Shown here piece after piece: positions 1-64,000 of a stretch of DNA of 64,000 bases (within the stretch, counting starts at the first letter, position 1; every line of letters starts with the position of its first letter). The stretch spans positions 434,001-498,000 of the forward strand of contig NZ_JALRMO010000001.1 in NCBI RefSeq assembly GCF_023276405.1, given 5' to 3'. Made by a program: the position numbers and the translations under genes. The notes beneath the pieces were generated by a model that did no database searches, was not told the DNA's origin, and saw nothing but the letters and a program-made list of their open reading frames with translations. Source of the DNA: Paenibacillus hamazuiensis (lineage in GTDB: Bacteria; Bacillota; Bacilli; Paenibacillales; NBRC-103111).

Positions 1-368
1 GTGTTCTCCACCGTCGCTTCGCTGAGCTGGGTGCTGATGTTGTGCTGGACGTTGATCGGGATCGCTTCACCGCTCACAAAAACGACGGCTGTCCCGCGCA
101 ATACCGACTGCAGAAGCGCTTCCGGCGCAGGGATGTTTGGCATATGGGAAAGCGAGCGCACGTACTGCACATAGTCCTGCAAATTTTGAAATTGCGTAAA
201 AAACGGCACGATATACAGCTTCTGAAGAGTCGCCACGTCGGTAACGCTTTTCAGGTAATAAATCGCAGCCGTTTGTCCGTCGTATTTCAGTTCCTGCTGT
301 ACGAAATCGGTAGAATCGGACAGCTTTTGCCGCAGCCATGTTTGCAATTGCGGTATTTGTGAAGTCAT
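1..368 (-). CDS. GerA-type spore germination receptor subunit A, N-terminal fragment
   Basis: Partial gene; its 3' part lies beyond the left edge. About 122 residues are visible from the ATG at 366-368, which has GAGGACCGGAGC upstream. The protein starts MTSQIPQLQTWLRQKLSDS and contains DFVQQELKY, IYYLKSVTD and GTAVVFVSGEAIP, ending in STQLSEATVENT just where GerA-family proteins carry their conserved 'EEPxTExVVRGPREGF' stretch. That order matches the N-terminal cytoplasmic domain of GerAA/GerKA-type germinant receptor subunits, which sit in the inner spore membrane. It points to a spore former. Which germinant or which of the several paralogues cannot be told from the fragment. The gene is transcribed away from the small gene at 502. 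Confidence 0.75.
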   Translation of the reverse strand, partial: MTSQIPQLQTWLRQKLSDSTDFVQQELKYDGQTAAIYYLKSVTDVATLQKLYIVPFFTQFQNLQDYVQYVRSLSHMPNIPAPEALLQSVLRGTAVVFVSGEAIPINVQHNISTQLSEATVEN

Positions 369-445
369 GCTCCGGTCCTCTTTTTTGACATTAGGATGGC
401 TTCAAAGCCATATTTTGATGCATTTTCCGGAAAAATATGCGAGGC

Positions 446-478
446 GGTTAGAATTTGGTTAGACGGGCTGTCTATAAT
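446..478 (+). promoter_or_regulatory. Promoter with paired GGTTAGA heptamers (SARP-type activator site)
   Basis: Two GGTTAGA heptamers at 446-452 and 457-463 lie in direct repeat with an 11-bp period. Nine bases later comes a TATAAT box at 473-478. There is no good -35 hexamer; the heptamers occupy its place. SARP regulators are known to bind heptameric direct repeats with 11-bp periodicity about 8 bp from the -10 box. The site faces the 77-residue gene at 502. The same layout recurs at 2123-2155, on the other side of the SARP/BTAD-domain regulator gene. That the regulator binds here is inference. Confidence 0.7.
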
Positions 479-501
479 GTTGAAGAAAAAGGGGTAAGAG
501 C

Positions 502-735
502 ATGTTTTTACGCATTTTTATCCATAACCGATGGATACCGGTGAATTTATCGAATGGGGAGTATTCCGAAGCGTTGGTGGAGGAACTGACCGATAAGTTG
601 AAAATCCGGCTCGAGCATGCACCCGAAAACGAGAAGTGGGAGGGGCTTCAGGCGATAGAATTGGAATCGACAGCCGCTGAATGGGAAGTGACATTATACT
701 TTAACAACCGTACGGAAAGTTTCCGCATCCGTTAA
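502..735 (+). CDS. Small protein of unknown function (77 residues)
   Basis: ATG start with AAGGGGTAAGAGC upstream. I do not recognise the family. The sequence (MFLRIFIHNRWIPVNLSNGE...) is soluble, acidic in the middle, without signal peptide, membrane segment or cysteines. Its alternating hydrophobic pattern at both ends (FLRIFIHNRW and EVTLYFNNRTESFRI) suggests a small alpha/beta domain with paired strands. It is a single-gene unit: the heptamer promoter at 446-478 drives it, and a hairpin terminator at 781-810 closes it against the convergent regulator gene. The shared promoter type links it to the SLH surface protein at 2526, so a role in the same regulon is the best inference. Confidence 0.7.
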   Translation: MFLRIFIHNRWIPVNLSNGEYSEALVEELTDKLKIRLEHAPENEKWEGLQAIELESTAAEWEVTLYFNNRTESFRIR

Positions 736-780
736 TCGCGATTTCCTTAAGATCCGGAATCGCAGATCCGCTTAATTTCG

Positions 781-810
781 GCAAAAACAAGGGAACTCCC
801 TTGTTTTTGC
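781..810. terminator. Bidirectional intrinsic terminator
   Basis: A perfect 13-bp inverted repeat, GCAAAAACAAGGG at 781-793 and its complement at 798-810, with a 4-base loop AACT. The A/T-rich outer part of the stem supplies a U-run on either strand. It lies between the converging genes at 502 (+) and 822 (-) and probably ends both transcripts. Confidence 0.85.
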
Positions 811-821
811 GGCAAGACGTG

Positions 822-1988
822 CTAACACTGAATGGGTATGCCGGGATTGTTATTTATCCTTTTGTCCGATCTCTTCCATTGTGCGTACCATTCCATGATT
901 CCGGGACTAGGATCGACTCCGGCTTCCTGCTCCAATGTTCGGATCATAAATTCATATTGCTTCTCAACAGATTCCGTGTCATCCAGTCGAGCGTACAGAT
1001 TCATCAGCGCGAAATAACTATCTTCGTACAAAGGATCCCTCTCTTGAATTTGATGGTAAACACCAAGCGCCTCCATGTTCATGCCAAGAGAATGATAGAA
1101 TTGTCCCAGCTGCAGGGCATGCTGTAACCATAGGGCCTTGAGTCTTTGGCGTTCACCCTCTGCCCACGCATAGTTATCCTCTTCATAAAAATTTCCGCGA
1201 TACATATCGAGCAATCGCTGGTGTTCGGCGGTATTTTCGATCGAAACGGGGGTTAACCGGCGAAGCTCCTGCTCCCATTCTTCAGCATCGATTCGCAGAT
1301 CTTTCGACTCAAGGATATATCCGTACTGGGAATATCGGATCGAAATATAATCGTCCCCGAACGTATTTTTCCATGCGTTGCGAATACGATTAATGCTGGT
1401 ATGCAGGTTGGCAAGCCCTTTGGATTCGTCCAGTTCCGGCCAAAGCAGCTCCAGCAAGGTGTTTTTGTTAATCATTTTCCCTCGATGGTGCAGCAAGTAG
1501 GCAAACAGCTCTTTCGCTTTCGTTGTTCTCCACTTCAGAAATTCCGGTTCGCCGTCCGGCTTCCGGATCTGCATGGCTCCTAAGCAATGATACAATAAAG
1601 TTTGATTTTTCGGGGGCCCCGATTCAAGCGCAACGCGCTTCCGCAGACGCTGTATGGTTAGGCTCAACCGGTCGCGTTCCAACGGCTTCATTAAATAATC
1701 GGCCGCTTCCAGTTCGAATGCCTCGACCGCATAATTGCCATAGGCTGTCACATAGACAATATTCGTGTCCGGCGCGACGGCGTGTATTCGTTCGGCCGCC
1801 TCCAAGCCGTTCAAATCCGGCATGTGTATATCCAGAAAGACGGCGTGGGGCCTGAGCCGGCCAATTTGATCAATCGCCGGCTCAGCCTCCGAAAAGGAAC
1901 CGATGACCTGGCAATCGCGGAACTCCCTGAGCATTTTCTCCAACCTGACTAACGCCAGTTTCTCATCGTCCACCAACACGACTTTCAT
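822..1988 (-). CDS. Response regulator with SARP/BTAD output domain
   Basis: A 388-residue cytoplasmic regulator. Residues 1-120 form a receiver domain (KVVLVDDEK, phospho-acceptor D53 in FLDIHMPDL, T81, K101 in YLMKPL). Residues about 150-235 form an OmpR-like winged helix (TTKAKELFAYLLHHRGKM... LWPELDESKG... SINRIRNAWK), and about 245-375 form the alpha-helical bacterial transcriptional activator domain (YRGNFYEEDNYAWAEGER). This is the receiver-SARP architecture. I chose the ATG at 1988 because it begins MKVVLVDDEK and has GGAGG 10 bases upstream; an ATG nine codons earlier lacks one. No histidine kinase gene is adjacent, so the phosphate donor is unknown. It lies between two heptamer promoters (446-478, 2123-2155), which makes it their likely activator. 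Confidence 0.9.
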   Translation of the reverse strand: MKVVLVDDEKLALVRLEKMLREFRDCQVIGSFSEAEPAIDQIGRLRPHAVFLDIHMPDLNGLEAAERIHAVAPDTNIVYVTAYGNYAVEAFELEAADYLMKPLERDRLSLTIQRLRKRVALESGPPKNQTLLYHCLGAMQIRKPDGEPEFLKWRTTKAKELFAYLLHHRGKMINKNTLLELLWPELDESKGLANLHTSINRIRNAWKNTFGDDYISIRYSQYGYILESKDLRIDAEEWEQELRRLTPVSIENTAEHQRLLDMYRGNFYEEDNYAWAEGERQRLKALWLQHALQLGQFYHSLGMNMEALGVYHQIQERDPLYEDSYFALMNLYARLDDTESVEKQYEFMIRTLEQEAGVDPSPGIMEWYAQWKRSDKRINNNPGIPIQC

Positions 1989-2525
1989 ATGGCAGATGCC
2001 TCCATCCGTCGACATTTGTATATATACTATCGGTAATACAGTTTCCCATCTTTATAGGAATTTTTTCGGATTGAATCCTATATTCAACCAGTTGAATGAA
2101 ACCGACAAACTCTATTATCCGTGGTTAGAGTTTGGTTAGAGGTTTTGTCTATAATAATCCAGAGATTAGGGTCTTCCGCTATTATTGTCTTTCGACATAA
2201 ATAATACAGGCACCATGCAACGGCAAGAATAGCGCTATAAATTACAGCCCGTCAAAAAAGAGAGAGGTGACTGAAGCTGCCAATACGTCGAAACAGGGGG
2301 AGTTTTGTATATTTTTGAAGCTCGGACGGGTCCCCTCACGTTGGTTTGCAAAAAAAATCGAATGGCGGCGGTTGCTGCCGCAAACGTTACAAAGCAATAT
2401 TTTTATTCTGAGGGGGGATGCCCGTGAAAATTTGAATGTTTTCTCGTGTTCCTGACCGCATCCGAATATGGGTCTGGAGTTGGATCGGATCACCGTCTAT
2501 TAATTTGAAACAGGAGGATGTATGA
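1989..2525. other. Intergenic region: regulator upstream region and long 5' leader of the SLH gene
   Basis: This 537-bp stretch holds no convincing gene. It contains the upstream region of the minus-strand regulator, the heptamer promoter at 2123-2155, and about 360 bases of likely untranslated leader before the SLH gene. I looked for known riboswitch cores (c-di-GMP, c-di-AMP, preQ1) in the leader and recognised none. A purine-rich GAGGGGGG near 2411 precedes an ATG with only a few codons. The ribosome binding site AGGAGG at 2512-2517 belongs to the SLH gene. Confidence 0.6.
2123..2155 (+). promoter_or_regulatory. Promoter with paired GGTTAGA heptamers, second copy
   Basis: GGTTAGA at 2123-2129 and 2134-2140 (11-bp period), a 9-base gap, then TATAAT at 2150-2155. 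Heptamers, spacing and -10 box match the promoter at 446-478, while the spacer bases differ, so the shared parts look selected. Transcription from here would run into the SLH surface protein gene. The regulator gene starts at 1988 on the opposite strand, so the site could also affect its expression. Confidence 0.7.
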
Positions 2526-5500
2526 ATGGCAATGACATTGCGGAATTTGCGCAAACGTTGGAAAAAGCAGCTCATTATGCTGCTTCTGATCGCCATGGTG
2601 GCGGCAAGCTTCTCCAATCTCGTTGCGCCGCTTGAGGCAGAGGCGGCAAGTCCGGCGAATCTGGTCGCGAGCTATGATTTTAACGGGAATTTCTCGGACA
2701 GTCTCGGTAACTCCCAATTGTCGGTAGTATCCGGCACCTATGGGGGCAAAACTTACAGCAATTCGACGTCCGCATTTGGGACCGATTTATCCGTTACCGA
2801 TTCCACCTACTGGCGGTGGACCTCCAACGCACAGAACGGCGGGGGGTTCACGATCGATCTGGACCCCAATATCAGCGACCATTACAGCATCGGCTTGAGG
2901 TTCTCTTTTGATTCAATACCGGGTGGGTATGCAAAAATAATTGACTACAAAAACAAAACCTCGGACGACGGATTTTATTTTAACAATGGCAAACTTAATT
3001 TTTATCCCACGTCTACTGGAAATCTGACGACAGCGGCCAACCAAGTAGTGGACATTATCGCTACGAGAGATAGAACGACCCAAAAGTTTATCGCCTATAT
3101 GGTAGTAAACGGCGTTTTAGCCAAGCAAATTGAAACTGTGGGCAGCAATTCTGTTCCGGTAATCGTGAATGGGAAAGTACGTTTCGGTTTCTTCCATGAC
3201 GACTATGCTACTGCCGGCGAGAAGACGACCGGCGGCAAAGTGTACTCAATCAAATTTTGGGACGGCCCAATTACCCAAGAACAGGCTCAGGGAGCTATGA
3301 ATACGCCCGCGCCGGCCTTAAGCGCGACTGCGACGGCAGGCACTGCGCCTGGAACGACGAAACTAACAGCGACCCCGGGAGCGGGACACACATTGGCCGT
3401 TCGTGTATCAGACGCTGCGATTGCCGTTCCGAATATCGGGGAAGCAGCGCCTACGGGAACGGGAGTCATTAACCCGTATGCGTCCGGCGCGGACATTAGC
3501 AGTGTGGATGCGACGACGAACAAGTATGTAGGCATTTACGAGATTGATGCGCTGGGCAAAATCGTAGCTTTCAAGATGATTACGCTGACGGCAGGCGAGA
3601 TCTCGCCGGCAGGTGCGGCAAGCGCACCCGGCGGCGTAACCGGAAAGCCGGTCGTATGGTTGAAAGCGGAGGATGCCGTTCCTGCCGCGAACGGTTCCGC
3701 TTTGACAGGCTGGACGAACCAGGCTGGCGAGAATAAATTCCAAGTGGATGGAGCATTGGCCGGAAAGCCGAATTATCAGGCTGCAGGCGTTAACTTTAAC
3801 CCTGTGGTCGCTTTTAACGGCAACGCTCGCCTTCTCGGCGACAAAAGCGTTACGATGGCGGAAGCGTACACGGTTACGGCGTGGAATGGAGCGAAAGACG
3901 CCGCCCGTGGAGCGGTAGTTGCGCCGGTCGATCTTTCTCCACTCGGCAACGGGAGATACTTCTTTGATTCGGTAGGCGTTCTGTATGCCGGCAACGGCGA
4001 TGGAGGTTATTTGCAGGCAAGCCCGCCCGAAAATGGGGAGTACGCAGTCTGGACGGCCTCGTTCCCGAGCATTTTGAGGAAAAACGGCATTAATGCAGGG
4101 TCCGGGACAACAGGCGCAACGATGACGGACATTCCTCAAATCGGCAGCCGCAAGGCCGATGCTACCAACAATAACTATCTCAAAGGCAATATCGCAGAAG
4201 TGATCGTATTGAACAGCGCGGCAACAGCGGATGAGCGGAGCAGGATCGAAAGCTACTTGGCGCTCAAATACGGCTTGACGCTGAATAACGGCAAATCGGA
4301 TTATGTGGCCAGCAACGGCAGTAAAATGTGGTCGGCGGCGGATAACGCCGGATTCGACCAGCGCATTACCGGTATCGGCAAAGATTCCGCGAGCGGTTTG
4401 GAGCAAAAGCAATCCAAGTCCCAGGAAAACGGGGCGCTCGTGACAATTGCCGCAGGCAATGAAATCAAAGCTTCCAACGAAGCGTATCCGGAAGGCACCA
4501 TTCAGAACGATCTTTCGTTCCTTACGTTTAGCGACAACGGCGGCGATACGGCTTATAACACGGCTGTCGGCAGTTCGAACCTGCAGCGGATGGCGCGTGC
4601 GTTCAAGGTCGACAAAACGAACTGGAAAGACGGGAATGTCACATTGCAGCTTGACGGCACGCAAACCGACAAACTGACCTATGTCGTGATCGGAGGCGAT
4701 TCCGGATTTACCGGAACGCTGAAAGTCGCACAGTTGACAGAGGGGAAGGTCACTTTGAACAGCTCGGATTTGGCTGACGGCAGCTACTTTACGTTCGCGC
4801 AGGTGGTCGCCGTATCAAAAGCTCCGGGCGGCGTAAGCGGCGCCTCCTTGTGGCTGAAGGGCGATAAAGACGCCACCGCTAACGGGGCAGGGCAGCTTAC
4901 CGGCTGGACCGATCAGACGGGCACGAACCGATTCGAGGTGAAAGGTGCGCCGGCTTATAAGTCCGAAGCAGCCAACTTCAATCCTGCCGTATCGTTCGAT
5001 AATACGACAAAGCCGAATCAAAATCCGAACCAGTATCTGATCGGTGACAAGCAAATTACGTACAAGGACGGATATGTCGTATTCAAGCAGACGGACGGCA
5101 CGGCCGTCGGATCGGCAGCTCCGCGTCCGGGCGGGTACGGAGTCGGCATCTTTTCGAAGTGGGGCAAATTGTATATAGGCAACGGAGCGACCGGCACTTA
5201 TCGCGGATTTTCCTTTAACGACGCTTCCCGGTATTATTTGGCCGCTTTTGATGCAGCCGCTTCGATAGAGTCTCAAGGCCGATTGAACGGAACGCCTCAA
5301 ACCGTTGCAGGCGACAATTCGTTTAGCCAAATCGACTTTACTCCGGTCATCGGAGGCACGTTCGGCGGAGGGAATCCGAACAACTGGTCCCATTTCAAAG
5401 GCGAGCTCGCCGAAGTTGTTCTTTACCCGGCAAGCCATACCGTACAAGAGAAACAACAGATCGAAAGCTACCTGGCTTTGAAATACGGCTTGACGCTGAA

Positions 5501-8500
5501 TGGCGGCAAAACGGATTATACGACCAGCAAAGGCAGCAAGTTTTGGACGGCCGACAACAATCAGGGCTACGGCAACCGGATTACCGGCATCGGCCGGGAT
5601 GACGGCAGCGACTTGTATCAAAAGCAGTCCAAATCGCAAGTGCAAGGCGCGCTGGTGACGATCGCCTTGGGCGACTCCGTTCAAGCGTCCAATGCAGCCA
5701 ATACGAATACGATTGACGCCGATTCTTCGTTTTTCGTTTTCAGCGACAACGGCGCAACTGCCAAATATGAAACCAATGTTCCGGAAGCTCCGGGACATAC
5801 GCTCAAGCAGTTGAACCGTATGTTCAAGGTGGAAAAGTCGAATTGGCAGGACCGGAACATCACCTTGAAGTTGGATGTGGCAGCCGAAAATCCTTCCGTA
5901 CTGTACTATCTCATTATCGACGGAGTGAATTCGGGCATTAAGCTGGATGCGGCGGGTCAGGCTACTTTTGACAGCAGCAAGCTCGGCAACGGTTCTTTAT
6001 TCACTTTCGCGAAAGTGTACAAAAACGTTCTTCAGAGCAAGCTGACCGGAATCAAAGGTTTGACGGAGGCGAGCTACACGCCGGAAAGCTGGACGGCGCT
6101 GCAAACTGCGCTGACTGATGCCGAAGCCGTGCTGAACAATCCGGGTTCTACGCAGGAGCAAGTCGATGCGGTCTTGGCCGCTTTGGAAACCGCCCGGGCC
6201 AACTTGAGCAGCGTGGCTGACAAGCTGAAAACCAAAATGGACGAAGTCCAAAATGAGATTACAATCGGCACCTTGAAACCGGGCGATTACACGACAGACA
6301 GCTGGGGAGTTCTGACCAGGGCTCTGGACGACGCGAAAGCGCTGCTTAACCGCACGCCGCAAGCTACTCCGGTCGAGCTCGGACAAGCATTGTCCGCACT
6401 GGAACTGGCGCGGGGCACTTTGGTCGATTTGAGCAAGCTGCGTGCCAAGGAAGCGGAGATTGTCGGCGAACAATTAAATCCGGCAAGATATACGCCAACC
6501 AGCTGGCAGGAGCTGCAGCAAGCGCTGAGCGAGGCACAAGCCGTGCTGTCCGATCCGGATGCGACGCAAGCCGAGGTTGATGCGGCGAAGACTGCGCTGG
6601 AAAAGGCGAGAACCGCTCTGGTTCCGGTAGCCGATAAATCCAAGCTGCAGGAGAAAAAAGACGCAATCAACGGCGAAGGCTTGACGGAATCGGAATTCAC
6701 GCCGGAAAGTTGGGCGGCGCTGAAAAATGCGCTGGTTCGGGCCGAGACGGTGCTGAGCGATCCGGACGCAACCCAACAGGAAGTCGATACGGCGTTAGCC
6801 GTCCTGATTTCCGCACGCAATAACCTGGTGAAAGCGAGAGCTAGTCTCGATGTACTCGATGCGGTTTACAAGGTCGGGGACGGGAATCCGGTCCCAATCG
6901 CACTGTACCCGCAATTTGACGGAAAGCTGTACCTGAATTACGAAGCTGTTGTTCCGAACGCTGTTGACAAAATCAGCATCAATCCGAAGACGTTTGATCC
7001 GAACGGTACGGTTAGCGTGACGTTGAACGGCCAACCGGTGAATGCGGCGGATTGGAGCAATTTGCCGCTCAAGGAAGGTCTTAACGTAATTAAAGTGGAA
7101 ACGACGGGGCCGGACGGCAGCAAGAACGTTTACACCATCGAGGTGATGCGCGTTACCGGCAAGCTTGTATCGCTCACGCCATCCGAAGGCAGCATGGTCC
7201 CGGCTTTCAATCCGGACGAAAAAACGTACAACTTGAGCGTATCCAAAAACGTATATGCGCTTCAATGGACGCCGGTTGCGCTTGATCCGCAGGCTGTCAT
7301 CGAGATCAGCATCAACGGCGGACCTTTCGCGAAAGTGACTAGCGGAACGGCAAGCGAAGCTCTTCCGCTGCAGGGCGGCGTTAACACGATCGTCGTCAAG
7401 GTTACGGACCGTGACGGAGGAATTACGCAGTATACGATTACTGTAACCAGAAAATCCTCTTCCTCCTCGAGCGGAGGCAATTCGGGAGGCGGATCTGGAG
7501 GCGGTACAGGCACTTCCAGCCCGACAGACATTATTTCGAGCGTAAACGACAAGGATGCCGACTTTGCCGCCGGAACCGTGGACAATTCCGGTGATCGGAC
7601 ACGAACGAACGTTGTCATCGATGCCGATAAGCTGGCGGAGCTGATCGATCAGGGCACCGGACAGAAGTTCGTCATTCGTGTTCCGAACGATGGGGATATC
7701 GAAACGAAAGGTTTGACGGCCGAGCTTGTCCGGCGATTGACGGAATCCGGTTCGAGTTTGGAAATCGGCAACTTGCTGGCGATTTATCCGATTCCGGGCA
7801 AACAACTGAACTTGAGCGACATTGCAAAAAAATTAAACGATGCCGCCCTGGGAGATATTGAGGTCCAGGTCGAGATCAAGCGCGCTTCCGCATCTTTGAA
7901 CGAGATTGCCAAGGATAAGGCGTCGACCCAAGGTTATGAGCTGCTCGTTTCGCCTGTCGATCTGAAGCTCAGCTTCTCCAGCCGGGGACAAACGGCCCAA
8001 GCGAATCGATTGAGCGGATATGCGGCGAAATATATCGCATTGCCGGAAGGTATCGATCCGAACCGGATTACAACAGGCGTTTACGTAAATCCGGACGGAA
8101 CCGTGTTCCATCTGCCGACGGTCGTTACGAAAATCGACAACCGCTATTTCGCTCGGATCAACGATCTGCGCAGCAGCGGCACATATTCCGTGATCTGGAA
8201 TCCGCAGGATCTCGATGATGTGAAAAACCATTGGGCCAGAGAGGACGTTAACGATGTCGTCGCAAGGCTGATTCTTGAGGGGACCGGGAACAACACGTTT
8301 ACCCCTGACCGGAATGTAATTCGTTCCGAGTTTGCGGCAATTACGGCAACGGGTATGGGTCTCATGCGTCAAAATATTGACGGGAACACGTTTGGCGATG
8401 TTCCTCCATCCTCTTGGTATCATGATGCGGTTGCCGTCGCTAGTGAATTCGGCATCGTGCTCGGTTACGAGGACGGCCTTTTCCACGGCGATCGGCAAAT

Positions 8501-8777
8501 CACGCGGGAGCAGGGCATTGCCATGATTTCGCGGGCTTACGATCTGATTGAGACGAAAAGCTCGAAGAGCGAGGCGGAGATCGAAAAGATCCTTTCCTCT
8601 TACAGCGATGCGGCGAATGTATCCGGCTGGGCGAAAGAAGCCGTTGCCCGGATGATTGCGGCCGGAATCGTCGAAGGCCGGGAAGGCCAAATGCTGAGAC
8701 CGCAAGAGAGCATGACTCGCGCGGAAGCATCGGCATTAATTAGAAGATTGCTCAAATCCACAAATTTGATCGATTGA
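2526..8777 (+). CDS. Giant S-layer-homology surface protein with LamG-like, duplicated adhesin-type, FIVAR and cadherin-like domains
   Basis: A 2083-residue exported wall-associated protein. The ATG at 2526 follows AGGAGG by 8 bases. Residues 1-41 are a signal peptide ending AEA/AS. Next comes a LamG-like sandwich (about 45-250), then two related modules of about 395 residues (366-760 and 765-1160). Each opens with APGGV...LWLK, continues with ESYLALKYGLTLN and RITGIG, and closes with an LxRxFKVxKxNW segment. Four FIVAR-type helical repeats follow (about 1170-1438, each with YTPESWxxLxxAL and VDAxxxxLxxAR). Then come two cadherin-like sandwiches (1442-1642), a Ser/Gly linker (1643-1664), an unassigned region, and three SLH domains (about 1893-2083) that bind pyruvylated wall polymer. 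It is likely an adhesin or surface-display protein; no catalytic motif was seen. A heptamer promoter precedes it and a strong terminator follows. Confidence 0.92.
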   Translation: MAMTLRNLRKRWKKQLIMLLLIAMVAASFSNLVAPLEAEAASPANLVASYDFNGNFSDSLGNSQLSVVSGTYGGKTYSNSTSAFGTDLSVTDSTYWRWTSNAQNGGGFTIDLDPNISDHYSIGLRFSFDSIPGGYAKIIDYKNKTSDDGFYFNNGKLNFYPTSTGNLTTAANQVVDIIATRDRTTQKFIAYMVVNGVLAKQIETVGSNSVPVIVNGKVRFGFFHDDYATAGEKTTGGKVYSIKFWDGPITQEQAQGAMNTPAPALSATATAGTAPGTTKLTATPGAGHTLAVRVSDAAIAVPNIGEAAPTGTGVINPYASGADISSVDATTNKYVGIYEIDALGKIVAFKMITLTAGEISPAGAASAPGGVTGKPVVWLKAEDAVPAANGSALTGWTNQAGENKFQVDGALAGKPNYQAAGVNFNPVVAFNGNARLLGDKSVTMAEAYTVTAWNGAKDAARGAVVAPVDLSPLGNGRYFFDSVGVLYAGNGDGGYLQASPPENGEYAVWTASFPSILRKNGINAGSGTTGATMTDIPQIGSRKADATNNNYLKGNIAEVIVLNSAATADERSRIESYLALKYGLTLNNGKSDYVASNGSKMWSAADNAGFDQRITGIGKDSASGLEQKQSKSQENGALVTIAAGNEIKASNEAYPEGTIQNDLSFLTFSDNGGDTAYNTAVGSSNLQRMARAFKVDKTNWKDGNVTLQLDGTQTDKLTYVVIGGDSGFTGTLKVAQLTEGKVTLNSSDLADGSYFTFAQVVAVSKAPGGVSGASLWLKGDKDATANGAGQLTGWTDQTGTNRFEVKGAPAYKSEAANFNPAVSFDNTTKPNQNPNQYLIGDKQITYKDGYVVFKQTDGTAVGSAAPRPGGYGVGIFSKWGKLYIGNGATGTYRGFSFNDASRYYLAAFDAAASIESQGRLNGTPQTVAGDNSFSQIDFTPVIGGTFGGGNPNNWSHFKGELAEVVLYPASHTVQEKQQIESYLALKYGLTLNGGKTDYTTSKGSKFWTADNNQGYGNRITGIGRDDGSDLYQKQSKSQVQGALVTIALGDSVQASNAANTNTIDADSSFFVFSDNGATAKYETNVPEAPGHTLKQLNRMFKVEKSNWQDRNITLKLDVAAENPSVLYYLIIDGVNSGIKLDAAGQATFDSSKLGNGSLFTFAKVYKNVLQSKLTGIKGLTEASYTPESWTALQTALTDAEAVLNNPGSTQEQVDAVLAALETARANLSSVADKLKTKMDEVQNEITIGTLKPGDYTTDSWGVLTRALDDAKALLNRTPQATPVELGQALSALELARGTLVDLSKLRAKEAEIVGEQLNPARYTPTSWQELQQALSEAQAVLSDPDATQAEVDAAKTALEKARTALVPVADKSKLQEKKDAINGEGLTESEFTPESWAALKNALVRAETVLSDPDATQQEVDTALAVLISARNNLVKARASLDVLDAVYKVGDGNPVPIALYPQFDGKLYLNYEAVVPNAVDKISINPKTFDPNGTVSVTLNGQPVNAADWSNLPLKEGLNVIKVETTGPDGSKNVYTIEVMRVTGKLVSLTPSEGSMVPAFNPDEKTYNLSVSKNVYALQWTPVALDPQAVIEISINGGPFAKVTSGTASEALPLQGGVNTIVVKVTDRDGGITQYTITVTRKSSSSSSGGNSGGGSGGGTGTSSPTDIISSVNDKDADFAAGTVDNSGDRTRTNVVIDADKLAELIDQGTGQKFVIRVPNDGDIETKGLTAELVRRLTESGSSLEIGNLLAIYPIPGKQLNLSDIAKKLNDAALGDIEVQVEIKRASASLNEIAKDKASTQGYELLVSPVDLKLSFSSRGQTAQANRLSGYAAKYIALPEGIDPNRITTGVYVNPDGTVFHLPTVVTKIDNRYFARINDLRSSGTYSVIWNPQDLDDVKNHWAREDVNDVVARLILEGTGNNTFTPDRNVIRSEFAAITATGMGLMRQNIDGNTFGDVPPSSWYHDAVAVASEFGIVLGYEDGLFHGDRQITREQGIAMISRAYDLIETKSSKSEAEIEKILSSYSDAANVSGWAKEAVARMIAAGIVEGREGQMLRPQESMTRAEASALIRRLLKSTNLID

Positions 8778-8804
8778 CAGCTCCGATAATGAATGATTTG
8801 GAAG

Positions 8805-8838
8805 CCGGCATCCGACAGGATGCCGGTTTTTTTTTTTA
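8805..8838 (+). terminator. Intrinsic terminator of the SLH gene
   Basis: Stem CCGGCATCC (8805-8813) and GGATGCCGG (8818-8826) with a 4-base loop, followed by twelve T residues. It lies 28 bases after the SLH stop codon. Confidence 0.95.
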
Positions 8839-8992
8839 GTTTAGGAAATTATGCATGGCTAATTTTTGTGGATAACCGGGGATTCCCCCAAAAGTACTAG
8901 GAATAGGCTGCAAAGGTTCACTTCACTGTTGGGGGATTTGTTCTCTTGTGGCGAGGATTTATCATATCCGGGGGGCTGGCAGCACGCATATC

Positions 8993-9010
8993 TTCAGAAT
9001 ACATTCAGAA
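8993..9010 (+). promoter_or_regulatory. Direct heptamer repeat, likely OmpR-family regulator site
   Basis: TTCAGAA at 8993-8999 and again at 9004-9010, an exact 11-bp period. A third similar TGCAGAA sits at 9027-9033, about two helical turns further. OmpR-type winged-helix regulators bind such direct repeats. The only regulator of that type nearby is the response regulator at 9658, in the operon just downstream, so autoregulation is the likely meaning. The rest of the interval 8839-9084 shows no gene. Confidence 0.5.
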
Positions 9011-9084
9011 ATTGTTGCGCTTATTTTGCAGAATTGTCGGTTACCCTGAAGATAATGGAAAACCGAAGGGAGAGCGACGGGATC

Positions 9085-9654
9085 ATGGTTAGAGTGATCA
9101 GGGAAAAACTGATTTTTCTGCATAAATTTATATGTTCGCCGGGGCAAATCGGGAGCGTGACGCCAAGCTCCGGATTTCTCGCGAAAAAGATGATGGAACC
9201 GGTAACTTGGGGTAAAATGGAATATGCAGCCGAACTCGGCGCCGGCACGGGGGCGATCACCCGTTACGTGAACCGGGCCAAGCCAAAGAAAACGAAGGTG
9301 CTGCTGTTCGAAAAAGATCCGTATTTGCGCACCCGGCTTGCCCGGGACTTTCCGGATTATGCTTGCTACGCGGATGCTTGCGAGCTGCGGTCCGCTCTGC
9401 AGGAAGAAGGCATCGACGGACTCGACTGCATATGGAGCGGTCTTCCGTTTTTCAATTTTCCGCAAGCCGTGCGCGACCGCCTTATGGAGCAAATTGCGGC
9501 ATCCTTGAAACCCGGCGGCCTGTTTATCGCTTTCCAGTATTCCCTGCAAATGAAGGAGCAGCTCGGCGGGGTGTTCGATATCGAGCACATCCGCTTCGTT
9601 CCGCTGAACGTGCCACCGGCTTTCGTATACGTTTGCAAGAAGAAGGAGGAATGA
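9085..9654 (+). CDS. Class I SAM-dependent methyltransferase (phospholipid / rRNA-adenine-dimethylase-like)
   Basis: A 189-residue cytoplasmic enzyme. KFICSPGQIGSVTPSSGFLAKKM near the N-terminus, the SAM-binding AAELGAGTGAITRYV, the acidic motif II LFEKD and the later WSGLPFFNF place it with small methyltransferases related to PmtA-type phospholipid N-methyltransferases and KsgA-like enzymes. The substrate cannot be decided. I start it at ATG 9085 (MVRVIREK), with AAGGGAG about 12 bases upstream; the frame is open 73 codons further 5', but that stretch does not resemble the family. It ends three bases before a two-component system, with the ribosome binding site AAGGAGG inside its last codons, so the three genes form an operon. 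Confidence 0.75.
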   Translation: MVRVIREKLIFLHKFICSPGQIGSVTPSSGFLAKKMMEPVTWGKMEYAAELGAGTGAITRYVNRAKPKKTKVLLFEKDPYLRTRLARDFPDYACYADACELRSALQEEGIDGLDCIWSGLPFFNFPQAVRDRLMEQIAASLKPGGLFIAFQYSLQMKEQLGGVFDIEHIRFVPLNVPPAFVYVCKKKEE

Positions 9655-9657
9655 CGT

Positions 9658-10353
9658 TTGAGCAAGACGGTATTGGTCGCGGACGACGATCCGGAAATTC
9701 GCGATGTCGTGCACATTTATATGAAAAATGAAGGCTACCGCGTGCTTGAGGCGGAAAACGGAGTCCAGGTGTTGGAGGCGCTGCGCCGCGAACCGGTCGA
9801 TCTCGTCATTCTGGACGTAATGATGCCGGAGATGGACGGCATTCAGGCCTGCTTCAAGATCAGGGAACGATCGAACGTGCCGATTATCATGCTTTCCGCC
9901 AAAAGCGAGGATATCGATAAAATCGCCGGGCTCACGACGGGAGCCGACGACTACGTGGCGAAGCCGTTCAATCCGCTCGAGCTGGTCGCCCGGGTTCGAG
10001 CGCAGCTGCGCAGGCAGTCGTTTGCCGGCTCCGGTGCGGCGAAAGCGGCCGATGATGCCGTTATTGAAATCGACGATCTGATCATCAACAAAGATCGCCA
10101 TCAGGTTTCAGTCCGCGGCAAGGACGTGGCGTTGACCCCTACCGAATTTTCGATTTTGGAGCTGCTGGCGAGCAACCGCGGCCGCGTCTTTAACATCGAC
10201 AACATCTATCAAAGCGTATGGAAAGAGGAGAAGTTTTTATCCGATAACACCATCATGGTGCACATCCGCAAAATCCGCGAAAAAATCGAAGACAACCCCA
10301 GAGAACCGCGTTATCTCAAAACCGTTTGGGGAGTGGGATATAAAATTGATTAA
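9658..10353 (+). CDS. OmpR-family response regulator
   Basis: A 231-residue regulator, TTG start after AAGGAGGAATGACG. The receiver domain (VLVADDDPEIRDVV, phospho-acceptor D53 in ILDVMMPEMDG, K in YVAKPFNPLEL) is followed by an OmpR winged helix (LTPTEFSILELLASNRGRVF ... TIMVHIRKIREKIE ... GVGYKID). It overlaps the next gene, its partner kinase, by 8 bases. The overall type is the VanR/PhoP-like group common in Firmicutes that respond to envelope stress. The signal is unknown. Heptamer repeats at 8993-9010 are a candidate target. Confidence 0.93.
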   Translation: MSKTVLVADDDPEIRDVVHIYMKNEGYRVLEAENGVQVLEALRREPVDLVILDVMMPEMDGIQACFKIRERSNVPIIMLSAKSEDIDKIAGLTTGADDYVAKPFNPLELVARVRAQLRRQSFAGSGAAKAADDAVIEIDDLIINKDRHQVSVRGKDVALTPTEFSILELLASNRGRVFNIDNIYQSVWKEEKFLSDNTIMVHIRKIREKIEDNPREPRYLKTVWGVGYKID

Positions 10354-11404
10354 AGATGCTTTGTCCGTGCTGAACTGGAAAAGAAATATCCGGGGCAAGA
10401 TGTTTTGGTCCGCTTTTTTGAGCTTCACTGCCGCGGTGTATCTAACGTCACTTTTGGGCAATGATCTCGGCATCATTACCAATCCGTTTGGCAGCTACGC
10501 GGTGATGATCGTTTCTTTTTTCCTGCTGTTTTATATTCTGACGAGGCCCGTCGTTCGTCAACTGAAGAGGCTTGCCGACGGTCTGATGTTTTTGGCTGGC
10601 GGAAATCTGGATTACCGGGTGCCGCTGTCCAGTCAGGACGAGCTCGGAAAGGTTGCGCAAAACATCAATTACATGGCGGAACAGCTGCAAGAGATGATGG
10701 AAAAAGAACGCCGGATCGAAATGTCGAAAATGGAGCTGATCACGAGCGTCTCCCACGATTTGCGCACGCCGCTCACCAGCATTATCGGTTATTTGAATTT
10801 GCTGAAAAACGACGATTATCAAGATCTTGACGAACATAAACGGTACATCGGCAATGCGTTTAACAAAACGCAGCAGCTGAAAAAGCTGATTGACGATCTG
10901 TTCGAATATACGCGACTGACGAGCGGAGCGGAGCAGCTTGATCTCCGCACCGTCGATTTGAGCGGTTTGCTGGAGCAAATCATCGCCGAATTCGAGCCGA
11001 TTGCGCAGGAACACTCGCTGACGGTCCGTACGGACTTGGGGCAAGGAAGGGTGTTCGGAAGCGTCGACGTCGAAAAATTCGTGCGGGCTGTCGATAATTT
11101 GCTCGTCAATGCGCTGAAGTTTTCGGTGCAGACCGGTGACATTGCCGTCAGGCTGGCCGAGAGAGAGGAGCATATTCGTCTCGAGGTGGAAAACCGCGGC
11201 AAGCCGATCACGAAGGAGCAGGAGCAGCTGCTCTTCGAGCGCTTCTATAAAGCCGAGCCGTCGCGAAGCGATAACCGGATGCCGCCGGGGGGAGGGCTCG
11301 GGCTTTCGATCGCGAAAAACATCGTAGAGCTGCACGGCGGACGAATCGGCTTACATCATCATGAAGGCCTCTTTGTTTTTTATATCGAACTTCCGCGGAC
11401 TTGA
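10346..11404 (+). CDS. Membrane sensor histidine kinase (VanS-like)
   Basis: A 352-residue kinase with a TTG start inside the end of the regulator gene. Two membrane helices (about residues 20-38 and 50-66) enclose only a dozen residues, so it has almost no extracytoplasmic sensor; such kinases usually sense within the membrane or through a partner. A HAMP domain (about 66-118), the phospho-acceptor H137 in SVSHDLRTPLTS, the N-box DNLLVNALKFS and the G-box GGGLGLSIAKNIVELHGG follow. It pairs with the regulator at 9658. The upstream methyltransferase in the same operon suggests a membrane or lipid-related response, which is inference. Confidence 0.93.
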   Translation: MIKDALSVLNWKRNIRGKMFWSAFLSFTAAVYLTSLLGNDLGIITNPFGSYAVMIVSFFLLFYILTRPVVRQLKRLADGLMFLAGGNLDYRVPLSSQDELGKVAQNINYMAEQLQEMMEKERRIEMSKMELITSVSHDLRTPLTSIIGYLNLLKNDDYQDLDEHKRYIGNAFNKTQQLKKLIDDLFEYTRLTSGAEQLDLRTVDLSGLLEQIIAEFEPIAQEHSLTVRTDLGQGRVFGSVDVEKFVRAVDNLLVNALKFSVQTGDIAVRLAEREEHIRLEVENRGKPITKEQEQLLFERFYKAEPSRSDNRMPPGGGLGLSIAKNIVELHGGRIGLHHHEGLFVFYIELPRT

Positions 11405-11438
11405 TGCGTTTTGGATGAAATGAGGAGGGGAACAAGCG

Positions 11439-12965
11439 ATGTACGTAGTGACCGCTGAGGAAATGAGGGCGCTGGACCGGTATACGATCGATCTGATCGG
11501 CATTCCGGCACTGGTGCTGATGGAAAACGCCGGCCGTGCCGTGGCGGAGGAGGTGGAGCGCATCGCGGCTGTGGTTGGGCGCCGTTGGCTGATTTTGGCC
11601 GGGAAAGGCAACAACGGGGCCGACGGCCTCGTCTGCGCGCGGCATCTGCTGGAAGCCGGGCTGCAGCCGATGGTGGTGTATGCCGCCGACCCGCGGACGC
11701 TGACCGGGGAAGCGGCCGTGCAGCGGGACATCGCCGCAAAGCTTGGCGTGCCTTGTGTGGAGTACGACGGGGCTGCGCTCCCGTGGCACGAATGCGACGG
11801 CGTGGTCGATGCACTGCTCGGCACGGGAACGAGCGGTCCGCCGCGCGGCATATACGCGCGCCTGGTCGAAGAGGCGAACGCCAGCGGCAAGCCGATCGTT
11901 GCCGTCGACATCCCGAGCGGGCTGGATGCCGATACGGGCGAGGTGCCCGGGCCGTGCATCCGCGCGGTGAAGACGGTCGCGCTTGCGTTCAAGAAGCGCG
12001 GCCTTGTGCAGTACCCGGGCGCCGACTATGCCGGGGACGTCGTCGTCCGCTTCATCGGCATTCCGAGCCGGTTGGCGGAGGAGCACGGAGTCGCCGTCGT
12101 GGAGCTCGGCGAGCAGTCGTTTTTGGCGCGGCTAAGGGTGGATCCGGCCGGGGTGCGACCTGCCGATACGCACAAGGGCAGCTACGGCCATGTGCTCGTC
12201 GCCGCCGGCAGCCGGGCGATGTCCGGCGCGGGGCTGCTGGCCGCGACGGCCGCGCTGCGCGGAGGCTGCGGGCTCGCGACCTGGGCGCTGCCGGACAGCC
12301 TCGTGCCCGCGCTGCTCGGGCGCCGGCCCGAGCTGATGCTCGCCGGCGTGGCGGACGGCGGCAGCGGCGATTGGAGCCGGAGCGACCCGCAGGCGCTGCT
12401 GGCGCTCGCCGCCGGTAAGCAGGCGCTCGTCATCGGCCCCGGCATGGGCCGGTGGCCGGGCGACAGCGCCTGGCTGCGGGCGATCTGGGAGGGCGCCGAT
12501 CTGCCGCTCGTAATCGATGCCGACGCGCTGAACATGATCGCGGATGCGGCCGATTTCGGCGCGTGGCCGGCGAGGCGTGCCCCGGCGGTGCTGACGCCGC
12601 ATCCGGGCGAGATGGCCCGGTTGGCCGGAATCGGCACCCGCGAGGTGCAGCGCGATCGCATCGGCCTCGCCCGCCGCTATGCGATGCAGCACGGCGTGAC
12701 GCTCGTGCTGAAGGGCGCCCGCACCGTGTGCGCCGCGCCGTCCGGCGAGGCATACGTGGGCTCCACGGGCAACGCCGGGATGGCGACCGCGGGCGCGGGC
12801 GACGTGCTCGCCGGCGTGATCGGCGCGCTGCTCGCGCAAGGGCTGTCCGCCGTGCAGGCGGCCGCGCTCGGCGTCTACGCGCACGGCGCCGCGGGCGACC
12901 GGGCGGCGGCGGGACGCCGCTCCGCCGGCTCGCTGATCGCCGGCGACATCATCGCCGAGCTGTAG
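11439..12965 (+). CDS. nnr: Bifunctional NAD(P)H-hydrate epimerase / ADP-dependent NAD(P)H-hydrate dehydratase
   Basis: A 508-residue repair enzyme. The N-terminal YjeF_N epimerase domain (about 1-215; MYVVTAEEMRALDRYTID, GKGNNGADGLVCARHL, VDIPSGLDADTG) interconverts R- and S-NAD(P)HX. The C-terminal ribokinase-like dehydratase domain (about 225-505; HKGSYGHVLVAAGS, MSGAGLLAATAALRGG, LTPHPGEMARL, AGAGDVLAGVIGALLAQGL) regenerates NAD(P)H using ADP. ATG start with GAGGAGGGG upstream. This family often sits near acpS and alr; that context is missing here. GC content is far above the neighbours (one 60-base line at 12301 counts 49 G+C), and the excess GC extends past the stop codon to about 13030. 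Confidence 0.95.
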   Translation: MYVVTAEEMRALDRYTIDLIGIPALVLMENAGRAVAEEVERIAAVVGRRWLILAGKGNNGADGLVCARHLLEAGLQPMVVYAADPRTLTGEAAVQRDIAAKLGVPCVEYDGAALPWHECDGVVDALLGTGTSGPPRGIYARLVEEANASGKPIVAVDIPSGLDADTGEVPGPCIRAVKTVALAFKKRGLVQYPGADYAGDVVVRFIGIPSRLAEEHGVAVVELGEQSFLARLRVDPAGVRPADTHKGSYGHVLVAAGSRAMSGAGLLAATAALRGGCGLATWALPDSLVPALLGRRPELMLAGVADGGSGDWSRSDPQALLALAAGKQALVIGPGMGRWPGDSAWLRAIWEGADLPLVIDADALNMIADAADFGAWPARRAPAVLTPHPGEMARLAGIGTREVQRDRIGLARRYAMQHGVTLVLKGARTVCAAPSGEAYVGSTGNAGMATAGAGDVLAGVIGALLAQGLSAVQAAALGVYAHGAAGDRAAAGRRSAGSLIAGDIIAEL

Positions 12966-13058
12966 CCGGCGATGTCCGGCTGCGCCGCGCCGCCTTCGCG
13001 TGCCGCGCGGCACGTGGTCGCGCCGCCCCCGTCGGCCTGCTTCCATGCCCGAAAAAAG

Positions 13059-13250
13059 AATAAACGCAGTTTCTTGTTTTATCAGGCCAAAGTTCCTTTT
13101 TCCAGCATCGATAAGCGCAAAAATTTGGATAAATTTGCTTAGCGAAGTCTGAAAAAACGTATATGAGTCCTGATAAACCAAGTCATTGCGTTTATTTATT
13201 CAAAATGGCACGTCCTGACCTGCAATAAGCCACGTTTTTGCGTTTATTTA
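13059..13250. repeat. Three copies of a ~30-bp intergenic repeat (one inverted)
   Basis: A motif CCTG-ATAA-N-CCA...TTGCGTTTATT occurs at 13169-13198 (+), at 13219-13250 (+, slightly diverged), and in reverse complement at 13059-13086. The inverted pair matches at 24 of 28 positions, so the segment 13059-13198 is bounded by imperfect inverted repeats. TTGCGTTTATTTA is exact in both direct copies. The 366-bp gap between nnr and clpP contains nothing else that I can recognise. A small mobile or REP-like element is the likeliest reading. Confidence 0.6.
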
Positions 13251-13331
13251 GCGCGACCCGCTACCGTGCCCAGACAACGTGAGCCGCTGCAGGCTAAGCG
13301 CCGCCCGCGAGTCGCTCTACCCCGAACGTCG

Positions 13332-13916
13332 TTACGCGGTAGCTGTGACCACCTTGTCGATCAAGCCGTATTCCACCGCTTCCGCGGCGGTCATGTAGTA
13401 ATCGCGGTCGGTGTCCCGCTCGATTTTTTCCAGCGGCTGGCCCGTTCGCTCGGCATAGATGCGGTTGATCAGCGCGCGGGTTTTGATGATATGGTCGGCA
13501 CGGATTTTAATATCGGACGCCTGACCTTGAGCGCCTCCCCATGGCTGGTGAATCATGATTTCGGAGTTCGGCAGCGCCATTCTCTTGCCTTTCGCCCCTC
13601 CGGCAAGCAGGAAGGAGCCCATCGACGCCGCGAAGCCGACGCAGATCGTCGAGACGTCCGGCTTGATGAACTGCATCGTATCGTAGATCGCCATGCCCGC
13701 CGTCGTCGAGCCGCCAGGGGAATTGATATAAAGGTGGATATCCTTCTCCGGATCGTCCGCCGCCAAAAACAACAGCTGGGCTATGATCGCATTCGCCACC
13801 TGATCGTTAACTTCGCTGCCCAAAATGACGATGCGGTCCTTCAAAAGCCGCGAGTAAATATCGTAAGAGCGCTCGCCGCGCCCGCTTTGCTCTATCACGA
13901 TAGGCACGTAATTCAT
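13332..13916 (-). CDS. clpP: ATP-dependent Clp protease proteolytic subunit
   Basis: A 194-residue serine protease subunit that forms the barrel served by ClpX/ClpC. The catalytic triad is visible: S98 in [14 protein letters not shown]123 in [10 protein letters not shown] and D172 in [10 protein letters not shown], as is the [17 protein letters not shown] loop. Length is normal. I start it at ATG 13916 ([10 protein letters not shown], like the B. subtilis protein), 8 bases after AAAGGTGG; a GTG four codons upstream overlaps that ribosome binding site. It lies downstream of the regulator pair at 13957-14891 on the same strand, 40 bases apart, and may be co-transcribed. The active site looks intact; the organism may have further clpP paralogues. 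Confidence 0.96.
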
Positions 13917-13956
13917 ATCGTTTTCCACCTTTCACATATAAGTAGGTCATCCCGCT

Positions 13957-14289
13957 TTAAGCGGCGATGCACTGCACACCGGACCCAAAGCGCTCTGCAG
14001 CGTGTTTCTTGCCGAAGCCGGAGGAAACCATGATAATCCGGACTCCGTCTTCATCCTCGCGGGAGACGGACGGAATATCCCATACGGTAACAAGCGATTC
14101 CCCGGTCTCAGCCCCGGCATCTTTGCGGAACGGGATAACGTTCGACTTTCCTGCTCCCTCCGGCCGCTTCGCCGCTCCTGCGGCGGCACCGGTTTGCTCG
14201 TGAAGGTCGCCGGTTTCCTTAGACCGCTCCGGCTTTTCCTGCTTTGCCGGGGTGACGCCGGTCAGCAGCTTCGTTTCCGTTTCTTTCAT
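13957..14289 (-). CDS. Uncharacterised 110-residue protein, coupled to a winged-helix regulator
   Basis: A 110-residue protein of unknown family. The first 60 residues are Lys/Glu/Ala/Gly-rich and probably disordered (MKETETKLLTGVTPAKQEKP). The second half (LVTVWDIPSVSREDEDGVRI, then IIMVSSGFGKKHAAERFG) looks like a short folded unit. Its ATG overlaps the TGA of the upstream regulator in the arrangement TGATG, so translation is almost certainly coupled. GGAGGAGA precedes the start. No signal peptide, membrane segment or catalytic motif is visible. Its function is probably tied to the regulator, for example as a partner protein, but that is inference. Confidence 0.65.
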   Translation of the reverse strand: MKETETKLLTGVTPAKQEKPERSKETGDLHEQTGAAAGAAKRPEGAGKSNVIPFRKDAGAETGESLVTVWDIPSVSREDEDGVRIIMVSSGFGKKHAAERFGSGVQCIAA

Positions 14290-14891
14290 CAGGAATCTCC
14301 TCCTTGCTGCGGTTTCGGGTATGCGGCAAGCACGACTTGATACGGACTTGCCCCGTTTTTTCCGCGATGGTATTTTTCCACCAATTGCTTCACCGCGGCG
14401 ACGTAATCGTCGACGAACGCCTGCCGCTCCTCGGGACTTCCGAGTTCGATCTGAAAATGCAGCGATGCGCTCGGCACCTCTGTCGATTTGTCCGCCTGTT
14501 CCATCAGCAGCACCGCATCTTTCTTGAGCTGTTCCGCAGTCGTTACGAGCTGGGCGAGCGAGCCGTGCTGCTTCAGCCGCTCCAACGTTTCCGCCGACAA
14601 GCTGAGCGACTCGGCCAAAATAAACGTTTTTGCCACAGCCTGATACAGCACCTCGACGAGATTGCGCACCTGGCGGGTGCCGACCCGGTGAATGAGCCCG
14701 GCTTTTTCCAGCGCCTTCAGGTGGTAGTTCATGCGCTGCGGAGCCTCGCCGATGGCGCGGGCCAATTCCGCCGCGGAAGCCGGTTCGGCTAGCCGGGAAA
14801 CGATGTCCGCGCGCAGCGGATTCATCAGCATCATCGCTTGCTCGGGCGACTCGACCAGACGGCTTTCCTGGATTTCGAAGATCAGATGCAT
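14289..14891 (-). CDS. ArsR-like winged-helix transcriptional regulator
   Basis: A 200-residue protein. Its N-terminal half carries an ArsR/HTH_20-type winged helix (NPLRADIVSRLAEPASAAEL, ARAIGEAPQRMNYHLKALEK, AGLIHRVGTRQVRNLVEVLY), and its C-terminal half is helical with a KYHRGKNGASPYQVVLAAYP tail. Start: ATG 14891 (MHLIFEIQESR) gives the usual family N-terminus; a GTG at 14918 and ATG at 14909 are alternatives, but they overlap the presumed -10 box TACAAT. The palindrome TTCACGTAA...TTACGTGAA at 14914-14941 covers the promoter, which suggests autorepression. No cysteine pair for metal sensing is present, so it is probably not a metal sensor. Confidence 0.8.
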   Translation of the reverse strand: MHLIFEIQESRLVESPEQAMMLMNPLRADIVSRLAEPASAAELARAIGEAPQRMNYHLKALEKAGLIHRVGTRQVRNLVEVLYQAVAKTFILAESLSLSAETLERLKQHGSLAQLVTTAEQLKKDAVLLMEQADKSTEVPSASLHFQIELGSPEERQAFVDDYVAAVKQLVEKYHRGKNGASPYQVVLAAYPKPQQGGDS

Positions 14892-14913
14892 CACCCCCAC
14901 ATAATACATTGTA

Positions 14914-14941
14914 TTCACGTAAAAACATTTTATTACGTGAA
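14914..14941. promoter_or_regulatory. Palindromic operator over the regulator promoter
   Basis: Perfect 9-bp arms TTCACGTAA (14914-14922) and TTACGTGAA (14933-14941) around a 10-base centre. On the minus strand the palindrome spans the region just upstream of a TACAAT -10 box (14913-14908), where the -35 box should be. It is most simply the binding site of the winged-helix protein encoded directly downstream. Confidence 0.65.
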
Positions 14942-15004
14942 AATTAATTTGTCAAATAATGATTGTCGGGTTCGGTCTGCTGCACACGTCGAATACAATG
15001 AAGG

Positions 15005-15045
15005 AGGACGTAGCCCAAGCGAAGGCGCGGGAGCGTCCTTTTTAT
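15005..15045 (+). terminator. Possible weak terminator
   Basis: AGGACG (15005-15010) pairs with CGTCCT (15034-15039) across a 23-base loop and is followed by a T-rich run. The stem is short and there is no gene on this strand just upstream, so it may be a remnant. The remaining bases 14942-15183 hold no gene I can support. Confidence 0.3.
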
Positions 15046-15183
15046 TGAAACTAACGGGAGTTAACGTGGTGCCAGTATATAAGATTATGCAATTACGATC
15101 GAGTACCGATCACGCTAAGAAGGAAAGTACGTGCATCAAATGGAATTAATATACAATCTCCTCCTAACAAGGAGGTACTATAA

Positions 15184-15420
15184 ATGGCATTCCCAACACA
15201 TATTGTTTCAGCAGGCGGAATTGTAGAAGATGGACATGGAAATATTTTATTAGTTAAAGCTCATGACGATGGTTGGGTATCCAGGGGGATAACTGAGGTT
15301 GGAGAAAATCTAATTGATGGCGTGCTTCGTGAAATTAAAGAAGAAAGTGGAATTGACGTGACTGTTAGTCATTTAGTTAATGTTATATCCGATACAGCGG
15401 ATGGATCTTCTTTAAGCTAA
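15184..15420 (+). pseudogene. Truncated NUDIX hydrolase
   Basis: The 78-residue reading frame starts MAFPTHIVSAGGIVEDGHGN and contains a complete Nudix box (G-x5-E-x7-REIKEESGI). It stops after VNVISDTADGSSLS, in the middle of the fold. Members of this family are normally about 150 residues, so roughly the C-terminal half is missing. The start is good (ATG after AACAAGGAGG). Base composition is lower in GC than the surroundings, which suggests a transferred and then deleted gene. Catalytic residues of the box are present, but without the rest of the beta-sheet the protein is unlikely to be active. It lies in a zone with other damaged genes (17386, 23242). Confidence 0.75.
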
Positions 15421-15457
15421 ACGGGAGAACGTTAGTTCTTAAAATTCAGAAACAAAA

Positions 15458-15491
15458 AAAGGGGATATCCCATAAGCGGGACATCCTCTTT
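15458..15491 (-). terminator. Intrinsic terminator of the azoreductase gene
   Basis: The hairpin AAAGAGGATGTCCCG / GGGATATCCCCTTT reads on the minus strand with a short loop and one mismatch and is followed by a T-run. It lies just after the azoR stop codon. The symmetric A/T flanks could also stop the NUDIX transcript from the other side. Confidence 0.75.
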
Positions 15492-15498
15492 ATTTCCA

Positions 15499-16134
15499 TT
15501 AGAAGCGGGCTGCAACTTCTTTGGCTTTTTCAATGGCTTTTTCTTTAATCTCTTGAGCTTTTTCTGGCGCGTAATTCATGCCTTCGACGAAAATCCCCTC
15601 GAAGGAAGTAACGCCGATAAAATTTAAAACCTTCCCGAGGTAGCTATGGCCACTTTCCATGCTTGCAGCAGGTCCTTCGGAATAGACGCCGCCGCTTGCT
15701 TGGATATGGAGAGCTTTCTTGTTCTTGAGCAGACCAACAACACCGTTCGCTGTATATCTGAATGTTTTACCTTTATAGCAGATTGAATCTATATATGTCT
15801 TAAGAACAGGTGGGAACAAGAAGTTCCACATGGGTGATACGAATATGTATTTATCGGCAGCCACAAATTGATCGACGATTTCAGTTAGACGTGAAATCTT
15901 TGCGTTCTGTTCAGGAGATAGCTGATCGAAGGCTGTGCCGGATGCTAATGTACCCCAGCCGGTCATTACATCATTATCGATTTGCGGGAGATGCATTTGG
16001 TACAGGTCTAAATGGATAATTTCATCCCCAGGGTTGGCTTTCTGATAGGCTTCAATAAACTCCTTTCCTACTGCGAGGCTGTATGATACCTGATGATCAA
16101 GCGGATGTGTCGTAATATACAAAACTGTTGTCAT
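15499..16134 (-). CDS. azoR: FMN-dependent NADH azoreductase
   Basis: A 211-residue flavodoxin-like quinone/azo reductase. It starts [20 protein letters not shown] and shows [31 protein letters not shown] and [10 protein letters not shown], which are the FMN and nicotinamide contact regions of the AzoR/AcpD family. It reduces quinones and azo dyes with NADH and protects against thiol-reactive compounds. ATG with GAAAGGAAG upstream. It follows the alcohol dehydrogenase gene by 42 bases on the same strand, so the two are likely co-transcribed. It is complete and seems functional. Confidence 0.93.
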
Positions 16135-16176
16135 TTGAAACTTCCTTTCGTTTCGGTTTTTTCTTAATAAGGTTAA

Positions 16177-17154
16177 TCACAAACTGTGTCCGGAAATATG
16201 CAACACCGCGCGGAAACGCGCTGATGCCGACAACATACTTTCGAACGCTTCTGTAGCACGCTCTAGCGGATATATCTCGATCATCGGATGTACATCAGTC
16301 AGTACGCTGAAGCGTATCGTTTCCTCAGAGTCCTTCGCATGCCCCGCCGTCCAACCGCGAATCGTGCGGCGGCCGTCCAAAAACTTGATCGGAGAAATGT
16401 CCAGCTGTTCACCTGATCCGGCTACGATAATGAGCTCGCCGCTAGGTCCGAGTCCGTCGAAAAGTGACGAAATTGCCTGTCCGTTCGGTGCTGTTGCGAG
16501 AATAACTTTGGCACCGCCCATTGTCTGAAGTGCCTTTGCTGCGTCCTCTTTAGCCGTGTCGATGTAGTGGTGAGCGCCAAGTTGTCGCGCCAACTCTTCT
16601 TTCTCTCTGCCGCGCGAGACCGCAACAGTATGAAAGCCTGCCTTCTTCGCATATTGAATAGCCAGATGACCTAGCCCACCAATACCTTGAATCGCCACCA
16701 GATCTCCAGGCTTCGCTAGACTATTCTTTAACGCGCCGAACGTCGTAATGCCGGCACACATGAGAGGAGCCGCTTCCAGTGCGGAAAGTCCGTCAGGAAT
16801 ACGTGCGAGGCCGTCTTCGTATGCGACCATATATTCTGCGTAGCCGCCGTCAATCGAAAGCCCTGTAACCTGATTATGGCCTCCATTCCAGCCGACACCT
16901 ACTCTTTGGCCGATTGTCCAGTTCTTCACGCCGCCACCAAGCGCTTCGATTACCCCGATTACTTCATGACCCGGTATACGTGGATACTGCATTTGAGGAA
17001 AGTGCCCCTCTATGGCAACCATCTCTCCATGGCACACCCCGCAAGCCTCAACGCGTAACAACACTTGGTCCTCAGCCGGAGTAGGCACAGGGCGTTCAAC
17101 CAACTCCAGCTGCCCGCCACGTTTCGAAATTTGAATCGCCTTCATCATAGTCAT
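16177..17154 (-). CDS. Zinc-type alcohol dehydrogenase family protein lacking the structural-zinc loop
   Basis: A 325-residue medium-chain dehydrogenase. The GroES-like domain contains the catalytic-zinc motifs GVCHGEM and PRIPGHEVIG. The Rossmann domain follows (GIGGLGHLAIQYAKKAG, and VAVSRGREKEE for the cofactor). Normal AdhP-type relatives carry a loop of about 16 residues with four cysteines that bind structural zinc between GVGWNGGH and NQVTGLS. Here GGH runs straight into NQVTG, so the loop is missing exactly and the frame is kept. Whether the enzyme still folds is uncertain. Close neighbours are azoR (same strand) and, upstream, a TetR remnant. The start MTMMKAIQ has GGAG 11 bases upstream, and a TATAAT-like box lies near 17196-17201. 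Confidence 0.88.
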   Translation of the reverse strand: MTMMKAIQISKRGGQLELVERPVPTPAEDQVLLRVEACGVCHGEMVAIEGHFPQMQYPRIPGHEVIGVIEALGGGVKNWTIGQRVGVGWNGGHNQVTGLSIDGGYAEYMVAYEDGLARIPDGLSALEAAPLMCAGITTFGALKNSLAKPGDLVAIQGIGGLGHLAIQYAKKAGFHTVAVSRGREKEELARQLGAHHYIDTAKEDAAKALQTMGGAKVILATAPNGQAISSLFDGLGPSGELIIVAGSGEQLDISPIKFLDGRRTIRGWTAGHAKDSEETIRFSVLTDVHPMIEIYPLERATEAFESMLSASARFRAVLHISGHSL

Positions 17155-17385
17155 AACTACATAAACTCCAATTTACAAAGCATATTTTGGTCAATTATAG
17201 TGTGCATTCTCTACCATCTCCACTCTAATAGGGCGCAGGGATTTTACGATTCATATGGAATTTACATCCTCATTACCTAATTATCAATATAAAAACACAT
17301 AAATTTCCTCTGGAGATTCAAAAATCGGTTATATAATCATGATGCCACCGGCCTTTCGTTTGATTTGCTTCAGTGGTAAATTTAG

Positions 17386-17580
17386 CAAATTGTCGAAGCA
17401 GGAATTGATTCCAAAGAGTTTTTAGCAGGAGATCCAACACAGATAGCTACAGGGATTCTCATAGCAACATCCCGGTTTCATCATCCCGCTCATTTTCGTG
17501 ATTGGAAATCAAGCTTCATGAAAGATCAGGTAAATAATGTATGTAACATCGTTCTCCGTGGGATTGTAAATCCAAATTAA
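17386..17580 (+). pseudogene. C-terminal remnant of a TetR-family regulator
   Basis: An open stretch of 64 codons without a start codon reads QIVEAGIDSKEFLAGDPTQI, then ATGILIATSRFHHPAHFRDW, then NVCNIVLRGIVNPN and a stop. This looks like the ligand-binding C-terminus of a TetR-family repressor. TAA and TAG lie in the same frame immediately upstream, and no HTH domain is found before it. The whole N-terminal half has been lost. It sits beside the alcohol dehydrogenase and azoreductase genes, which it may once have controlled. Confidence 0.6.
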
Positions 17581-17702
17581 CATTTTTTCGTTCGTTTGGA
17601 GGCATGTTTCACGCCATGTGAACGAACGTCAGGCAGATGAGTTAGCTGACGATGATGTCTTATAAACGACAGTATCTTACACTGCCTTAAATAGAACATA
17701 AA

Positions 17703-17860
17703 TAGCCCATTGACCTGCAAATTGGAAATTAAGGAGCTTCCAAATTACGGTGATGGGCTAATTGAATTTTTACAAGCTCTACACTACATTGGACTGGACC
17801 ATCACAAAACAAACAGCGGCATTCTCGGACAGGCAAATATCGTCCTGGATTGCCGCTGTT
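17703..17860. repeat. Two long inverted-repeat hairpins
   Basis: The first is TAGCCCAT (17703-17710) with ATGGGCTA (17753-17760), extended inward by an imperfect AAATTGGAA/TTCCAAATT pair. The second is AACAGCGGCA (17812-17821) with TGCCGCTGTT (17851-17860), containing an inner GGAC/GTCC helix. Neither has a proper T-run. They could be mobile-element ends or a strong end structure for the epoxide hydrolase transcript arriving from the right. Confidence 0.5.
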
Positions 17861-17937
17861 AACTGGTACTAACGTTCCCCGTTGGAGTTGAGCGAAGGAT
17901 AGCGATCCGCTTTTGAAGGCCTGAGCCTGTGAACCTC

Positions 17938-19164
17938 TTATCGACGGCCTCGAAAGGTACGGCGCAAATCCTCTACCCACTTGTCGGGAATTTCCCAGGG
18001 GATGAAATGTCCACCATGTTCGTGGGCTGTGATGTTGACATGGTTATACCAAGGAGCGCGATCGCTGTCGAGAAAATCCCGTACGCGATTTTCGGTCGTA
18101 ATTCCCGGCGGATTTTCGTAGCCCACGAAGGTTATACCGGTTGGTGCCTCAATGACGGGCCAGCGATCGTGGGCGGGAGTCCATGGATAACGGTTATTGT
18201 TCGCATAGACGCGCATCGATGTTTCGATGGCGTTGTTTACCCAGAAGATTGTTGCGTGCGTAAGGATGTCGTCCTTTGTAAAGACATTCTCGATGTTGCC
18301 GTTATTATCACTCCACTTGGCCCATCGTTCCAGGATCCATGCGAGCATTCCAACCGGCGAGTCGCTCAGGCCATAGGCGAGTGTGCCGGGGTCAAGAACG
18401 TGAACGGCGAGATGCGATGCGAAACGGCGATCAAACTCCAAAATCTTCGATCGGATACTCTCGGGGATATTGTCGGGAATGGGACGGCCTCCGGCAAAAT
18501 CCCAGGCGCGATCTCCATTAAAAAAGCTCAGTTTTAGAGCAGACCCGATATGGATTGCGTAGAGCTCGTTACTATATTTGTGCCCCAGTTGACCGGTCAC
18601 GAGAGCACCTACATCGCATCCCCCTGCCGCGTATTTCGCATAACCGAGAGTATCGGTCATTAGCGTATGCCAGAGATCGGCGATTTTCCAATAGTTCATG
18701 TCCGGGTTGTTTGGCAGTGGCGTCGAGAATCCAAAACCGGGAAGTGACGGCACGATGACATCGAATGCTTCAGCCGGATCGCCCCCGAATGCGCCAGGGT
18801 CCGCCAGTGGATCAATGACCTTGGACCAATGCCAGAAAGTCCATGGCCAGCCATGGGACAGGATCAACGGTACAGGGTTCGGCCCTACGCCAGGTTTACG
18901 CATAAAGTGCACAGGAACTCCGTCAACATCTACTTGATAATGTTCGTAGGCGTTGATCGCCTTCTCGGATTTGCGCCAGTCAAACTCGTTAATCCAGTAG
19001 TCGACGAGTTCCCCAAGGTATTTCCGACTAACGCCGTAAAACCAGTCATCATTACCGGCATCGAGAGGCCATCTGGTGGACTTTAAACGATTTTGAAGAT
19101 CGGCAAGGGACTCATCGGATACGTAGATCGGACTCGGTTCAAGCACGAAAGGAGCTGTTGTCAT
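17938..19164 (-). CDS. Epoxide hydrolase (EHN-domain alpha/beta hydrolase)
   Basis: A 408-residue enzyme. It has an EHN-type N-terminal domain (about 10-110; LADLQNRLKSTRWP, DDWFYGVSRKYLGELVDYW, FDWRKSEKAINAY) and an alpha/beta hydrolase core with the oxyanion-hole motif SHGWPWTFWHW, the nucleophile Asp in GGCDVGALV, and a C-terminal His in AHEHGGHFIPWE. Epoxide hydrolases of this type use the Asp to open epoxides to diols. I start it at ATG 19164 (MTTAPFVLEPSP), 5-6 bases after AGGAGG; the frame is open 29 codons further upstream, but without homology. It lies 99 bases after a MarR regulator on the same strand, which may control it. Confidence 0.9.
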   Translation of the reverse strand: MTTAPFVLEPSPIYVSDESLADLQNRLKSTRWPLDAGNDDWFYGVSRKYLGELVDYWINEFDWRKSEKAINAYEHYQVDVDGVPVHFMRKPGVGPNPVPLILSHGWPWTFWHWSKVIDPLADPGAFGGDPAEAFDVIVPSLPGFGFSTPLPNNPDMNYWKIADLWHTLMTDTLGYAKYAAGGCDVGALVTGQLGHKYSNELYAIHIGSALKLSFFNGDRAWDFAGGRPIPDNIPESIRSKILEFDRRFASHLAVHVLDPGTLAYGLSDSPVGMLAWILERWAKWSDNNGNIENVFTKDDILTHATIFWVNNAIETSMRVYANNNRYPWTPAHDRWPVIEAPTGITFVGYENPPGITTENRVRDFLDSDRAPWYNHVNITAHEHGGHFIPWEIPDKWVEDLRRTFRGRR

Positions 19165-19263
19165 AAAGGTTCCTCCTGTACGAATGGAATGCACTTCCTT
19201 GAATTCATTTGTTTCGTTCAACCACCCGGGTAGGAGCAATGGAAAAGGCATCCTCGGCGGAGA

Positions 19264-19710
19264 TTATGAATCATTTCCCAGTTCGACCAGACGCCTCAAT
19301 GCGGGTATTGCGGATGCAATTGCTTGTTTTTCTTCCGGAGTGAGCCCTTCCATGAATTTCGAGAGTTGCGCAATGCGATCCAATCGGCGAGAATCAATCA
19401 CATTTGCACCTCGTGCGGTAATATGCACTTGAACCACTCGGCCATCATTCGGATCCGATCGGCGTTCGACGAGTCCGTCTCGTTCAAGCCGGGTCACGAG
19501 CTGTGTGATTGCCGGCTGCGTAATTTGCTCATTAGCTGTCAACTCCGTAAGCCGCATGGGGCTCTTGCGAGACAATGTGTGCAGGACGGACAGCGTAGTG
19601 AAGCTAAGTTTTTCAATGGACGGCAACCGAATGAAAATCCTCGTTAATTCTTCGAACACCAGAGCAAAGTCGCTAACGTTCAACTCAGTAAGGTTATTTT
19701 TAGGTTCCAT
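19264..19710 (-). CDS. MarR-family regulator, upstream of the epoxide hydrolase gene
   Basis: A 148-residue winged-helix regulator: SFTTLSVLHTLSRKSPMRLT, ELTANEQITQPAITQLVTRLERDGLVERRSDPNDGRVVQVHITARG is the recognition helix and wing, with dimerisation helices at both ends. It has no cysteine, so it is more likely a ligand sensor than a redox sensor. It is transcribed toward the epoxide hydrolase and away from the second MarR gene at 19915, which leaves a 204-bp divergent control region. The start codon ATG at 19710 has a weak ribosome binding site. Confidence 0.9.
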   Translation of the reverse strand: MEPKNNLTELNVSDFALVFEELTRIFIRLPSIEKLSFTTLSVLHTLSRKSPMRLTELTANEQITQPAITQLVTRLERDGLVERRSDPNDGRVVQVHITARGANVIDSRRLDRIAQLSKFMEGLTPEEKQAIASAIPALRRLVELGNDS

Positions 19711-19853
19711 GGATCAAATTATATCAATAATTTATATAAATATCTAATATAATTTCGTTTTACCAAAATCGAAACCAGCTTAAAGACGTTAGGTTAACGG
19801 CCCATTTCAATGAAATCATGTCTCTTTCTTCGGACAACATCTGAATCTTATCA

Positions 19854-19895
19854 TTGACAAAACCAAAAATTGGGTATATAGTGTAGACATCTACA
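19854..19895 (+). promoter_or_regulatory. Promoter and palindromic MarR operator
   Basis: TTGACA (19854-19859), a 17-base spacer, and TATAGT (19877-19882) form a strong vegetative promoter for the MarR gene at 19915. The palindrome TGTAGA-CA-TCTACA (19882-19895) begins on the last base of the -10 box and would block RNA polymerase when bound. The same TGTAG/CTACA half-sites recur at 20409-20424 before the aldo/keto reductase gene. Confidence 0.8.
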
Positions 19896-19914
19896 CGAAT
19901 TCGAGGAGAAACCT

Positions 19915-20373
19915 ATGCAAAGTGTTTTTGACATGTACCCCTATAGCCTATACATTAAACTTATTGCGCAAAAAGTTCGGGAAATACTCGACCAGCTTCT
20001 GAAGAATCATGGCTTGAATGCCTCGCAAGCGATTCTTCTGTGTCATATTCATCAATCCTTGGAAGAACATATGGAGATCAACCGAAAGTTTCTTGAAAAA
20101 TCAATGGCTTTAAGTGGTCCGTCTGTAACAAATTTATTGAACGGTCTGGAGAAATCCGGATTTATCACGCGCAGCAGTAGCCCTGCCGACGGACGCAACC
20201 TCAGCATTGATATTACGGCCAAAGCCAAACAATTTCTTAACGAGAGGAATGGTGCCTTATCGAAATCTGAAGAACTGATCACTCAAGGTATGTCGGATGC
20301 CGAAAAAGCCATGTTCGCTTCTTTGCTGACCCGTGCTTTTGAAAACGTTGAAAAGCAACTTTCAAAGCTGTGA
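19915..20373 (+). CDS. MarR-family regulator, autoregulated
   Basis: A 152-residue regulator: LNASQAILLCHIHQSLEEHM, LEKSMALSGPSVTNLLNGLEKSGFITRSSSPADGRNLSIDITAKAK makes the winged helix. A single Cys (LLCHIHQ) lies in the helix before the HTH, so thiol sensing is possible. ATG after CGAGGAGAAACCT. The promoter at 19854-19895 carries a palindrome over the -10 box, and a matching palindrome precedes the aldo/keto reductase gene 82 bases downstream. Repression of its own gene and of the two reductase genes (20458, 21477) is the simple model, typical of quinone- or electrophile-responsive MarR regulators. Confidence 0.9.
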   Translation: MQSVFDMYPYSLYIKLIAQKVREILDQLLKNHGLNASQAILLCHIHQSLEEHMEINRKFLEKSMALSGPSVTNLLNGLEKSGFITRSSSPADGRNLSIDITAKAKQFLNERNGALSKSEELITQGMSDAEKAMFASLLTRAFENVEKQLSKL

Positions 20374-20398
20374 AATTGCTATGTATTCTATTATTTTT

Positions 20399-20427
20399 TT
20401 GAACATTTATGTAGATGGCTACATATT
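20399..20427 (+). promoter_or_regulatory. Promoter with MarR operator before the aldo/keto reductase gene
   Basis: TTGAAC (20399-20404), 17 bases, and CATATT (20422-20427) form a weak promoter. The palindrome ATGTAG-ATGG-CTACAT (20409-20424) fills the spacer. Its half-sites match those of the operator at 19882-19895, so both are probably bound by the same MarR protein. Confidence 0.7.
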
Positions 20428-20457
20428 TTTCGGAATATAATTTGGGAGGTTATCTTG

Positions 20458-21438
20458 ATGAATGATCGAAAAAACGGACTGGATCTGTCCAGAATCGGAC
20501 TCGGCTGCGATCGTATGTCTAATGCCGATGATGCCGTTAAAGGTGCTGGCATTGCCGCAATTCATACCGCTTTAGAGAGCGGAATTAATCATCTCAACAC
20601 TGGGGATTTTTATGGTGCAGGCCGAAGCGAGATGTTAATCGGTGAAGCTTTGAAGGGGTATAAAAGGGATGAATATTTTATATCGCTTAAGTTTGGGGCG
20701 TTGAGTGCGCCGGACGGTTCCATGTACGGACTGGATGTCTCCCCCCATCATGTTAAGAACTATCTTACCTATTCGCTCAAACGACTCCATCTTGATTATA
20801 TTGATCTTTATCAGCCGGCAAGAATAGATCTGGGTATCCCTGTTGAAGAAACGATCGGTGCCATTTCCGAGTTGGTTCAAGCCGGCTATGTAAAGCATGT
20901 CGGAGTCAGCCAGGTCGATGCGGAGACATTGAGAAGAGCGCATGCAACGCATCCGATCAGCTTGGTGGAAGTCGAATACTCGCTTTTTAACCGAGGAATA
21001 GAAAAAGATATTTTGCCGATAGCAAGGGAATTGGGGATTGGCGTTGTCGCTTTTGGGGCGGTGGCTCATGGACTTCTTGCCGGCATTTGGACAGACGAGC
21101 GAATCCGGAAGAGCAAAGGCGGCTACGTCCCGTTATTTTTCGAAGAAAATATCGAAAAAAATGTTGCTCTGGCCAAGAAGCTGGGTGAGATCGCCGCAAA
21201 AAAACATATGACGGTATCCCAACTGGCGCTTGCGTGGATATTATCCAAGGGCGAAGACATCATACCGCTCATTGGAACCGTATCTCCGGCTCATATTCAA
21301 GAAGCTTTGCAGTCGCTTGATATTCATCTGACGGAAGACGAGATTAAGAAAATTGAAGAAGCGATACCCGAAAATGAGATCGCCGGCGCTTCTTTCCCCA
21401 ATATGCAATTTAGAAACGGAAAAATTGTTCTTGGATGA
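20458..21438 (+). CDS. Aldo/keto reductase
   Basis: A 326-residue NADPH-dependent TIM-barrel reductase. Visible are the start strand LDLSRIGLGCDRMS, the catalytic Asp and Tyr in NTGDFYGAGRSE, the Lys in FISLKFGA, and the cofactor-binding end (LIGTVSPAHIQEALQSLDI). The usual catalytic His is replaced (YQPARID), as in some relatives of this clade, so turnover may be modest or the substrate unusual. ATG 20458 lies 8 bases after GGGAGG; a TTG directly before it is in frame but less likely. It is expressed from the MarR-controlled promoter and followed by a quinone-reductase-like gene, consistent with carbonyl/quinone detoxification. Confidence 0.92.
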   Translation: MNDRKNGLDLSRIGLGCDRMSNADDAVKGAGIAAIHTALESGINHLNTGDFYGAGRSEMLIGEALKGYKRDEYFISLKFGALSAPDGSMYGLDVSPHHVKNYLTYSLKRLHLDYIDLYQPARIDLGIPVEETIGAISELVQAGYVKHVGVSQVDAETLRRAHATHPISLVEVEYSLFNRGIEKDILPIARELGIGVVAFGAVAHGLLAGIWTDERIRKSKGGYVPLFFEENIEKNVALAKKLGEIAAKKHMTVSQLALAWILSKGEDIIPLIGTVSPAHIQEALQSLDIHLTEDEIKKIEEAIPENEIAGASFPNMQFRNGKIVLG

Positions 21439-21476
21439 AGCATCATTGTAAAACAAAATGAAAGGATGTTGTTGTC

Positions 21477-22355
21477 ATGATTATCGTTACCGGAGCTAAC
21501 GGGAAGTTGGGCCGGGCTGTGGTAGAACTGTTACTTAAGCGAGTACCTGCCGGGCAGATCGGTGTCAGCGTCCGCGATCCGCATCAGGCACAAGAGCTTC
21601 AGGAACGTGGAGTTCGTGTTCGTCGGGGCGATTTCGACGATGCCGAGAGTCTGCACCACGCCTTCGAGGGGGCGACGCAGGTTCTCATCGTATCGACCGG
21701 CATCCTGGGTGAGGCCGGTATCCCGCATGGTATCCGGCAGCATCAAACGGCGATTGACGCGGCAAAGAAGGCAGGGGCCAGTCGGGTGCTGTACACAAGT
21801 CACATGGGCTCTTCCCCGGCATCGCACTTCGCTCCTATGATTCACCATGCGGCTACCGAAAAACTGCTGAAAGCTTCAGGTATGGCCTTCACGTCGCTCC
21901 GTAATGGCTATTACGCCGCATCGGCATTAATGTTGATCGGCGGAGCATTAAAAACAGGGGAATTGATCGCTCCTGAAGACGGTCCGGTTGCCTGGACAAC
22001 TCACTCTGACTTGGCCGAAGCTGCGGCGGCGATCATATGCGAGCAGGAATTAAATGGCATAACCCCCAATCTAACGGCATCCGAAGCAATTGACATGGAA
22101 GGGATTGCGACAATCGCTTCCGAGATCTTGGGGCGGACCGTCCGTCGAATCGTTGTGTCGGACGAAGAGTTTCGGGACCGCATGAAGTCTCAAGGCGTGC
22201 CGGAAGCGAGTGTAAATATGCGGATGGGGATGTTCCTAGCGAGCCGTCAGGGCGATTTCGCGCAAGTCGATCCTGCTCTGGCAAATTTGATCGGTCGCCC
22301 CCCAAAGAGTTTTAGAGAGGTCCTGAAAGAGTCGATTTCTCGTCAACAAGGCTGA
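21477..22355 (+). CDS. NmrA/QorB-like NAD(P)-dependent quinone reductase
   Basis: A 292-residue atypical short-chain dehydrogenase: the nucleotide-binding MIIVTGANGKLGRAVVELLL at the N-terminus, then VRRGDFDDAESLHHAF, VLYTSHMGSS, FTSLRNGYYAASALM and WTTHSDLAEAAAAII. This matches the NmrA/QorB group, which reduces quinones with NADPH or senses the cofactor. There is no Tyr-x3-Lys catalytic pair of classical SDRs. ATG with AAAGGA 10 bases upstream. It follows the aldo/keto reductase by 38 bases and ends at a hairpin terminator, so both form one unit under the MarR operator. Confidence 0.9.
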   Translation: MIIVTGANGKLGRAVVELLLKRVPAGQIGVSVRDPHQAQELQERGVRVRRGDFDDAESLHHAFEGATQVLIVSTGILGEAGIPHGIRQHQTAIDAAKKAGASRVLYTSHMGSSPASHFAPMIHHAATEKLLKASGMAFTSLRNGYYAASALMLIGGALKTGELIAPEDGPVAWTTHSDLAEAAAAIICEQELNGITPNLTASEAIDMEGIATIASEILGRTVRRIVVSDEEFRDRMKSQGVPEASVNMRMGMFLASRQGDFAQVDPALANLIGRPPKSFREVLKESISRQQG

Positions 22356-22364
22356 TTGCGTTAA

Positions 22365-22393
22365 GGGCATCCAATTTGGATGCCCTGTTGCTG
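22365..22393 (+). terminator. Intrinsic terminator after the reductase pair
   Basis: GGGCATCC (22365-22372), loop AATTT, GGATGCCC (22378-22385), then a T-rich tail interrupted by G and C. The stem is strong; the tail is only moderate. Confidence 0.75.
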
Positions 22394-22511
22394 TTTTGTT
22401 GTAAAATTGCCGTACAAGCACACTTGAGTAATGCCACCATAAATGGCGGCGAAAAATTGTCCTTACGTGCTTGCTGGGCGCGCGTAAAATTTCCCCAAAG
22501 CTTGCTGCATG

Positions 22512-22553
22512 TTGACAACAGCTCGTGCAAGAGTTACATTAGAATTATTCTAA
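22512..22553 (+). promoter_or_regulatory. fur promoter with PerR/Fur-type 7-1-7 box
   Basis: TTGACA (22512-22517), 17 bases, TACATT (22535-22540). A perfect 7-1-7 palindrome TTAGAAT-T-ATTCTAA (22539-22553) overlaps the end of the -10 box. The PerR consensus is TTATAAT-N-ATTATAA, so this differs by one base per arm. In B. subtilis, fur is PerR-controlled, which fits. Autoregulation by Fur is the alternative. Confidence 0.75.
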
Positions 22554-22591
22554 ATTAAGCGGTTCTGCCGGCTTGATTGGGGGGAAACGGA

Positions 22592-23068
22592 ATGAACCTC
22601 GAAGAACAACTCGACAAGATCAAACGACAATTGATGACGGGCGGATATAAATTGACTTCGCAACGGGAAGCGACGGTTCGGGTCCTGCTGGAAAACGAAA
22701 CCGACCATCTGGGCGCCGAGCAGGTGTATATGCGCGTCAAGGAGAAACACCCGGATATCGGTCTCGCTACGGTTTATCGGACGCTGGAGCTTCTGGCCGA
22801 GCTGCATATCGTGGAAAAAATGAACTTCGGAGACGGTGTTGCGCGGTTCGATCTTCGCGACGACAATCACGCACATATGCATCACCATTTGATATGCGCC
22901 GTCTGCGGAAAGCTGCAAGAAATCAAGGACGATTGGCTGTTTGAAATGGAGAAGCGTCTGGAGCGGGAGTACGGTTTTACCGTACTGGACCACCGGCTGG
23001 ATTTCACGGGCATTTATCATACCTGCACGAACCGCGATTGCAAACGGGCGCGCAAAGCTGTCTCATGA
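22592..23068 (+). CDS. fur: Ferric uptake regulator
   Basis: A 158-residue Fur-family repressor. The DNA-binding half reads YKLTSQREATVRVLLENETDHLG, with recognition region IGLATVYRTLELLAEL. Metal sites are seen in DDNHAHMHHHLIC, and the structural zinc cysteines in CAVCGK and CTNRDC. The sequence follows B. subtilis Fur (INFGDG-like NFGDGVARFDLR) rather than PerR or Zur. With Fe(II) it represses iron uptake genes. I start it at ATG 22592, seven bases after GGGGGG; an in-frame TTG at 22577 lies inside that purine run. The second zinc pair is spaced C-x4-C instead of the commoner C-x2-C. It is monocistronic, ended by the hairpin at 23149. Confidence 0.95.
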   Translation: MNLEEQLDKIKRQLMTGGYKLTSQREATVRVLLENETDHLGAEQVYMRVKEKHPDIGLATVYRTLELLAELHIVEKMNFGDGVARFDLRDDNHAHMHHHLICAVCGKLQEIKDDWLFEMEKRLEREYGFTVLDHRLDFTGIYHTCTNRDCKRARKAVS

Positions 23069-23148
23069 GCGCAGGCTCCAAGCTTTACCCGTTTTCTGCA
23101 TCCGCGGGTGATAGCAAATTGATCTACGACTTATTATTTTGAAACGTG

Positions 23149-23176
23149 CTGACGGAGTTTCCGTCGGCTTTTTTTA
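23149..23176 (+). terminator. Intrinsic terminator of fur
   Basis: GACGGA and TCCGTC around a GTT loop, extended by CT/GG, followed by a run of seven T. It lies about 80 bases after the fur stop. Confidence 0.8.
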
Positions 23177-23241
23177 TTGAAAACTTTGGTTAAAATGTCC
23201 TGACCGAGGTGAAAATAAGGAAAATGGAAGGGAGGCAGCAT

Positions 23242-24068
23242 ATGCGCGCAATGTGGAAAGGCACAGCTTACATACTTCTTGTCTGCAGCCGATACAATAC
23301 AAAAAATGGTGTCCCTCCTGCCGCTGCGAGATTCAGCAGCATGAGATCGTTCGAGGCTACGAGTATGCTCCGGGGAATTTCATCACACTTACCGAAGAAG
23401 ATATGGACAAGCTGCCGCTCCCTACGCTGAGAACGATCGAAATACTTCACTTCACGAACCGGGATAACATAGATCCCATTTACTTTGAAAATGCTTATTA
23501 CTTGGGGCCGGGCGCATTCGGCGACAGATCCTACAGGCTTCTTCATGCAGCCATGAGTCAAACGGGAATGGTCGCAGTGGCGAAGATCGCTTTTCGAACA
23601 AGCGAGCATCTCACCGTCCTTCGCTTGCATCGCAACTGTCTTCTGCTGAACTTTATTTATTACCCCTCGGAAATTCGGCCTGTAACGGAGGTTCCCGGAC
23701 TTCAAGACGGGGCGCCTTTTACCGAGTCCGAACTCCAAATGGCCGTGCAGCTGATTAACCAAATCGGCGGGGGCTTTCGAAATGATTACAGAAGCGACTA
23801 TGAAGCCGCCCTCCGGGAGCTGATTCATGCCAAGATACAAAACAGGCCCGTTCAGCAGCCTCAAATGGCGCCGGTAGTTGACCTGATGGAAGCACTTCAA
23901 CGAAGCTTGGCTGCCATCGGCCAACCTCATGTAATGGCTCCGGAAACAGCGACGCCTGCGTTCCCGAAAGTGGCACCTGAGACTTCACCTGCCGGTTCGA
24001 CAGCAATTAAGGTCCCTGACAGTGCTTCCGCAACCCTTTCCACAGGAAGATCGAGACGCCGAAGATAG
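23242..24068 (+). pseudogene. ku: ku (NHEJ end-binding protein) with N-terminal deletion and frameshift
   Basis: The gene begins correctly: GGGAGG then ATG at 23242, reading MRAMWKGTAYI as in bacterial Ku. After a dozen codons the frame no longer matches. The Ku sequence resumes in another frame with QPIQYKKWCPSCRCEIQQHE, VRGYEYAPGNFITLTEEDMD, TIEILHFTNRDNIDPIYFEN, AVAKIAFRTSEHLTVLRL and continues to a basic tail GRSRRRR. About 35 residues of the first beta strands (normally SFGLVNIPVK...ISF..LHKE) are missing. The downstream frame is open from 23253 and could give a 271-residue product, but without the N-terminal part of the DNA-encircling barrel. No ligD is adjacent. A recent loss of this Ku copy is likely; other copies may exist elsewhere. 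Confidence 0.8.
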
Positions 24069-24294
24069 TGAGTTATGATCGAGAGAAGAGGTAGTATACG
24101 AATTTTTTATGTTTACCTATGCCATATTCGAATTTTAACTTTTATACTGGCGCAGCTATATTTAATTCATGATAAATGTTCAAAAAAAATGACAAATAAG
24201 GGAGGATGATTTTGAGTCTATTGAAAAAGTTGAAAACGCTTTAATTACACTTGGTCTAAAACGGAATTATCCATACCGTCTCTTGGTTATTTTT

Positions 24295-24308
24295 TGAAAA
24301 CGAATTCA
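24295..24308 (+). promoter_or_regulatory. CcpA cre site before the citrate transporter gene
   Basis: TGAAAACGAATTCA fits the cre consensus TGNAANCGNNNNCA at every fixed position. It lies 18 bases before the transporter ATG, so it would act as a roadblock or cover the promoter. B. subtilis citM is known to be under CcpA control. The rest of the gap 24069-24294 has only a 12-codon frame (near 24210) behind GGAGG, not supported as a gene. Confidence 0.75.
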
Positions 24309-24325
24309 TTAGGGGGGAATCACCG

Positions 24326-25630
24326 ATGCTGGCTATATTAGGTTTCATCATGGTTGCGGTATTTATGTATCTCATTATGAGCAAAAGGCTCTCAGCGTTA
24401 GTCGCTTTAATCCTTGTACCCGTTGTGTTCGCTCTTATAGGAGGATTTGCCCCTGACTTGGCTAATCTGATGTCAACCGGAATAAAAAACATAGCCCCAA
24501 CGGGAGTTTTATTAATATTCGGTATTTTATACTTTGGCATTATGATTGATACAGGATTGTTTGACCCGGTTGTTAATCAGGTTCTAAAGTTTGTTAAAGG
24601 AGATCCATTAAAAATCTCTGTAGGTACTGCAATTCTGGTCCTTGTAGTTTCTCTCGACGGAGATGGAGCGACGACGTTTATGATTACCGTCTCCGCCATG
24701 CTGCCTCTATATAAAAAGCTTAACATGAATCCATTGATCTTAGCCTGTATTGCGATGATGGGTAACGGCGTAATGAATATTCTTCCGTGGGGGGGACCGA
24801 CCGCAAGGGTCATGAGTTCGTTGCACCTGGAATCCTCCCAGGTGTTCACACCTTTAATACCCGCGATGATTGCGGCAGCTGTATATACACTATTCGTTGC
24901 CTACCACTTTGGGTTAAAAGAGCGCAAACGTCTTGGGGTTATCCAGTTAGACAGTGCATTTGACGCAGAGCCTCAGCTTAACGCAGAACTTTCAGCAGCA
25001 TTGCAGCCTTTCGAGCTGCGACGTCCAAAGCTGCTATGGTTTAATTTCCTCCTGACCCTCACACTCTTGGTTGGTCTTATTTTCAATATATTGCCGCTTA
25101 ACGTTATGTTTATGATTGCTACGGCCGTTGCATTGACAGTCAATTACCCTGATCTGAAAGACCAGCAAAAACGTATCGCAAGTCATGCAGGTAATGCGCT
25201 TGCTGTAGGATCCATGGTTTTCGCAGCCGGCATCTTTACAGGAATTTTATCCGGAACCAAGATGGTGGATGCTATGGGGCATGCCGTGGTTGCCCTCATA
25301 CCCGATTCTCTTGGAAATTACTTAGCTATAATCACAGCACTTACCAGCATGCCGTTCACCTTCTTTATGTCCAATGACGCATTTTATTTCGGAATACTTC
25401 CTATTATTGCAGAGGCAGCTGCGAAATATGGAATTCCTGCGGAGGTTATTGGCAGAGCCTCATTACTCGGGCAGACCGTACACTTGCTGAGTCCGCTTGT
25501 TGCCTCCACTTATTTGCTTGTTGGTCTTGTAGGAGTAAACTTTGGAGATCATCAACGTTTTACGATGAAATGGGCAATAGGTACAACACTCGTCATGCTT
25601 ATTATTTGTTTAATTACTGGGGTTCTATAA
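24326..25630 (+). CDS. citM: CitMHS-family citrate (metal-complex) : proton symporter
   Basis: A 434-residue membrane transporter with about twelve hydrophobic segments along its whole length. It starts MLAILGFIMVAVFMYLIMSK and contains the family landmarks LVVSLDGDGATTFMITVSAM, GNGVMNILPWGGPTARVMSS and FTFFMSNDAFYFGILPIIAE. CitM-type proteins take up citrate complexed with divalent metal ions and protons; CitH/CitN relatives differ in metal preference, which cannot be read here. ATG after AGGGGGG. The cre site at 24295 suggests repression by good carbon sources. It is followed by a dehydrogenase and a LysR regulator, a likely tricarboxylate-use unit. Confidence 0.9.
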   Translation: MLAILGFIMVAVFMYLIMSKRLSALVALILVPVVFALIGGFAPDLANLMSTGIKNIAPTGVLLIFGILYFGIMIDTGLFDPVVNQVLKFVKGDPLKISVGTAILVLVVSLDGDGATTFMITVSAMLPLYKKLNMNPLILACIAMMGNGVMNILPWGGPTARVMSSLHLESSQVFTPLIPAMIAAAVYTLFVAYHFGLKERKRLGVIQLDSAFDAEPQLNAELSAALQPFELRRPKLLWFNFLLTLTLLVGLIFNILPLNVMFMIATAVALTVNYPDLKDQQKRIASHAGNALAVGSMVFAAGIFTGILSGTKMVDAMGHAVVALIPDSLGNYLAIITALTSMPFTFFMSNDAFYFGILPIIAEAAAKYGIPAEVIGRASLLGQTVHLLSPLVASTYLLVGLVGVNFGDHQRFTMKWAIGTTLVMLIICLITGVL

Positions 25631-25746
25631 AAGGCAAGGTATGCAAAAATCCTATGAATAGCGATTCGGTATCCGTATTTTATTTCGTTTCGCGGATGCT
25701 CTACTCTTAAGATGAAAACATCAACTTCACATGGAGGTCTAACGAA

Positions 25747-26805
25747 ATGCTAAAAATCGGTGTAATTGAGGGAAACGGCATCGGCCCGGAAGTTACGAAA
25801 GCTGCTTTGGATGTGCTGGAAGCGACGGGGTTGTCTTTTGAATGGATTCCGATCCCGACCGCGCAGCAATCGCTGGAGCGATACGGGCATCCGCTGGCTC
25901 CGGAAGTCATTCAATTGATCAAAGACGTCAAAGTCTCGATTAAAGGACCATTGATCGTGGAGAAGCAAGCCGGCCGAATCAATTGTGTACAACCGGATGG
26001 TTCTGAAATCACCTATCCGTCGATCAACAATGCCATCCGGCGGGAACTTCAACTGTTCGTCGCGCCCAGACCCATTCGGGGCTTTAAAGGGATCTCCGGC
26101 CCATTCGAGAAGCTTGATGTTGTTATCATGCGTGAGATTACCGAAGATGTCTACAGCGCTTTGGAACATAAGATCGGCGATTACGCCGCTGAAGCGATCA
26201 AGCTCACAACCCGTGAAGCGGTCGTGCGAGTAGCCCGATTTTCTTTCGAATATGCCAGGAAACACAAACGGAAGAAAGTAACTTGCGTTCACAAAGCCAA
26301 TGCTCTAAGTTATACGGATGGTCTTTTTTTGCAATGCTGCCGTGAAGTGGCGCTCGAGTATCCGGATATCCCGTTTGACGATTTCATGGTAGATGCGGCT
26401 TGTTATTTTATGGTTAAAGATCCTTCAAAATTTGATGTAATCGTAACGTCGAATCAGTATGGGGATATTCTCTCGGACTTAGCCGGCGGTTTGGCGGGAT
26501 CTCTTGGTCTTGCTCCGGGTGCCAATATAGGTGAGAACTACGCGGTTTATGAAGCTTCCCACGGAGCGGCTCCCGATATTGCGGGGAAAGGGATTGCCAA
26601 TCCGATTGCATTGGTTCTTTCCGGCGCGGAGATGCTTTCCAATCTCGGTTATCCAAAAGAGGGGAAGGCGATTGTCGAGGCCACCCACGAAGTCGTAAGC
26701 TCAGGGAAAACGCTGACTCCCGATTTGGGCGGTACGGCTTCGACAACGGAGTTAACCTCCGCGATCGTTCAAACGCTCAAGACAAAACTTCAAGCAACCA
26801 TATAA
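25747..26805 (+). CDS. Isocitrate/isopropylmalate dehydrogenase family protein
   Basis: A 352-residue beta-decarboxylating dehydrogenase: the N-terminal IGVIEGNGIGPEVTKAALDV, substrate-site ITEDVYSALEHKIGD, the Lys region VTCVHKANALSYTDGLFLQC, the metal-binding Asp region VDAACYFMV...VTSNQYGDILSDLAGGLAGS, and the cofactor loop ASHGAAPDIAGKGIANPIA. An Asp/Ile-type NAD preference cannot be settled by eye. The enzyme differs from housekeeping Icd (about 420 residues) and LeuB. Its place right after a citrate transporter (116 bases) suggests oxidation of isocitrate or a related tricarboxylate taken up from outside. ATG after ATGGAGGTCTAACGA. Confidence 0.88.
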   Translation: MLKIGVIEGNGIGPEVTKAALDVLEATGLSFEWIPIPTAQQSLERYGHPLAPEVIQLIKDVKVSIKGPLIVEKQAGRINCVQPDGSEITYPSINNAIRRELQLFVAPRPIRGFKGISGPFEKLDVVIMREITEDVYSALEHKIGDYAAEAIKLTTREAVVRVARFSFEYARKHKRKKVTCVHKANALSYTDGLFLQCCREVALEYPDIPFDDFMVDAACYFMVKDPSKFDVIVTSNQYGDILSDLAGGLAGSLGLAPGANIGENYAVYEASHGAAPDIAGKGIANPIALVLSGAEMLSNLGYPKEGKAIVEATHEVVSSGKTLTPDLGGTASTTELTSAIVQTLKTKLQATI

Positions 26806-26941
26806 AAAAGTTATCGCCAGCCATTATTTCTGTGAATTTTACCTTTTATAAGGAAGTTGGTATAGTGTATCCGAGCGTTGATAAATGGACGGTCGGCTGA
26901 TGTCTCGGCAATTCGGTATCGCGAAAGGGGAATAAGGCGTT

Positions 26942-26976
26942 CGGGAGAGAAGAATCATTCTCTTCCGCGCTTTTTT
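26942..26976 (+). terminator. Terminator or attenuator ahead of the LysR gene
   Basis: A 10-bp stem (26942-26951 with 26958-26967, one G-T pair) around the loop GAATCA, followed by CGC and six T. It ends only 19 bases before the LysR start codon, within a 189-bp gap. It may end the dehydrogenase transcript, or act as an attenuator if the LysR promoter lies upstream near 26860. I recognise no aptamer in 26806-26941. Confidence 0.7.
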
Positions 26977-26994
26977 GCGTTAGGGGGATAAACG

Positions 26995-27858
26995 ATGGAA
27001 AATCGCGATTGGAAAATCATCAAATTGTTGGCCCAGGAAAAAAACATCACAAAAGCTGCAGAAAATCTGTACATGTCACAACCGGCGCTCACCAAACGGA
27101 TCCAGCAGTTCGAAAGCGAATTCGGCGTCCAACTCGTTCAAAGAGGACGCCGAGGTATCCATTTTACTCCGGAAGGGGAATACTTGGCTCTATGTGCGGA
27201 GGATATCCTGACTCTTTACCGGCAAATAAAAGATACGATTGCGAACATGCAAAAGACGGTTAGCGGCACTTTACGGGTGGGGGCCTCCAATTACTTCACA
27301 AGGTTTAAATTACCCCGTATTCTCAAGCTCTACAAAGAACGGTACCCGAATGTCGAATTTCAAGTGAAAAGCGGATGGGGATCCGACATTTATAAACTAA
27401 TGTACAACCAAGAAATCCACGTCGCTTTCATTCGAGGTAATTACGAATGGAGTGACAGGAAACGTTTGATCTCCGAGGAGACCCTCTGTGTCGCGAGCAG
27501 CACTCCATTTGACCTGAACGATCTTCCTCGACTTCCTAGAATTGTATACAAAGCGGATAACAAATTTACACAATGGGTGAACCAGTGGTGGTACCGAAAT
27601 TATTCCGTTCCTCCATACATCGGTATGGAGGTTGACAAATCGGACACCTGCAAAGAAATGGTTTTGAATGGCCTGGGTTATGCAATTCTCGCGAGATCGG
27701 TTCTGGACGATTCGGTTGGACTGCAAACGATCGATCTTACCGATCAAGACGGAGTACCGCTGAAGCGTGAAACCTGGATGTTTTACCACGACGATTTCCT
27801 GAAGCTGAATGTATTGCGAACGTTTGTTGAGTTTGTGGAAAGTATGGATCATAGTTGA
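26995..27858 (+). CDS. LysR-family regulator near the citrate transporter
   Basis: A 287-residue regulator. The N-terminal HTH is clear (ITKAAENLYMSQPALTKRIQ, FESEFGVQLVQRGRRG), and residues 90-287 form the substrate-binding-like co-inducer domain (LRVGASNYFTRFKLPRILKL, CVASSTPFDLNDLPRLPR). ATG after TAGGGGGATAAACG. It is encoded just downstream of the transporter and dehydrogenase genes and is the likely regulator of tricarboxylate use; B. subtilis citM instead uses the CitST two-component system. It converges with the lipoprotein gene at 27912. Confidence 0.9.
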   Translation: MENRDWKIIKLLAQEKNITKAAENLYMSQPALTKRIQQFESEFGVQLVQRGRRGIHFTPEGEYLALCAEDILTLYRQIKDTIANMQKTVSGTLRVGASNYFTRFKLPRILKLYKERYPNVEFQVKSGWGSDIYKLMYNQEIHVAFIRGNYEWSDRKRLISEETLCVASSTPFDLNDLPRLPRIVYKADNKFTQWVNQWWYRNYSVPPYIGMEVDKSDTCKEMVLNGLGYAILARSVLDDSVGLQTIDLTDQDGVPLKRETWMFYHDDFLKLNVLRTFVEFVESMDHS

Positions 27859-27911
27859 AAAAATCAAAATCGGAAGTGAGGAAGAAATATTCGTTTCAGT
27901 CGTCATGCAGC

Positions 27912-28385
27912 TTACTTCAAGGCATCGTCAAACGCGCGTTCCATGCGGCCCACGTCCTTCGAAACCGCGAAGAAGACGAACGGGCCTTTCGCTTTCAGCA
28001 CATGCTTCTCGATCAAATAATATTCCTCGGGGCGGTAGTCTTTGAATTTGACCGTTTGCGCCTCGATCCTTTGCCTGATTTGATTCATAACGCTTTCGGT
28101 TTCGCCCGCAGTCTTGACTTTGATGACGGCGAGTTCATCCGCTTGTACGTTTGATAAAGCCGTATACAGAACGAAATCCGCCACATCACTTGCCTCGATT
28201 TGGTATATCTTTTGCAGCTTCTCGGCATCCCCCCGCTGCATCTCGCTTAAGTTTGCCGCTTGCAGAATACGTTCGCCCACTTCGGCGGCCGTTAGTGTTT
28301 CGTAAGTCCCGCCACGATCGGAACATCCGCTCAAGATCCCGATCGCAATAGCAAGCGCAAGCACTACGATGCCTCGTTGTTTCAT
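27912..28385 (-). CDS. DUF4358-type lipoprotein, last gene of the O-acetylation operon
   Basis: A 157-residue exported lipoprotein. MKQRGIVVLALAIAIGILSG is a signal sequence with the lipobox LSGC (Cys about residue 21). The mature part (AAEVGERILQAANLSEMQ, ADFVLYTALSNVQADELAVI, PEEYYLIEKHVLKAKGPFVF) matches the DUF4358 group of small Firmicute lipoproteins of unknown function. Its ATG overlaps the TGA of the preceding gene in an ATGA arrangement, so it is translated together with the DHHW protein. It probably sits on the outer face of the membrane and assists the acetylation machinery; no catalytic residues are recognisable. Confidence 0.85.
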   Translation of the reverse strand: MKQRGIVVLALAIAIGILSGCSDRGGTYETLTAAEVGERILQAANLSEMQRGDAEKLQKIYQIEASDVADFVLYTALSNVQADELAVIKVKTAGETESVMNQIRQRIEAQTVKFKDYRPEEYYLIEKHVLKAKGPFVFFAVSKDVGRMERAFDDALK

Positions 28386-29530
28386 TGCAATCCCTCCGTT
28401 AAGTTCAGAATGGACGGGTCTTCGAAAAAGGTTTTGACATTGTACAAGATCAGCATGTCTTGGATTTGACGTTCTTGCACGAGTGTTATGAGCGATTTGT
28501 CGGCATACCGAAGATCGACGACGTCGATCTCGCCGAAGTGCTTCGCCAGGAAGGGAATCAAACTGTTGGCATACGAATCCTTGACCACCAGCAGCTTCTT
28601 GTCCGCCGGACCGTCCGTCGCGATCCGGACCAGGGCATGATTGCCGTTCAGGAAGACTGCGTATTTGTCCTTCTTGCGAAGGTTGTCCAGTTCGTACAGG
28701 GAGTCCGAGATGCGGCCTTCGCCCACGTACGACACCTTGATCTTGCTGTCTTTCTTCGGCAAATAAAGGTCGATCCGGTCGGGCTGCAGGTGGCGAAACC
28801 CGCTTTTCGAATAAAGCGAGCCGTAGAACTCGTCCGCCACTTGATGGATGTCGAACGAGTCTTCGTCTTGCGGAACGATCCCCATCCGCCTGCAAAGCTC
28901 CCGATAGGCGTAATAAGCGCCTTTGGTTGTCCAATGATGGTCGGTTTTATAGAAAATCGGTTGTTCCCGTTCGGCATCCAGCGCGGAATACACATCGACG
29001 AAGCGAATATGCTGCGGCAACAGCCGACGAAACCGGTCCATATCGGCCCGTTCGTCGCCGACGGGAGCATTCGCCGGCAATTTGTCCGCCAGCAGCGCGG
29101 CGGCGGTCGGCGCCAGCATGACATACTTGCGAAGACCGGGTGTGGCATGGTCGAAACCCTGGATCGCCCGGACTCTGATCTTAAGGTCTGCATCCGAAGG
29201 CGAATTGTACCGCTCCATGAGGTAACTGTCCTTGCCCAGGAAGACGCCGTTGCTGTCCTTTTTGCCCAAGGCACGGTCTGTATCGGTCTTCACGCCGACC
29301 CAGGCGTCCCGGAAGGCGAACTGGTCCGACGTATAACGTTCGTAATCGGAAGTGAAATGCCCCGACAGGAGCGAATGCAGCGAGAAGTAGGGCCGCTTTT
29401 CCAACACCCGATTTTCCGATTCCGAGAAGATCTTGTCGGGCGTGAGAAAGTTCGCCGCGGCCATCGCGCCGACATAGAACATCAGCAGCAGACCCGTAAG
29501 GGACCTGCGTTTCGTGTCGTACCCCTTCAC
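28382..29530 (-). CDS. DHHW-family (AlgJ/AlgX-like) O-acetylation protein
   Basis: A 382-residue protein with one N-terminal membrane anchor (LTGLLLMFYVGAMAAANFLT) and an SGNH-like extracytoplasmic domain. The family signature is YKTDHHWTTKGAYYAYR, with LLVVKDSYANSLIPFL as the serine-bearing block and HFTSDYERYTSDQFAFRD near the start. Such proteins transfer acetyl groups, delivered by an MBOAT partner, to an exported polysaccharide. GTG start after GGGAGGGGG. It lies 15 bases behind the MBOAT gene and overlaps the lipoprotein gene, so they are one operon. The acceptor polymer (secondary wall polymer or exopolysaccharide) is unknown. Confidence 0.9.
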   Translation of the reverse strand: MKGYDTKRRSLTGLLLMFYVGAMAAANFLTPDKIFSESENRVLEKRPYFSLHSLLSGHFTSDYERYTSDQFAFRDAWVGVKTDTDRALGKKDSNGVFLGKDSYLMERYNSPSDADLKIRVRAIQGFDHATPGLRKYVMLAPTAAALLADKLPANAPVGDERADMDRFRRLLPQHIRFVDVYSALDAEREQPIFYKTDHHWTTKGAYYAYRELCRRMGIVPQDEDSFDIHQVADEFYGSLYSKSGFRHLQPDRIDLYLPKKDSKIKVSYVGEGRISDSLYELDNLRKKDKYAVFLNGNHALVRIATDGPADKKLLVVKDSYANSLIPFLAKHFGEIDVVDLRYADKSLITLVQERQIQDMLILYNVKTFFEDPSILNLTEGLQ

Positions 29531-29545
29531 GGCAGCCCCCTCCCT

Positions 29546-30952
29546 TCAAAAACGGAAATATAAGAACGGATTGTACGTCCCGCCAACAAGGTAAGCCGTC
29601 GACAGAACCAATGCGGCGAGGTAAAAAGCCGGAAATGCTATCGAGCCTGCGAGGCGCCATCTGATCTTAAGGCGCGAGGCCATCCGGTGCGGAAGCGGCG
29701 TAACGCACAGCGCACACAGCGCGAGCAGGATTCCGTTCGCCGTTAGATCGTAAAGCGCCTGACGATCCGCCCATCCGTGCGCGGCGAAGCCGAACATGGT
29801 TCCGATAAACGTCCACGCGGAAGATAAGGTGCCCAATTCAAACCACACCCAGCCGACGATGACGGCGAGAAGCGTGTAGAGATGGCGAACCGCGAGCGGC
29901 CAACGCGGCAGCCATTTCAGGAGAAACAGCTTCTCCATCGTCACGAGCAGCCCGAAATATAAACCCCAGACGACAAAGTTCCAACTGGCCCCGTGCCACA
30001 ATCCGGTCAGAAGCCAGACGACGAGCAGATTCCGGAGCTGCTTGCCGAGGCCCTGCCGGTTGCCGCCGAGCGGAATATACACATATTCCCGGAACCAGGA
30101 GCCGAGCGAAATATGCCACCGCCGCCAAAACTCCGTCACGCTTCGGGAAATGTACGGGTAATCGAAGTTTGCCGTCAATTCGAACCCGAACATCTTGCCG
30201 AGCCCCCGCGCCATGTCCGAATAGCCGCTGAAGTCGAAGTAAATTTGCAGCGTGAACGCCACGATGCCAAGCCAGGCGGATAGCACGGTCACGTCCTCCG
30301 CAGGCGCCGTTTTCACGCTCGTCCACAGCATTCCGATATTGTTGGCGAGCAGCACCTTTTTGACCAAACCTCTAATGAACCATTCTGCGCCTTCTCCGAA
30401 CCGCTCCAACGTCACTTTGCGCGAGACGAGCTGCCGGGCGACGTCTCCGTATTTGACGATCGGACCGGCAACGAGCTGCGGAAACATCGTCACATAGGTG
30501 CCGAATGCGACGATATTTCGCTGTGCCGCTGCCTTGCCGAGGTAGACGTCCACCACATAGGACATCGTTTGGAACGTGTAGAAGGAAATGCCGACCGGCA
30601 GCGGAAGATCGGCAGCCTGCAGCTGGAGGTGAAACAGTTGATTCAGATTCCAGGCGATGAACCCGGCATATTTGAAGAAGCAAAGAATCGCCAAATTGCC
30701 GAAGAGGGAGCCGATGAAGATCGCCTTCGCAACCGTCTTCCGGTGCCTGAACTTGTCGATCAGGAGCCCGTTCGTATAATCGAAAACGGTGGAGAAGATC
30801 ATCAGAAAAATATACAGCGGCTCGCCCCATGCATAAAAGACGAGACTTGCGGCGAGCAGAACGGCGTTCCGCAGCTTCTTGGGCGAGACGTAATAAAAGA
30901 GCAGTGCGGCGGGCAAAAATTGAAACAGAAAGATCAGACTGCTGAATACCAA
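29546..30952 (-). CDS. MBOAT-family O-acyltransferase (AlgI/DltB-like)
   Basis: A 468-residue multi-pass membrane acyltransferase. The core FDFSGYSDMARGLGKMFGFE, then FWRRWHISLGSWFREYVYIP and the catalytic-His segment TGLWHGASWNFVVWGLYFG are textbook AlgI-type motifs. It moves acetyl groups from the cytoplasm to the outer face, for use by the DHHW protein encoded next. The start is TTG at 30952, eight bases after GGAGGT, which is the only good ribosome binding site. It follows the SGNH esterase gene by 38 bases. The neighbours exclude alginate-type or Dlt-type systems and suggest a neutral exopolysaccharide or wall polymer. Confidence 0.95.
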   Translation of the reverse strand: MVFSSLIFLFQFLPAALLFYYVSPKKLRNAVLLAASLVFYAWGEPLYIFLMIFSTVFDYTNGLLIDKFRHRKTVAKAIFIGSLFGNLAILCFFKYAGFIAWNLNQLFHLQLQAADLPLPVGISFYTFQTMSYVVDVYLGKAAAQRNIVAFGTYVTMFPQLVAGPIVKYGDVARQLVSRKVTLERFGEGAEWFIRGLVKKVLLANNIGMLWTSVKTAPAEDVTVLSAWLGIVAFTLQIYFDFSGYSDMARGLGKMFGFELTANFDYPYISRSVTEFWRRWHISLGSWFREYVYIPLGGNRQGLGKQLRNLLVVWLLTGLWHGASWNFVVWGLYFGLLVTMEKLFLLKWLPRWPLAVRHLYTLLAVIVGWVWFELGTLSSAWTFIGTMFGFAAHGWADRQALYDLTANGILLALCALCVTPLPHRMASRLKIRWRLAGSIAFPAFYLAALVLSTAYLVGGTYNPFLYFRF

Positions 30953-30990
30953 TTCTCGTTACCTCCAGGAGCATTGTGGACGTTTATCAG

Positions 30991-31668
30991 TCAATTCGCA
31001 CGATCTTTCAAGTAATCGAGCAGGAACGGATAAAACGCCGCTTGGAAATGAATACCGTCCTTGTCATACAGATTTGAATGCTCGGCAACGAGCGGAGTCA
31101 GGTCGACGTATCCCACTTGCTTTTTGGCGGCGAGCGCTTTGAGCCCTTTGTTGTAATCTCCGATATTTCGGTAACGCGGCTCCGCTTTCTCCGCGTCGGC
31201 CGTAACCGGGGTTACCGTCAGCAGCGTAATCTTCGCCTTCGGAAGCTTCGCTTTGATGCTGTCGATCAACTCGGCGTAGTGCTTCAGCGAGTATTGCTTC
31301 GGATCGGCCGTCGGCCACAGAATATCGTCCGATCCCAATTGGATGAACACGCGTTCGGGTTTTCGTCCGGCCAGGTCGTCAACGTCTTTCATCGCGAATT
31401 CGGCTGTCTTTCCCGCACCGGCCAGCACGTTTTCCTTTTTCAGCACATCGTGATAAGACAGTCCCTCCGTAATCGAATCTCCGAGAAAAATGGTTGTCCG
31501 ATACAGCAGCTCGTATGAAGACGGCTGCGAAGTCGCCGCCGCGTTCGTTATCGTTCCCGAAGCCGCGGAAGCCGGGGCCTGTCCATGGTTGACTTGATTC
31601 CCGCACGCCGCAACCGATAAGGCGACGATTCCGATCGCCAGCACAACCGACATTTTTTTTAGCATCAT
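30991..31668 (-). CDS. SGNH/GDSL-family exported esterase (lipoprotein)
   Basis: A 225-residue protein with signal sequence and lipobox (VLAIGIVALSVAACGN, Cys about residue 22). The SGNH hydrolase motifs are present: catalytic Ser in TTIFLGDSITEGLSY, GAGKTAEF, the Asn-block region VFIQLGSDDILW (Asp replaces the usual Asn), and D-x-x-H in KDGIHFQAAFYPF. It is a candidate acetyl-transferase or esterase acting on the same polymer as the MBOAT/DHHW pair. ATG with AAGGAG six bases upstream. It is the first gene of the four-gene operon 31668 to 27912. Confidence 0.9.
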   Translation of the reverse strand: MMLKKMSVVLAIGIVALSVAACGNQVNHGQAPASAASGTITNAAATSQPSSYELLYRTTIFLGDSITEGLSYHDVLKKENVLAGAGKTAEFAMKDVDDLAGRKPERVFIQLGSDDILWPTADPKQYSLKHYAELIDSIKAKLPKAKITLLTVTPVTADAEKAEPRYRNIGDYNKGLKALAAKKQVGYVDLTPLVAEHSNLYDKDGIHFQAAFYPFLLDYLKDRAN

Positions 31669-31749
31669 TCATTTCTCCTTTCGTATGGGTCAAGGAGAAG
31701 ATTACGCTATGAAAATAAAGATCATATGCAGATGAATTGCAGATCGAAT

Positions 31750-31771
31750 AAAAAAAGCTTCTGATCGAAGC
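31750..31771 (-). terminator. Intrinsic terminator (minus strand)
   Basis: On the minus strand GCTTC-GATCA-GAAGC is followed by seven T. It lies between the end of the kinase gene (31885) and the start of the SGNH gene (31668), and separates the two transcription units. Confidence 0.7.
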
Positions 31772-31868
31772 CTGTTCTATGAAGATACTTTCGTGTTTAA
31801 GCGGAAGCTTTTCTTGCGAATCAGATGTTTAACGCCTGCGGCTTATAAATTCTGATTCTAAAAAGAAA

Positions 31869-31890
31869 GCGCAGAACCGAAGTTCTACGC
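31869..31890 (-). terminator. UUCG-loop terminator overlapping the kinase stop codon
   Basis: On the minus strand a 9-bp stem with one mismatch (GCGTAGAAC and GTTCTGCGC) closes on a TTCG tetraloop and runs into TTTCTTTTT. The TAG stop codon of the kinase gene lies inside the 5' arm. Confidence 0.8.
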
Positions 31891-33711
31891 TTCCTTCTTC
31901 CTGTTCAATTCAAAGAAAAACAGCACGCCGTCCTCGGTATTCATAGCCCCGTAAGGCGCCCCGTGCAGCTCCAAAATTTGCTTGCAGATGGCAAGGCCGA
32001 GCCCGGTGCCGCCGGTCGAACGATGGCGGGAGCGTTCGCCGCGGTAGAAGCGATCCCATATTTTCTCCATCTGGTCGTCCGGAATGTGAGCGCCTTTGTT
32101 TTCGATGTATACCTTGACGGTCTCCCGTTCCTCGACGGCCTTAACGAAGACGCTTTCGCCTTCCGGCGTGTAGCGGATCGCGTTCGTCAGGAAGTTCACG
32201 ACGACCTGCTCGATGCGCAGCGGATTGGCGACCACATAGGCGGGGACGAAGCGGGTATGCAGCCGCAGCCGCTTGCCGGCAATATCCGGAGCCAGCTTCG
32301 CGCAAACCCGCTCCAGGATGGCGTCGATGCGGAAAGAAGACATTTCCATCTTATAGGTCCCGGATTCGTATTTCGCGAGCTCCAGCATGTCCGCGATCAG
32401 CAGGTTCATCTTCTTCACTTCGTCTTCCATGGCCGAGAAGTAATGCTCTCGCTTCTGGCTGTCCGGCTTGTCTTTAATAATGTAAAGGCAGCTCTCGATG
32501 ACGCTGAGCGGGGTTTTCAATTCGTGAGATACGCCGGCGATGAACTCTTTTCGCGTTTGCTCCAGCCGCTTTTCCCGCTCGATATCCTGCTCCAGCCGGA
32601 CGATATGGTCATGCAGTAAGCTTGAAAGCTCGTTGATGTTGCGGGACAAGTTGCCGATCTCGTCATCGGTTGAAACCGGAATTCGGGCGGAAAAGTCCAG
32701 GTTGGCCATTCTTTGCGTCGCGTCGTTCATGCGAAGCAGCGGACGGGCAATGCGGCGGGTATAATAAAAAGAGGCCAGCAGGACAAGCAGCAAGGTGCCT
32801 AACACGATATAGCCGTAATACTGGATCATCACTCCCGCGGCTTCGTTCACGGGCTGGAGCGACGTCATGGCAAACAAGTACTCGGCGTTTCCTGTCCGAT
32901 CCGTCAAGCGTTTGACGAATATTTTGTAAGGAACGTTGTTTTCCTCGTAATCGCTGACGGTATCGGCTTTTCCGCTGAAATCTCCGTAGAGCAGTTCGGC
33001 TTGAAAAGCTTTCACCCGTTCCAAAAACAAATGGTTCGTATACCGCGATTCGTTCGCTCCCTCCGGCGTCCGGACTTGCGTTAGCGTACCGTATACCAAA
33101 GCGTTAGGGTAACGTTCGTGATATTCGGTCGGGCTCTTGAACCTCGGGACGACTTCGTATTCCTTGCGGTTGAGCTGTCCGTTTTCCAGACGGTTTTCCT
33201 CCCGCAGATTGGAGGCGTTCCTCCCGATCCGCTGCGGGAACAGCTGCTTGTCGATCAGGACGCCTTCGATGGCGATGCGTCCCCCCGGTTTAACGAGGAT
33301 GTCGGATCGAAGCGGATTGTCGGCGCTCAAATCTTCCACATTCATGACCGTGTAGAGCGGAATGGCAATTGTTCGGCCAGATAGAGCGGAAGCGTCCGCC
33401 GAATTCTCCAATCGCACCTCCATTTCGAAGTCGTCCGCATACTTCAAGCTGCCTTCGGAGTTCAGCACGGTAATCCAGGTGTTGTATTTTTGATAAAATT
33501 GCTGCTCGTTCCGGAACGCGGTCCGGGCATCCCCGGCATTTCTCCAATCTTCTTGAGAAGCGGCTTGAAGGGCGGTCCGAACGTTATCCACCTTCTTATA
33601 CACGTAGAACATCTTGAAAAACAAGGTTTGTCCGGCAAAGATACTGGCGATCACAAATGTGCATAAGCCTGTTGTAAGCAGAAACAGCTTGAAGACGATG
33701 CTCTTCCTCAT
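31885..33711 (-). CDS. Sensor histidine kinase with large extracytoplasmic domain
   Basis: A 608-residue membrane kinase. A first helix (IVFKLFLLTTGLCTFVIASI) and a second (IQYYGYIVLGTLLLVLLASF, about residues 297-318) enclose some 270 extracytoplasmic residues of no recognised domain. A HAMP domain (RPLLRMNDATQRMANLDFSA), a coiled coil, the HisKA site with H396 in AGVSHELKTPLSV, the N-box VVNFLTNAIRYTPEG and the G-box GGTGLGLAICKQILELHGAP follow. Its ATG overlaps the TGA of the regulator gene upstream (ATGA), so the pair is translationally coupled. Signal unknown; the lone large sensor suggests a peptide or envelope cue. Confidence 0.93.
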   Translation of the reverse strand: MRKSIVFKLFLLTTGLCTFVIASIFAGQTLFFKMFYVYKKVDNVRTALQAASQEDWRNAGDARTAFRNEQQFYQKYNTWITVLNSEGSLKYADDFEMEVRLENSADASALSGRTIAIPLYTVMNVEDLSADNPLRSDILVKPGGRIAIEGVLIDKQLFPQRIGRNASNLREENRLENGQLNRKEYEVVPRFKSPTEYHERYPNALVYGTLTQVRTPEGANESRYTNHLFLERVKAFQAELLYGDFSGKADTVSDYEENNVPYKIFVKRLTDRTGNAEYLFAMTSLQPVNEAAGVMIQYYGYIVLGTLLLVLLASFYYTRRIARPLLRMNDATQRMANLDFSARIPVSTDDEIGNLSRNINELSSLLHDHIVRLEQDIEREKRLEQTRKEFIAGVSHELKTPLSVIESCLYIIKDKPDSQKREHYFSAMEDEVKKMNLLIADMLELAKYESGTYKMEMSSFRIDAILERVCAKLAPDIAGKRLRLHTRFVPAYVVANPLRIEQVVVNFLTNAIRYTPEGESVFVKAVEERETVKVYIENKGAHIPDDQMEKIWDRFYRGERSRHRSTGGTGLGLAICKQILELHGAPYGAMNTEDGVLFFFELNRKKEA

Positions 33712-34382
33712 GGCCGATCCTCGAATTTGTAGCCTGAACGAACGACGGTGACGATCCGGCATGCATGCTCGCCCAGCTTGGAACGCAGATTGCGGATATG
33801 GCTGCTTAAAGTACGATCGTCGCCGGCGAAGTCGTAGCCCCAAATTTTCGAGATGAGTTGATCCCGTGTGATAATGTTGCCTTTGTTCTTCATCAGGCAG
33901 GCCAATATTTCGAATTCCGTATGCGTCAGGCTGCAGAGCTTCCCGTCCAGCGTAACGGTGCGGGACGGGAGATGGACCGCAATCCCCCCGCCGGACAACG
34001 TATCCCCCGGCTCGCGGATTTGCCGGTTTTCCAGCAGCCGTTTCGTTCGCGCCAGCAGGATGGGAGGGCTGCAAGGTTTGACAACGTAATCGTCCGCACC
34101 GAGCTCAAATCCCAGCAGCGTGTCGTTCTCGTCCGACCGGGCCGTCAACATCAGAATCGGAACGTTCGACGTCTTGCGAATCCGCCGGCAGACGGACCAC
34201 CCGTCCAATTCCGGCAGCATAATGTCCAGAATGATCAGATCGATCTCATGCTCATGAAACAACTCCAAAGCCCGGCTCCCATCGCTCGCCTCCACCACGC
34301 GGAAGCCTTCGTCCAACAAATACTCCTTCATGATTTCCCGCAGTATTTGTTGATCTTCCACGATCAAGATCGTTTTCGGCAT
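33708..34382 (-). CDS. OmpR-family response regulator
   Basis: A 224-residue regulator with receiver domain (ILIVEDQQILREIMKEYLLD, phospho-acceptor D53 in ILDIMLPELDGW, K in YVVKPCSPPILLAR) and OmpR-type winged helix (SLTHTEFEILACLMKNKGNI, LISKIWGYDFAGDDRTLSSHIRNLRSKLG, VRSGYKFE). It partners the kinase encoded directly after it. Both stand between the O-acetylation operon and a sugar uptake locus. A role in cell-envelope adaptation is plausible but not shown. Confidence 0.93.
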   Translation of the reverse strand: MPKTILIVEDQQILREIMKEYLLDEGFRVVEASDGSRALELFHEHEIDLIILDIMLPELDGWSVCRRIRKTSNVPILMLTARSDENDTLLGFELGADDYVVKPCSPPILLARTKRLLENRQIREPGDTLSGGGIAVHLPSRTVTLDGKLCSLTHTEFEILACLMKNKGNIITRDQLISKIWGYDFAGDDRTLSSHIRNLRSKLGEHACRIVTVVRSGYKFEDRP

Positions 34383-34540
34383 GACGTATCCCCTCGATAA
34401 AGTTTTATAAACACGATGTTACCATGTTTAAGAGGGCGCCTCAATTTAACTTTTATTTCCTCAGCCTCGCTATTTCCTCCTTAAATCTTTCTGCAAATTT
34501 TGGTACACTGGTTTTTGTAGGAAATGAGCATTGTTTCCAT

Positions 34541-34554
34541 TGAAAGCGAATTCA
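34541..34554 (+). promoter_or_regulatory. CcpA cre site before the AraC-type sensor gene
   Basis: TGAAAGCGAATTCA fits TGNAANCGNNNNCA completely. It lies 43 bases before the TTG start of the regulator at 34598. This would place the regulator, and through it the sugar uptake locus, under carbon catabolite repression. Confidence 0.7.
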
Positions 34555-34597
34555 TGATCTGATCGTTCAACAAAACCTGCACTCGGGGGGAATCGAT

Positions 34598-36850
34598 TTG
34601 AAGAAAACGTGGCGCAACCGTCTGCTCCTTTCCTATCTTCCGGTGCTGTTCATCACGATCTCGATGCTGGTCTTCATCTCCGTGTCTATCATCAGCGAAA
34701 TCTCTGTGCACGAGACGGAAAAAGCGAACCGGATTTTTACCGAATATGTCAGCGACTCGATGCAAAATTCGCTTCGAAACATTGAGCATCTGGTTCTCGA
34801 GGGAGTTAACAGCAATCCGGCTTACGCTGATTTTTTCGAAATGGCCGGCGGAGAAAATCAGCTGCTGGTCAATTATTTGGTATCCCGGGAGATCGGCAAA
34901 CTGATCGAGGAGAACCCGCTGATTCACTCCATCTACTTATACAGGTCGGCGGATAAAATCGTCCTGTCCAAAAGTCTCTACTCCCGGTTGACCGAATTTG
35001 AAGACAATGCGTTTCTGCAGGAGGCGCTCAGCAAGCCGGCCAGCGCAATGTGGTCGCCGGTCCGGAAGTACGCGGAGTTCAGCTCCGAGCCGAAGGTGGG
35101 CGTCATCTCCATGACCAAGAAGGCGCTGCTGCCCTTCGGCAATCAAGGGATCATCGTCGTCAACGTTAAAGTGGACGCGCTCTTGCAGTTCGTTCATGAA
35201 TCGATTAATCCCGATATCACGTTTCTTGAAATTCAGACCGCCGATCGCGAGACGGTGTACCCGCTTCCCGAAGCCGCGGCAGCCCGGCCCGCGGACAACA
35301 AGCACCAAGGCAAAGTCGTAACCCGCCTCCATTCGGATTATATCGGGTGGGATTTTATCAGCGGGGTATACGGCGGCGTTCTTTTTAGCTGGGTGACCGT
35401 CATTTCAAGAATTTGGATCGGTATCGGGGTATTGACGGTGCTTATCAGCCTGATCTTCACCTTCGTTCTGACAAGGCGCAACTATAAGCCGGTGGAGGAC
35501 ATCGTGCAGCAGATCAACGCCTACGGGAAAAACCAACTCAAGGGAGGAGGCAGCGACGAATTTTCCTATATCCGGAAAGTGCTGGACAACCTGTTTCAGG
35601 AGAAAAACGTATACGAGAAGCGCCGCATGGAGGACTTGCCCGCAAAGCGAAAGCAGGCGTTCCTGGAACTGATCCACGGGCAAGGCCACGCCGACGACAG
35701 CGTCTGGAAAGCGCGTATGGCGGAATTTCACCTGCCGGACGATTTCAGCTGCCTGACCGCCACCGTGGTGGAAATCGATCATTACGAGCGGTTTAAAGAG
35801 TCGTATTCGTTACAGGACCAGCACCTGCTCAAATATGCTCTGGCGAACGTATCGAAGGAATTTTCCGGCGGCCGAATATGGGAGGAATGGATATCCGGCA
35901 GCCGTCTGGCGATTTTGTATCTGGACAATGCCGCTTCGTCCTCTGATCTGGAGACTCGCGCCGCCGATATGCTCGAGCATTTGCGGGTCTGGGTGGCGCT
36001 GAATTTGAAATTTTCCGTCACGATCGGTGTCGGCCGTCCGGCCGCCGGGGTGCGCGAGGTTTCCGCCAGCTTTGAAGAAGCCGTGGAGGCGCTGCAGTTT
36101 AAAATGTCCCTCGGCAGCAATCAGCTGATCTCGTTCAAGGAGCTGGAAGAAGAACGACCGAGGGATACGCGGGTTTACTTTCAGCTGTTCGATGCCATGC
36201 TGCAGGACCTTCGCATGGGCAGCGCGTCTTTTCCGGGCCGGCTGAGCTCCTTCGCCCAGTACCTGGAGCAGGACGTTCTTCCGCAGGAGGTCGTCGATCA
36301 TTTGCTGCAATATTGGATCAACATTGTGGAGCGCTCGATGCTCGAGGCCGAGCCTGCGCTCGGAGAATATTGGCGCACTGCCGTTCACCCCGAGCTGACG
36401 GCCGCCGCAGAACGGGCGGAAACGCTCGAAGATCTGCTGCCGGCGTTTGTTTCCGCCTTCGAAAAATTGCACGCCAAGCAAGTCTCGCTGCAAGAGTCCA
36501 AAAGCTATCATCATCTCATCCGCGAAATCCGCGCCTACATTGAAGAAAACTACGCCAACCCGGACTTATCGTTAAATCATATCAGCGACAAATTTTCCAT
36601 AAACGGCAAGTATTCCAGTCAATTGTTCAAGGAGCATTTCGGCATGAAGTTCGTCGATTTCCTCGTCAACCTGCGGATGGATCATGCCAAGAAGCTGCTG
36701 CACGAAACCGAGGAGCCGATACAGGATATTGCCCTCAAAGTCGGTTATCTCCATTCGATCTCCTTCGGCAGAACGTTCAAGAAGGTCGTTGGCGTCACAC
36801 CCGGCGATTACCGCAAATACAGGCAGCTGGCGCCGGAGGAAGAACATTGA
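34598..36850 (+). CDS. Membrane-bound AraC-family regulator (one-component sensor)
   Basis: A 750-residue protein. One membrane helix near the N-terminus (LLLSYLPVLFITISMLVFIS) and another at about 262-290 enclose an extracytoplasmic Cache-like sensor. A cytoplasmic linker with a degenerate GGDEF-like or YesN-middle region follows. The last 100 residues are a double HTH of AraC type (IREIRAYIEENYANPDLSLN, HISDKFSINGKYSSQLFKEH, IALKVGYLHSISFGRTFKKV, GVTPGDYRKYRQ). Such proteins sense sugars or a binding protein outside and switch on the adjacent ABC transporter. Start TTG 34598, seven bases after GGGGGG. The cre site at 34541 precedes it. A 787-bp gap with a repeat array separates it from the binding protein. 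Confidence 0.92.
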   Translation: MKKTWRNRLLLSYLPVLFITISMLVFISVSIISEISVHETEKANRIFTEYVSDSMQNSLRNIEHLVLEGVNSNPAYADFFEMAGGENQLLVNYLVSREIGKLIEENPLIHSIYLYRSADKIVLSKSLYSRLTEFEDNAFLQEALSKPASAMWSPVRKYAEFSSEPKVGVISMTKKALLPFGNQGIIVVNVKVDALLQFVHESINPDITFLEIQTADRETVYPLPEAAAARPADNKHQGKVVTRLHSDYIGWDFISGVYGGVLFSWVTVISRIWIGIGVLTVLISLIFTFVLTRRNYKPVEDIVQQINAYGKNQLKGGGSDEFSYIRKVLDNLFQEKNVYEKRRMEDLPAKRKQAFLELIHGQGHADDSVWKARMAEFHLPDDFSCLTATVVEIDHYERFKESYSLQDQHLLKYALANVSKEFSGGRIWEEWISGSRLAILYLDNAASSSDLETRAADMLEHLRVWVALNLKFSVTIGVGRPAAGVREVSASFEEAVEALQFKMSLGSNQLISFKELEEERPRDTRVYFQLFDAMLQDLRMGSASFPGRLSSFAQYLEQDVLPQEVVDHLLQYWINIVERSMLEAEPALGEYWRTAVHPELTAAAERAETLEDLLPAFVSAFEKLHAKQVSLQESKSYHHLIREIRAYIEENYANPDLSLNHISDKFSINGKYSSQLFKEHFGMKFVDFLVNLRMDHAKKLLHETEEPIQDIALKVGYLHSISFGRTFKKVVGVTPGDYRKYRQLAPEEEH

Positions 36851-36985
36851 ATCGCAAGATCGTGTTTTTTGAGTATCAACGGCCTATCGATCGGGGTAAA
36901 GCGTGTCGGTCATAGGTTTGCGGGAGCAAACAAGACCGGTAAACGCGAACTGGCAGCGAGCATTCCCTCCCGGCGGGCGGGTCCA

Positions 36986-37333
36986 GGGCGTAAGCGCCCA
37001 ATGTTGTCAGGTTACAGGCATGGGCGAAATCAAGGGTTGAACCATATAAGAGCGAACGACACTAGGAACGTTATTCCTCGAAAATAAGTAGTTTATAAAA
37101 ATAGCGGAACACACGTTCGCTATTCTCGGAAAAATGGGTGATTTGAAAAAATAGAGGAACTGAGATGCGCTAAATCGGTGAAAAATGGCTTGAGGAGTGG
37201 AGAAACAGACAAATACCGCACCTGAGTTCCGCTAATTTCCAAAAATATCCGAAATCGCCCCACTTAGCGAATCATAGTTCCGCTATGTTCCCGCTTAACC
37301 TTACAACATTGCGCTGGGGGGCGCCTTAAGGGC
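36986..37333. repeat. Array of five ~27-bp AGCGGAAC-type palindromes bounded by inverted repeats
   Basis: Units lie near 37048, 37098, 37149, 37211 and 37263, each an imperfect palindrome of the form ATAGCGGAAC-N5-GTTCGCTAT, spaced about 50-61 bp and diverged from one another. Outer arms GGGCG...AATGTTGT-N-AGGTT at 36986-37013 and AACCT-N-ACAACATT...GGCGC at 37297-37333 face each other. The whole thing spans about 350 bp and is non-coding. It resembles a miniature element rather than a CRISPR: units are palindromic, degenerate and irregularly spaced. Confidence 0.65.
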
Positions 37334-37519
37334 AGCCGGCTACGGAAGCCTGCAGGGGGATTTGATGGGAAAATAGACGATGGCGCCCATTTTCATTCCC
37401 CATTGTGATGCTCGGTCATCTTGTTTAGGGGGTGCTCCCATTATAAGAAACCGGAAATATGTTTGTTGCCGGAAAATGGTTGCCTCCATGTGCAGGGCTC
37501 CTTACGGCGATTTGGTAAA

Positions 37520-37553
37520 GCGGCGGAATCATGTTGATTGCCGCCGTTTTGCT
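37520..37553 (+). terminator. Intrinsic terminator upstream of the binding-protein gene
   Basis: CGGCGGAATCA pairs with TGATT-GCCGCCG (one bulged G) around TGT and is followed by TTTTGCTTT. No gene on this strand ends nearby, so it may terminate read-through from the regulator gene or act as an attenuator in the leader of the transport operon. Confidence 0.6.
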
Positions 37554-37637
37554 TTCCCGGTATAACGGAATCAGATCCGGCGGATGACGCCGGCGGGATC
37601 GCATATCGAACGAATTTTTAAAAAGGAGATGGCTCTC

Positions 37638-39251
37638 TTGAGAAAATCGTTAGCGAAACGGATGCTCGCCTGCTCGGTATCGGCGACGATGGCATTCAGC
37701 ATGCTGACCGCATGTACGAGTAAGGAAGGGTCCGGCAATGAACAAACAAACGCCAAGGACCAAGGGAAAACGGCTGCTCCGGCACCGGCGCAGCAGGTTA
37801 CATTAAAAGTCGAGGTGTTCGACCGCGGCAATTCCCCGACGGGAATGACCGTAACGGACAATCTGATGACCAAATGGGTCCAGCAAAATTTCGGGGACAA
37901 AAACAACATCAAGCTCGAATACGTGCCGGTACCGCGGGCACAGGAAGTGGATAAGCTGAACGTGCTGATGGCCAGCGGGGATGCCCCGGATATCGTTTTT
38001 ACGTACGACTCGAACCTCGTCTACAAATATGCGCAGCAGGGAGGCCTAACCGACCTCGGCAAGCTGATCGACGAACATGGCGCGAACCTGAAAAGCTACC
38101 TGGGGGCGGATACGCTCGCGAACGGCAAGTTCGACAATGTCCAGTACGCCATTCCGGCCAAGCGGGTTTATTTGGGCAAATACTCCTCCATGATTCGCCA
38201 GGACTGGCTGGATAAACTGAACCTGCCGGTGCCGAAGTCGACGGAGGAAGTTTACAACACGCTGAAAGCGTTTAAAGAGAAGAAGCCCGGCGGCGATCAA
38301 ACGATTCCTCTCGGCTTCGGGTTGTTCGAGGCTTCTTATGAACCGATCATTTATTCCTTCCTGAAAACCAATATATCGGACGAAGAGCGATTCACGTTGA
38401 CGCAGCGCTTCGGATCCTCCGACCAGCCGGTCACGCTGCCCGGACATAAGGACGGGGTCCGCTTCCTGAACAAGCTGTACAACGAGGGCCTCATGAGTCC
38501 CGACTTCGCTTTGGATAAGGATAAGAAGAAGCTGAACCAGGATGTCATGGCCGGCAAGACGGGCATGTATGCCGAGGATGCAGGCACCAGCTACGGCATC
38601 GGAGCCAACCTCGAAGTGCTGCAAAAGAACGTGCCGGGAGCGAAGCTCACGCCGATCGATCCGTATACGAACGATCAGGGCAAGCATGCGAAGCCTTCTT
38701 ATATTCCTGCCGGCATGTTCATCATGGTTCCGAAATCGAGCAAGCATGCGGCCGAAGCCGTGAAATATTTGAACTGGATGGCCCAGAAGGAAAACATGTA
38801 CATGATGGCCTTCGGGGTGGAGGGTAAAAACTACAAGCTGGAAAACGGCATCCCCACGACCATCGTGTCCGACGATACGAAAAACCTGCTGTACAACTTC
38901 GGCGACATGCTCATTGTGACCAACGGCATCGATTTCGGCGATCCGGAGAAAAACGTAGCCGCCCAAGTAACGGGTCTGCCGGAGGAGCAGCGCAAAGATG
39001 CGGCTATTGCCAAAAAGAACGGCCTCACGGACGGCATTCCGCAGATTCGTCTGCCGCGGCCGATGCAATCCGAGGTGAAATACACGAAGGTGCTGAAGGA
39101 CAAATACCAGGAGCTTCTCGTCAAAGCGATCATCGCCAAGCCGGCGGACTTTGACAAGGTGTATGACGCGGCGCTGCAGGACTACATGGCCAACGGCGGG
39201 GCGGAAATTGCCAAGGAGAGAAAAGAATTGTATCCGCAAATGAAAAAATAA
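37638..39251 (+). CDS. Extracellular sugar-binding lipoprotein of an ABC importer (YtcQ/LplA-like)
   Basis: A 537-residue binding protein. The start is best placed at TTG 37638 (MRKSLAKRMLACSVSATMAF), nine bases after AAGGAG; an ATG three codons earlier touches that site. The lipobox LTAC puts the lipid-carrying Cys at about residue 26. The mature protein is long, with LMASGDAPDIVFTYDSNLVY, SMIRQDWLDKLNLPVPKSTE and an ARTQ-like loading end typical of YtcQ/LplA proteins that bind oligosaccharides from plant or wall polymers. It heads an operon with two permeases and has no ATPase gene, which is normal since MsmX-type ATPases are shared. Confidence 0.93.
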   Translation: MRKSLAKRMLACSVSATMAFSMLTACTSKEGSGNEQTNAKDQGKTAAPAPAQQVTLKVEVFDRGNSPTGMTVTDNLMTKWVQQNFGDKNNIKLEYVPVPRAQEVDKLNVLMASGDAPDIVFTYDSNLVYKYAQQGGLTDLGKLIDEHGANLKSYLGADTLANGKFDNVQYAIPAKRVYLGKYSSMIRQDWLDKLNLPVPKSTEEVYNTLKAFKEKKPGGDQTIPLGFGLFEASYEPIIYSFLKTNISDEERFTLTQRFGSSDQPVTLPGHKDGVRFLNKLYNEGLMSPDFALDKDKKKLNQDVMAGKTGMYAEDAGTSYGIGANLEVLQKNVPGAKLTPIDPYTNDQGKHAKPSYIPAGMFIMVPKSSKHAAEAVKYLNWMAQKENMYMMAFGVEGKNYKLENGIPTTIVSDDTKNLLYNFGDMLIVTNGIDFGDPEKNVAAQVTGLPEEQRKDAAIAKKNGLTDGIPQIRLPRPMQSEVKYTKVLKDKYQELLVKAIIAKPADFDKVYDAALQDYMANGGAEIAKERKELYPQMKK

Positions 39252-39327
39252 GCTATCGCTTCATGCATGGGGGAGACGCCTCTCTCATGCATGAGCCTTT
39301 TCATACGGGTGTAAGGAGATGAAGAGT

Positions 39328-40233
39328 ATGGGAGGCTTACGAATTTATATTTCGCGGTACTGGCAGCTATATGCGCTGCTGGCGCTTCCCGTCTTATATT
39401 TTGCCGTTTTCAAATACGGCCCCATGTACGGAGTGACCATAGCGTTTAAAGATTTCAACTTCTTTCAAGGCATTAACAAAAGTCCATGGAACGGGCTCGC
39501 TACTTTCCGCGATATCTTTCAAATGCCGACGTTTTATACTGCGCTGAGAAATACGTTTATGCTGAACTTTCTCGATCTGCTCGTTTCGTTTCCGGCCCCG
39601 ATCATCCTTGCCGTTATGCTGAACGAACTCCGAATCCGATGGTTCAAGAAGCTATCGCAAACCATTTTGTATCTTCCGCATTTTATTTCGTGGATCATTA
39701 TCGGCGGGATCGTATACCAGGTTTTCGCGACGAAAACGGGGATCGTCAATATCCTGCTCGGCAAAATGGGAATCGAACCCGTTCCGTTCCTTTCCGATAA
39801 GTACGATTGGCTGATCACTTACCTCGGGACCGGAATCTGGCAAAGCGCGGGCTGGGGAACGATCATTTACCTCGCCGCGATGACCGGCATCAATCAAGAG
39901 CTTTACGAAGCGGCGGAGTCCGATGGAGCCGGAAGACTGGCGAGAATATGGCATATTACGCTGCCCGGCATCAAACCGACGATCATCGTCCTTCTGCTGC
40001 TGAGGCTGGGGGAGATGGTGCAAATCGGCTTTGACCGCCCGTACGTGCTGGGCAATGTGCAGGTCAGCGAATTTTCCGAAGTGCTCAGCACGTTCGTCTA
40101 CAAAATGGGCATGCAAAACGGCAATTATTCGCTGGCGACCGGCGTCGGCTTTTTTCAAGCGGTCGTGGGGCTTGTCTTCATTTTGACCTCCAACTACATC
40201 TCCAAAAAAACGACCGATCAGGGCATTATTTAG
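39328..40233 (+). CDS. Sugar ABC transporter permease (LplB/YteP-like)
   Basis: A 301-residue inner-membrane permease with six hydrophobic segments, beginning GGLRIYISRYWQLYALLALP and FAVFKYGPMYGVTIAFKDFN (a hallmark of the LplB group). The EAA loop that contacts the ATPase is QELYEAAESDGAGRLARIWH. ATG 39328 is nine bases after AAGGAG; an ATG three codons earlier is too close. It lies 76 bases after the binding-protein gene, in the same operon. Confidence 0.94.
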   Translation: MGGLRIYISRYWQLYALLALPVLYFAVFKYGPMYGVTIAFKDFNFFQGINKSPWNGLATFRDIFQMPTFYTALRNTFMLNFLDLLVSFPAPIILAVMLNELRIRWFKKLSQTILYLPHFISWIIIGGIVYQVFATKTGIVNILLGKMGIEPVPFLSDKYDWLITYLGTGIWQSAGWGTIIYLAAMTGINQELYEAAESDGAGRLARIWHITLPGIKPTIIVLLLLRLGEMVQIGFDRPYVLGNVQVSEFSEVLSTFVYKMGMQNGNYSLATGVGFFQAVVGLVFILTSNYISKKTTDQGII

Positions 40234-40258
40234 GGCTCAGCCCGAAGGGAGTGTTAGC

Positions 40259-41131
40259 ATGGGTGCAAAAACGGCAAACCGGGCCTTCGATGCGGTGAAC
40301 ATCACGCTCCTCAGCTTATGTTTGGTGCTGTGTTTGGCTCCTTTTCTTCATATCGCAGCGATTTCGCTCAGCTCCAATCGTCCGATCCTGTCCGGGGAAG
40401 TCACTCTGTTTCCGATCGAATGGAGCGTGCAGGCGTACGAGCGGGTAATCGGCGATGCGACGATGCTGAGATCGCTCGGTTTTACCATCATCTTAACCGC
40501 ATTATATACGGCGATTTGTATGGCGATGACGATTGCCGCCGCATATCCTTTGACCAAGACGGAGCTGAAGGGCCGGAAGTTCGTCATGTATATGATCGTC
40601 ATCACGATGTTTTTCAGCGGCGGCATCATTCCCGAATACATTTTGGTTAAACAGCTGAACTTGTTGAATACGGTCTGGTCGATGATCCTGCCGCTTATGA
40701 TCAATCCGTTTTACATGATCATTTTGATCACTTTTTTTCAATCGATTCCAAAAAGTCTGGAGGAATCCGCCGAGCTCGACGGCTGCAGCTACTTTCGGAT
40801 GCTAACCCGGATTGTCCTTCCTCTCTCCATGCCGGTTCTCGCCACGTTAAGCCTCTTCTATGCCGTAAACCGCTGGAACGGGTTCATGGACACGTTATTT
40901 TACATCACGGACCCGAAATTATATCCGCTGCAGCTTAAGCTGTATCAGCTGATCATGAACAGCATGGCCGCCGATTTATTGCAGATGGAAGGAAGCCGGA
41001 TCGTCGAAATTGTGCCCGAGAGCCTGAAGGCCGCCAACATCATGTTCGCCACCGTACCGATTCTGATCGTATATCCGTGGCTGCAGAAGCACTTCGTCTC
41101 CGGCATTATGGTAGGCTCGGTGAAAGGGTAA
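40259..41131 (+). CDS. Carbohydrate ABC transporter permease (YtcP-like)
   Basis: A 290-residue partner permease with six membrane segments (VNITLLSLCLVLCLAPFLHI at the start). It has the loop SLEESAELDGCSYFRMLTRI as ATPase contact and the family C-terminus YPWLQKHFVSGIMVGSVKG. ATG with GAAGGGA upstream, 25 bases after the first permease. A hairpin terminator at 41205 ends the operon. The substrate is probably an oligosaccharide; no hydrolase gene is linked here to narrow it down. Confidence 0.94.
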   Translation: MGAKTANRAFDAVNITLLSLCLVLCLAPFLHIAAISLSSNRPILSGEVTLFPIEWSVQAYERVIGDATMLRSLGFTIILTALYTAICMAMTIAAAYPLTKTELKGRKFVMYMIVITMFFSGGIIPEYILVKQLNLLNTVWSMILPLMINPFYMIILITFFQSIPKSLEESAELDGCSYFRMLTRIVLPLSMPVLATLSLFYAVNRWNGFMDTLFYITDPKLYPLQLKLYQLIMNSMAADLLQMEGSRIVEIVPESLKAANIMFATVPILIVYPWLQKHFVSGIMVGSVKG

Positions 41132-41204
41132 AGAGCATGGCCGGTCAGGGAGACCGGACCGGGAAGTGCAGGGGATCGGCATATCCGTCCTGATTGGGGA
41201 CTTG

Positions 41205-41237
41205 AAAGACTCCGAAAAAAAATCCGGAGTCTTTTTG
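41205..41237. terminator. Terminator between permease operon and exporter gene
   Basis: AAAGACTCCG (41205-41214) and CGGAGTCTTT (41225-41234) around an A-rich 10-base loop, with T residues continuing after it. It lies between converging genes and can serve both. Confidence 0.88.
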
Positions 41238-41297
41238 CTGCGTTCTTGAGCTCTTGGCGCCTGCAACGACGTTCGTCAAAATCGGGTTTGCCAGGTT

Positions 41298-42371
41298 TCA
41301 GACCGTAAAGAAAGTGATTATGGTTAAAAGCAATGATACAACGGTCATAGCTAACAAGGGGCGCAAGGCTTTCGTGCGCAAATCCTTGAAGCTCACATTG
41401 AGTCCCAGACCCACCATGGCCATCGTTAAGAGAAAAGTTGTAACATCTGCCACACGGTTCATCACTTGGGCCTGAATAATGACCGATTTCCCGATCATGT
41501 AGCTTCCGACCAAACTCATCAAAATGAATCCGACAAGAAACCAAGGGAATTCGATTTTGGCCTCGCTCGATTTCGTCTTTCCCTTCCGCTTCATCCAAAC
41601 CATCAGAATAAAGCTGAGCGGAACCAGCAGAAACACGCGGCCCAATTTAGCCAGCAGGGCATCCGCCAAAACGTCTTGACCGGCCGGGGCGGCGGCTAAT
41701 GCCACATGTGCAATCTCATGAAGGCTTACGCCCGCCCAAATTCCGTAGCTGACCGCCGAAAAAGGGACAAACGGACGAATAAAGGTATAACCTATGGCAA
41801 AGATGGTTCCCATGAGTGCGATAATTCCGGCCCCCATTGCCGTATCCTCTTCTTTGGCTTTCAAAATCGGCGACACTGCCGCAATCGCTGCAGCTCCGCA
41901 TACGCCGGTTCCGATCCCCAACAACAGGGAGAGGGCACGATCCGCTTGGAGCCATTTTGCCAGGAGCACGGTGGCACCGATGGCAAATACAATCGTACCC
42001 GTGTCCCGAACCAACAGCCAAAGTCCTTGGTGCAAAACGACATCGATATTCAGCTTTAATCCGTATAGAATGATCGCGCAGCGCAGCAATTTTTTGGCCG
42101 AGAACTGAATGCCCGGGCGAATCGCTTCCGGATAACCCGCGACTTGCCGATACATGACCGCGATAAGAATGGCGCATGCAAGCTGTCCCATGCGATCAAA
42201 CAGCGGCAATTTCGACAAGCCCAACCCCAATAAAGCGATCGCAAAAGTAAAAGCAATTCCCCCGAGCCGCAGCCGGTCCCGGGATGTGTTCCGGTTTGCG
42301 CGCAGATGGGCCTCCTTTCCCACGATATGGAATGAATCGGTTATTGCTGCAGCCGATTTTTGGATGTCCAT
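41298..42371 (-). CDS. YeiH-family putative sulfate exporter
   Basis: A 357-residue membrane protein with about ten helices (LGGIAFTFAIALLGLGLSKL, ILIAVMYRQVAGYPEAIRPG and ALLLGIGTGVCGAAAIAAVS-like segment LSLLLGIGTGVCGAAAIAAV, ending DLRTKALRPLLAMTVVSLLL). This is the UPF0324/YeiH family, annotated as putative sulfate exporter; direct evidence of substrate is limited. ATG 42371 follows AGGTGG by five bases. It is divergent from a LysR gene at 42497, the same arrangement as yeiH-yeiE in enteric bacteria. Confidence 0.88.
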   Translation of the reverse strand: MDIQKSAAAITDSFHIVGKEAHLRANRNTSRDRLRLGGIAFTFAIALLGLGLSKLPLFDRMGQLACAILIAVMYRQVAGYPEAIRPGIQFSAKKLLRCAIILYGLKLNIDVVLHQGLWLLVRDTGTIVFAIGATVLLAKWLQADRALSLLLGIGTGVCGAAAIAAVSPILKAKEEDTAMGAGIIALMGTIFAIGYTFIRPFVPFSAVSYGIWAGVSLHEIAHVALAAAPAGQDVLADALLAKLGRVFLLVPLSFILMVWMKRKGKTKSSEAKIEFPWFLVGFILMSLVGSYMIGKSVIIQAQVMNRVADVTTFLLTMAMVGLGLNVSFKDLRTKALRPLLAMTVVSLLLTIITFFTV

Positions 42372-42496
42372 ATTTTCCACCTCCACCTTCTAACATAGCC
42401 AAAGTATAGTGGAGTTTCATTGATAATAAAAATACATTATAATTATGATGATAATAAGTTTATGGTTATGTATCTTACGGGACGGGTGAAAGGGTT

Positions 42497-43441
42497 ATGG
42501 ATCAACAACTGCTTGCTTTTGTGACGGTGGCCGATGAACAAAACTTTACGCGCGCCGCGGAAAAACTTTTTATCAGCCAGCCTGCGATCAGTCAGCACAT
42601 TCAGACGCTTGAACACAGGTTTGATGTGAAATTATTCGACAGAACCAATAAATACGTGCGTTTGACAAAAGCCGGTGAGGTGGTTTACCATCATGCAAAG
42701 GAAATTTTAAGCAGATATGACCAAATGGATCGGCTTATTAAAGATCTGAAAGAGGAAGCCAGCGGATCGCTGTATATCGGTGCCAGCTTTACATTCGGGG
42801 AATACGTTTTGCCTCACATCATTGCCGGGTTTCGCAGCTCATACGGCAAGATCATTCCCGTAATATCCATCGACAACACCATTACCGTAGTGAAGCAGGT
42901 TGCCGAAGGAACGCTGGATATCGGGATCATTGAAGGAAAATCCGTGCATGATAACAACGTCGACGTGCGCCCTTTTGCAGAGGATACGGTTGTGATCGTC
43001 GGCGCATACAATCATCCGTTAGCATCCCGGAAACACATTACGGCCAATCAGATGGAGAACGAAAACTGGATTATTCGGGAACGCGGTTCAGGTACGAGGG
43101 AGATTACGGATCATGTTTTTAGAACTTACGGCATTCAGCCCAAATCGGTAGTGGAATACAGCAGCTCGCAAATGATCAAGGAATCGGTGGAAGCGGGGCT
43201 CGGTCTTACTGTATTATCAAAGTGGGTTGTACGCAAAGAGCTTATGTGGAATACGCTTTGCGAAATTCGATTCATGGATACCCCTGTAGAAAGAAAATTC
43301 TCCATCGTGGTAAGGAAATCGAATTTTCAAACGAAAGCAACTCAATTATTTGAAAAGTTTCTGCATGAACAATCTCCCGGGATCAATAGGCTGATGAAAG
43401 AGCATGGAGTGGAACAGACAGCCGTAAATAAGGATTATTAG
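42497..43441 (+). CDS. LysR-family regulator, divergent from the YeiH-type exporter (CysL/YeiE-like)
   Basis: A 314-residue regulator. The HTH is FTRAAEKLFISQPAISQHIQ, with TLEHRFDVKLFDRTNKYVRL. The co-inducer domain begins SGSLYIGASFTFGEYVLPHI, a form typical of the CysL (YwfK)/CbbR/YeiE branch. ATG after ACGGGTGAAAGGGTT. The 125-bp region to the exporter start is AT-rich and contains repeated ATAAT/ATTAT half-sites (42426-42470), where LysR proteins normally bind. It most likely controls the exporter gene in response to a sulfur metabolite. Confidence 0.9.
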   Translation: MDQQLLAFVTVADEQNFTRAAEKLFISQPAISQHIQTLEHRFDVKLFDRTNKYVRLTKAGEVVYHHAKEILSRYDQMDRLIKDLKEEASGSLYIGASFTFGEYVLPHIIAGFRSSYGKIIPVISIDNTITVVKQVAEGTLDIGIIEGKSVHDNNVDVRPFAEDTVVIVGAYNHPLASRKHITANQMENENWIIRERGSGTREITDHVFRTYGIQPKSVVEYSSSQMIKESVEAGLGLTVLSKWVVRKELMWNTLCEIRFMDTPVERKFSIVVRKSNFQTKATQLFEKFLHEQSPGINRLMKEHGVEQTAVNKDY

Positions 43442-43466
43442 GATTAAAGAAAGGATGATTTTAATC

Positions 43467-44261
43467 ATGGAAAAAAAGTTTGTAACGGTAGATTCCAACA
43501 AAATAGCTTATAAAGAAACAGGGCGAGGGGAGGCGGTCGTACTGCTCCATGGTTTTTGCGGCAGCTCATCGTATTGGGACGCCATACAAACTTACCTTCC
43601 ATCGGATTACCGGTTTATTTTTCCTGATCTAAGAGGACACGGAGACTCGGATGCCCCCGACGGGTCCTATTCGATGGATGTCATGGCGGACGATATGGAC
43701 CGGCTTCTTCAACAGCTGGGAGTGGAGAAAGCGACATTATTGGGTCACTCGTTGGGAGGGTATGTTTCCTTGGCATTTGCTGAGCGTCATATGGAGAAAT
43801 TAACACGTTTCGGATTCATACATTCTACCGCTTTGCCCGACGATGAAAAGGGTAAGGAAGGCCGTTTGAATAGCATGAAGACCATCCGAGAACAGGGATT
43901 AAACGTATTCGTTAACGGTCTGATTCCGAAATTATTCGCACCTGCTCATGTGGAACAAATGACCGATCGGGTGGAAGCAGCGAAAAAGATTGGTTATGGG
44001 ACCCATCCAGACGGGGCGATCCGCACGTTAGAAGGGATGCGGACCAGACCCGATCGGAGTCAAGTTATTCTGGATGCGAAGGTACCTGTACTGCTCGTTG
44101 CAGGCGAACACGATCAGCTCATATCGCGAGAGCGTGCTTTTTCGGCTACTAGTAACTATGCGACCCAACATGTCATTCCAAAAGCCGGACATATGAGCAT
44201 GATGGAGACGCCTAAGCAGCTGGCAGAGGTTATTCATGCCTTTCTTAAAGTTTCGGGGTGA
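43467..44261 (+). CDS. Alpha/beta hydrolase
   Basis: A 264-residue hydrolase with complete triad motifs: oxyanion loop VVLLHGFCGSSSYWD, nucleophile Ser in LLGHSLGGYVSLAFAER, acid Asp in LVAGEHDQLIS and His in PKAGHMSMMETPKQL. It resembles small esterases and BioH-like proteins; the substrate is not identifiable. I chose the ATG at 43467 (MEKKFVTVDSNK) with AAAGGA 11 bases upstream; an in-frame ATG at 43455 overlaps that site. It follows the LysR gene by 25 bases and may be co-expressed. Confidence 0.88.
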   Translation: MEKKFVTVDSNKIAYKETGRGEAVVLLHGFCGSSSYWDAIQTYLPSDYRFIFPDLRGHGDSDAPDGSYSMDVMADDMDRLLQQLGVEKATLLGHSLGGYVSLAFAERHMEKLTRFGFIHSTALPDDEKGKEGRLNSMKTIREQGLNVFVNGLIPKLFAPAHVEQMTDRVEAAKKIGYGTHPDGAIRTLEGMRTRPDRSQVILDAKVPVLLVAGEHDQLISRERAFSATSNYATQHVIPKAGHMSMMETPKQLAEVIHAFLKVSG

Positions 44262-44509
44262 ATGGATGGTATCGGAAGCACGTCCACAGCGGCTTCCATT
44301 TTTGGGCTGTTTTCAGCCGGAGCGCCGAGCGGCGGAATATGACCAAAGCGATAAGCGCTCCGAGATGCCCGAGCTGATGTACTCTCCCCATGATGCGTAT
44401 ACGGGAATGATGAATAAGAAAACGATAAGAACGACGATCGTATTATGTCTCGCAAGTATTTGGTAAAAATTAACATATTATGCATGGTACCTCCCAAAAG
44501 ATCTTCTCT
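44262..44509. other. 248-bp gap with no recognised gene
   Basis: The interval between the hydrolase and the converging phosphatidylserine decarboxylase gene contains one open frame (44236-44466) with no homology I can see and no ribosome binding site. I see no clear terminator hairpin. Confidence 0.4.
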
Positions 44510-45307
44510 CTAGTTCATCTGAGCCACCCAATAACCTAAAGGTTCACCTACACGCACCCGGCTGCCCAATCCAAGCCCGCTACGGAACTCGAATGGTTCA
44601 TTTTCCATAAGCAGGATGATGGTTGAGCCGAACTCAAAATAAGCAAATTCATCTCCTTTGTTGAGACGGAGCGAAAGAGGTTCCGTGTATTTTATGCTGC
44701 AAACGTTCATAGCGCCGACTTTAACGATCGATAGGATCCCGTACCGGTGCTGCATATAGGTAATGAGCCTTTCGTTGCGTTTTAAAACTTTGCGCATATG
44801 TTTCAAACCGAATTCATTGACCGGATATGCTTTTCCCGGAATATGGGCTGTCTCGCGAATAAACCCGCTGACGGGCGAATGGATGCGATGATAGTCGGCT
44901 GGACTCAAATATAAAATAATAAAAAAACCTCCATTGAAGTTGCCGGGTATAATTGAACGCCCCAACAATTCCCCGACTTTGTACTCCTGCCCCTTAACGC
45001 GGATTGACAAGTTGTCATGAATCCGTCCGATTTCGGTGACAGTGGCATCCACCGGGCTAACAAGCGAAGCGGTATATGGGTCGACGGGCCGCAGCCCGCT
45101 TTTCAAACGGCGGGTAAAAAAATCGTTTAACGATCGATAAGCGCTAACCGGTTTTTCAGCTTCTTCATTACAAATGGCGTAAGTTTTCGAATACCACGGA
45201 ATCAGCAGACGGCTCGTCTTTGTTTTGGTAAACGAACCGATCAAACGGGAAGACCACTTATAGGACGTTAGCTCGGTCAATAAACGCAAAAAGTGCTGAC
45301 TTTTCAT
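44510..45307 (-). CDS. psd: Phosphatidylserine decarboxylase
   Basis: A 265-residue pyruvoyl enzyme that makes phosphatidylethanolamine from phosphatidylserine at the membrane. Visible are YRSLNDFFTRRLKSGLRPVD, VSPVDATVTEIG (Asp-His-Ser region), FIILYLSPADYHRIHSPVSG and the self-cleavage site FGSTIILL, where the Ser becomes the pyruvoyl group. I start it at ATG 45307 (MKSQHFLRLLTELTS), which gives the usual length; upstream in-frame starts at 45349 and 45376 overlap a good promoter. Phosphatidylserine synthase (pssA) is not beside it. It is divergent from the decarboxylase at 45543. Confidence 0.92.
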   Translation of the reverse strand: MKSQHFLRLLTELTSYKWSSRLIGSFTKTKTSRLLIPWYSKTYAICNEEAEKPVSAYRSLNDFFTRRLKSGLRPVDPYTASLVSPVDATVTEIGRIHDNLSIRVKGQEYKVGELLGRSIIPGNFNGGFFIILYLSPADYHRIHSPVSGFIRETAHIPGKAYPVNEFGLKHMRKVLKRNERLITYMQHRYGILSIVKVGAMNVCSIKYTEPLSLRLNKGDEFAYFEFGSTIILLMENEPFEFRSGLGLGSRVRVGEPLGYWVAQMN

Positions 45308-45347
45308 CGGGATCGCCAACCTTCGGTAAGTTGTCAAGATAAATTGC

Positions 45348-45402
45348 ATTATATCGGCCGTGCATTCCGGCTTCAATTACAAATTAACTATCATTATGAT
45401 AG
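45348..45402 (-). promoter_or_regulatory. psd promoter with 7-1-7 palindrome upstream
   Basis: On the minus strand TTGAAG (45376-45371), 17 bases, TATAAT (45353-45348). Just upstream lies a perfect 7-1-7 palindrome, CTATCAT-T-ATGATAG (45388-45402). The spacing fits an activator or a shared operator with the divergent speA-type gene. It looks related to Fur-family box geometry but does not match Fur, PerR or Zur consensus closely. Confidence 0.65.
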
Positions 45403-45430
45403 GCTGGAGCCGCGTTTGGCGAATGTGATT

Positions 45431-45498
45431 GATAGGTAACGCCTATCGTAATTATATAAACAATAGTATTGAACGATACGTTTCTCGCGATTTATACT
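45431..45498 (+). promoter_or_regulatory. Promoter of the speA-type gene with palindrome
   Basis: TTGAAC (45469-45474), 18 bases, TATACT (45493-45498). Upstream is GATAGG-TAACG-CCTATC (45431-45447), a perfect 6-5-6 palindrome with the same CTATC half-site as the one at 45388-45402. Together they suggest a common regulator for the divergent pair. Confidence 0.6.
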
Positions 45499-45542
45499 GA
45501 ACCGGAAAACGAAGCTCATCCGGAAGGAATTGGTTATCCACT

Positions 45543-47012
45543 ATGGAGCAACATCGTACACCATTATTTACGGCATTGCTTGAGCATGCCAAGCGGAACC
45601 CGATTCCATTCCACATACCGGGTCATAAAAAAGGAGTAGGAATGGAAAGCGAGTTTAGAGCATTTTTGGGCGAGAACGTCCTGTCCATCGATTTAATCAA
45701 TATCGCACCTCTCGATGATTTGCATCAGCCCGCCGGTGTGATTGACGAAGCGCAGCGCTTGGCCGCTCATGCATTTGGCGCAGACTATACTTTGTTCTCC
45801 GTACAAGGGACAAGCGGAGCCAATATGACCATGATCATGTCGGTCTGCGGGCCGGGCGATAAGATTATCGTGCCGCGTAACCTCCATAAGTCGATTTTAT
45901 CTGCGATCGTCCTTGCCGGCTCGAAGCCCGTCTTCGTAACGCCCGAACGGGATGCAAAATGGGGAATCGATCACGGCATTTCCGTCCGTTCGGTGAGGAA
46001 GGCGCTTGAAAGGCATCCGGATGCCAAGGCTGTGCTCGTCATCAATCCGACTTATTTCGGCGTATGCACGAATTTAAAGGCGATCGTCGAACTTGCCCAT
46101 CAATACGGCATTCCCGTCCTTGTCGACGAAGCGCATGGAGCGCTGCTGCACTTTCACGAAACGCTGCCGCTGTCGGCTATGCAGGCCGGGGCGGATATGG
46201 CTGCGACCAGCATGCACAAGCTTGGCGGGTCGCTCACGCAAAGCTCGCTGCTTCATATTAAAAAAGGGATCGTACAGCCCAAAAAGGTGCAGACGATTTT
46301 CAGCATGCTGACAACGACATCCACGTCCTACATTTTGCTTTCCTCCTTGGACGCGGCGCGCAAGCATCTCGCCTTGCAAGGCCGCAATTTATTGGAAAAG
46401 GCGATCAGCCTCGCCGAATATGCCAGGGAACGAATCAATGAAATACCCGGCCTCGCTTCTTTCGGCAGAGAAATATTGTGGACCGATGCGGCGTTCGATT
46501 TCGATCCGACAAAGCTTACGGTGCATGTACGGGAGCTCGGCATTACCGGATACGAGGCGGAAAATTGGCTGCGGCAGCACCACAATATCGAGGTGGAACT
46601 GAGCGATATGTACAACATCCTTTGCATCGTGACTCCGGGCGATTCGGAAGAAACCGTAGATTGCCTGCTCAAAGCTTTGTCGGAGCTTGCGGAGGTCCAT
46701 CCCGTTAAACGCGATTTCCGGGAGGTGGAGGTGAACGTTCCGGATATCCCGCAGCTGACGCTTACGCCGAGGGATGCTTTTTATGGGGACACCGAGCTCG
46801 TTCCCTTAAAGCAATCGGCCGGACGCATTATGGCTGAATCCGTTTATGTGTACCCGCCGGGAATTCCCATTTTGCTACCCGGCGAGCTGATCGCGGAACA
46901 GCACATTCGTTATATCCTCGATCATTTGGAAGTCGGTCTTCCCGTAAAAGGACCCGAGGATCCATCCCTGCAAAACGTCAAGGTTGTTGTTGAAGCGAAA
47001 GCGATTTTTTAG
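45543..47012 (+). CDS. Orn/Lys/Arg decarboxylase family protein (SpeA-like, PLP enzyme)
   Basis: A 489-residue fold-type-I PLP enzyme. It starts MEQHRTPLFTALLEHAKRNP, then FHIPGHKKG (family hallmark), FSVQGTSGANMTMIMSVCGP, LVDEAHGALLHFHETLPLSA (Asp and His contacting PLP) and the Schiff-base Lys in TSMHKLGGSLTQSS. This short form without the N-terminal wing domain is the Bacillus SpeA type (arginine decarboxylase, polyamine synthesis), but lysine or other substrates cannot be excluded. ATG start with a poor ribosome binding site (GGAAGGAATTGG 12 bases before). It is first in a row of PLP enzymes. Confidence 0.9.
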   Translation: MEQHRTPLFTALLEHAKRNPIPFHIPGHKKGVGMESEFRAFLGENVLSIDLINIAPLDDLHQPAGVIDEAQRLAAHAFGADYTLFSVQGTSGANMTMIMSVCGPGDKIIVPRNLHKSILSAIVLAGSKPVFVTPERDAKWGIDHGISVRSVRKALERHPDAKAVLVINPTYFGVCTNLKAIVELAHQYGIPVLVDEAHGALLHFHETLPLSAMQAGADMAATSMHKLGGSLTQSSLLHIKKGIVQPKKVQTIFSMLTTTSTSYILLSSLDAARKHLALQGRNLLEKAISLAEYARERINEIPGLASFGREILWTDAAFDFDPTKLTVHVRELGITGYEAENWLRQHHNIEVELSDMYNILCIVTPGDSEETVDCLLKALSELAEVHPVKRDFREVEVNVPDIPQLTLTPRDAFYGDTELVPLKQSAGRIMAESVYVYPPGIPILLPGELIAEQHIRYILDHLEVGLPVKGPEDPSLQNVKVVVEAKAIF

Positions 47013-47077
47013 TGCCAGGAAATATTGAAGCAAATTTTTAAGGATAATTGGGGACTTTGTTCAGAGGAGGATAACAA

Positions 47078-49562
<2,485 letters not shown>

Positions 49563-49567
49563 CTTTC

Positions 49568-50755
49568 ATGGATACGACCGCCAATAGTGCTCTGTTTCCG
49601 ACGTATTCGAAATACCCGATTAATTTGGTTAAAGGGGAAGGTACCCGGCTATGGGACGATAAAGGCCGGGAGTATTTGGATTTTATGTCCGGACTGGCGG
49701 CATGCAATCTGGGACACGTCCCCGGGAAAGTAAAGAAGCGGCTTCAGGAGCAGCTCGAACGGGTATGGCACGTATCCAACCTGTTTCAAATCCCGGATCA
49801 GGAGAAGCTGGCGCAAATGCTCGCGGCCCATAGCTGCGCGGATCTCGTTTTCTTTTGCAACAGTGGTGCGGAAGCGAACGAAGCGGCGATCAAATGCGCC
49901 AGAAGGTATCATCAGCGGGTGCTCAAAAACGGCAGATTCGAGATCATCACGTTCGAGAAGTCTTTTCATGGCCGTACGTTAGCGACATTGACCGCGACGG
50001 GGCAGGATAAAGTCAAGGATGGATTTTTTCCTTTGCCGGAAGGGTTTGCGTATGCGCCCTATAACGATATACGGGCCGTAAGAGACTTGATTACCGATAA
50101 GACGGCGGCCGTCATGCTGGAGCTCGTCCAGGGGGAGAGCGGCGTTCATCCGGCGGAATGTGAATTTGTGACCGGGCTTTCCGAGCTGTGCAAGGAGAAC
50201 GGTCTGCTTCTTATCGTCGATGAGGTGCAGACGGGATTGGGGCGCACAGGGAAGCTGTTTGCCTATGAGCATTACGGCATCGAGCCGGATATTGTTACGC
50301 TAGCCAAAGGGCTGGCCAGCGGATTTCCAATAGGCGCCATGATGGGCAAGCAAAAGCTCCGGGACGCATTTTCGGCGGGAAGCCACGCCTCAACGTTCGG
50401 AGGAGCGCCGCTTGCCTCCGCAGCCGGTCTGGCCACGTTGGAAACGATGCTGGAGGAGCGGCTTTTCGAACGCGCGGAACGGATGGGGGCGTACGCCATC
50501 CAAAGACTGACGGATCAACTGCGGCGATATTCCGTCATTCAGGCCGTAAGGGGGCTCGGACTGCTGATCGGCATCGAATGCCGCGAGCCGGTCGCCCCGA
50601 TCATTTGCGAGCTGCAACGGCACGGGCTGCTGGTGCTGCCTGGAGGTTCTCATGTCATTCGGTTTATGCCGAGCCTGTATGTGAGCAAAGAAGAAATTGA
50701 TCGGGCAGTGGACATTATTTGCACCGTATTGATAAGCTCCGGTTTCTTCGTTTGA
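49568..50755 (+). CDS. ArgD-type class III aminotransferase (acetylornithine aminotransferase-like)
   Basis: A 395-residue PLP aminotransferase. Motifs: LWDDKGREYLDFMSGLAACN, FFCNSGAEANEAAIKCARR, FEKSFHGRTLATLTATGQ, LLIVDEVQTGLGRTGKLFAY and the PLP Lys in VTLAKGLASGFPIGAM. The closest named family is ArgD (N-acetylornithine/succinyl-diaminopimelate), but GABA- or ornithine-type substrates are possible. No other arg genes are near. ATG 49568 lies eight bases after AAGGAG, which overlaps the end of sufS. Its place beside an SpeA-like decarboxylase would also fit polyamine or diamine metabolism. Confidence 0.92.
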   Translation: MDTTANSALFPTYSKYPINLVKGEGTRLWDDKGREYLDFMSGLAACNLGHVPGKVKKRLQEQLERVWHVSNLFQIPDQEKLAQMLAAHSCADLVFFCNSGAEANEAAIKCARRYHQRVLKNGRFEIITFEKSFHGRTLATLTATGQDKVKDGFFPLPEGFAYAPYNDIRAVRDLITDKTAAVMLELVQGESGVHPAECEFVTGLSELCKENGLLLIVDEVQTGLGRTGKLFAYEHYGIEPDIVTLAKGLASGFPIGAMMGKQKLRDAFSAGSHASTFGGAPLASAAGLATLETMLEERLFERAERMGAYAIQRLTDQLRRYSVIQAVRGLGLLIGIECREPVAPIICELQRHGLLVLPGGSHVIRFMPSLYVSKEEIDRAVDIICTVLISSGFFV

Positions 50756-50790
50756 ATCCGCCGGCCGGAGGCCGGCGCCTGCCAGCGGCT

Positions 50791-51690
50791 TTATTGGCTG
50801 AAGTGTTCGCCTTTTACCGTCGCAAGCAGCTGTTCCATAAACACCCGGCTTGCCGCGCATAAATATTTGTTTTTTCGATAAACGAGGCCGATTTGGGTCG
50901 TGAGCACCGGATTTTGAATCGGGATCGTCCGAATATGCTTGTTGCCGATATAATCGAGGTAACCTTTCGGCAAGATGGTGACGCCGACGCCTTGCGCGAC
51001 CATATTGACGATGGATTCCATGGTCGTCATTTCCATGATTCGCTGCGGTTTAAAATCGAGCCGGCGGCACTGCTCGTTGATCAGCTGCCGCAAAAAATAC
51101 GAGCTCGGCAGCAAAACGCTCGGCGTTTCTTTTAATATTTCAAGCGTAACAAACGGTTCCTTGGAGACGGGATGGTCGACAGGTGCTGCAAGAGCAAGAT
51201 TTTCTTTAAATAACGGGATCGTTTCCAGGTCGTCATGCTCCATCGGTAAATAGACGATGCCCAAATCGAGCTCATTTTGCAGAAGCCCGTCGAAAATATC
51301 CCCGGTTCGCAATCCGAGAACGGACAGCTCGATGTTGGGATAATTTTGGTGAAACCGGATTACGGTAGGCGGAAGCAAGTAATTGACTACCGTTAAAAGT
51401 GCGCCGATCTTTAGCGCCCCTCTTTTCAAGCCCTGCAGCTCGCTTATCGCGGCACGAGCCTGGGATAATTCGTGAAAAACATTATAGCTGTGATGCAGCA
51501 GCATTTTGCCGGCTTCGGTAATAACGGTTCGTTTGCCGATGCGGTCAAACAACGGTGTGCCGATTTCGTGCTCGAGCAAACGAATTTGCTGGCTGAGCGA
51601 GGGCTGGGCAATACCCAGCTTCTCAGCGGCACGGGTAAAGTGCAGCTCCTGGCATACCGCCATAAAATACTCCAATTGTTTCAATTCCAT
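50791..51690 (-). CDS. LysR-family regulator in the PLP-enzyme cluster
   Basis: A 299-residue regulator. The HTH is FTRAAEKLGIAQPSLSQQIR, LLEHEIGTPLFDRIGKRTVI; the co-inducer domain starts RGALKIGALLTVVNYLLPPT. The CynR/CzcR branch of LysR is the nearest match by eye. ATG 51690 (MELKQLEYFMAVCQEL) has AAGGAGG nine bases upstream. It is divergent from serC across a 98-bp AT-rich region with the inverted repeat AATAAT...ATTATT (51716-51738), a likely binding site. It may control serC-pdxS and its own expression. Confidence 0.9.
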   Translation of the reverse strand: MELKQLEYFMAVCQELHFTRAAEKLGIAQPSLSQQIRLLEHEIGTPLFDRIGKRTVITEAGKMLLHHSYNVFHELSQARAAISELQGLKRGALKIGALLTVVNYLLPPTVIRFHQNYPNIELSVLGLRTGDIFDGLLQNELDLGIVYLPMEHDDLETIPLFKENLALAAPVDHPVSKEPFVTLEILKETPSVLLPSSYFLRQLINEQCRRLDFKPQRIMEMTTMESIVNMVAQGVGVTILPKGYLDYIGNKHIRTIPIQNPVLTTQIGLVYRKNKYLCAASRVFMEQLLATVKGEHFSQ

Positions 51691-51788
51691 AAAGTCAGCC
51701 TCCTTAACCGGCTTCAATAATAGGAAATTACGATTATTATAATATGAATGATAAAAAATCTCTAATAGACAAGAGGAGGTAAGCGTAA

Positions 51789-52874
51789 ATGAATAAACCG
51801 TACAACTTCAACGCAGGACCTGCCGGACTTCCCTTGGAAGTGCTGCTTCAAGCGCGCGATGAGCTTCTTGACTTTCGGGGCACCGGTTTATCCGTAACGG
51901 AAATATCGCACAGAAGCAAGCAATATGAAGAGATCAACTTCGAAACCCAGCAGCTGCTGCAGGAACTGCTCGACGTTCCTTCCGGTTATGAGGTGCTGTT
52001 TCTGCAGGGAGGTGCGAGCACGCAATTTGCCATGGTGCCCATCAATTTTTTGACCGATGGACGAGTTGCCGGTTATATACACAGCGGTACCTGGTCGGGC
52101 AAAGCGATAGCGGAAGCGGGCAAAGTGGGCAAGATCGTCATTGCGGCAAGCTCGGAAGCCGACCGGTATAAAAAGGTTCCCGAAGTGCAAGGAGTAAGCT
52201 TTCGTTCGGGGATGGCCTACGTGCATCTCACCTCGAACGAAACGATAGCGGGCATTCAGTACCGCGATTTTCCCGATACGGGCGACATACCGCTGATTGC
52301 CGATATGTCCAGCGACATCCTGTCACGGACCTTTGAGGTTTCGAATTTTGCACTTATTTATGCGGGCGCCCAAAAAAACATGGGACCTTCCGGCGTGACG
52401 GTCATCATCATTCGCAGAGATTTGCTGGACGGCATCCCCGATAACATTCCCGATATTCTGAATTACCGGATTCATGCAAAGAACCGCTCCCTTTTCCATA
52501 CACCGCCAGTATTTTCCGTCTACATGGTTAACCTTGTGCTGAAATGGATTCGAAACAACGGGGGAGTGGAAGGCATGGAGCGGCGGAACCGGCTAAAAGC
52601 CGATTTGGTATATGGAGCTATCGATGACAGCGGTGGTTTTTTCGGCGGGCTGGCCGACCGGAACAGCCGGTCGATGATGAATGTTACGTTCCGCGTTTAT
52701 AACGATGAACAGGAGAAGCTTTTTTTGCGGCAAGCGGAGTTGAATGGATTTGTGGGTTTGAAGGGACACCGGGATGCGGGCCATCTTCGGGCTTCGTTAT
52801 ACAATGCGGTTACTTATGAACAATGTAAAGCGTTAGCGGATTTTATGCGGCATTTCCAACAAAGTTTCGGGTAA
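51789..52874 (+). CDS. serC: Phosphoserine aminotransferase
   Basis: A 361-residue PLP enzyme that makes 3-phosphoserine (and can act in vitamin B6 synthesis in bacteria using the DXP pathway). Motifs: YNFNAGPAGLPLEVLLQARD, GLSVTEISHRSKQYEEI, FLQGGASTQFAMVPINFL, ADMSSDILSRTFEVSNF, PLP Lys in YAGAQKNMGPSG and LKGHRDAGHLRASLYNAV. Length is normal. ATG after AGAGGAGGTAAGCGTAA. It is followed 60 bases later by pdxS, so serine and PLP synthesis are linked here. Confidence 0.95.
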   Translation: MNKPYNFNAGPAGLPLEVLLQARDELLDFRGTGLSVTEISHRSKQYEEINFETQQLLQELLDVPSGYEVLFLQGGASTQFAMVPINFLTDGRVAGYIHSGTWSGKAIAEAGKVGKIVIAASSEADRYKKVPEVQGVSFRSGMAYVHLTSNETIAGIQYRDFPDTGDIPLIADMSSDILSRTFEVSNFALIYAGAQKNMGPSGVTVIIIRRDLLDGIPDNIPDILNYRIHAKNRSLFHTPPVFSVYMVNLVLKWIRNNGGVEGMERRNRLKADLVYGAIDDSGGFFGGLADRNSRSMMNVTFRVYNDEQEKLFLRQAELNGFVGLKGHRDAGHLRASLYNAVTYEQCKALADFMRHFQQSFG

Positions 52875-52934
52875 ACGGAGCGCTGAAGATGAGTAGGATA
52901 ATAGGAAAATAACGAAAACATGGAGGAATGCGAT

Positions 52935-53816
52935 ATGGAATCGGGGACGATTGTTGTTAAGAGAGGTATGGCGGAAATGCAAAAAGGCGGCGTCATCATG
53001 GATGTGATGAGTGCAGAGCAGGCCAAAATCGCTGAAGCGTCCGGCGCTACTGCGGTAATGGCTCTGGAGAGAGTACCGGCGGACATCCGCGCAGCAGGCG
53101 GAGTTGCCCGAATGGCGGACCCGGTGCTTGTGGATCAGGTAATGAAGGCTGTATCGATACCGGTAATGGCGAAAGCGCGCATCGGCCACTACGTTGAAGC
53201 CCGGGTACTTGAAGCTCTGGGTGTGGATTATATCGACGAAAGTGAAGTATTGACGCCTGCCGATGACCATTTTCATATCGACAAGCATGAGTTTACCGTC
53301 CCTTTCGTTTGCGGGGCCAGAGATTTGGGGGAAGCATTGCGCCGAATCGGCGAGGGGGCGTCGATGATTCGTACCAAAGGGGAGCCCGGTACAGGCAACA
53401 TTGTAGAAGCGGTGCGCCATATGCGCATGATGCAGGGGCAAATACGCAAGGTGCGGGGAATGAGTAAAGACGAACTTATGGCTGAGGCCAAACTGCTCGG
53501 CGCCCCCTATGAATTGCTGCTAAGTGTGAAAGAAACGGGTAAGTTGCCTGTTGTCAACTTTGCCGCCGGCGGGGTGGCGACTCCTGCAGACGCGGCGCTA
53601 ATGATGCACTTGGGGGCGGACGGTGTGTTTGTAGGATCAGGCATATTCAAGTCGGAACAACCGGAGAAATTCGCCCGTGCCATCGTTGAAGCGACAACGC
53701 ATTTTATGGATTTTGAGCTGATCGCGGACGTATCCAAAGGTTTGGGAGCCCCGATGAAGGGGATGGAGATATCCAAGCTCCAAGCGAACGATCGCATGCA
53801 AGAGCGCGGGTGGTAG
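52935..53816 (+). CDS. pdxS: Pyridoxal 5'-phosphate synthase lyase subunit
   Basis: A 293-residue TIM-barrel enzyme that builds PLP from ribose-5-phosphate, glyceraldehyde-3-phosphate and ammonia. Motifs: [40 protein letters not shown], the first catalytic Lys in [15 protein letters not shown], the second in [13 protein letters not shown], and [23 protein letters not shown] 52935 follows GGAGG; the ATG at 52920 includes that site. The glutaminase partner pdxT, normally the next gene, is missing, so this subunit must use PdxT from elsewhere or free ammonia. It directly follows serC and a row of PLP enzymes. Confidence 0.96.
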
Positions 53817-53916
53817 CATAAAGAGGCGGCTGCGGGAACCGAAGTTTTGCACCGCAAGGCTGCAAAGACGCTCAACAAACATTCGGGGAATGATTCCTAC
53901 ACTTGGGAGATGGCTT

Positions 53917-54600
53917 ATGAAACATGTCGAAATCCTTTCGATTAATATAGGTAAACCGAGGAAAGTACCGTTTAAAGACAAAGAGGTTTCCACCGGCATA
54001 TTCAAATTTCCTGCAAGCGAATCTTTATTTTTATCCCGGTTCAACTTTGAGGGGGATGGCCAGGCAGACCTTGTTCATCACGGCGGCAAGGAGAAGGCCG
54101 TATGCGTCTACCCTTATGAACACTATCCGTATTGGGAAAAAGAATTGCAGAGAACGTTGGAATACGGGGCATTCGGAGAAAATTTAACGATTCGGGGATT
54201 GTTGGAAACGGACGTATGCATCGGCGATGTATTTCAGCTTGGAGAAGCGGTTGTGCAGGTCAGCCAGCCGCGCCAGCCATGCTACAAATTGTCCGTCAAA
54301 TACGGCGCGCCTGACATGCCTTTAAAAGTGCAGGAAACCGGCCGCACGGGCTTTTATTTTCGTGTTTTGAAGGAAGGGGTTGTATCCGGGTCCGGCGGCT
54401 TGACAAGGATATTCTCTCATCCTAAAGCAATAACGGTTTCCTACGCAAACCGTATCATGCATCATGAGAAAGATCATATTGCCGGCATTCATAAAATCCT
54501 CGAAGTTGAAGAATTGTCGGTTAACTGGAGAGCGACATTTCTAAAACGTTTGGAAGGGATCGAGGCAAATCCGCGGGAAAGATTGAGCGGCAGTGAATGA
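53917..54600 (+). CDS. MOSC-domain protein (YiiM-like)
   Basis: A 227-residue protein: EILSINIGKPRKVPFKDKEV at the start, then GDGQADLVHHGGKEKAVCVY and GAFGENLTIRGLLETDVCIG, the conserved Cys in SQPRQPCYKLSVKYG, and a C-terminal 3-alpha segment (HEKDHIAGIHKILEVEELSV). MOSC proteins with the 3-alpha extension, such as YiiM, take part in detoxifying N-hydroxylated compounds and probably bind the molybdenum cofactor. MOSC domains derive from Moco sulfurases, which are PLP-dependent cysteine-desulfurase-like enzymes. ATG 53917 has GGGAG seven bases upstream. Confidence 0.88.
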   Translation: MKHVEILSINIGKPRKVPFKDKEVSTGIFKFPASESLFLSRFNFEGDGQADLVHHGGKEKAVCVYPYEHYPYWEKELQRTLEYGAFGENLTIRGLLETDVCIGDVFQLGEAVVQVSQPRQPCYKLSVKYGAPDMPLKVQETGRTGFYFRVLKEGVVSGSGGLTRIFSHPKAITVSYANRIMHHEKDHIAGIHKILEVEELSVNWRATFLKRLEGIEANPRERLSGSE

Positions 54601-54612
54601 GGTGAACCGGGC

Positions 54613-54714
54613 ATGGATATACAGGATCGTTTGACTGCGATTGGGATCGGCCCTGGTCGGCAGCGACGCGTATCGCAAGGCAGTCTGCCCAGAGGCAAGG
54701 AGCTGATCTTATGA
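54613..54714 (+). CDS. Possible 33-residue leader peptide overlapping ctaB
   Basis: ATG 54613 with GAGGTG ahead of it opens a 33-codon frame (MDIQDRLTAIGIGPGRQRRV...) that ends in TGA overlapping the ctaB ATG as ATGA. Such coupling usually means the small frame is translated. I recognise no family, and there is no membrane segment. It could be a regulatory upstream frame or chance. Confidence 0.35.
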   Translation: MDIQDRLTAIGIGPGRQRRVSQGSLPRGKELIL

Positions 54715-55610
54715 CGAACCGACGGGTTTCCCACCCAGCCTGGGAAGACTGGATTTCGGTAATAAAGCCGAGGATTTTGGCTGAAAATCTTTTTTGTGCG
54801 TTTGCCGGTTACTGCCTTGCCTCCGGGTGGAATGTCGAATATTCGTCCCTGATCTTCATGATGGTGGGGACAACACTGCTCATAGCCTCCGCTTCCATGA
54901 TGAATAATTATCTGGATCGATTCCGGGATTTGAACATGGCAAGGACAAGAAACCGACCTTTGCCAAGCGGGCGCTTGAAGCCCGGAAATGTACTCGTGGC
55001 CGGTATCGTGGCGGGATTTGTTGGGCTAGTCGTTCTGCTCGTATTCGTTAATCCACTCTGCATGGTTTTGGGATTGATCGGATTGTTGGTTTACGCAGTC
55101 ATCTATACCGCGTGGCTTAAGCCGACTTCAACATGGAGTACATCCGTTGGAGGCATTTCCGGATCCATGCCGCCTTTGATCGGGTACTGCAGCTTCTCGA
55201 ACGAGCTGGAGCTTGGCGCATGGCTGTTATTTTTCATTCTTTTTCTATGGCAGCCGCCGCATTTCTGGGCGCTTGGGATCTTGAAGAAAGAAGAATACAG
55301 GGCCGCAGGCTATCCTTTACTTCCCGTAGCAAAAGGCGTCCGCCGGACAAAAATTCAAATGCTGCCGTACGTCGCGGCCTTATTTCCCGTTAATTACTTG
55401 CTATTTGACCATAATTACGTCGGGCGCAGTTATTTGATCGTTTCCTCGATACTCCTGATCATTTGGTTTTCGAAGTGCGTAAACGGTCTGATGACGAAAG
55501 ACGAAACGAAATGGGCTGCAAGTAACTTCCGATTTTCCCTCTATTTTTTAACGATGTCTTTTTTGATGATCATGATAGATACGGCACTTTGGCGACAAAT
55601 ATACGGTTGA
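54711..55610 (+). CDS. ctaB: Heme O synthase (protoheme IX farnesyltransferase)
   Basis: A 299-residue UbiA-type membrane prenyltransferase with seven to nine helices that adds farnesyl to heme B, giving heme O for terminal oxidases. Motifs: VIKPRILAENLFCAFAGY, the first Asp-rich motif in NNYLDRFRDLNMARTRNRPL, YTAWLKPTSTWSTSVGGISG, and FLWQPPHFWALGILKKEEYR (second motif). ATG with AAGGAG nine bases upstream. The usual cta operon genes (ctaA, ctaC-F) are not here. The N-terminal motif has Asn where many have Asp, within family limits. Confidence 0.9.
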   Translation: MTNRRVSHPAWEDWISVIKPRILAENLFCAFAGYCLASGWNVEYSSLIFMMVGTTLLIASASMMNNYLDRFRDLNMARTRNRPLPSGRLKPGNVLVAGIVAGFVGLVVLLVFVNPLCMVLGLIGLLVYAVIYTAWLKPTSTWSTSVGGISGSMPPLIGYCSFSNELELGAWLLFFILFLWQPPHFWALGILKKEEYRAAGYPLLPVAKGVRRTKIQMLPYVAALFPVNYLLFDHNYVGRSYLIVSSILLIIWFSKCVNGLMTKDETKWAASNFRFSLYFLTMSFLMIMIDTALWRQIYG

Positions 55611-55656
55611 CTTTTTTGCCATAAATGCCTATATTAAATATGTAGCAATGCTACAT
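55607..55656 (+). promoter_or_regulatory. Promoter and 17-bp palindromic operator of the CxxC protein-marR pair
   Basis: TTGACT (55607-55612), 17 bases, TATATT (55630-55635), then the palindrome ATGTAGC-AAT-GCTACAT (55640-55656) at the expected start of transcription. The half-site TGTAG is the same as in the MarR operators at 19882 and 20409, with one more base in the centre. The MarR regulator encoded 330 bases downstream is the natural candidate. Confidence 0.8.
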
Positions 55657-55677
55657 AAATGGAAGGGAGAGATTGGA

Positions 55678-55911
55678 ATGGAAAAAGCAACGTTTTATCA
55701 CGCGGGGTGCCCTGTTTGCGTCGATGCGGAGCAGGCGCTTCTCGGGCTGTTTGACAAGACAAAGCTGCAGGTGGAGATTGTTCATATCGGCCAACAGACA
55801 TCCCGTTTGGCTGAGGCGGAAGGTTTTGGCGTAAAGTCTGTTCCGGCTTTAGTAGTAAACGGCGCGGTGTATCACATTAACTTCGGTGCGAGCCTGGATG
55901 ATTTGAAATAG
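55678..55911 (+). CDS. Small thioredoxin-fold CxxC protein
   Basis: A 77-residue protein: MEKATFYHAGCPVCVDAEQA carries the redox motif C-P-V-C, and FGVKSVPALVVNGAVYHINFG carries the cis-proline region. This is a minimal thioredoxin-like fold (glutaredoxin/TM0996 group). It could reduce or oxidise a partner protein in the cytoplasm. ATG 55678 with GGGAG nine bases upstream. It lies under the palindromic operator at 55640 and is 77 bases before the cysteine-rich MarR regulator, probably its partner in a redox circuit. Confidence 0.85.
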   Translation: MEKATFYHAGCPVCVDAEQALLGLFDKTKLQVEIVHIGQQTSRLAEAEGFGVKSVPALVVNGAVYHINFGASLDDLK

Positions 55912-55988
55912 TTTATTTGCTTCTTATTTTGCGGAATAGCCGGTTGGTGTATAATGGAGGGAAGAATCTCGGGAAGGAATGTTCCGAA

Positions 55989-56600
55989 GTGTTTGACCCT
56001 CAAAGCAGACAAAACAATCGTGCCGCAAGAGTGGCAATGGCGCTGTTTCGCATTACGCAAGGGATCAAAAAAATGACCCAAATGGAAGGAGATGCCGTCG
56101 GTCTCTCTCCCGTGCAAGCCCAGGCGCTGCTGTTCATATACCATACAAGAAGCGACATGGCTACGATGGGCAACCTTGCCGATTCCATTAGCACAACTCA
56201 TGTAACCGCCGTGAAATTAATCAACAGTCTTATCGATAAAGGGCTTGTGGTAAAAAACAAAAACCAGGAGGACCGGCGAATAACTTCACTGCTGCTTACC
56301 GATAAGGGCAAGCAGGTCGTTCGCAATTTGGATCGATGGGCCGGCAGACTGGAGAACGCTTTGGAAAGTCTTTCGGCAAATGTGCTCGCTAACCTTGAAA
56401 TTGGATTGGGCGGGGTCGTCGACTCTCTCAAGAAGGAAGGTTATTTGGTCGTCGCGGAACCCTGCAGGGGTTGCGTTCATTTTAGACCGGATACGGGGAC
56501 ACCGGAGGCGCCGCATTTTTGCGCGATGATTCAAAAGTTTTTAACCCATGAGGCGACGTTGAAAGAATGTCCGGAGCATAGCCCCGCAAGCGGAGAATAA
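55989..56600 (+). CDS. MarR-family regulator with four C-terminal cysteines
   Basis: A 203-residue regulator, longer than usual. The winged helix is ADSISTTHVTAVKLINSLID, KGLVVKNKNQEDRRITSLLL. After the dimerisation helices a C-terminal extension contains C-x2-C (EPCRGCVHF), then x15-C (HFCAMIQKF), then x15-C (KECPEH). This spacing could hold a Zn or an Fe-S cluster or a disulfide switch. GTG start at 55989, with GGGAAGG about 11 bases upstream; the frame is open to 55917, but the ribosome binding site favours the GTG. It follows the CxxC protein gene and is ended by the terminator at 56660. Confidence 0.88.
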   Translation: MFDPQSRQNNRAARVAMALFRITQGIKKMTQMEGDAVGLSPVQAQALLFIYHTRSDMATMGNLADSISTTHVTAVKLINSLIDKGLVVKNKNQEDRRITSLLLTDKGKQVVRNLDRWAGRLENALESLSANVLANLEIGLGGVVDSLKKEGYLVVAEPCRGCVHFRPDTGTPEAPHFCAMIQKFLTHEATLKECPEHSPASGE

Positions 56601-56659
56601 GCCGGCACGGGCACCTTTCCAAGACGCGGATTTATGGGGCGAGAAAAAATAGAGAAACC

Positions 56660-56692
56660 AATCGCCGAGGGTGCATCCTCGGCGATTTGTGT
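56660..56692 (+). terminator. Strong intrinsic terminator
   Basis: A perfect 11-bp stem AATCGCCGAGG (56660-56670) / CCTCGGCGATT (56677-56687), loop GTGCAT, then TGTGTTT. It ends the CxxC-marR unit. The following 56693-56873 contains no gene; the permease promoter must lie there but was not fixed. Confidence 0.85.
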
Positions 56693-56873
56693 TTCTGGCG
56701 CATACTTGGCGAAGAGTACGCCGCAAAACAAAAACCGTCTTTTTTTATACATCGAACCTGCGATTTATCGATTATCAACCCTATGCCGCGCATGGTATAT
56801 TTCGAAGGGGTAAAGAGCCGGGAAGCTCCGTATCTTCCGGCCGCCCTTATACAATGAACTCGAGGTGTACGTC

Positions 56874-57785
56874 ATGAAACCAAGCGTAGGGAAGCTGTTT
56901 CCGAAGCGTCAGCTGTATGCGATGCTGGCGCCTAATTTGCTGCTTTTTATAGGACTCACCGTATATCCGATCATATGGTCGCTTCGGTATATGCTGTATG
57001 ATTATGACGGCATTCATCCGGCGGGATTTATCGGCCTCGATAATTTTATCCGCCTGTTCACCCGGGATCCGATATATTGGGACTCCTTGATCAATACGTT
57101 GAAGTATGCGTGCGGCAAGCTGTCCCTGATCATTCCGCTCTCCTTCCTGATTGCAATGGTGCTGAATATCCGGTTTAAAGGAAGCGCGGTGCTTCAGGCG
57201 ATCATTTTCAGCCCGACGATCATGAGCTCGGCGGTTATGGCGCTCATGTTTTATTTGCTCTTCAACGTGTATAACGGCGATATCAACCGGTATTTGCTGG
57301 CCGCGGGGATCATACAGGAGCCCATCAATTGGCTCGGCTCTTCGCTAGCTATGGTGTCGGTTGTTATCGTAGCGGTGTGGGGCGGAATAGGGAACTATAT
57401 GGTCTATTTTCTCGCCGGGCTGCAAACGATTCCAAAGGATATATACGAAAGCGCGGAAATCGACGGGGTCACCTATTGGCAGCGCCTGTTCAAAATTACG
57501 ATTCCGATGCTCGGCCCGGTGCTTCGCGTCATCCTGATGCTGGCGATTTTGGCCGCATTTCAGGATATTCAAAGCATCATGGTCATGACGGAAGGCGGTC
57601 CGCTGGGCAAAACGCAAGTCGTGTTTCTGTACTTGTACCAATTGTTTTTCCCGGTAAGCACGTCCTCCCCCATAAAACCGGAAATCGGGTACGGGGCCGC
57701 CGCCAGTGTCGTCACCGGCTTGATATTGGGCGGAATTACGGTAATCTACCTGTGGATTTCCAAGAAATTGGATAATATTTATTAA
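56874..57785 (+). CDS. Sugar ABC transporter permease (MalF/UgpA-like)
   Basis: A 303-residue permease with six membrane segments: LYAMLAPNLLLFIGLTVYPI at the start, FIGLDNFIRLFTRDPIYWDS, and the EAA loop KDIYESAEIDGVTYWQRLFK. ATG 56874 after CGAGGTGTACGTC. It opens an operon of two permeases, a two-component system and a binding protein. No ATPase gene is present; the shared MsmX-type ATPase would serve. Confidence 0.94.
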   Translation: MKPSVGKLFPKRQLYAMLAPNLLLFIGLTVYPIIWSLRYMLYDYDGIHPAGFIGLDNFIRLFTRDPIYWDSLINTLKYACGKLSLIIPLSFLIAMVLNIRFKGSAVLQAIIFSPTIMSSAVMALMFYLLFNVYNGDINRYLLAAGIIQEPINWLGSSLAMVSVVIVAVWGGIGNYMVYFLAGLQTIPKDIYESAEIDGVTYWQRLFKITIPMLGPVLRVILMLAILAAFQDIQSIMVMTEGGPLGKTQVVFLYLYQLFFPVSTSSPIKPEIGYGAAASVVTGLILGGITVIYLWISKKLDNIY

Positions 57786-57801
57786 GAGGGGGAGGATCTG
57801 C

Positions 57802-58635
57802 TTGAAAAAGTTAGCCGGCAAGCTGGTCATCGTTATTTTTCTTGCGGTAATGGTTGCTTTTACTTTATATCCGGTCGTGTATACGCTGCTCGGCTCGGTA
57901 AAATCCAATTTGGAGCTGCAAACGGGGGGATCCTTCTTTCCCGGCGAATGGAAATTCGGCAATTACGCGGAAGCATTCGAAAAAGCGCAGTTTATGAAAT
58001 ATACATGGAACAGCGTGATCTTAAGCGCACTGACGATGATATTTTCCCTCATCACCTCATCGATGGCCGGATACGTCGTCGCCCGGCATGACTTTACGGG
58101 CAAGAAGCTGCTGCTGGCCGCGTATTTGTCGGTGATGTTCATTGCGCTGGGGCCGATTACGCTGTACCCGCAGTACATGCTGATGGAAGCGCTCGGGTTG
58201 ACCGGGAATTTGCTTGGGCTGGCTCTGGTGCTGACCGGCGGACAAGCGAGCAACATTTTTCTCGTGATGGGGTTTATCAAGAGCGTGCCGAAAGAGCTGG
58301 ACGAATCGGCCGTTATGGAGGGGGCCAGTTATTTCCGGATTTACGCGACGGTCATTTTGCCGCTCATTCGCCCCATTCTCGGCGTCATTGCACTGTTTTC
58401 CTTCCGGCTCGCCTGGAACGATTACATTACCTCTCTCGTGTTCAGCATTCCGAATCAGGACATGAAGCCGCTGACGGTCGCCGTCGTCGGGCTTCGATAT
58501 TCCGCGAATGCGGCGGCCGAGCTGCATATTATGACGGCCGGAGCGTCGATCGCGATCATCCCGATCCTGATCGTGTATATGTTCGCCAACCGCCAGTTTA
58601 TCGGCGGCCTCACCGCAGGCGCGGTGAAAGGCTAG
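57802..58635 (+). CDS. Carbohydrate ABC transporter permease (MalG/UgpE-like)
   Basis: A 277-residue partner permease, TTG start after AGAGGGGGAGG. It starts with a membrane helix (LVIVIFLAVMVAFTLYPVVY), has the EAA loop PKELDESAVMEGASYFRIYA, and ends FANRQFIGGLTAGAVKG as in the family. Sixteen bases separate it from the first permease gene. Confidence 0.94.
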   Translation: MKKLAGKLVIVIFLAVMVAFTLYPVVYTLLGSVKSNLELQTGGSFFPGEWKFGNYAEAFEKAQFMKYTWNSVILSALTMIFSLITSSMAGYVVARHDFTGKKLLLAAYLSVMFIALGPITLYPQYMLMEALGLTGNLLGLALVLTGGQASNIFLVMGFIKSVPKELDESAVMEGASYFRIYATVILPLIRPILGVIALFSFRLAWNDYITSLVFSIPNQDMKPLTVAVVGLRYSANAAAELHIMTAGASIAIIPILIVYMFANRQFIGGLTAGAVKG

Positions 58636-58786
58636 GAGTCTGCATCCAATCCGTCCGCCAGACTCCTGGCAATATTTGCCGTATCGGCGGAGCCGGATTT
58701 GTTGATATAATGAGTCATGTCGCATGTTTCCTTGGGGAAGGGAAGCTGCGGCATTTTTCCTATTCCAGGGGATAGCGGTGAGAAGA

Positions 58787-60631
58787 ATGATCGACCGGTT
58801 GCTTCAACCCATTTACAATTTGCGTTTAAAACATAAAATCGTGTTATGCTGCGCCATGCTTGTTATCGTGTCAACCGGCTTCTCCGGTATGCTGCTGTAC
58901 CGTTACGCGTCGCAAGTGACTACCGAAACGTCCAACGTGCACTCCTCGGAAGTGATGGTCCAGGTCAGCAATTACTTGAACGAGAAGCTGAAAGGCATCA
59001 TTACGAGGGGCTTGTCTCTCAGGTCGGACCGGATGTTCAACGAAACGGCCGTCCGCTTTCTGGCGAGCGACGATCCGCGTTACTACGCTTCGGCATTGAG
59101 TTATTTTTCCAACGTGTTCCTGGAGATGCGGTATTCCGAGCCGTTCATCTCGTCGGTCTTCTTGTACACGCCGAAAGGCAGCTTTTACGATTTGTCGCTG
59201 TCCTATCGGACGGATCAGAAGTTTACGGAAACCGCCATGTTTAAAGCGATTTCCGCACAGCCGGACAATTCCGTCTATTGGCTGCCCCGTTCCAAAAGCG
59301 AGCTGTACCGCCAGGACGAAAGCGTGGTGTCTCTGGTGCTGCGATTCTCCGTGAGCGGGTATAACGATGAACTGTATATGGTCATTCATTTGAAGGAACA
59401 GCTCATTCTGGATTATTTGCGCAATGCCCAGCTCGGGGAGGGCAGCTCTACCATCATTGTCGATTCCGGCGGGAACACGATAGCGTCCAGCGATTCCCCG
59501 GTCACCCGGGCCCTTCACGAAGACGCGGCCGTCTGGAATCAAGTGCTGTCAAATGAACGCGGTTTCGCGAAAATGGATTTCGGAACCGATTCCTACGGCA
59601 TCAACTACATCAGGACGAACGTGGCTCCGTGGACCATCATCAACATACAGTCCCGGAAGGCGCTGCTTGAGAAGCTCCGAAGCATGAAAATCTACTCCGC
59701 GGCCATTCTGCTCATCAGCATTACATTAAGCTTCGGGCTGGCCTATCTGGTATCGGCGACCATCAGCAGGCCGCTGGTGGCGCTGGAAAGAACGATGCAG
59801 CAGGTGCGGCTGAGGCGTTTCGACGCCCGGTTCGAGTATCCCTATGAGGATGAGGTGGGCAAATTGGGACGCACCTTTAATTTCATGACGGAGGAGATTC
59901 ATCATTTGGTCGGCCAGCAGGAAAGCTATATAGTCCAGCTGCAGAATGAGAAAGAGCGCGCCGAGACGGAGCAGAAGCTAAAGCGCATCGCCGAGCTCAA
60001 AGCGCTGCAGTCGCAGATGACGCCGCATTTTTTGTACAATACGCTCGACTCGATCAAATGGATGGCCGAGAAGTCCGGCGAGTGGGACATCGTCCGAATG
60101 ATCACCGCGCTCGCGTCCTTTTTCCGCACGTCGCTGAGCCGGGGGAAGGAAATCATCCCGATCAAGGAAGAGATCGGCCATGTCGCCAGCTACTTACGAA
60201 TCCAACAAATCCGCTATGAAGACCGGTTCGTCTACGAATTCCATATCGACGAGAGCATAGACAAGCAGATGACCGTGAAATTCATCCTGCAGCCCTTGGT
60301 GGAAAATGCCATCTACCACGGCATCAAGCTCCTTCCGGGTCAAGGGGTGATTAAAATCAGCGTCGAGGCGGAGGAAGCCGCGATCAAGCTGTCGGTCGAG
60401 GATAACGGGCCCGGCATTCATCCGGTCAAGCTTCAGCTCATCCGCCGAAGGTTTGAGACACTGCAGCAGGAGCATTCCGACGGATACGGCCTCTACAACG
60501 TCAACGACCGGATTCGCCTTTATTTCGGGGAACCGTACGGTTTGCAAATCGACAGCCTGCAGGGGCGGGGCACCAAGGTAACCGCCCTGATACCGATCAT
60601 GAACCGGGAGGAAGATGCGAGACATGTATAA
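58787..60631 (+). CDS. YesM-type sensor histidine kinase
   Basis: A 614-residue membrane kinase. Two helices (KHKIVLCCAMLVIVSTGFSG and IYSAAILLISITLSFGLAYL) enclose a Cache-type sensor of about 250 residues. A HAMP domain (SRPLVALERTMQQVRLRRFD), the His_kinase domain with the phospho-acceptor in MTPHFLYNTLDSIKWM and a HATPase domain (VEDNGPGIHPV, DGYGLYNVNDRIRLYFGEPY) follow. ATG 58787 (MIDRLLQPIYNLRLKHK) has GGTGAG a few bases upstream. It overlaps the regulator gene. YesM kinases sense sugars or loaded binding proteins and control uptake of plant-derived oligosaccharides. Confidence 0.92.
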   Translation: MIDRLLQPIYNLRLKHKIVLCCAMLVIVSTGFSGMLLYRYASQVTTETSNVHSSEVMVQVSNYLNEKLKGIITRGLSLRSDRMFNETAVRFLASDDPRYYASALSYFSNVFLEMRYSEPFISSVFLYTPKGSFYDLSLSYRTDQKFTETAMFKAISAQPDNSVYWLPRSKSELYRQDESVVSLVLRFSVSGYNDELYMVIHLKEQLILDYLRNAQLGEGSSTIIVDSGGNTIASSDSPVTRALHEDAAVWNQVLSNERGFAKMDFGTDSYGINYIRTNVAPWTIINIQSRKALLEKLRSMKIYSAAILLISITLSFGLAYLVSATISRPLVALERTMQQVRLRRFDARFEYPYEDEVGKLGRTFNFMTEEIHHLVGQQESYIVQLQNEKERAETEQKLKRIAELKALQSQMTPHFLYNTLDSIKWMAEKSGEWDIVRMITALASFFRTSLSRGKEIIPIKEEIGHVASYLRIQQIRYEDRFVYEFHIDESIDKQMTVKFILQPLVENAIYHGIKLLPGQGVIKISVEAEEAAIKLSVEDNGPGIHPVKLQLIRRRFETLQQEHSDGYGLYNVNDRIRLYFGEPYGLQIDSLQGRGTKVTALIPIMNREEDARHV

Positions 60632-62255
60632 AGTGCTTATCGTGGACGATGAAAGCATCATCCGGGAAGGCATCGCCGAATCGATACGCAAAGATTGCCC
60701 GAAGTTTCAGACGATTCTGGAGGCGCGGGACGGTGAGGAAGCCTTGAATTTGGCGCTGGAGTCGTCGCCGGATCTTGTCATTACCGATATTCAAATGCCG
60801 AACATGAACGGTATCGAATTTATCGAGCAGCTGAAGGCGGAAAATCCGGATGTGGCTGTAATCATTATCAGCGGGCACGACGACTTCGAATACGCGCAAA
60901 AAGGCTTGAAGCTCGGAGTGAGCGATTATTTGCTCAAGCCGGTGGAATCCGGACATCTGACCGCCCGGCTGCGTCTTGCGGCGGAGGAGTTCGACAGGAG
61001 GCACGTATTTCGCAAGGATCAGGCCGCGCTGCGGCAGATGGTCGCGGAAAGTCTTCCGCTGTACCGGGAGAGGCTGTACCGCCATCTGATCGAAGGCGTA
61101 AAGGATATGCAGGCACTGCGCGAGAGGGCCGGGCAGCTCGGGATTTCCCTGGCCCACCGTTTTTATGCCGTGGCCCTGCTTCGATTCGGCAGGGCTGAAG
61201 CGCCGCATGCCGAAAGCGATCTATTTGCCGACGCTCTGCTGGCGGATATCGTGCGGGGAACGGCGGAACGCTTCGTGCAGGAGCTGGATGTGCACGCCTT
61301 TTTCCTGAAAGACGGGGAGCTGGCTTTGCTGATCGGCAGCAGCGTTGCCACGAGGGAGATGTGCTTTGCCGCGATGAACGCCTATTTGAACCGGACCGGG
61401 AGGGCGCTGCAAAAAAATATCGAGCTGAGCGAGCTGCATATCTCGATGGGGACGGTCACCGACACCTTGCACGATCTTCCGCTTTCCTACCAGCAGGCTC
61501 AGGAGGCCATGTTATTCCGGCTTTCGGTGAAAAACCGGACGGTGCTCAATTTCGAAGAACTGGGGAACGCGGCCATTCCGGAAACGAAAACGGCCAGTAC
61601 GGCGGAGCAGCTCATTTTATACGTGAAATTGCTGGAGCGCCATAACGCACTGCGGCATGTTCGCGAGTATATGGACGAGCTGGCCGCGGCCCAAGGGGCT
61701 CACCCGCATTGGGTGAAGCTGAGCATTCTCGAGCTGACCATGTCTTTGCTGAGAGCGATGGAGGAGGCCGAGATCAAGCTGCAGTTGTTCCTGCAAAACA
61801 AAGAGCTTGATCCGTACGTGAACGTTTACCGGCTGGAAACGTTTCGGGAGCTGCAGACGTGGCTCGAGAGGTTCGTGGAAATGTGCATCTCCGAGATGGA
61901 GAACGGCAAAGTCAGCAAGAGCACTTCCCATGTCGAGAAAGTAAAGCAGTACATCGAAACGCGGATTGCCGACAGCGAATTATCGTTAAGCAGCTTGGCG
62001 GTCACTTTATTTTTAAGCCCGAATTATTTGCGGCAGCTGTTTCGCCAGGAAACCGGCGAATCGTTTGTGGAGTACGTAACGAGGGTGCGCATGGAGAAGG
62101 CGCTCGAATATTTGAAGGACCCGACCTTGAAAATTGCCGATGTCGCCGAAAAGGTGGGCTTTGAGGAGCAGCGGTACTTTTCCTCGTGCTTCAAAAAGTT
62201 TCACCAGATGACTCCGACCGAGTACCGGGAGGCTCTTCAATACGGACTGCTCTAA
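60624..62255 (+). CDS. YesN-type response regulator with AraC output domain
   Basis: A 543-residue regulator. The receiver (MYKVLIVDDESIIREGIAES, Asp in LVITDIQMPNMNG, Lys in YLLKPVESGHLTAR) is followed by a long middle region and a C-terminal AraC double HTH (KQYIETRIADSELSLSSLAV, TLFLSPNYLRQLFRQETGES, IADVAEKVGFEEQRYFSSCF, QMTPTEYREALQY). It partners the kinase just before it (8-base overlap with its stop). ATG 60624 begins as in relatives; an ATG three codons earlier sits closer to GGGAGG and is possible. It probably activates the permease and binding-protein genes around it. Confidence 0.93.
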   Translation: MYKVLIVDDESIIREGIAESIRKDCPKFQTILEARDGEEALNLALESSPDLVITDIQMPNMNGIEFIEQLKAENPDVAVIIISGHDDFEYAQKGLKLGVSDYLLKPVESGHLTARLRLAAEEFDRRHVFRKDQAALRQMVAESLPLYRERLYRHLIEGVKDMQALRERAGQLGISLAHRFYAVALLRFGRAEAPHAESDLFADALLADIVRGTAERFVQELDVHAFFLKDGELALLIGSSVATREMCFAAMNAYLNRTGRALQKNIELSELHISMGTVTDTLHDLPLSYQQAQEAMLFRLSVKNRTVLNFEELGNAAIPETKTASTAEQLILYVKLLERHNALRHVREYMDELAAAQGAHPHWVKLSILELTMSLLRAMEEAEIKLQLFLQNKELDPYVNVYRLETFRELQTWLERFVEMCISEMENGKVSKSTSHVEKVKQYIETRIADSELSLSSLAVTLFLSPNYLRQLFRQETGESFVEYVTRVRMEKALEYLKDPTLKIADVAEKVGFEEQRYFSSCFKKFHQMTPTEYREALQYGLL

Positions 62256-62380
62256 ATCCTGCATATTCTGTACACGGGATATGCGGATTTTGGATTTAGC
62301 GGCGCCGGTTATTTTGCTAGAATGTGTGAGGTGGAAGAAGTGAAGCTGCTGCAAACGCAAATAAGAAAGGGGAAAGCAAC

Positions 62381-63775
62381 ATGAAAAAGTGGATTGCATT
62401 ACTGGCGGTGGCGGCCTCGGTGACCTCCCTTGCCGCTTGCGGAAGCGGGGCGAAGGAGCAGCCGGCCGGGCAAAATGGAAGCGCTGTCTCCTCCGCGGCA
62501 AAAACGAAAATTAAGGTGTGGACGATGAACCGCGCCGACCAGGATTATATGAAAGCGCAGATCGACAAATTCAACAAGGAAAATAAGGATAACATCGAAA
62601 TTGAATATCAAATCTATGCGGAAAACTACACGCAATCGCTGGACATTGCGCTGGCTACCAACGAGGGGCCGGACGTTTTCTTCGACGGGGCGACCGCCTT
62701 TGCCGATCATTTGCCCAAGGGAGATCTGGCGCCGTTAAACAAATATTTGACCCCCGAATTCAAAAAACGGTTTGGGGACGGCGCCTTTATCGAAGGCCTC
62801 AATATGATCGACGGCAACATTTACTCGCTGCCCGCCATCAGCACGACACCGCGATTGTTCTATAACAAAGGGATCTTCGAGAAGGCCGGCATCGCCGAAC
62901 CTCCGAAAACGATCGACGAGATGGTGCAGGATGCCAAGCAAATTACGAGCAAATTGAAAAGCCAAGGCATCTACGGCTTCGCCGCCAATTTAAAAAATCC
63001 GGCCCAGGCGTATTCCCGTTCCATCGATTACATCCTGATGAGGAGCGGCGGCGTTGAGGCAGGGTATGACTTTGTGAACGGCAAATACGATTTCACCGGC
63101 TATAAGCCGATTTTGAACGCATACCGCGAAATTTTCACCTCCGGCGCCGGCTTCCCGGGTTCGGAGTCCCTCGACATCGACCCGCTGCGCACCCAGTTCG
63201 CGGCAGGAAAAATCGGCATGTATATTTCCTGGAACCATTCGGAGCCCGGCGTGTACATGAACCAATTCCCGACCAAGGAAAATTGGGACGTAGCGCCGCT
63301 GCCTACCATCGACGGAAACGTGAAGGGCTCGCAACACATCAACCTGGCCGGACGCTGGTTCATGATGAACGCCAAGTCGAAAAATCAGGATAAAGCCTGG
63401 AAGGTCATGGAATTCCTGTACAGCGACGAGCTGCTGTCCGGTTACCACAAAAACGGCTTAGGTCTTGTCATGGTTCCATCCGTGCTGGAGAAAGCCGACA
63501 AGCCGGAGACGATCAAGAAATGGCCGAACCTGGCTTTGACGGACAAGGATAAAATTTGGCCGCCGCTGCCTACAGGCGTTAAGCCGGAAGGCAACGATAT
63601 GTACTTTGTGTTTAACGCCATTATCCTCGGCAGCATGGATGTGGACAAAGGCATTGCGGATTTGAACGCCAGATATAATGCGGGGTATGAAAAAGCGATT
63701 CAGGAAGGAAAAACCAAAAGAATCCAGTATCCCGATTTCACGCCTGACAACCCGGGTAAAGTATTTGCCAAATAA
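62381..63775 (+). CDS. Extracellular sugar-binding lipoprotein of an ABC importer
   Basis: A 464-residue family 1 binding protein. MKKWIALLAVAASVTSLAAC is a signal sequence with lipobox LAAC (Cys at about residue 20). The mature protein shows IKVWTMNRADQDYMKAQIDK, the acidic dimer ATNEGPDVFFDGATAFADHL and the hinge RLFYNKGIFEKAGIAEPPKT, as in maltose-type binding proteins. ATG after AAAGGGGAAAGCAAC. It serves the two permeases at 56874 and 57802, although the two-component genes lie between. A near-cre sequence (62350-62363, one mismatch) precedes it. The terminator at 63807 follows. Confidence 0.94.
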   Translation: MKKWIALLAVAASVTSLAACGSGAKEQPAGQNGSAVSSAAKTKIKVWTMNRADQDYMKAQIDKFNKENKDNIEIEYQIYAENYTQSLDIALATNEGPDVFFDGATAFADHLPKGDLAPLNKYLTPEFKKRFGDGAFIEGLNMIDGNIYSLPAISTTPRLFYNKGIFEKAGIAEPPKTIDEMVQDAKQITSKLKSQGIYGFAANLKNPAQAYSRSIDYILMRSGGVEAGYDFVNGKYDFTGYKPILNAYREIFTSGAGFPGSESLDIDPLRTQFAAGKIGMYISWNHSEPGVYMNQFPTKENWDVAPLPTIDGNVKGSQHINLAGRWFMMNAKSKNQDKAWKVMEFLYSDELLSGYHKNGLGLVMVPSVLEKADKPETIKKWPNLALTDKDKIWPPLPTGVKPEGNDMYFVFNAIILGSMDVDKGIADLNARYNAGYEKAIQEGKTKRIQYPDFTPDNPGKVFAK

Positions 63776-63806
63776 TGAAGAAATGACTTAAAATAATCGA
63801 TAGTAC

Positions 63807-63857
63807 AAGGGGAGGCCCATCGGAACCGCGCTTGCAGCCGGACGGCCTCTCCTTTCT
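63807..63857 (+). terminator. Terminator after the binding-protein gene
   Basis: AAGGGGAGGCC (63807-63817) pairs with GGCCTCTCCTT (63844-63854), with one G-T pair and a 26-base loop, followed by T-rich sequence. It may allow partial read-through to the hydrolase gene. Confidence 0.65.
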
Positions 63858-63879
63858 ATCTTGGGCGGGGGGACCTATG

Positions 63880-64000
63880 ATGAAATCATGGCAGGCAAGC
63901 TGGATCGCGGATCCGGACTTTCTCGGACTTTCTCCGATTCCTGTATTCCACAAGGAAAACGAGCCGCTGGAAACGGCGGCGCATCCGGAAGCGCTGCGCA
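63880..64000 (+). CDS. N-terminal fragment of a probable glycoside hydrolase (alpha-L-rhamnosidase-like)
   Basis: Forty codons to the window edge: MKSWQASWIADPDFLGLSPI, PVFHKENEPLETAAHPEALR. The opening W-Q-A-x-W-I-A and the FHKE segment resemble the N-termini of bacterial family-78-type hydrolases. ATG 63880 is seven bases after GGGGGG; the ATG just before it is an alternative. Its place at the end of a sugar uptake locus supports a role in breaking down the imported oligosaccharide. The fragment is too short for a firm family. Confidence 0.45.
   Translation, partial: MKSWQASWIADPDFLGLSPIPVFHKENEPLETAAHPEALR

Follow-up and report, generated by a model that had tools for sequence, protein, structure and literature searches.

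In a 64,000-nt stretch of the Paenibacillus hamazuiensis genome, hereafter the window, two promoters of identical layout lie on either side of a gene for a receiver-SARP regulator, and this regulator very probably switches on a giant surface protein and a small protein through the two sites. We hold with high confidence that a receiver-gated SARP of the COG3947 type activates surface-protein promoters, here those of the SLH protein and of the 77-aa gene, and we infer its binding, activation and phosphorylation from sequence comparison. Conservation of the operators, their spacing, their placement before surface-protein genes and the covariation of their bases with the recognition helix together lead to this reading. 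The locus comprises:

446..463, + strand, operator 1, GGTTAGA-ATTT-GGTTAGA, an 11-bp direct repeat (pattern search of window and genome)
473..478, + strand, -10 element TATAAT of promoter 1 (read from sequence)
502..735, + strand, gene for a 77-aa protein of no known family, first putative target (family searches, homologue counts)
781..810, no strand assigned, perfect 14-bp inverted repeat between two convergent genes (read from sequence)
822..1988, - strand, receiver-SARP regulator, 388 aa (profile search, fold match)
2123..2140, + strand, operator 2, GGTTAGA-GTTT-GGTTAGA (pattern search; inside the longest invariant block of five species)
2150..2155, + strand, -10 element TATAAT of promoter 2, closing the invariant TTGTCTATAAT (pattern search, five-species alignment)
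2526..8777, + strand, giant exported protein, 2083 aa, with SbsC_C, FIVAR, cadherin-like and three SLH stretches, second putative target (profile search)

Two promoter sites of SARP layout

The preliminary description had reported two matching sites of identical spacing, and the pattern GGTTAGA-N4-GGTTAGA-N9-TATAAT is indeed exact at both 446-478 and 2123-2155, in each case on the plus strand. No third match with up to 3 mismatches is present in the window. The genome-wide search which that description had proposed returned exactly two matches at the same tolerance in 8,795,693 bases (2 contigs) and zero for the reversed pattern, and the motif is thus not scattered. The spacers differ, as had been claimed, but not throughout, because the inner ones (ATTT at site 1, GTTT at site 2) have TTT in common and those before the -10 (CGGGCTGTC and GGTTTTGTC) have TGTC in common. 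Site 1 points at the 77-aa gene, which starts at 502, and site 2 at the SLH gene, which starts at 2526; the TATAAT-to-ATG distances are 23 nt and 370 nt, respectively. Rfam gave no match in positions 1-12000, so neither a riboswitch nor another known RNA is seen in the leaders.

With so few sites in the window, there is some room for a chance likeness of two strong -10 promoters, or for a recent promoter duplication, with no regulator in common. The probability of this is negligible: 100 dinucleotide shuffles of the window gave zero matches to the pattern of two heptamers and -10, and the flanks of the two sites are only 30% identical over 60 bases upstream and 40% over 60 bases downstream, which rules out that a larger promoter was recently duplicated. 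Both operators are conserved beyond this species, and this explanation is thereby already refuted.

SARP operators are repeats 11 (or 22) bp apart that overlap the -35 region and leave about 8 bp between the 3′ repeat and the -10, and both sites have this arrangement. The 3′ heptamer ends 9 bp before the -10 if it is read as GGTTAGA and 8 bp before it if read as GTTAGAG or GTTAGAC. The earlier likening of the sites to the 11-bp-period heptamers that SARPs bind near the -10 agrees in repeat period and in distance with the excerpted text of PMC10936776. A -35 hexamer is absent from both sites, the best candidate at promoter 1 matching 3/6 at spacers of 16-18, a situation compatible with activation by sigma adaptation.

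The regulator and its known relatives

The regulator consists of a receiver (residues 3-112; 79 bits in the profile search), an OmpR-type wHTH (about 132-232, with the recognition helix at about 188-210) and a BTAD domain (259-368; 46.4 bits, cut-off 22.1). The wHTH itself scored 24.6 bits as Trans_reg_C, just below the Pfam cut-off of 26.2. An OmpR-type wHTH followed by BTAD is the composition of a SARP module, and in a fold comparison the predicted model (mean pLDDT 91.6) aligned with the SARP module of AfsR in about 256 columns, at a TM of 0.67-0.70 of the target. A sequence search of the PDB with the wHTH-BTAD part likewise had AfsR as its best match (E 0.0004). The product of the BTAD/SARP regulator gene which had been placed between both sites thus resembles AfsR by sequence and by fold. 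EmbR was matched by the same part (profile and fold) and is not known to have a receiver. Residues D8, E9, D53, T81 and K101 of the receiver are invariant among 40 aligned sequences, and the receiver therefore looks competent for phosphorylation.

The regulator gene lies between the two sites on the minus strand and neither site faces it, leaving autoregulation unsupported. The compact regulon proposed earlier therefore retains the 77-residue protein and the giant surface protein, which stand behind the sites, whereas membership of the regulator gene itself is unsupported. The inverted repeat at 781-810 is probably a two-way terminator.

The wHTH-BTAD fold is that of AfsR, the Streptomyces SARP of the afs box (PDB 8hvr, 8k60, 8jke), for which the excerpt of PMC10936776 likewise describes 11-bp direct repeats over the -35 region and a 3′ repeat 8 bp from the -10. 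AfsR differs in carrying NOD and TPR domains, in having no receiver and in controlling antibiotic production, whereas here a receiver precedes the SARP module, the predicted targets are surface proteins and the heptamer is GGTTAGA. From the classical small and large Streptomyces SARPs the regulator is set apart by its receiver (3-112) before the wHTH and by operators that face the 77-aa and SLH genes, not a secondary-metabolite cluster. Its domains and invariant residues are those of the COG3947 type, a receiver with phosphoacceptor Asp joined to a SARP output. An example is Deide_19260 of Deinococcus deserti, with a CheY-like receiver and then the SARP output, whose kinase is stated as unknown and whose targets as unstudied in the available portion of PMC3564903; in contrast, the present locus offers a putative operator and putative targets, and its relatives a kinase close by. 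The earlier remark that placed SARPs chiefly in actinobacteria is fair, with the qualification that receiver-SARPs outside them were already known as a named class, COG3947, according to the same portion.

EmbR of Mycobacterium tuberculosis (PDB 2fez, 2ff4) shares the wHTH-BTAD core but differs, in the partial description at hand, by its C-terminal FHA domain. Heptameric direct repeats with 4-bp spacers are also found in PimR-type SARP-LAL operators; these differ from the window sites, as far as the excerpt of PMC5930380 goes, in their consensus (CGGCAAG), in having three repeats, in a main operator off the -35 box and in serving antifungal clusters.

Conservation of the operators in relatives

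Conservation in relatives, named earlier as a check, is borne out, the motif adjoining orthologous regulators and standing upstream of SLH genes and of the 77-aa gene. The regulator is 76% identical in Paenibacillus sp. RC67 (locus L151), 74% in Cohnella nanjingensis (L152), 58% in P. thalictri (L153) and 77% in genomes G110 and G115. In L151 and L152 the operator stands between the regulator and the SLH protein gene, and the L152 region equals site 2 over 35 bases including the -10, with the same operator as in the window. The first heptamer of P. thalictri (L034, L153) is GGTCAGA, and there too the target is an SLH protein, of 1645 aa. The C-terminal part of the giant protein is 51-59% identical to SLH proteins in the same place in L151, L152, L272 and L273. 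Across five aligned intergenic stretches of about 200 nt from five species, the longest invariant blocks are TGGTTAGAGTTTGGTTAG (18 columns) and TTGTCTATAAT (11). The relaxed pattern GGTYAG-N5-GGTYAG-N10-TATAMT gave 9 matches in 6 of 104 family genomes (reversed control 0); eight of the nine are at orthologous regulators, and the ninth (G112) has no receiver-SARP regulator within 1.5 kb.

Family and domain searches found no family for the 77-aa protein. Its model consists of strands and one helix (pLDDT 83) and retrieved nothing from the PDB at E<=0.001 (best E 0.22). Homologues of the gene are present in 7/104 family genomes, the window's own included, and 6/7 of these loci contain a receiver-SARP gene. 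The operator stands upstream of the homologue in L241 (the window), L242, L243, L247 and L245; in L245 it reads TTGTATAG, lies 370 nt from the homologue, and the 13 kb examined yielded no receiver-SARP gene. In L246 (G116, which is the RC67 sequence in both stretches compared) the 77-aa copy is broken and an operator is present on the SLH side only. The L244 homologue adjoins a regulator, yet without a site at threshold.

Receiver-SARP loci beyond the window

The site score counts every match between two 9-mers at a distance of 11 bp double and adds the matches to TATAAT, with 9 nt between. At score 20, within 1 kb on each side, 39 of 154 receiver-wHTH-BTAD regulators have a period-11 site, against 6, 8, 4, 6, 0, 2 and 2 of 154 for decoy periods of 8, 9, 10, 12, 13, 14 and 15. 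The contrast persists at score 21 (27/153 vs 0-2 for decoys) and score 22 (17/153 vs 0-2) and is weak at score 18 (70 vs 16-37, 153 regulators). The rule was derived on 81 loci. Outside this discovery set the layout was found at 19/50 loci against 3-10 for decoys (21/54 vs 3-10 with four overlapping loci included), and at 17 of 45 further held-out loci that overlap no earlier set (decoys 0-3). Wider versions of 20 loci from the latter set gave 15/20 against 1-3. All locus sets include related sequences, and the 17 held-out sites include six repeats of ATCAAGC type, at odds with the heptamer of their clade. At 112/153 regulators there is no site of score 20 within 1.2 kb; some of their sites lie farther away, and the search did not find the others. 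Among the 41 best sites, those of L035, L291, L049, L082, L109 and L188 are by eye likely false or on the wrong strand; all were kept in the counts.

The gap between 3′ repeat and -10 peaks at the SARP distance, and the heptamer varies between regulator clades. A generic pattern, TTNNNNAG-N3-TTNNNNAG-N9-TATNAT, run as a spacing control gave 16 matches in 13/40 genomes against 19 reversed; with N10 it gave 21 in 14/40 genomes against 10 in the control, many with repeated heptamers, and at 21 versus 10 this form was rejected as too loose for a genome-wide census. Paenibacillaceae genomes have up to 13 receiver-SARP matches each at E<=1e-20, partial ones included. The locus belongs to a large family that is found in Paenibacillaceae and also in other Bacillota.

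The same collection bears on the sign of regulation. Since the operators overlap the -35 region, the regulator might bind and repress, blocking the -10/-35 region until released on phosphorylation. We consider this improbable: neither window site has a -35 hexamer and the 41 best sites match a -35 no better than random positions do (mean 2.27 vs 2.39 of 6), so that such promoters should need an activator, and the placement is that of AfsR, an activator in the sections of PMC10936776 seen. Activation by the receiver-SARP is the preferred reading.

Genes behind the sites

Behind 26/41 best sites stands a gene whose product is 500 aa or longer and has a hydrophobic N-terminus, compared with 5/60 for decoy spacings. 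Besides the window's own there are 25 such long products, 20 of which were scanned with Pfam (L058, L086, L108, L168 and L194 were left out); several products are truncated by the locus edge. SLH domains are present in 12/20 and SLH or LPXTG anchors in 13/20, the L048 product having an LPXTG anchor at 27.3 bits (cut-off 20). Five have only Ig, fn3, cadherin-like or similar domains, and two are signalling proteins, an MHYT-GGDEF-EAL protein (L163) and an MHYT hybrid kinase (L039). The clade searched with L105 has TTTAAG pairs in 14/20 loci, and 13 of the 14 lie about 3.2-3.5 kb from the regulator before an ORF of 858-1246 aa whose N-terminus is hydrophobic by eye. In L081, the member of this clade from the window's own genome, a kinase gene occupies the interval between regulator and pair.

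Paralogues and candidate kinases in the same genome

In the window's own genome, scoring of 48/189 candidates turned up five receiver-SARP genes at E<=1e-20, and their candidate operators differ: GGTTAGA in the window, TTGTTTAG in L035, TTGCTCAGA in L069, TTTTAAGG in L081 and TTGTGAGA in L086. Exact TTGTTYAG pairs of the L035 type occur six times in the genome and zero times in the reversed control. Three, including the TTGTTTAG pair, lie within about 6 kb of the L035 regulator and three are elsewhere. One distant pair precedes a PelF-like glycosyltransferase gene (99.6 bits at a cut-off of 100, truncated by the locus edge), and its -10 is poor, reading TAGGCT; behind another, no ORF was called. 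The L035 paralogue may have a wider regulon.

A hybrid kinase (7TMR-DISM, HisKA, receiver, His_kinase) is encoded near the orthologous regulator in L151, L152, L272, L273, L275 and L276. It is absent beside the window regulator and from the 10 kb upstream of the window, and within the window there were only partial matches, beyond position 31,957; it is also absent from the stretches of L034 and L277. No cognate histidine kinase lies beside the window regulator, and such a neighbourhood is not obligatory for the COG3947 class. Elsewhere in the genome, L297 and L298 encode two homologues of the hybrid kinase (46-47% identity), with no receiver-SARP gene found in the stretches examined, and these kinases are candidate partners of the window regulator.

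Heptamer bases and the recognition helix

AfsR contacts base -36 through T88 and base -38 through R92, in a -35 element at -38 to -33 that reads TTCAGC and is overlapped by the upstream repeat (PMC10936776, in the part available). Its TTCAG core is the commonest heptamer class found here, present with 7/16 Q201 regulators. The two residues align to T197 and R201 of the window regulator, and alignment on TTCAG puts their base contacts at positions 6 and 4, respectively, of the repeat unit used here. Among 3806 pairs of protein and operator columns, T197 with position 6 ranks 5th and R201 with position 4 ranks 12th; first and second are Y263 with position 6 and C26 with position 4, and such high ranks outside the DNA-binding domain mean that relatedness is not fully removed from these covariation tests.

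With that limit, the 11 testable of the 12 AfsR-contact columns rank higher than all other columns (p=0.0026, and 0.0051 once sequences are thinned at 70% identity), as do the 10 testable with a site filter (p=0.036; 0.0032 thinned). Two of the contact columns come out low, T155 at rank 326 and W183 at rank 227 of 345. A test of five helix contact columns (p=3e-7) was set aside in favour of the full AfsR contact list because that subset had been picked after the ranks were known.

Arg201 goes with G at position 4 (10/13 vs 1/28 otherwise) and Gln201 with C at position 6 (15/16 vs 3/25); the Fisher p values, 2.6e-6 and 1.8e-7, ignore relatedness, and the R-G cases come mainly from two clades. 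R201 regulators account for 16 of the 17 held-out sites, with G4 in 10/16. Among pairs less than 35% identical, a regulator and its nearest neighbour in the six helix contact columns have 5.40 of 9 bases in common, against 4.11 for all pairs and 4.13, 3.47, 4.33 and 4.56 for neighbours by receiver, BTAD, wHTH outside the helix and whole helix. The contrast is smaller below 45% identity (contacts 5.39, BTAD 5.02, receiver 4.59, all pairs 4.28). A TATAG reading for helix type Y-H, suggested by two loci, was rejected, TATAG pairs occurring in only 2/26 Y-H loci.

Direct repeats of about 10-11 bp are used by OmpR-type regulators too, and the window encodes such a regulator with a kinase at 9658-11404 (profile search). 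The repeats might accordingly serve a different response regulator of OmpR type, such as that at 9658-10353, with the receiver-SARP gene a mere neighbour. This is very unlikely, as the operator tracks the receiver-SARP gene across genomes, the heptamer bases covary with the receiver-SARP recognition helix, and receiver-only control loci have the layout in just 1/26 cases, inside their decoy range of 1-6.

We give an even chance to a more specific form of the receiver-SARP reading, in which Bacillota receiver-SARPs are insulated regulator-to-adhesin switches whose residues 200-201 largely set the middle heptamer bases. That single estimate also covers the code it would involve: N-R for GGTTAG, H-R for GGTCAG, Y-Q for TTCAG, Y-R for GTGAG/GAGAG and S-F/Y/L for TTTAAG.

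Proposed mechanism and significance

The protein encoded at 822-1988 would act as a response regulator with a SARP output (OmpR-type wHTH plus BTAD) whose receiver would be phosphorylated by a kinase. Two copies would then sit side by side on the GGTTAGA heptamers, which have an 11-bp period and overlap the place of the missing -35, and, by homology to AfsR, for which this has been demonstrated, the regulator would recruit RNA polymerase to TATAAT. Two units would be turned on, the 77-aa gene from the promoter at 446-478 and the giant SLH gene from that at 2123-2155. Across the family, groups of regulators would have their own heptamers and their own recognition helices, often serving a neighbouring giant surface-protein gene.

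The promoter layout is an ordinary SARP one in an unusual place, and the locus is one case of a broad regulatory pattern whose description was not found in the literature searched. That search, which included the available parts of PMC10936776, PMC5930380, PMC3564903 and PMC12175726, found no operator or target for a Bacillota receiver-SARP. Many of these regulators are now given a testable operator and target, and the SARP promoter layout is extended outside the actinobacteria. The receiver-SARP class is tied to cell-surface proteins and, for one paralogue, perhaps to a PelF-like polysaccharide gene. A genome whose operators differ in their heptamers would also offer useful orthogonal switches. 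If the reading as insulated switches is true, paralogues in one genome use different operators, and surface architecture would be switchable protein by protein.

Two-component genes and the 77-residue gene

Besides the receiver-SARP regulator, the window holds other two-component genes:

9658-11404, a histidine kinase paired with an OmpR-type response regulator, after the SLH gene region
31957-34373 and 59993-60595, stretches that resemble (26-38%) segments of the Cohnella nanjingensis (L152) or Paenibacillus sp. RC67 (L151) hybrid kinase

Judged by this similarity, the latter two stretches are putative further histidine kinases or receivers. In Paenibacillus sp. RC67, a decayed, frame-broken copy of the 77-residue gene lies directly behind the orthologous regulator (L151:6223-6395), on the same strand as that regulator and in the opposite orientation to the copy in the window.

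Repeats at other loci

A GGTTAG/GGTCAG pair with TATAAT was observed in another family genome (L301, G112:C31:42388-42420), where no receiver-SARP gene lies within 1.5 kb; that contig does carry one of another clade, at a distance of ~24.6 kb. ATCAAGC-type 11-bp repeats in front of a -10 box recur close to six Y-R clade regulators (L312, L316, L318, L324, L329 and L335); these are at odds with the heptamer of that clade and are possibly conserved coding sequence.

Downstream of the site behind a receiver-SARP gene in Lysinibacillus telephonicus, an MHYT-GGDEF-EAL protein is encoded (L163:6487-8538), a possible connection of this site with cyclic-di-GMP. In the P. hamazuiensis genome, a PelF-like glycosyltransferase gene is preceded by a TTGTTCAG pair (L388, G000:C1:4334982-4335000). 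This pair is of the heptamer type of the paralogous receiver-SARP L035 and far from that regulator, hinting that receiver-SARPs may be connected with exopolysaccharide.
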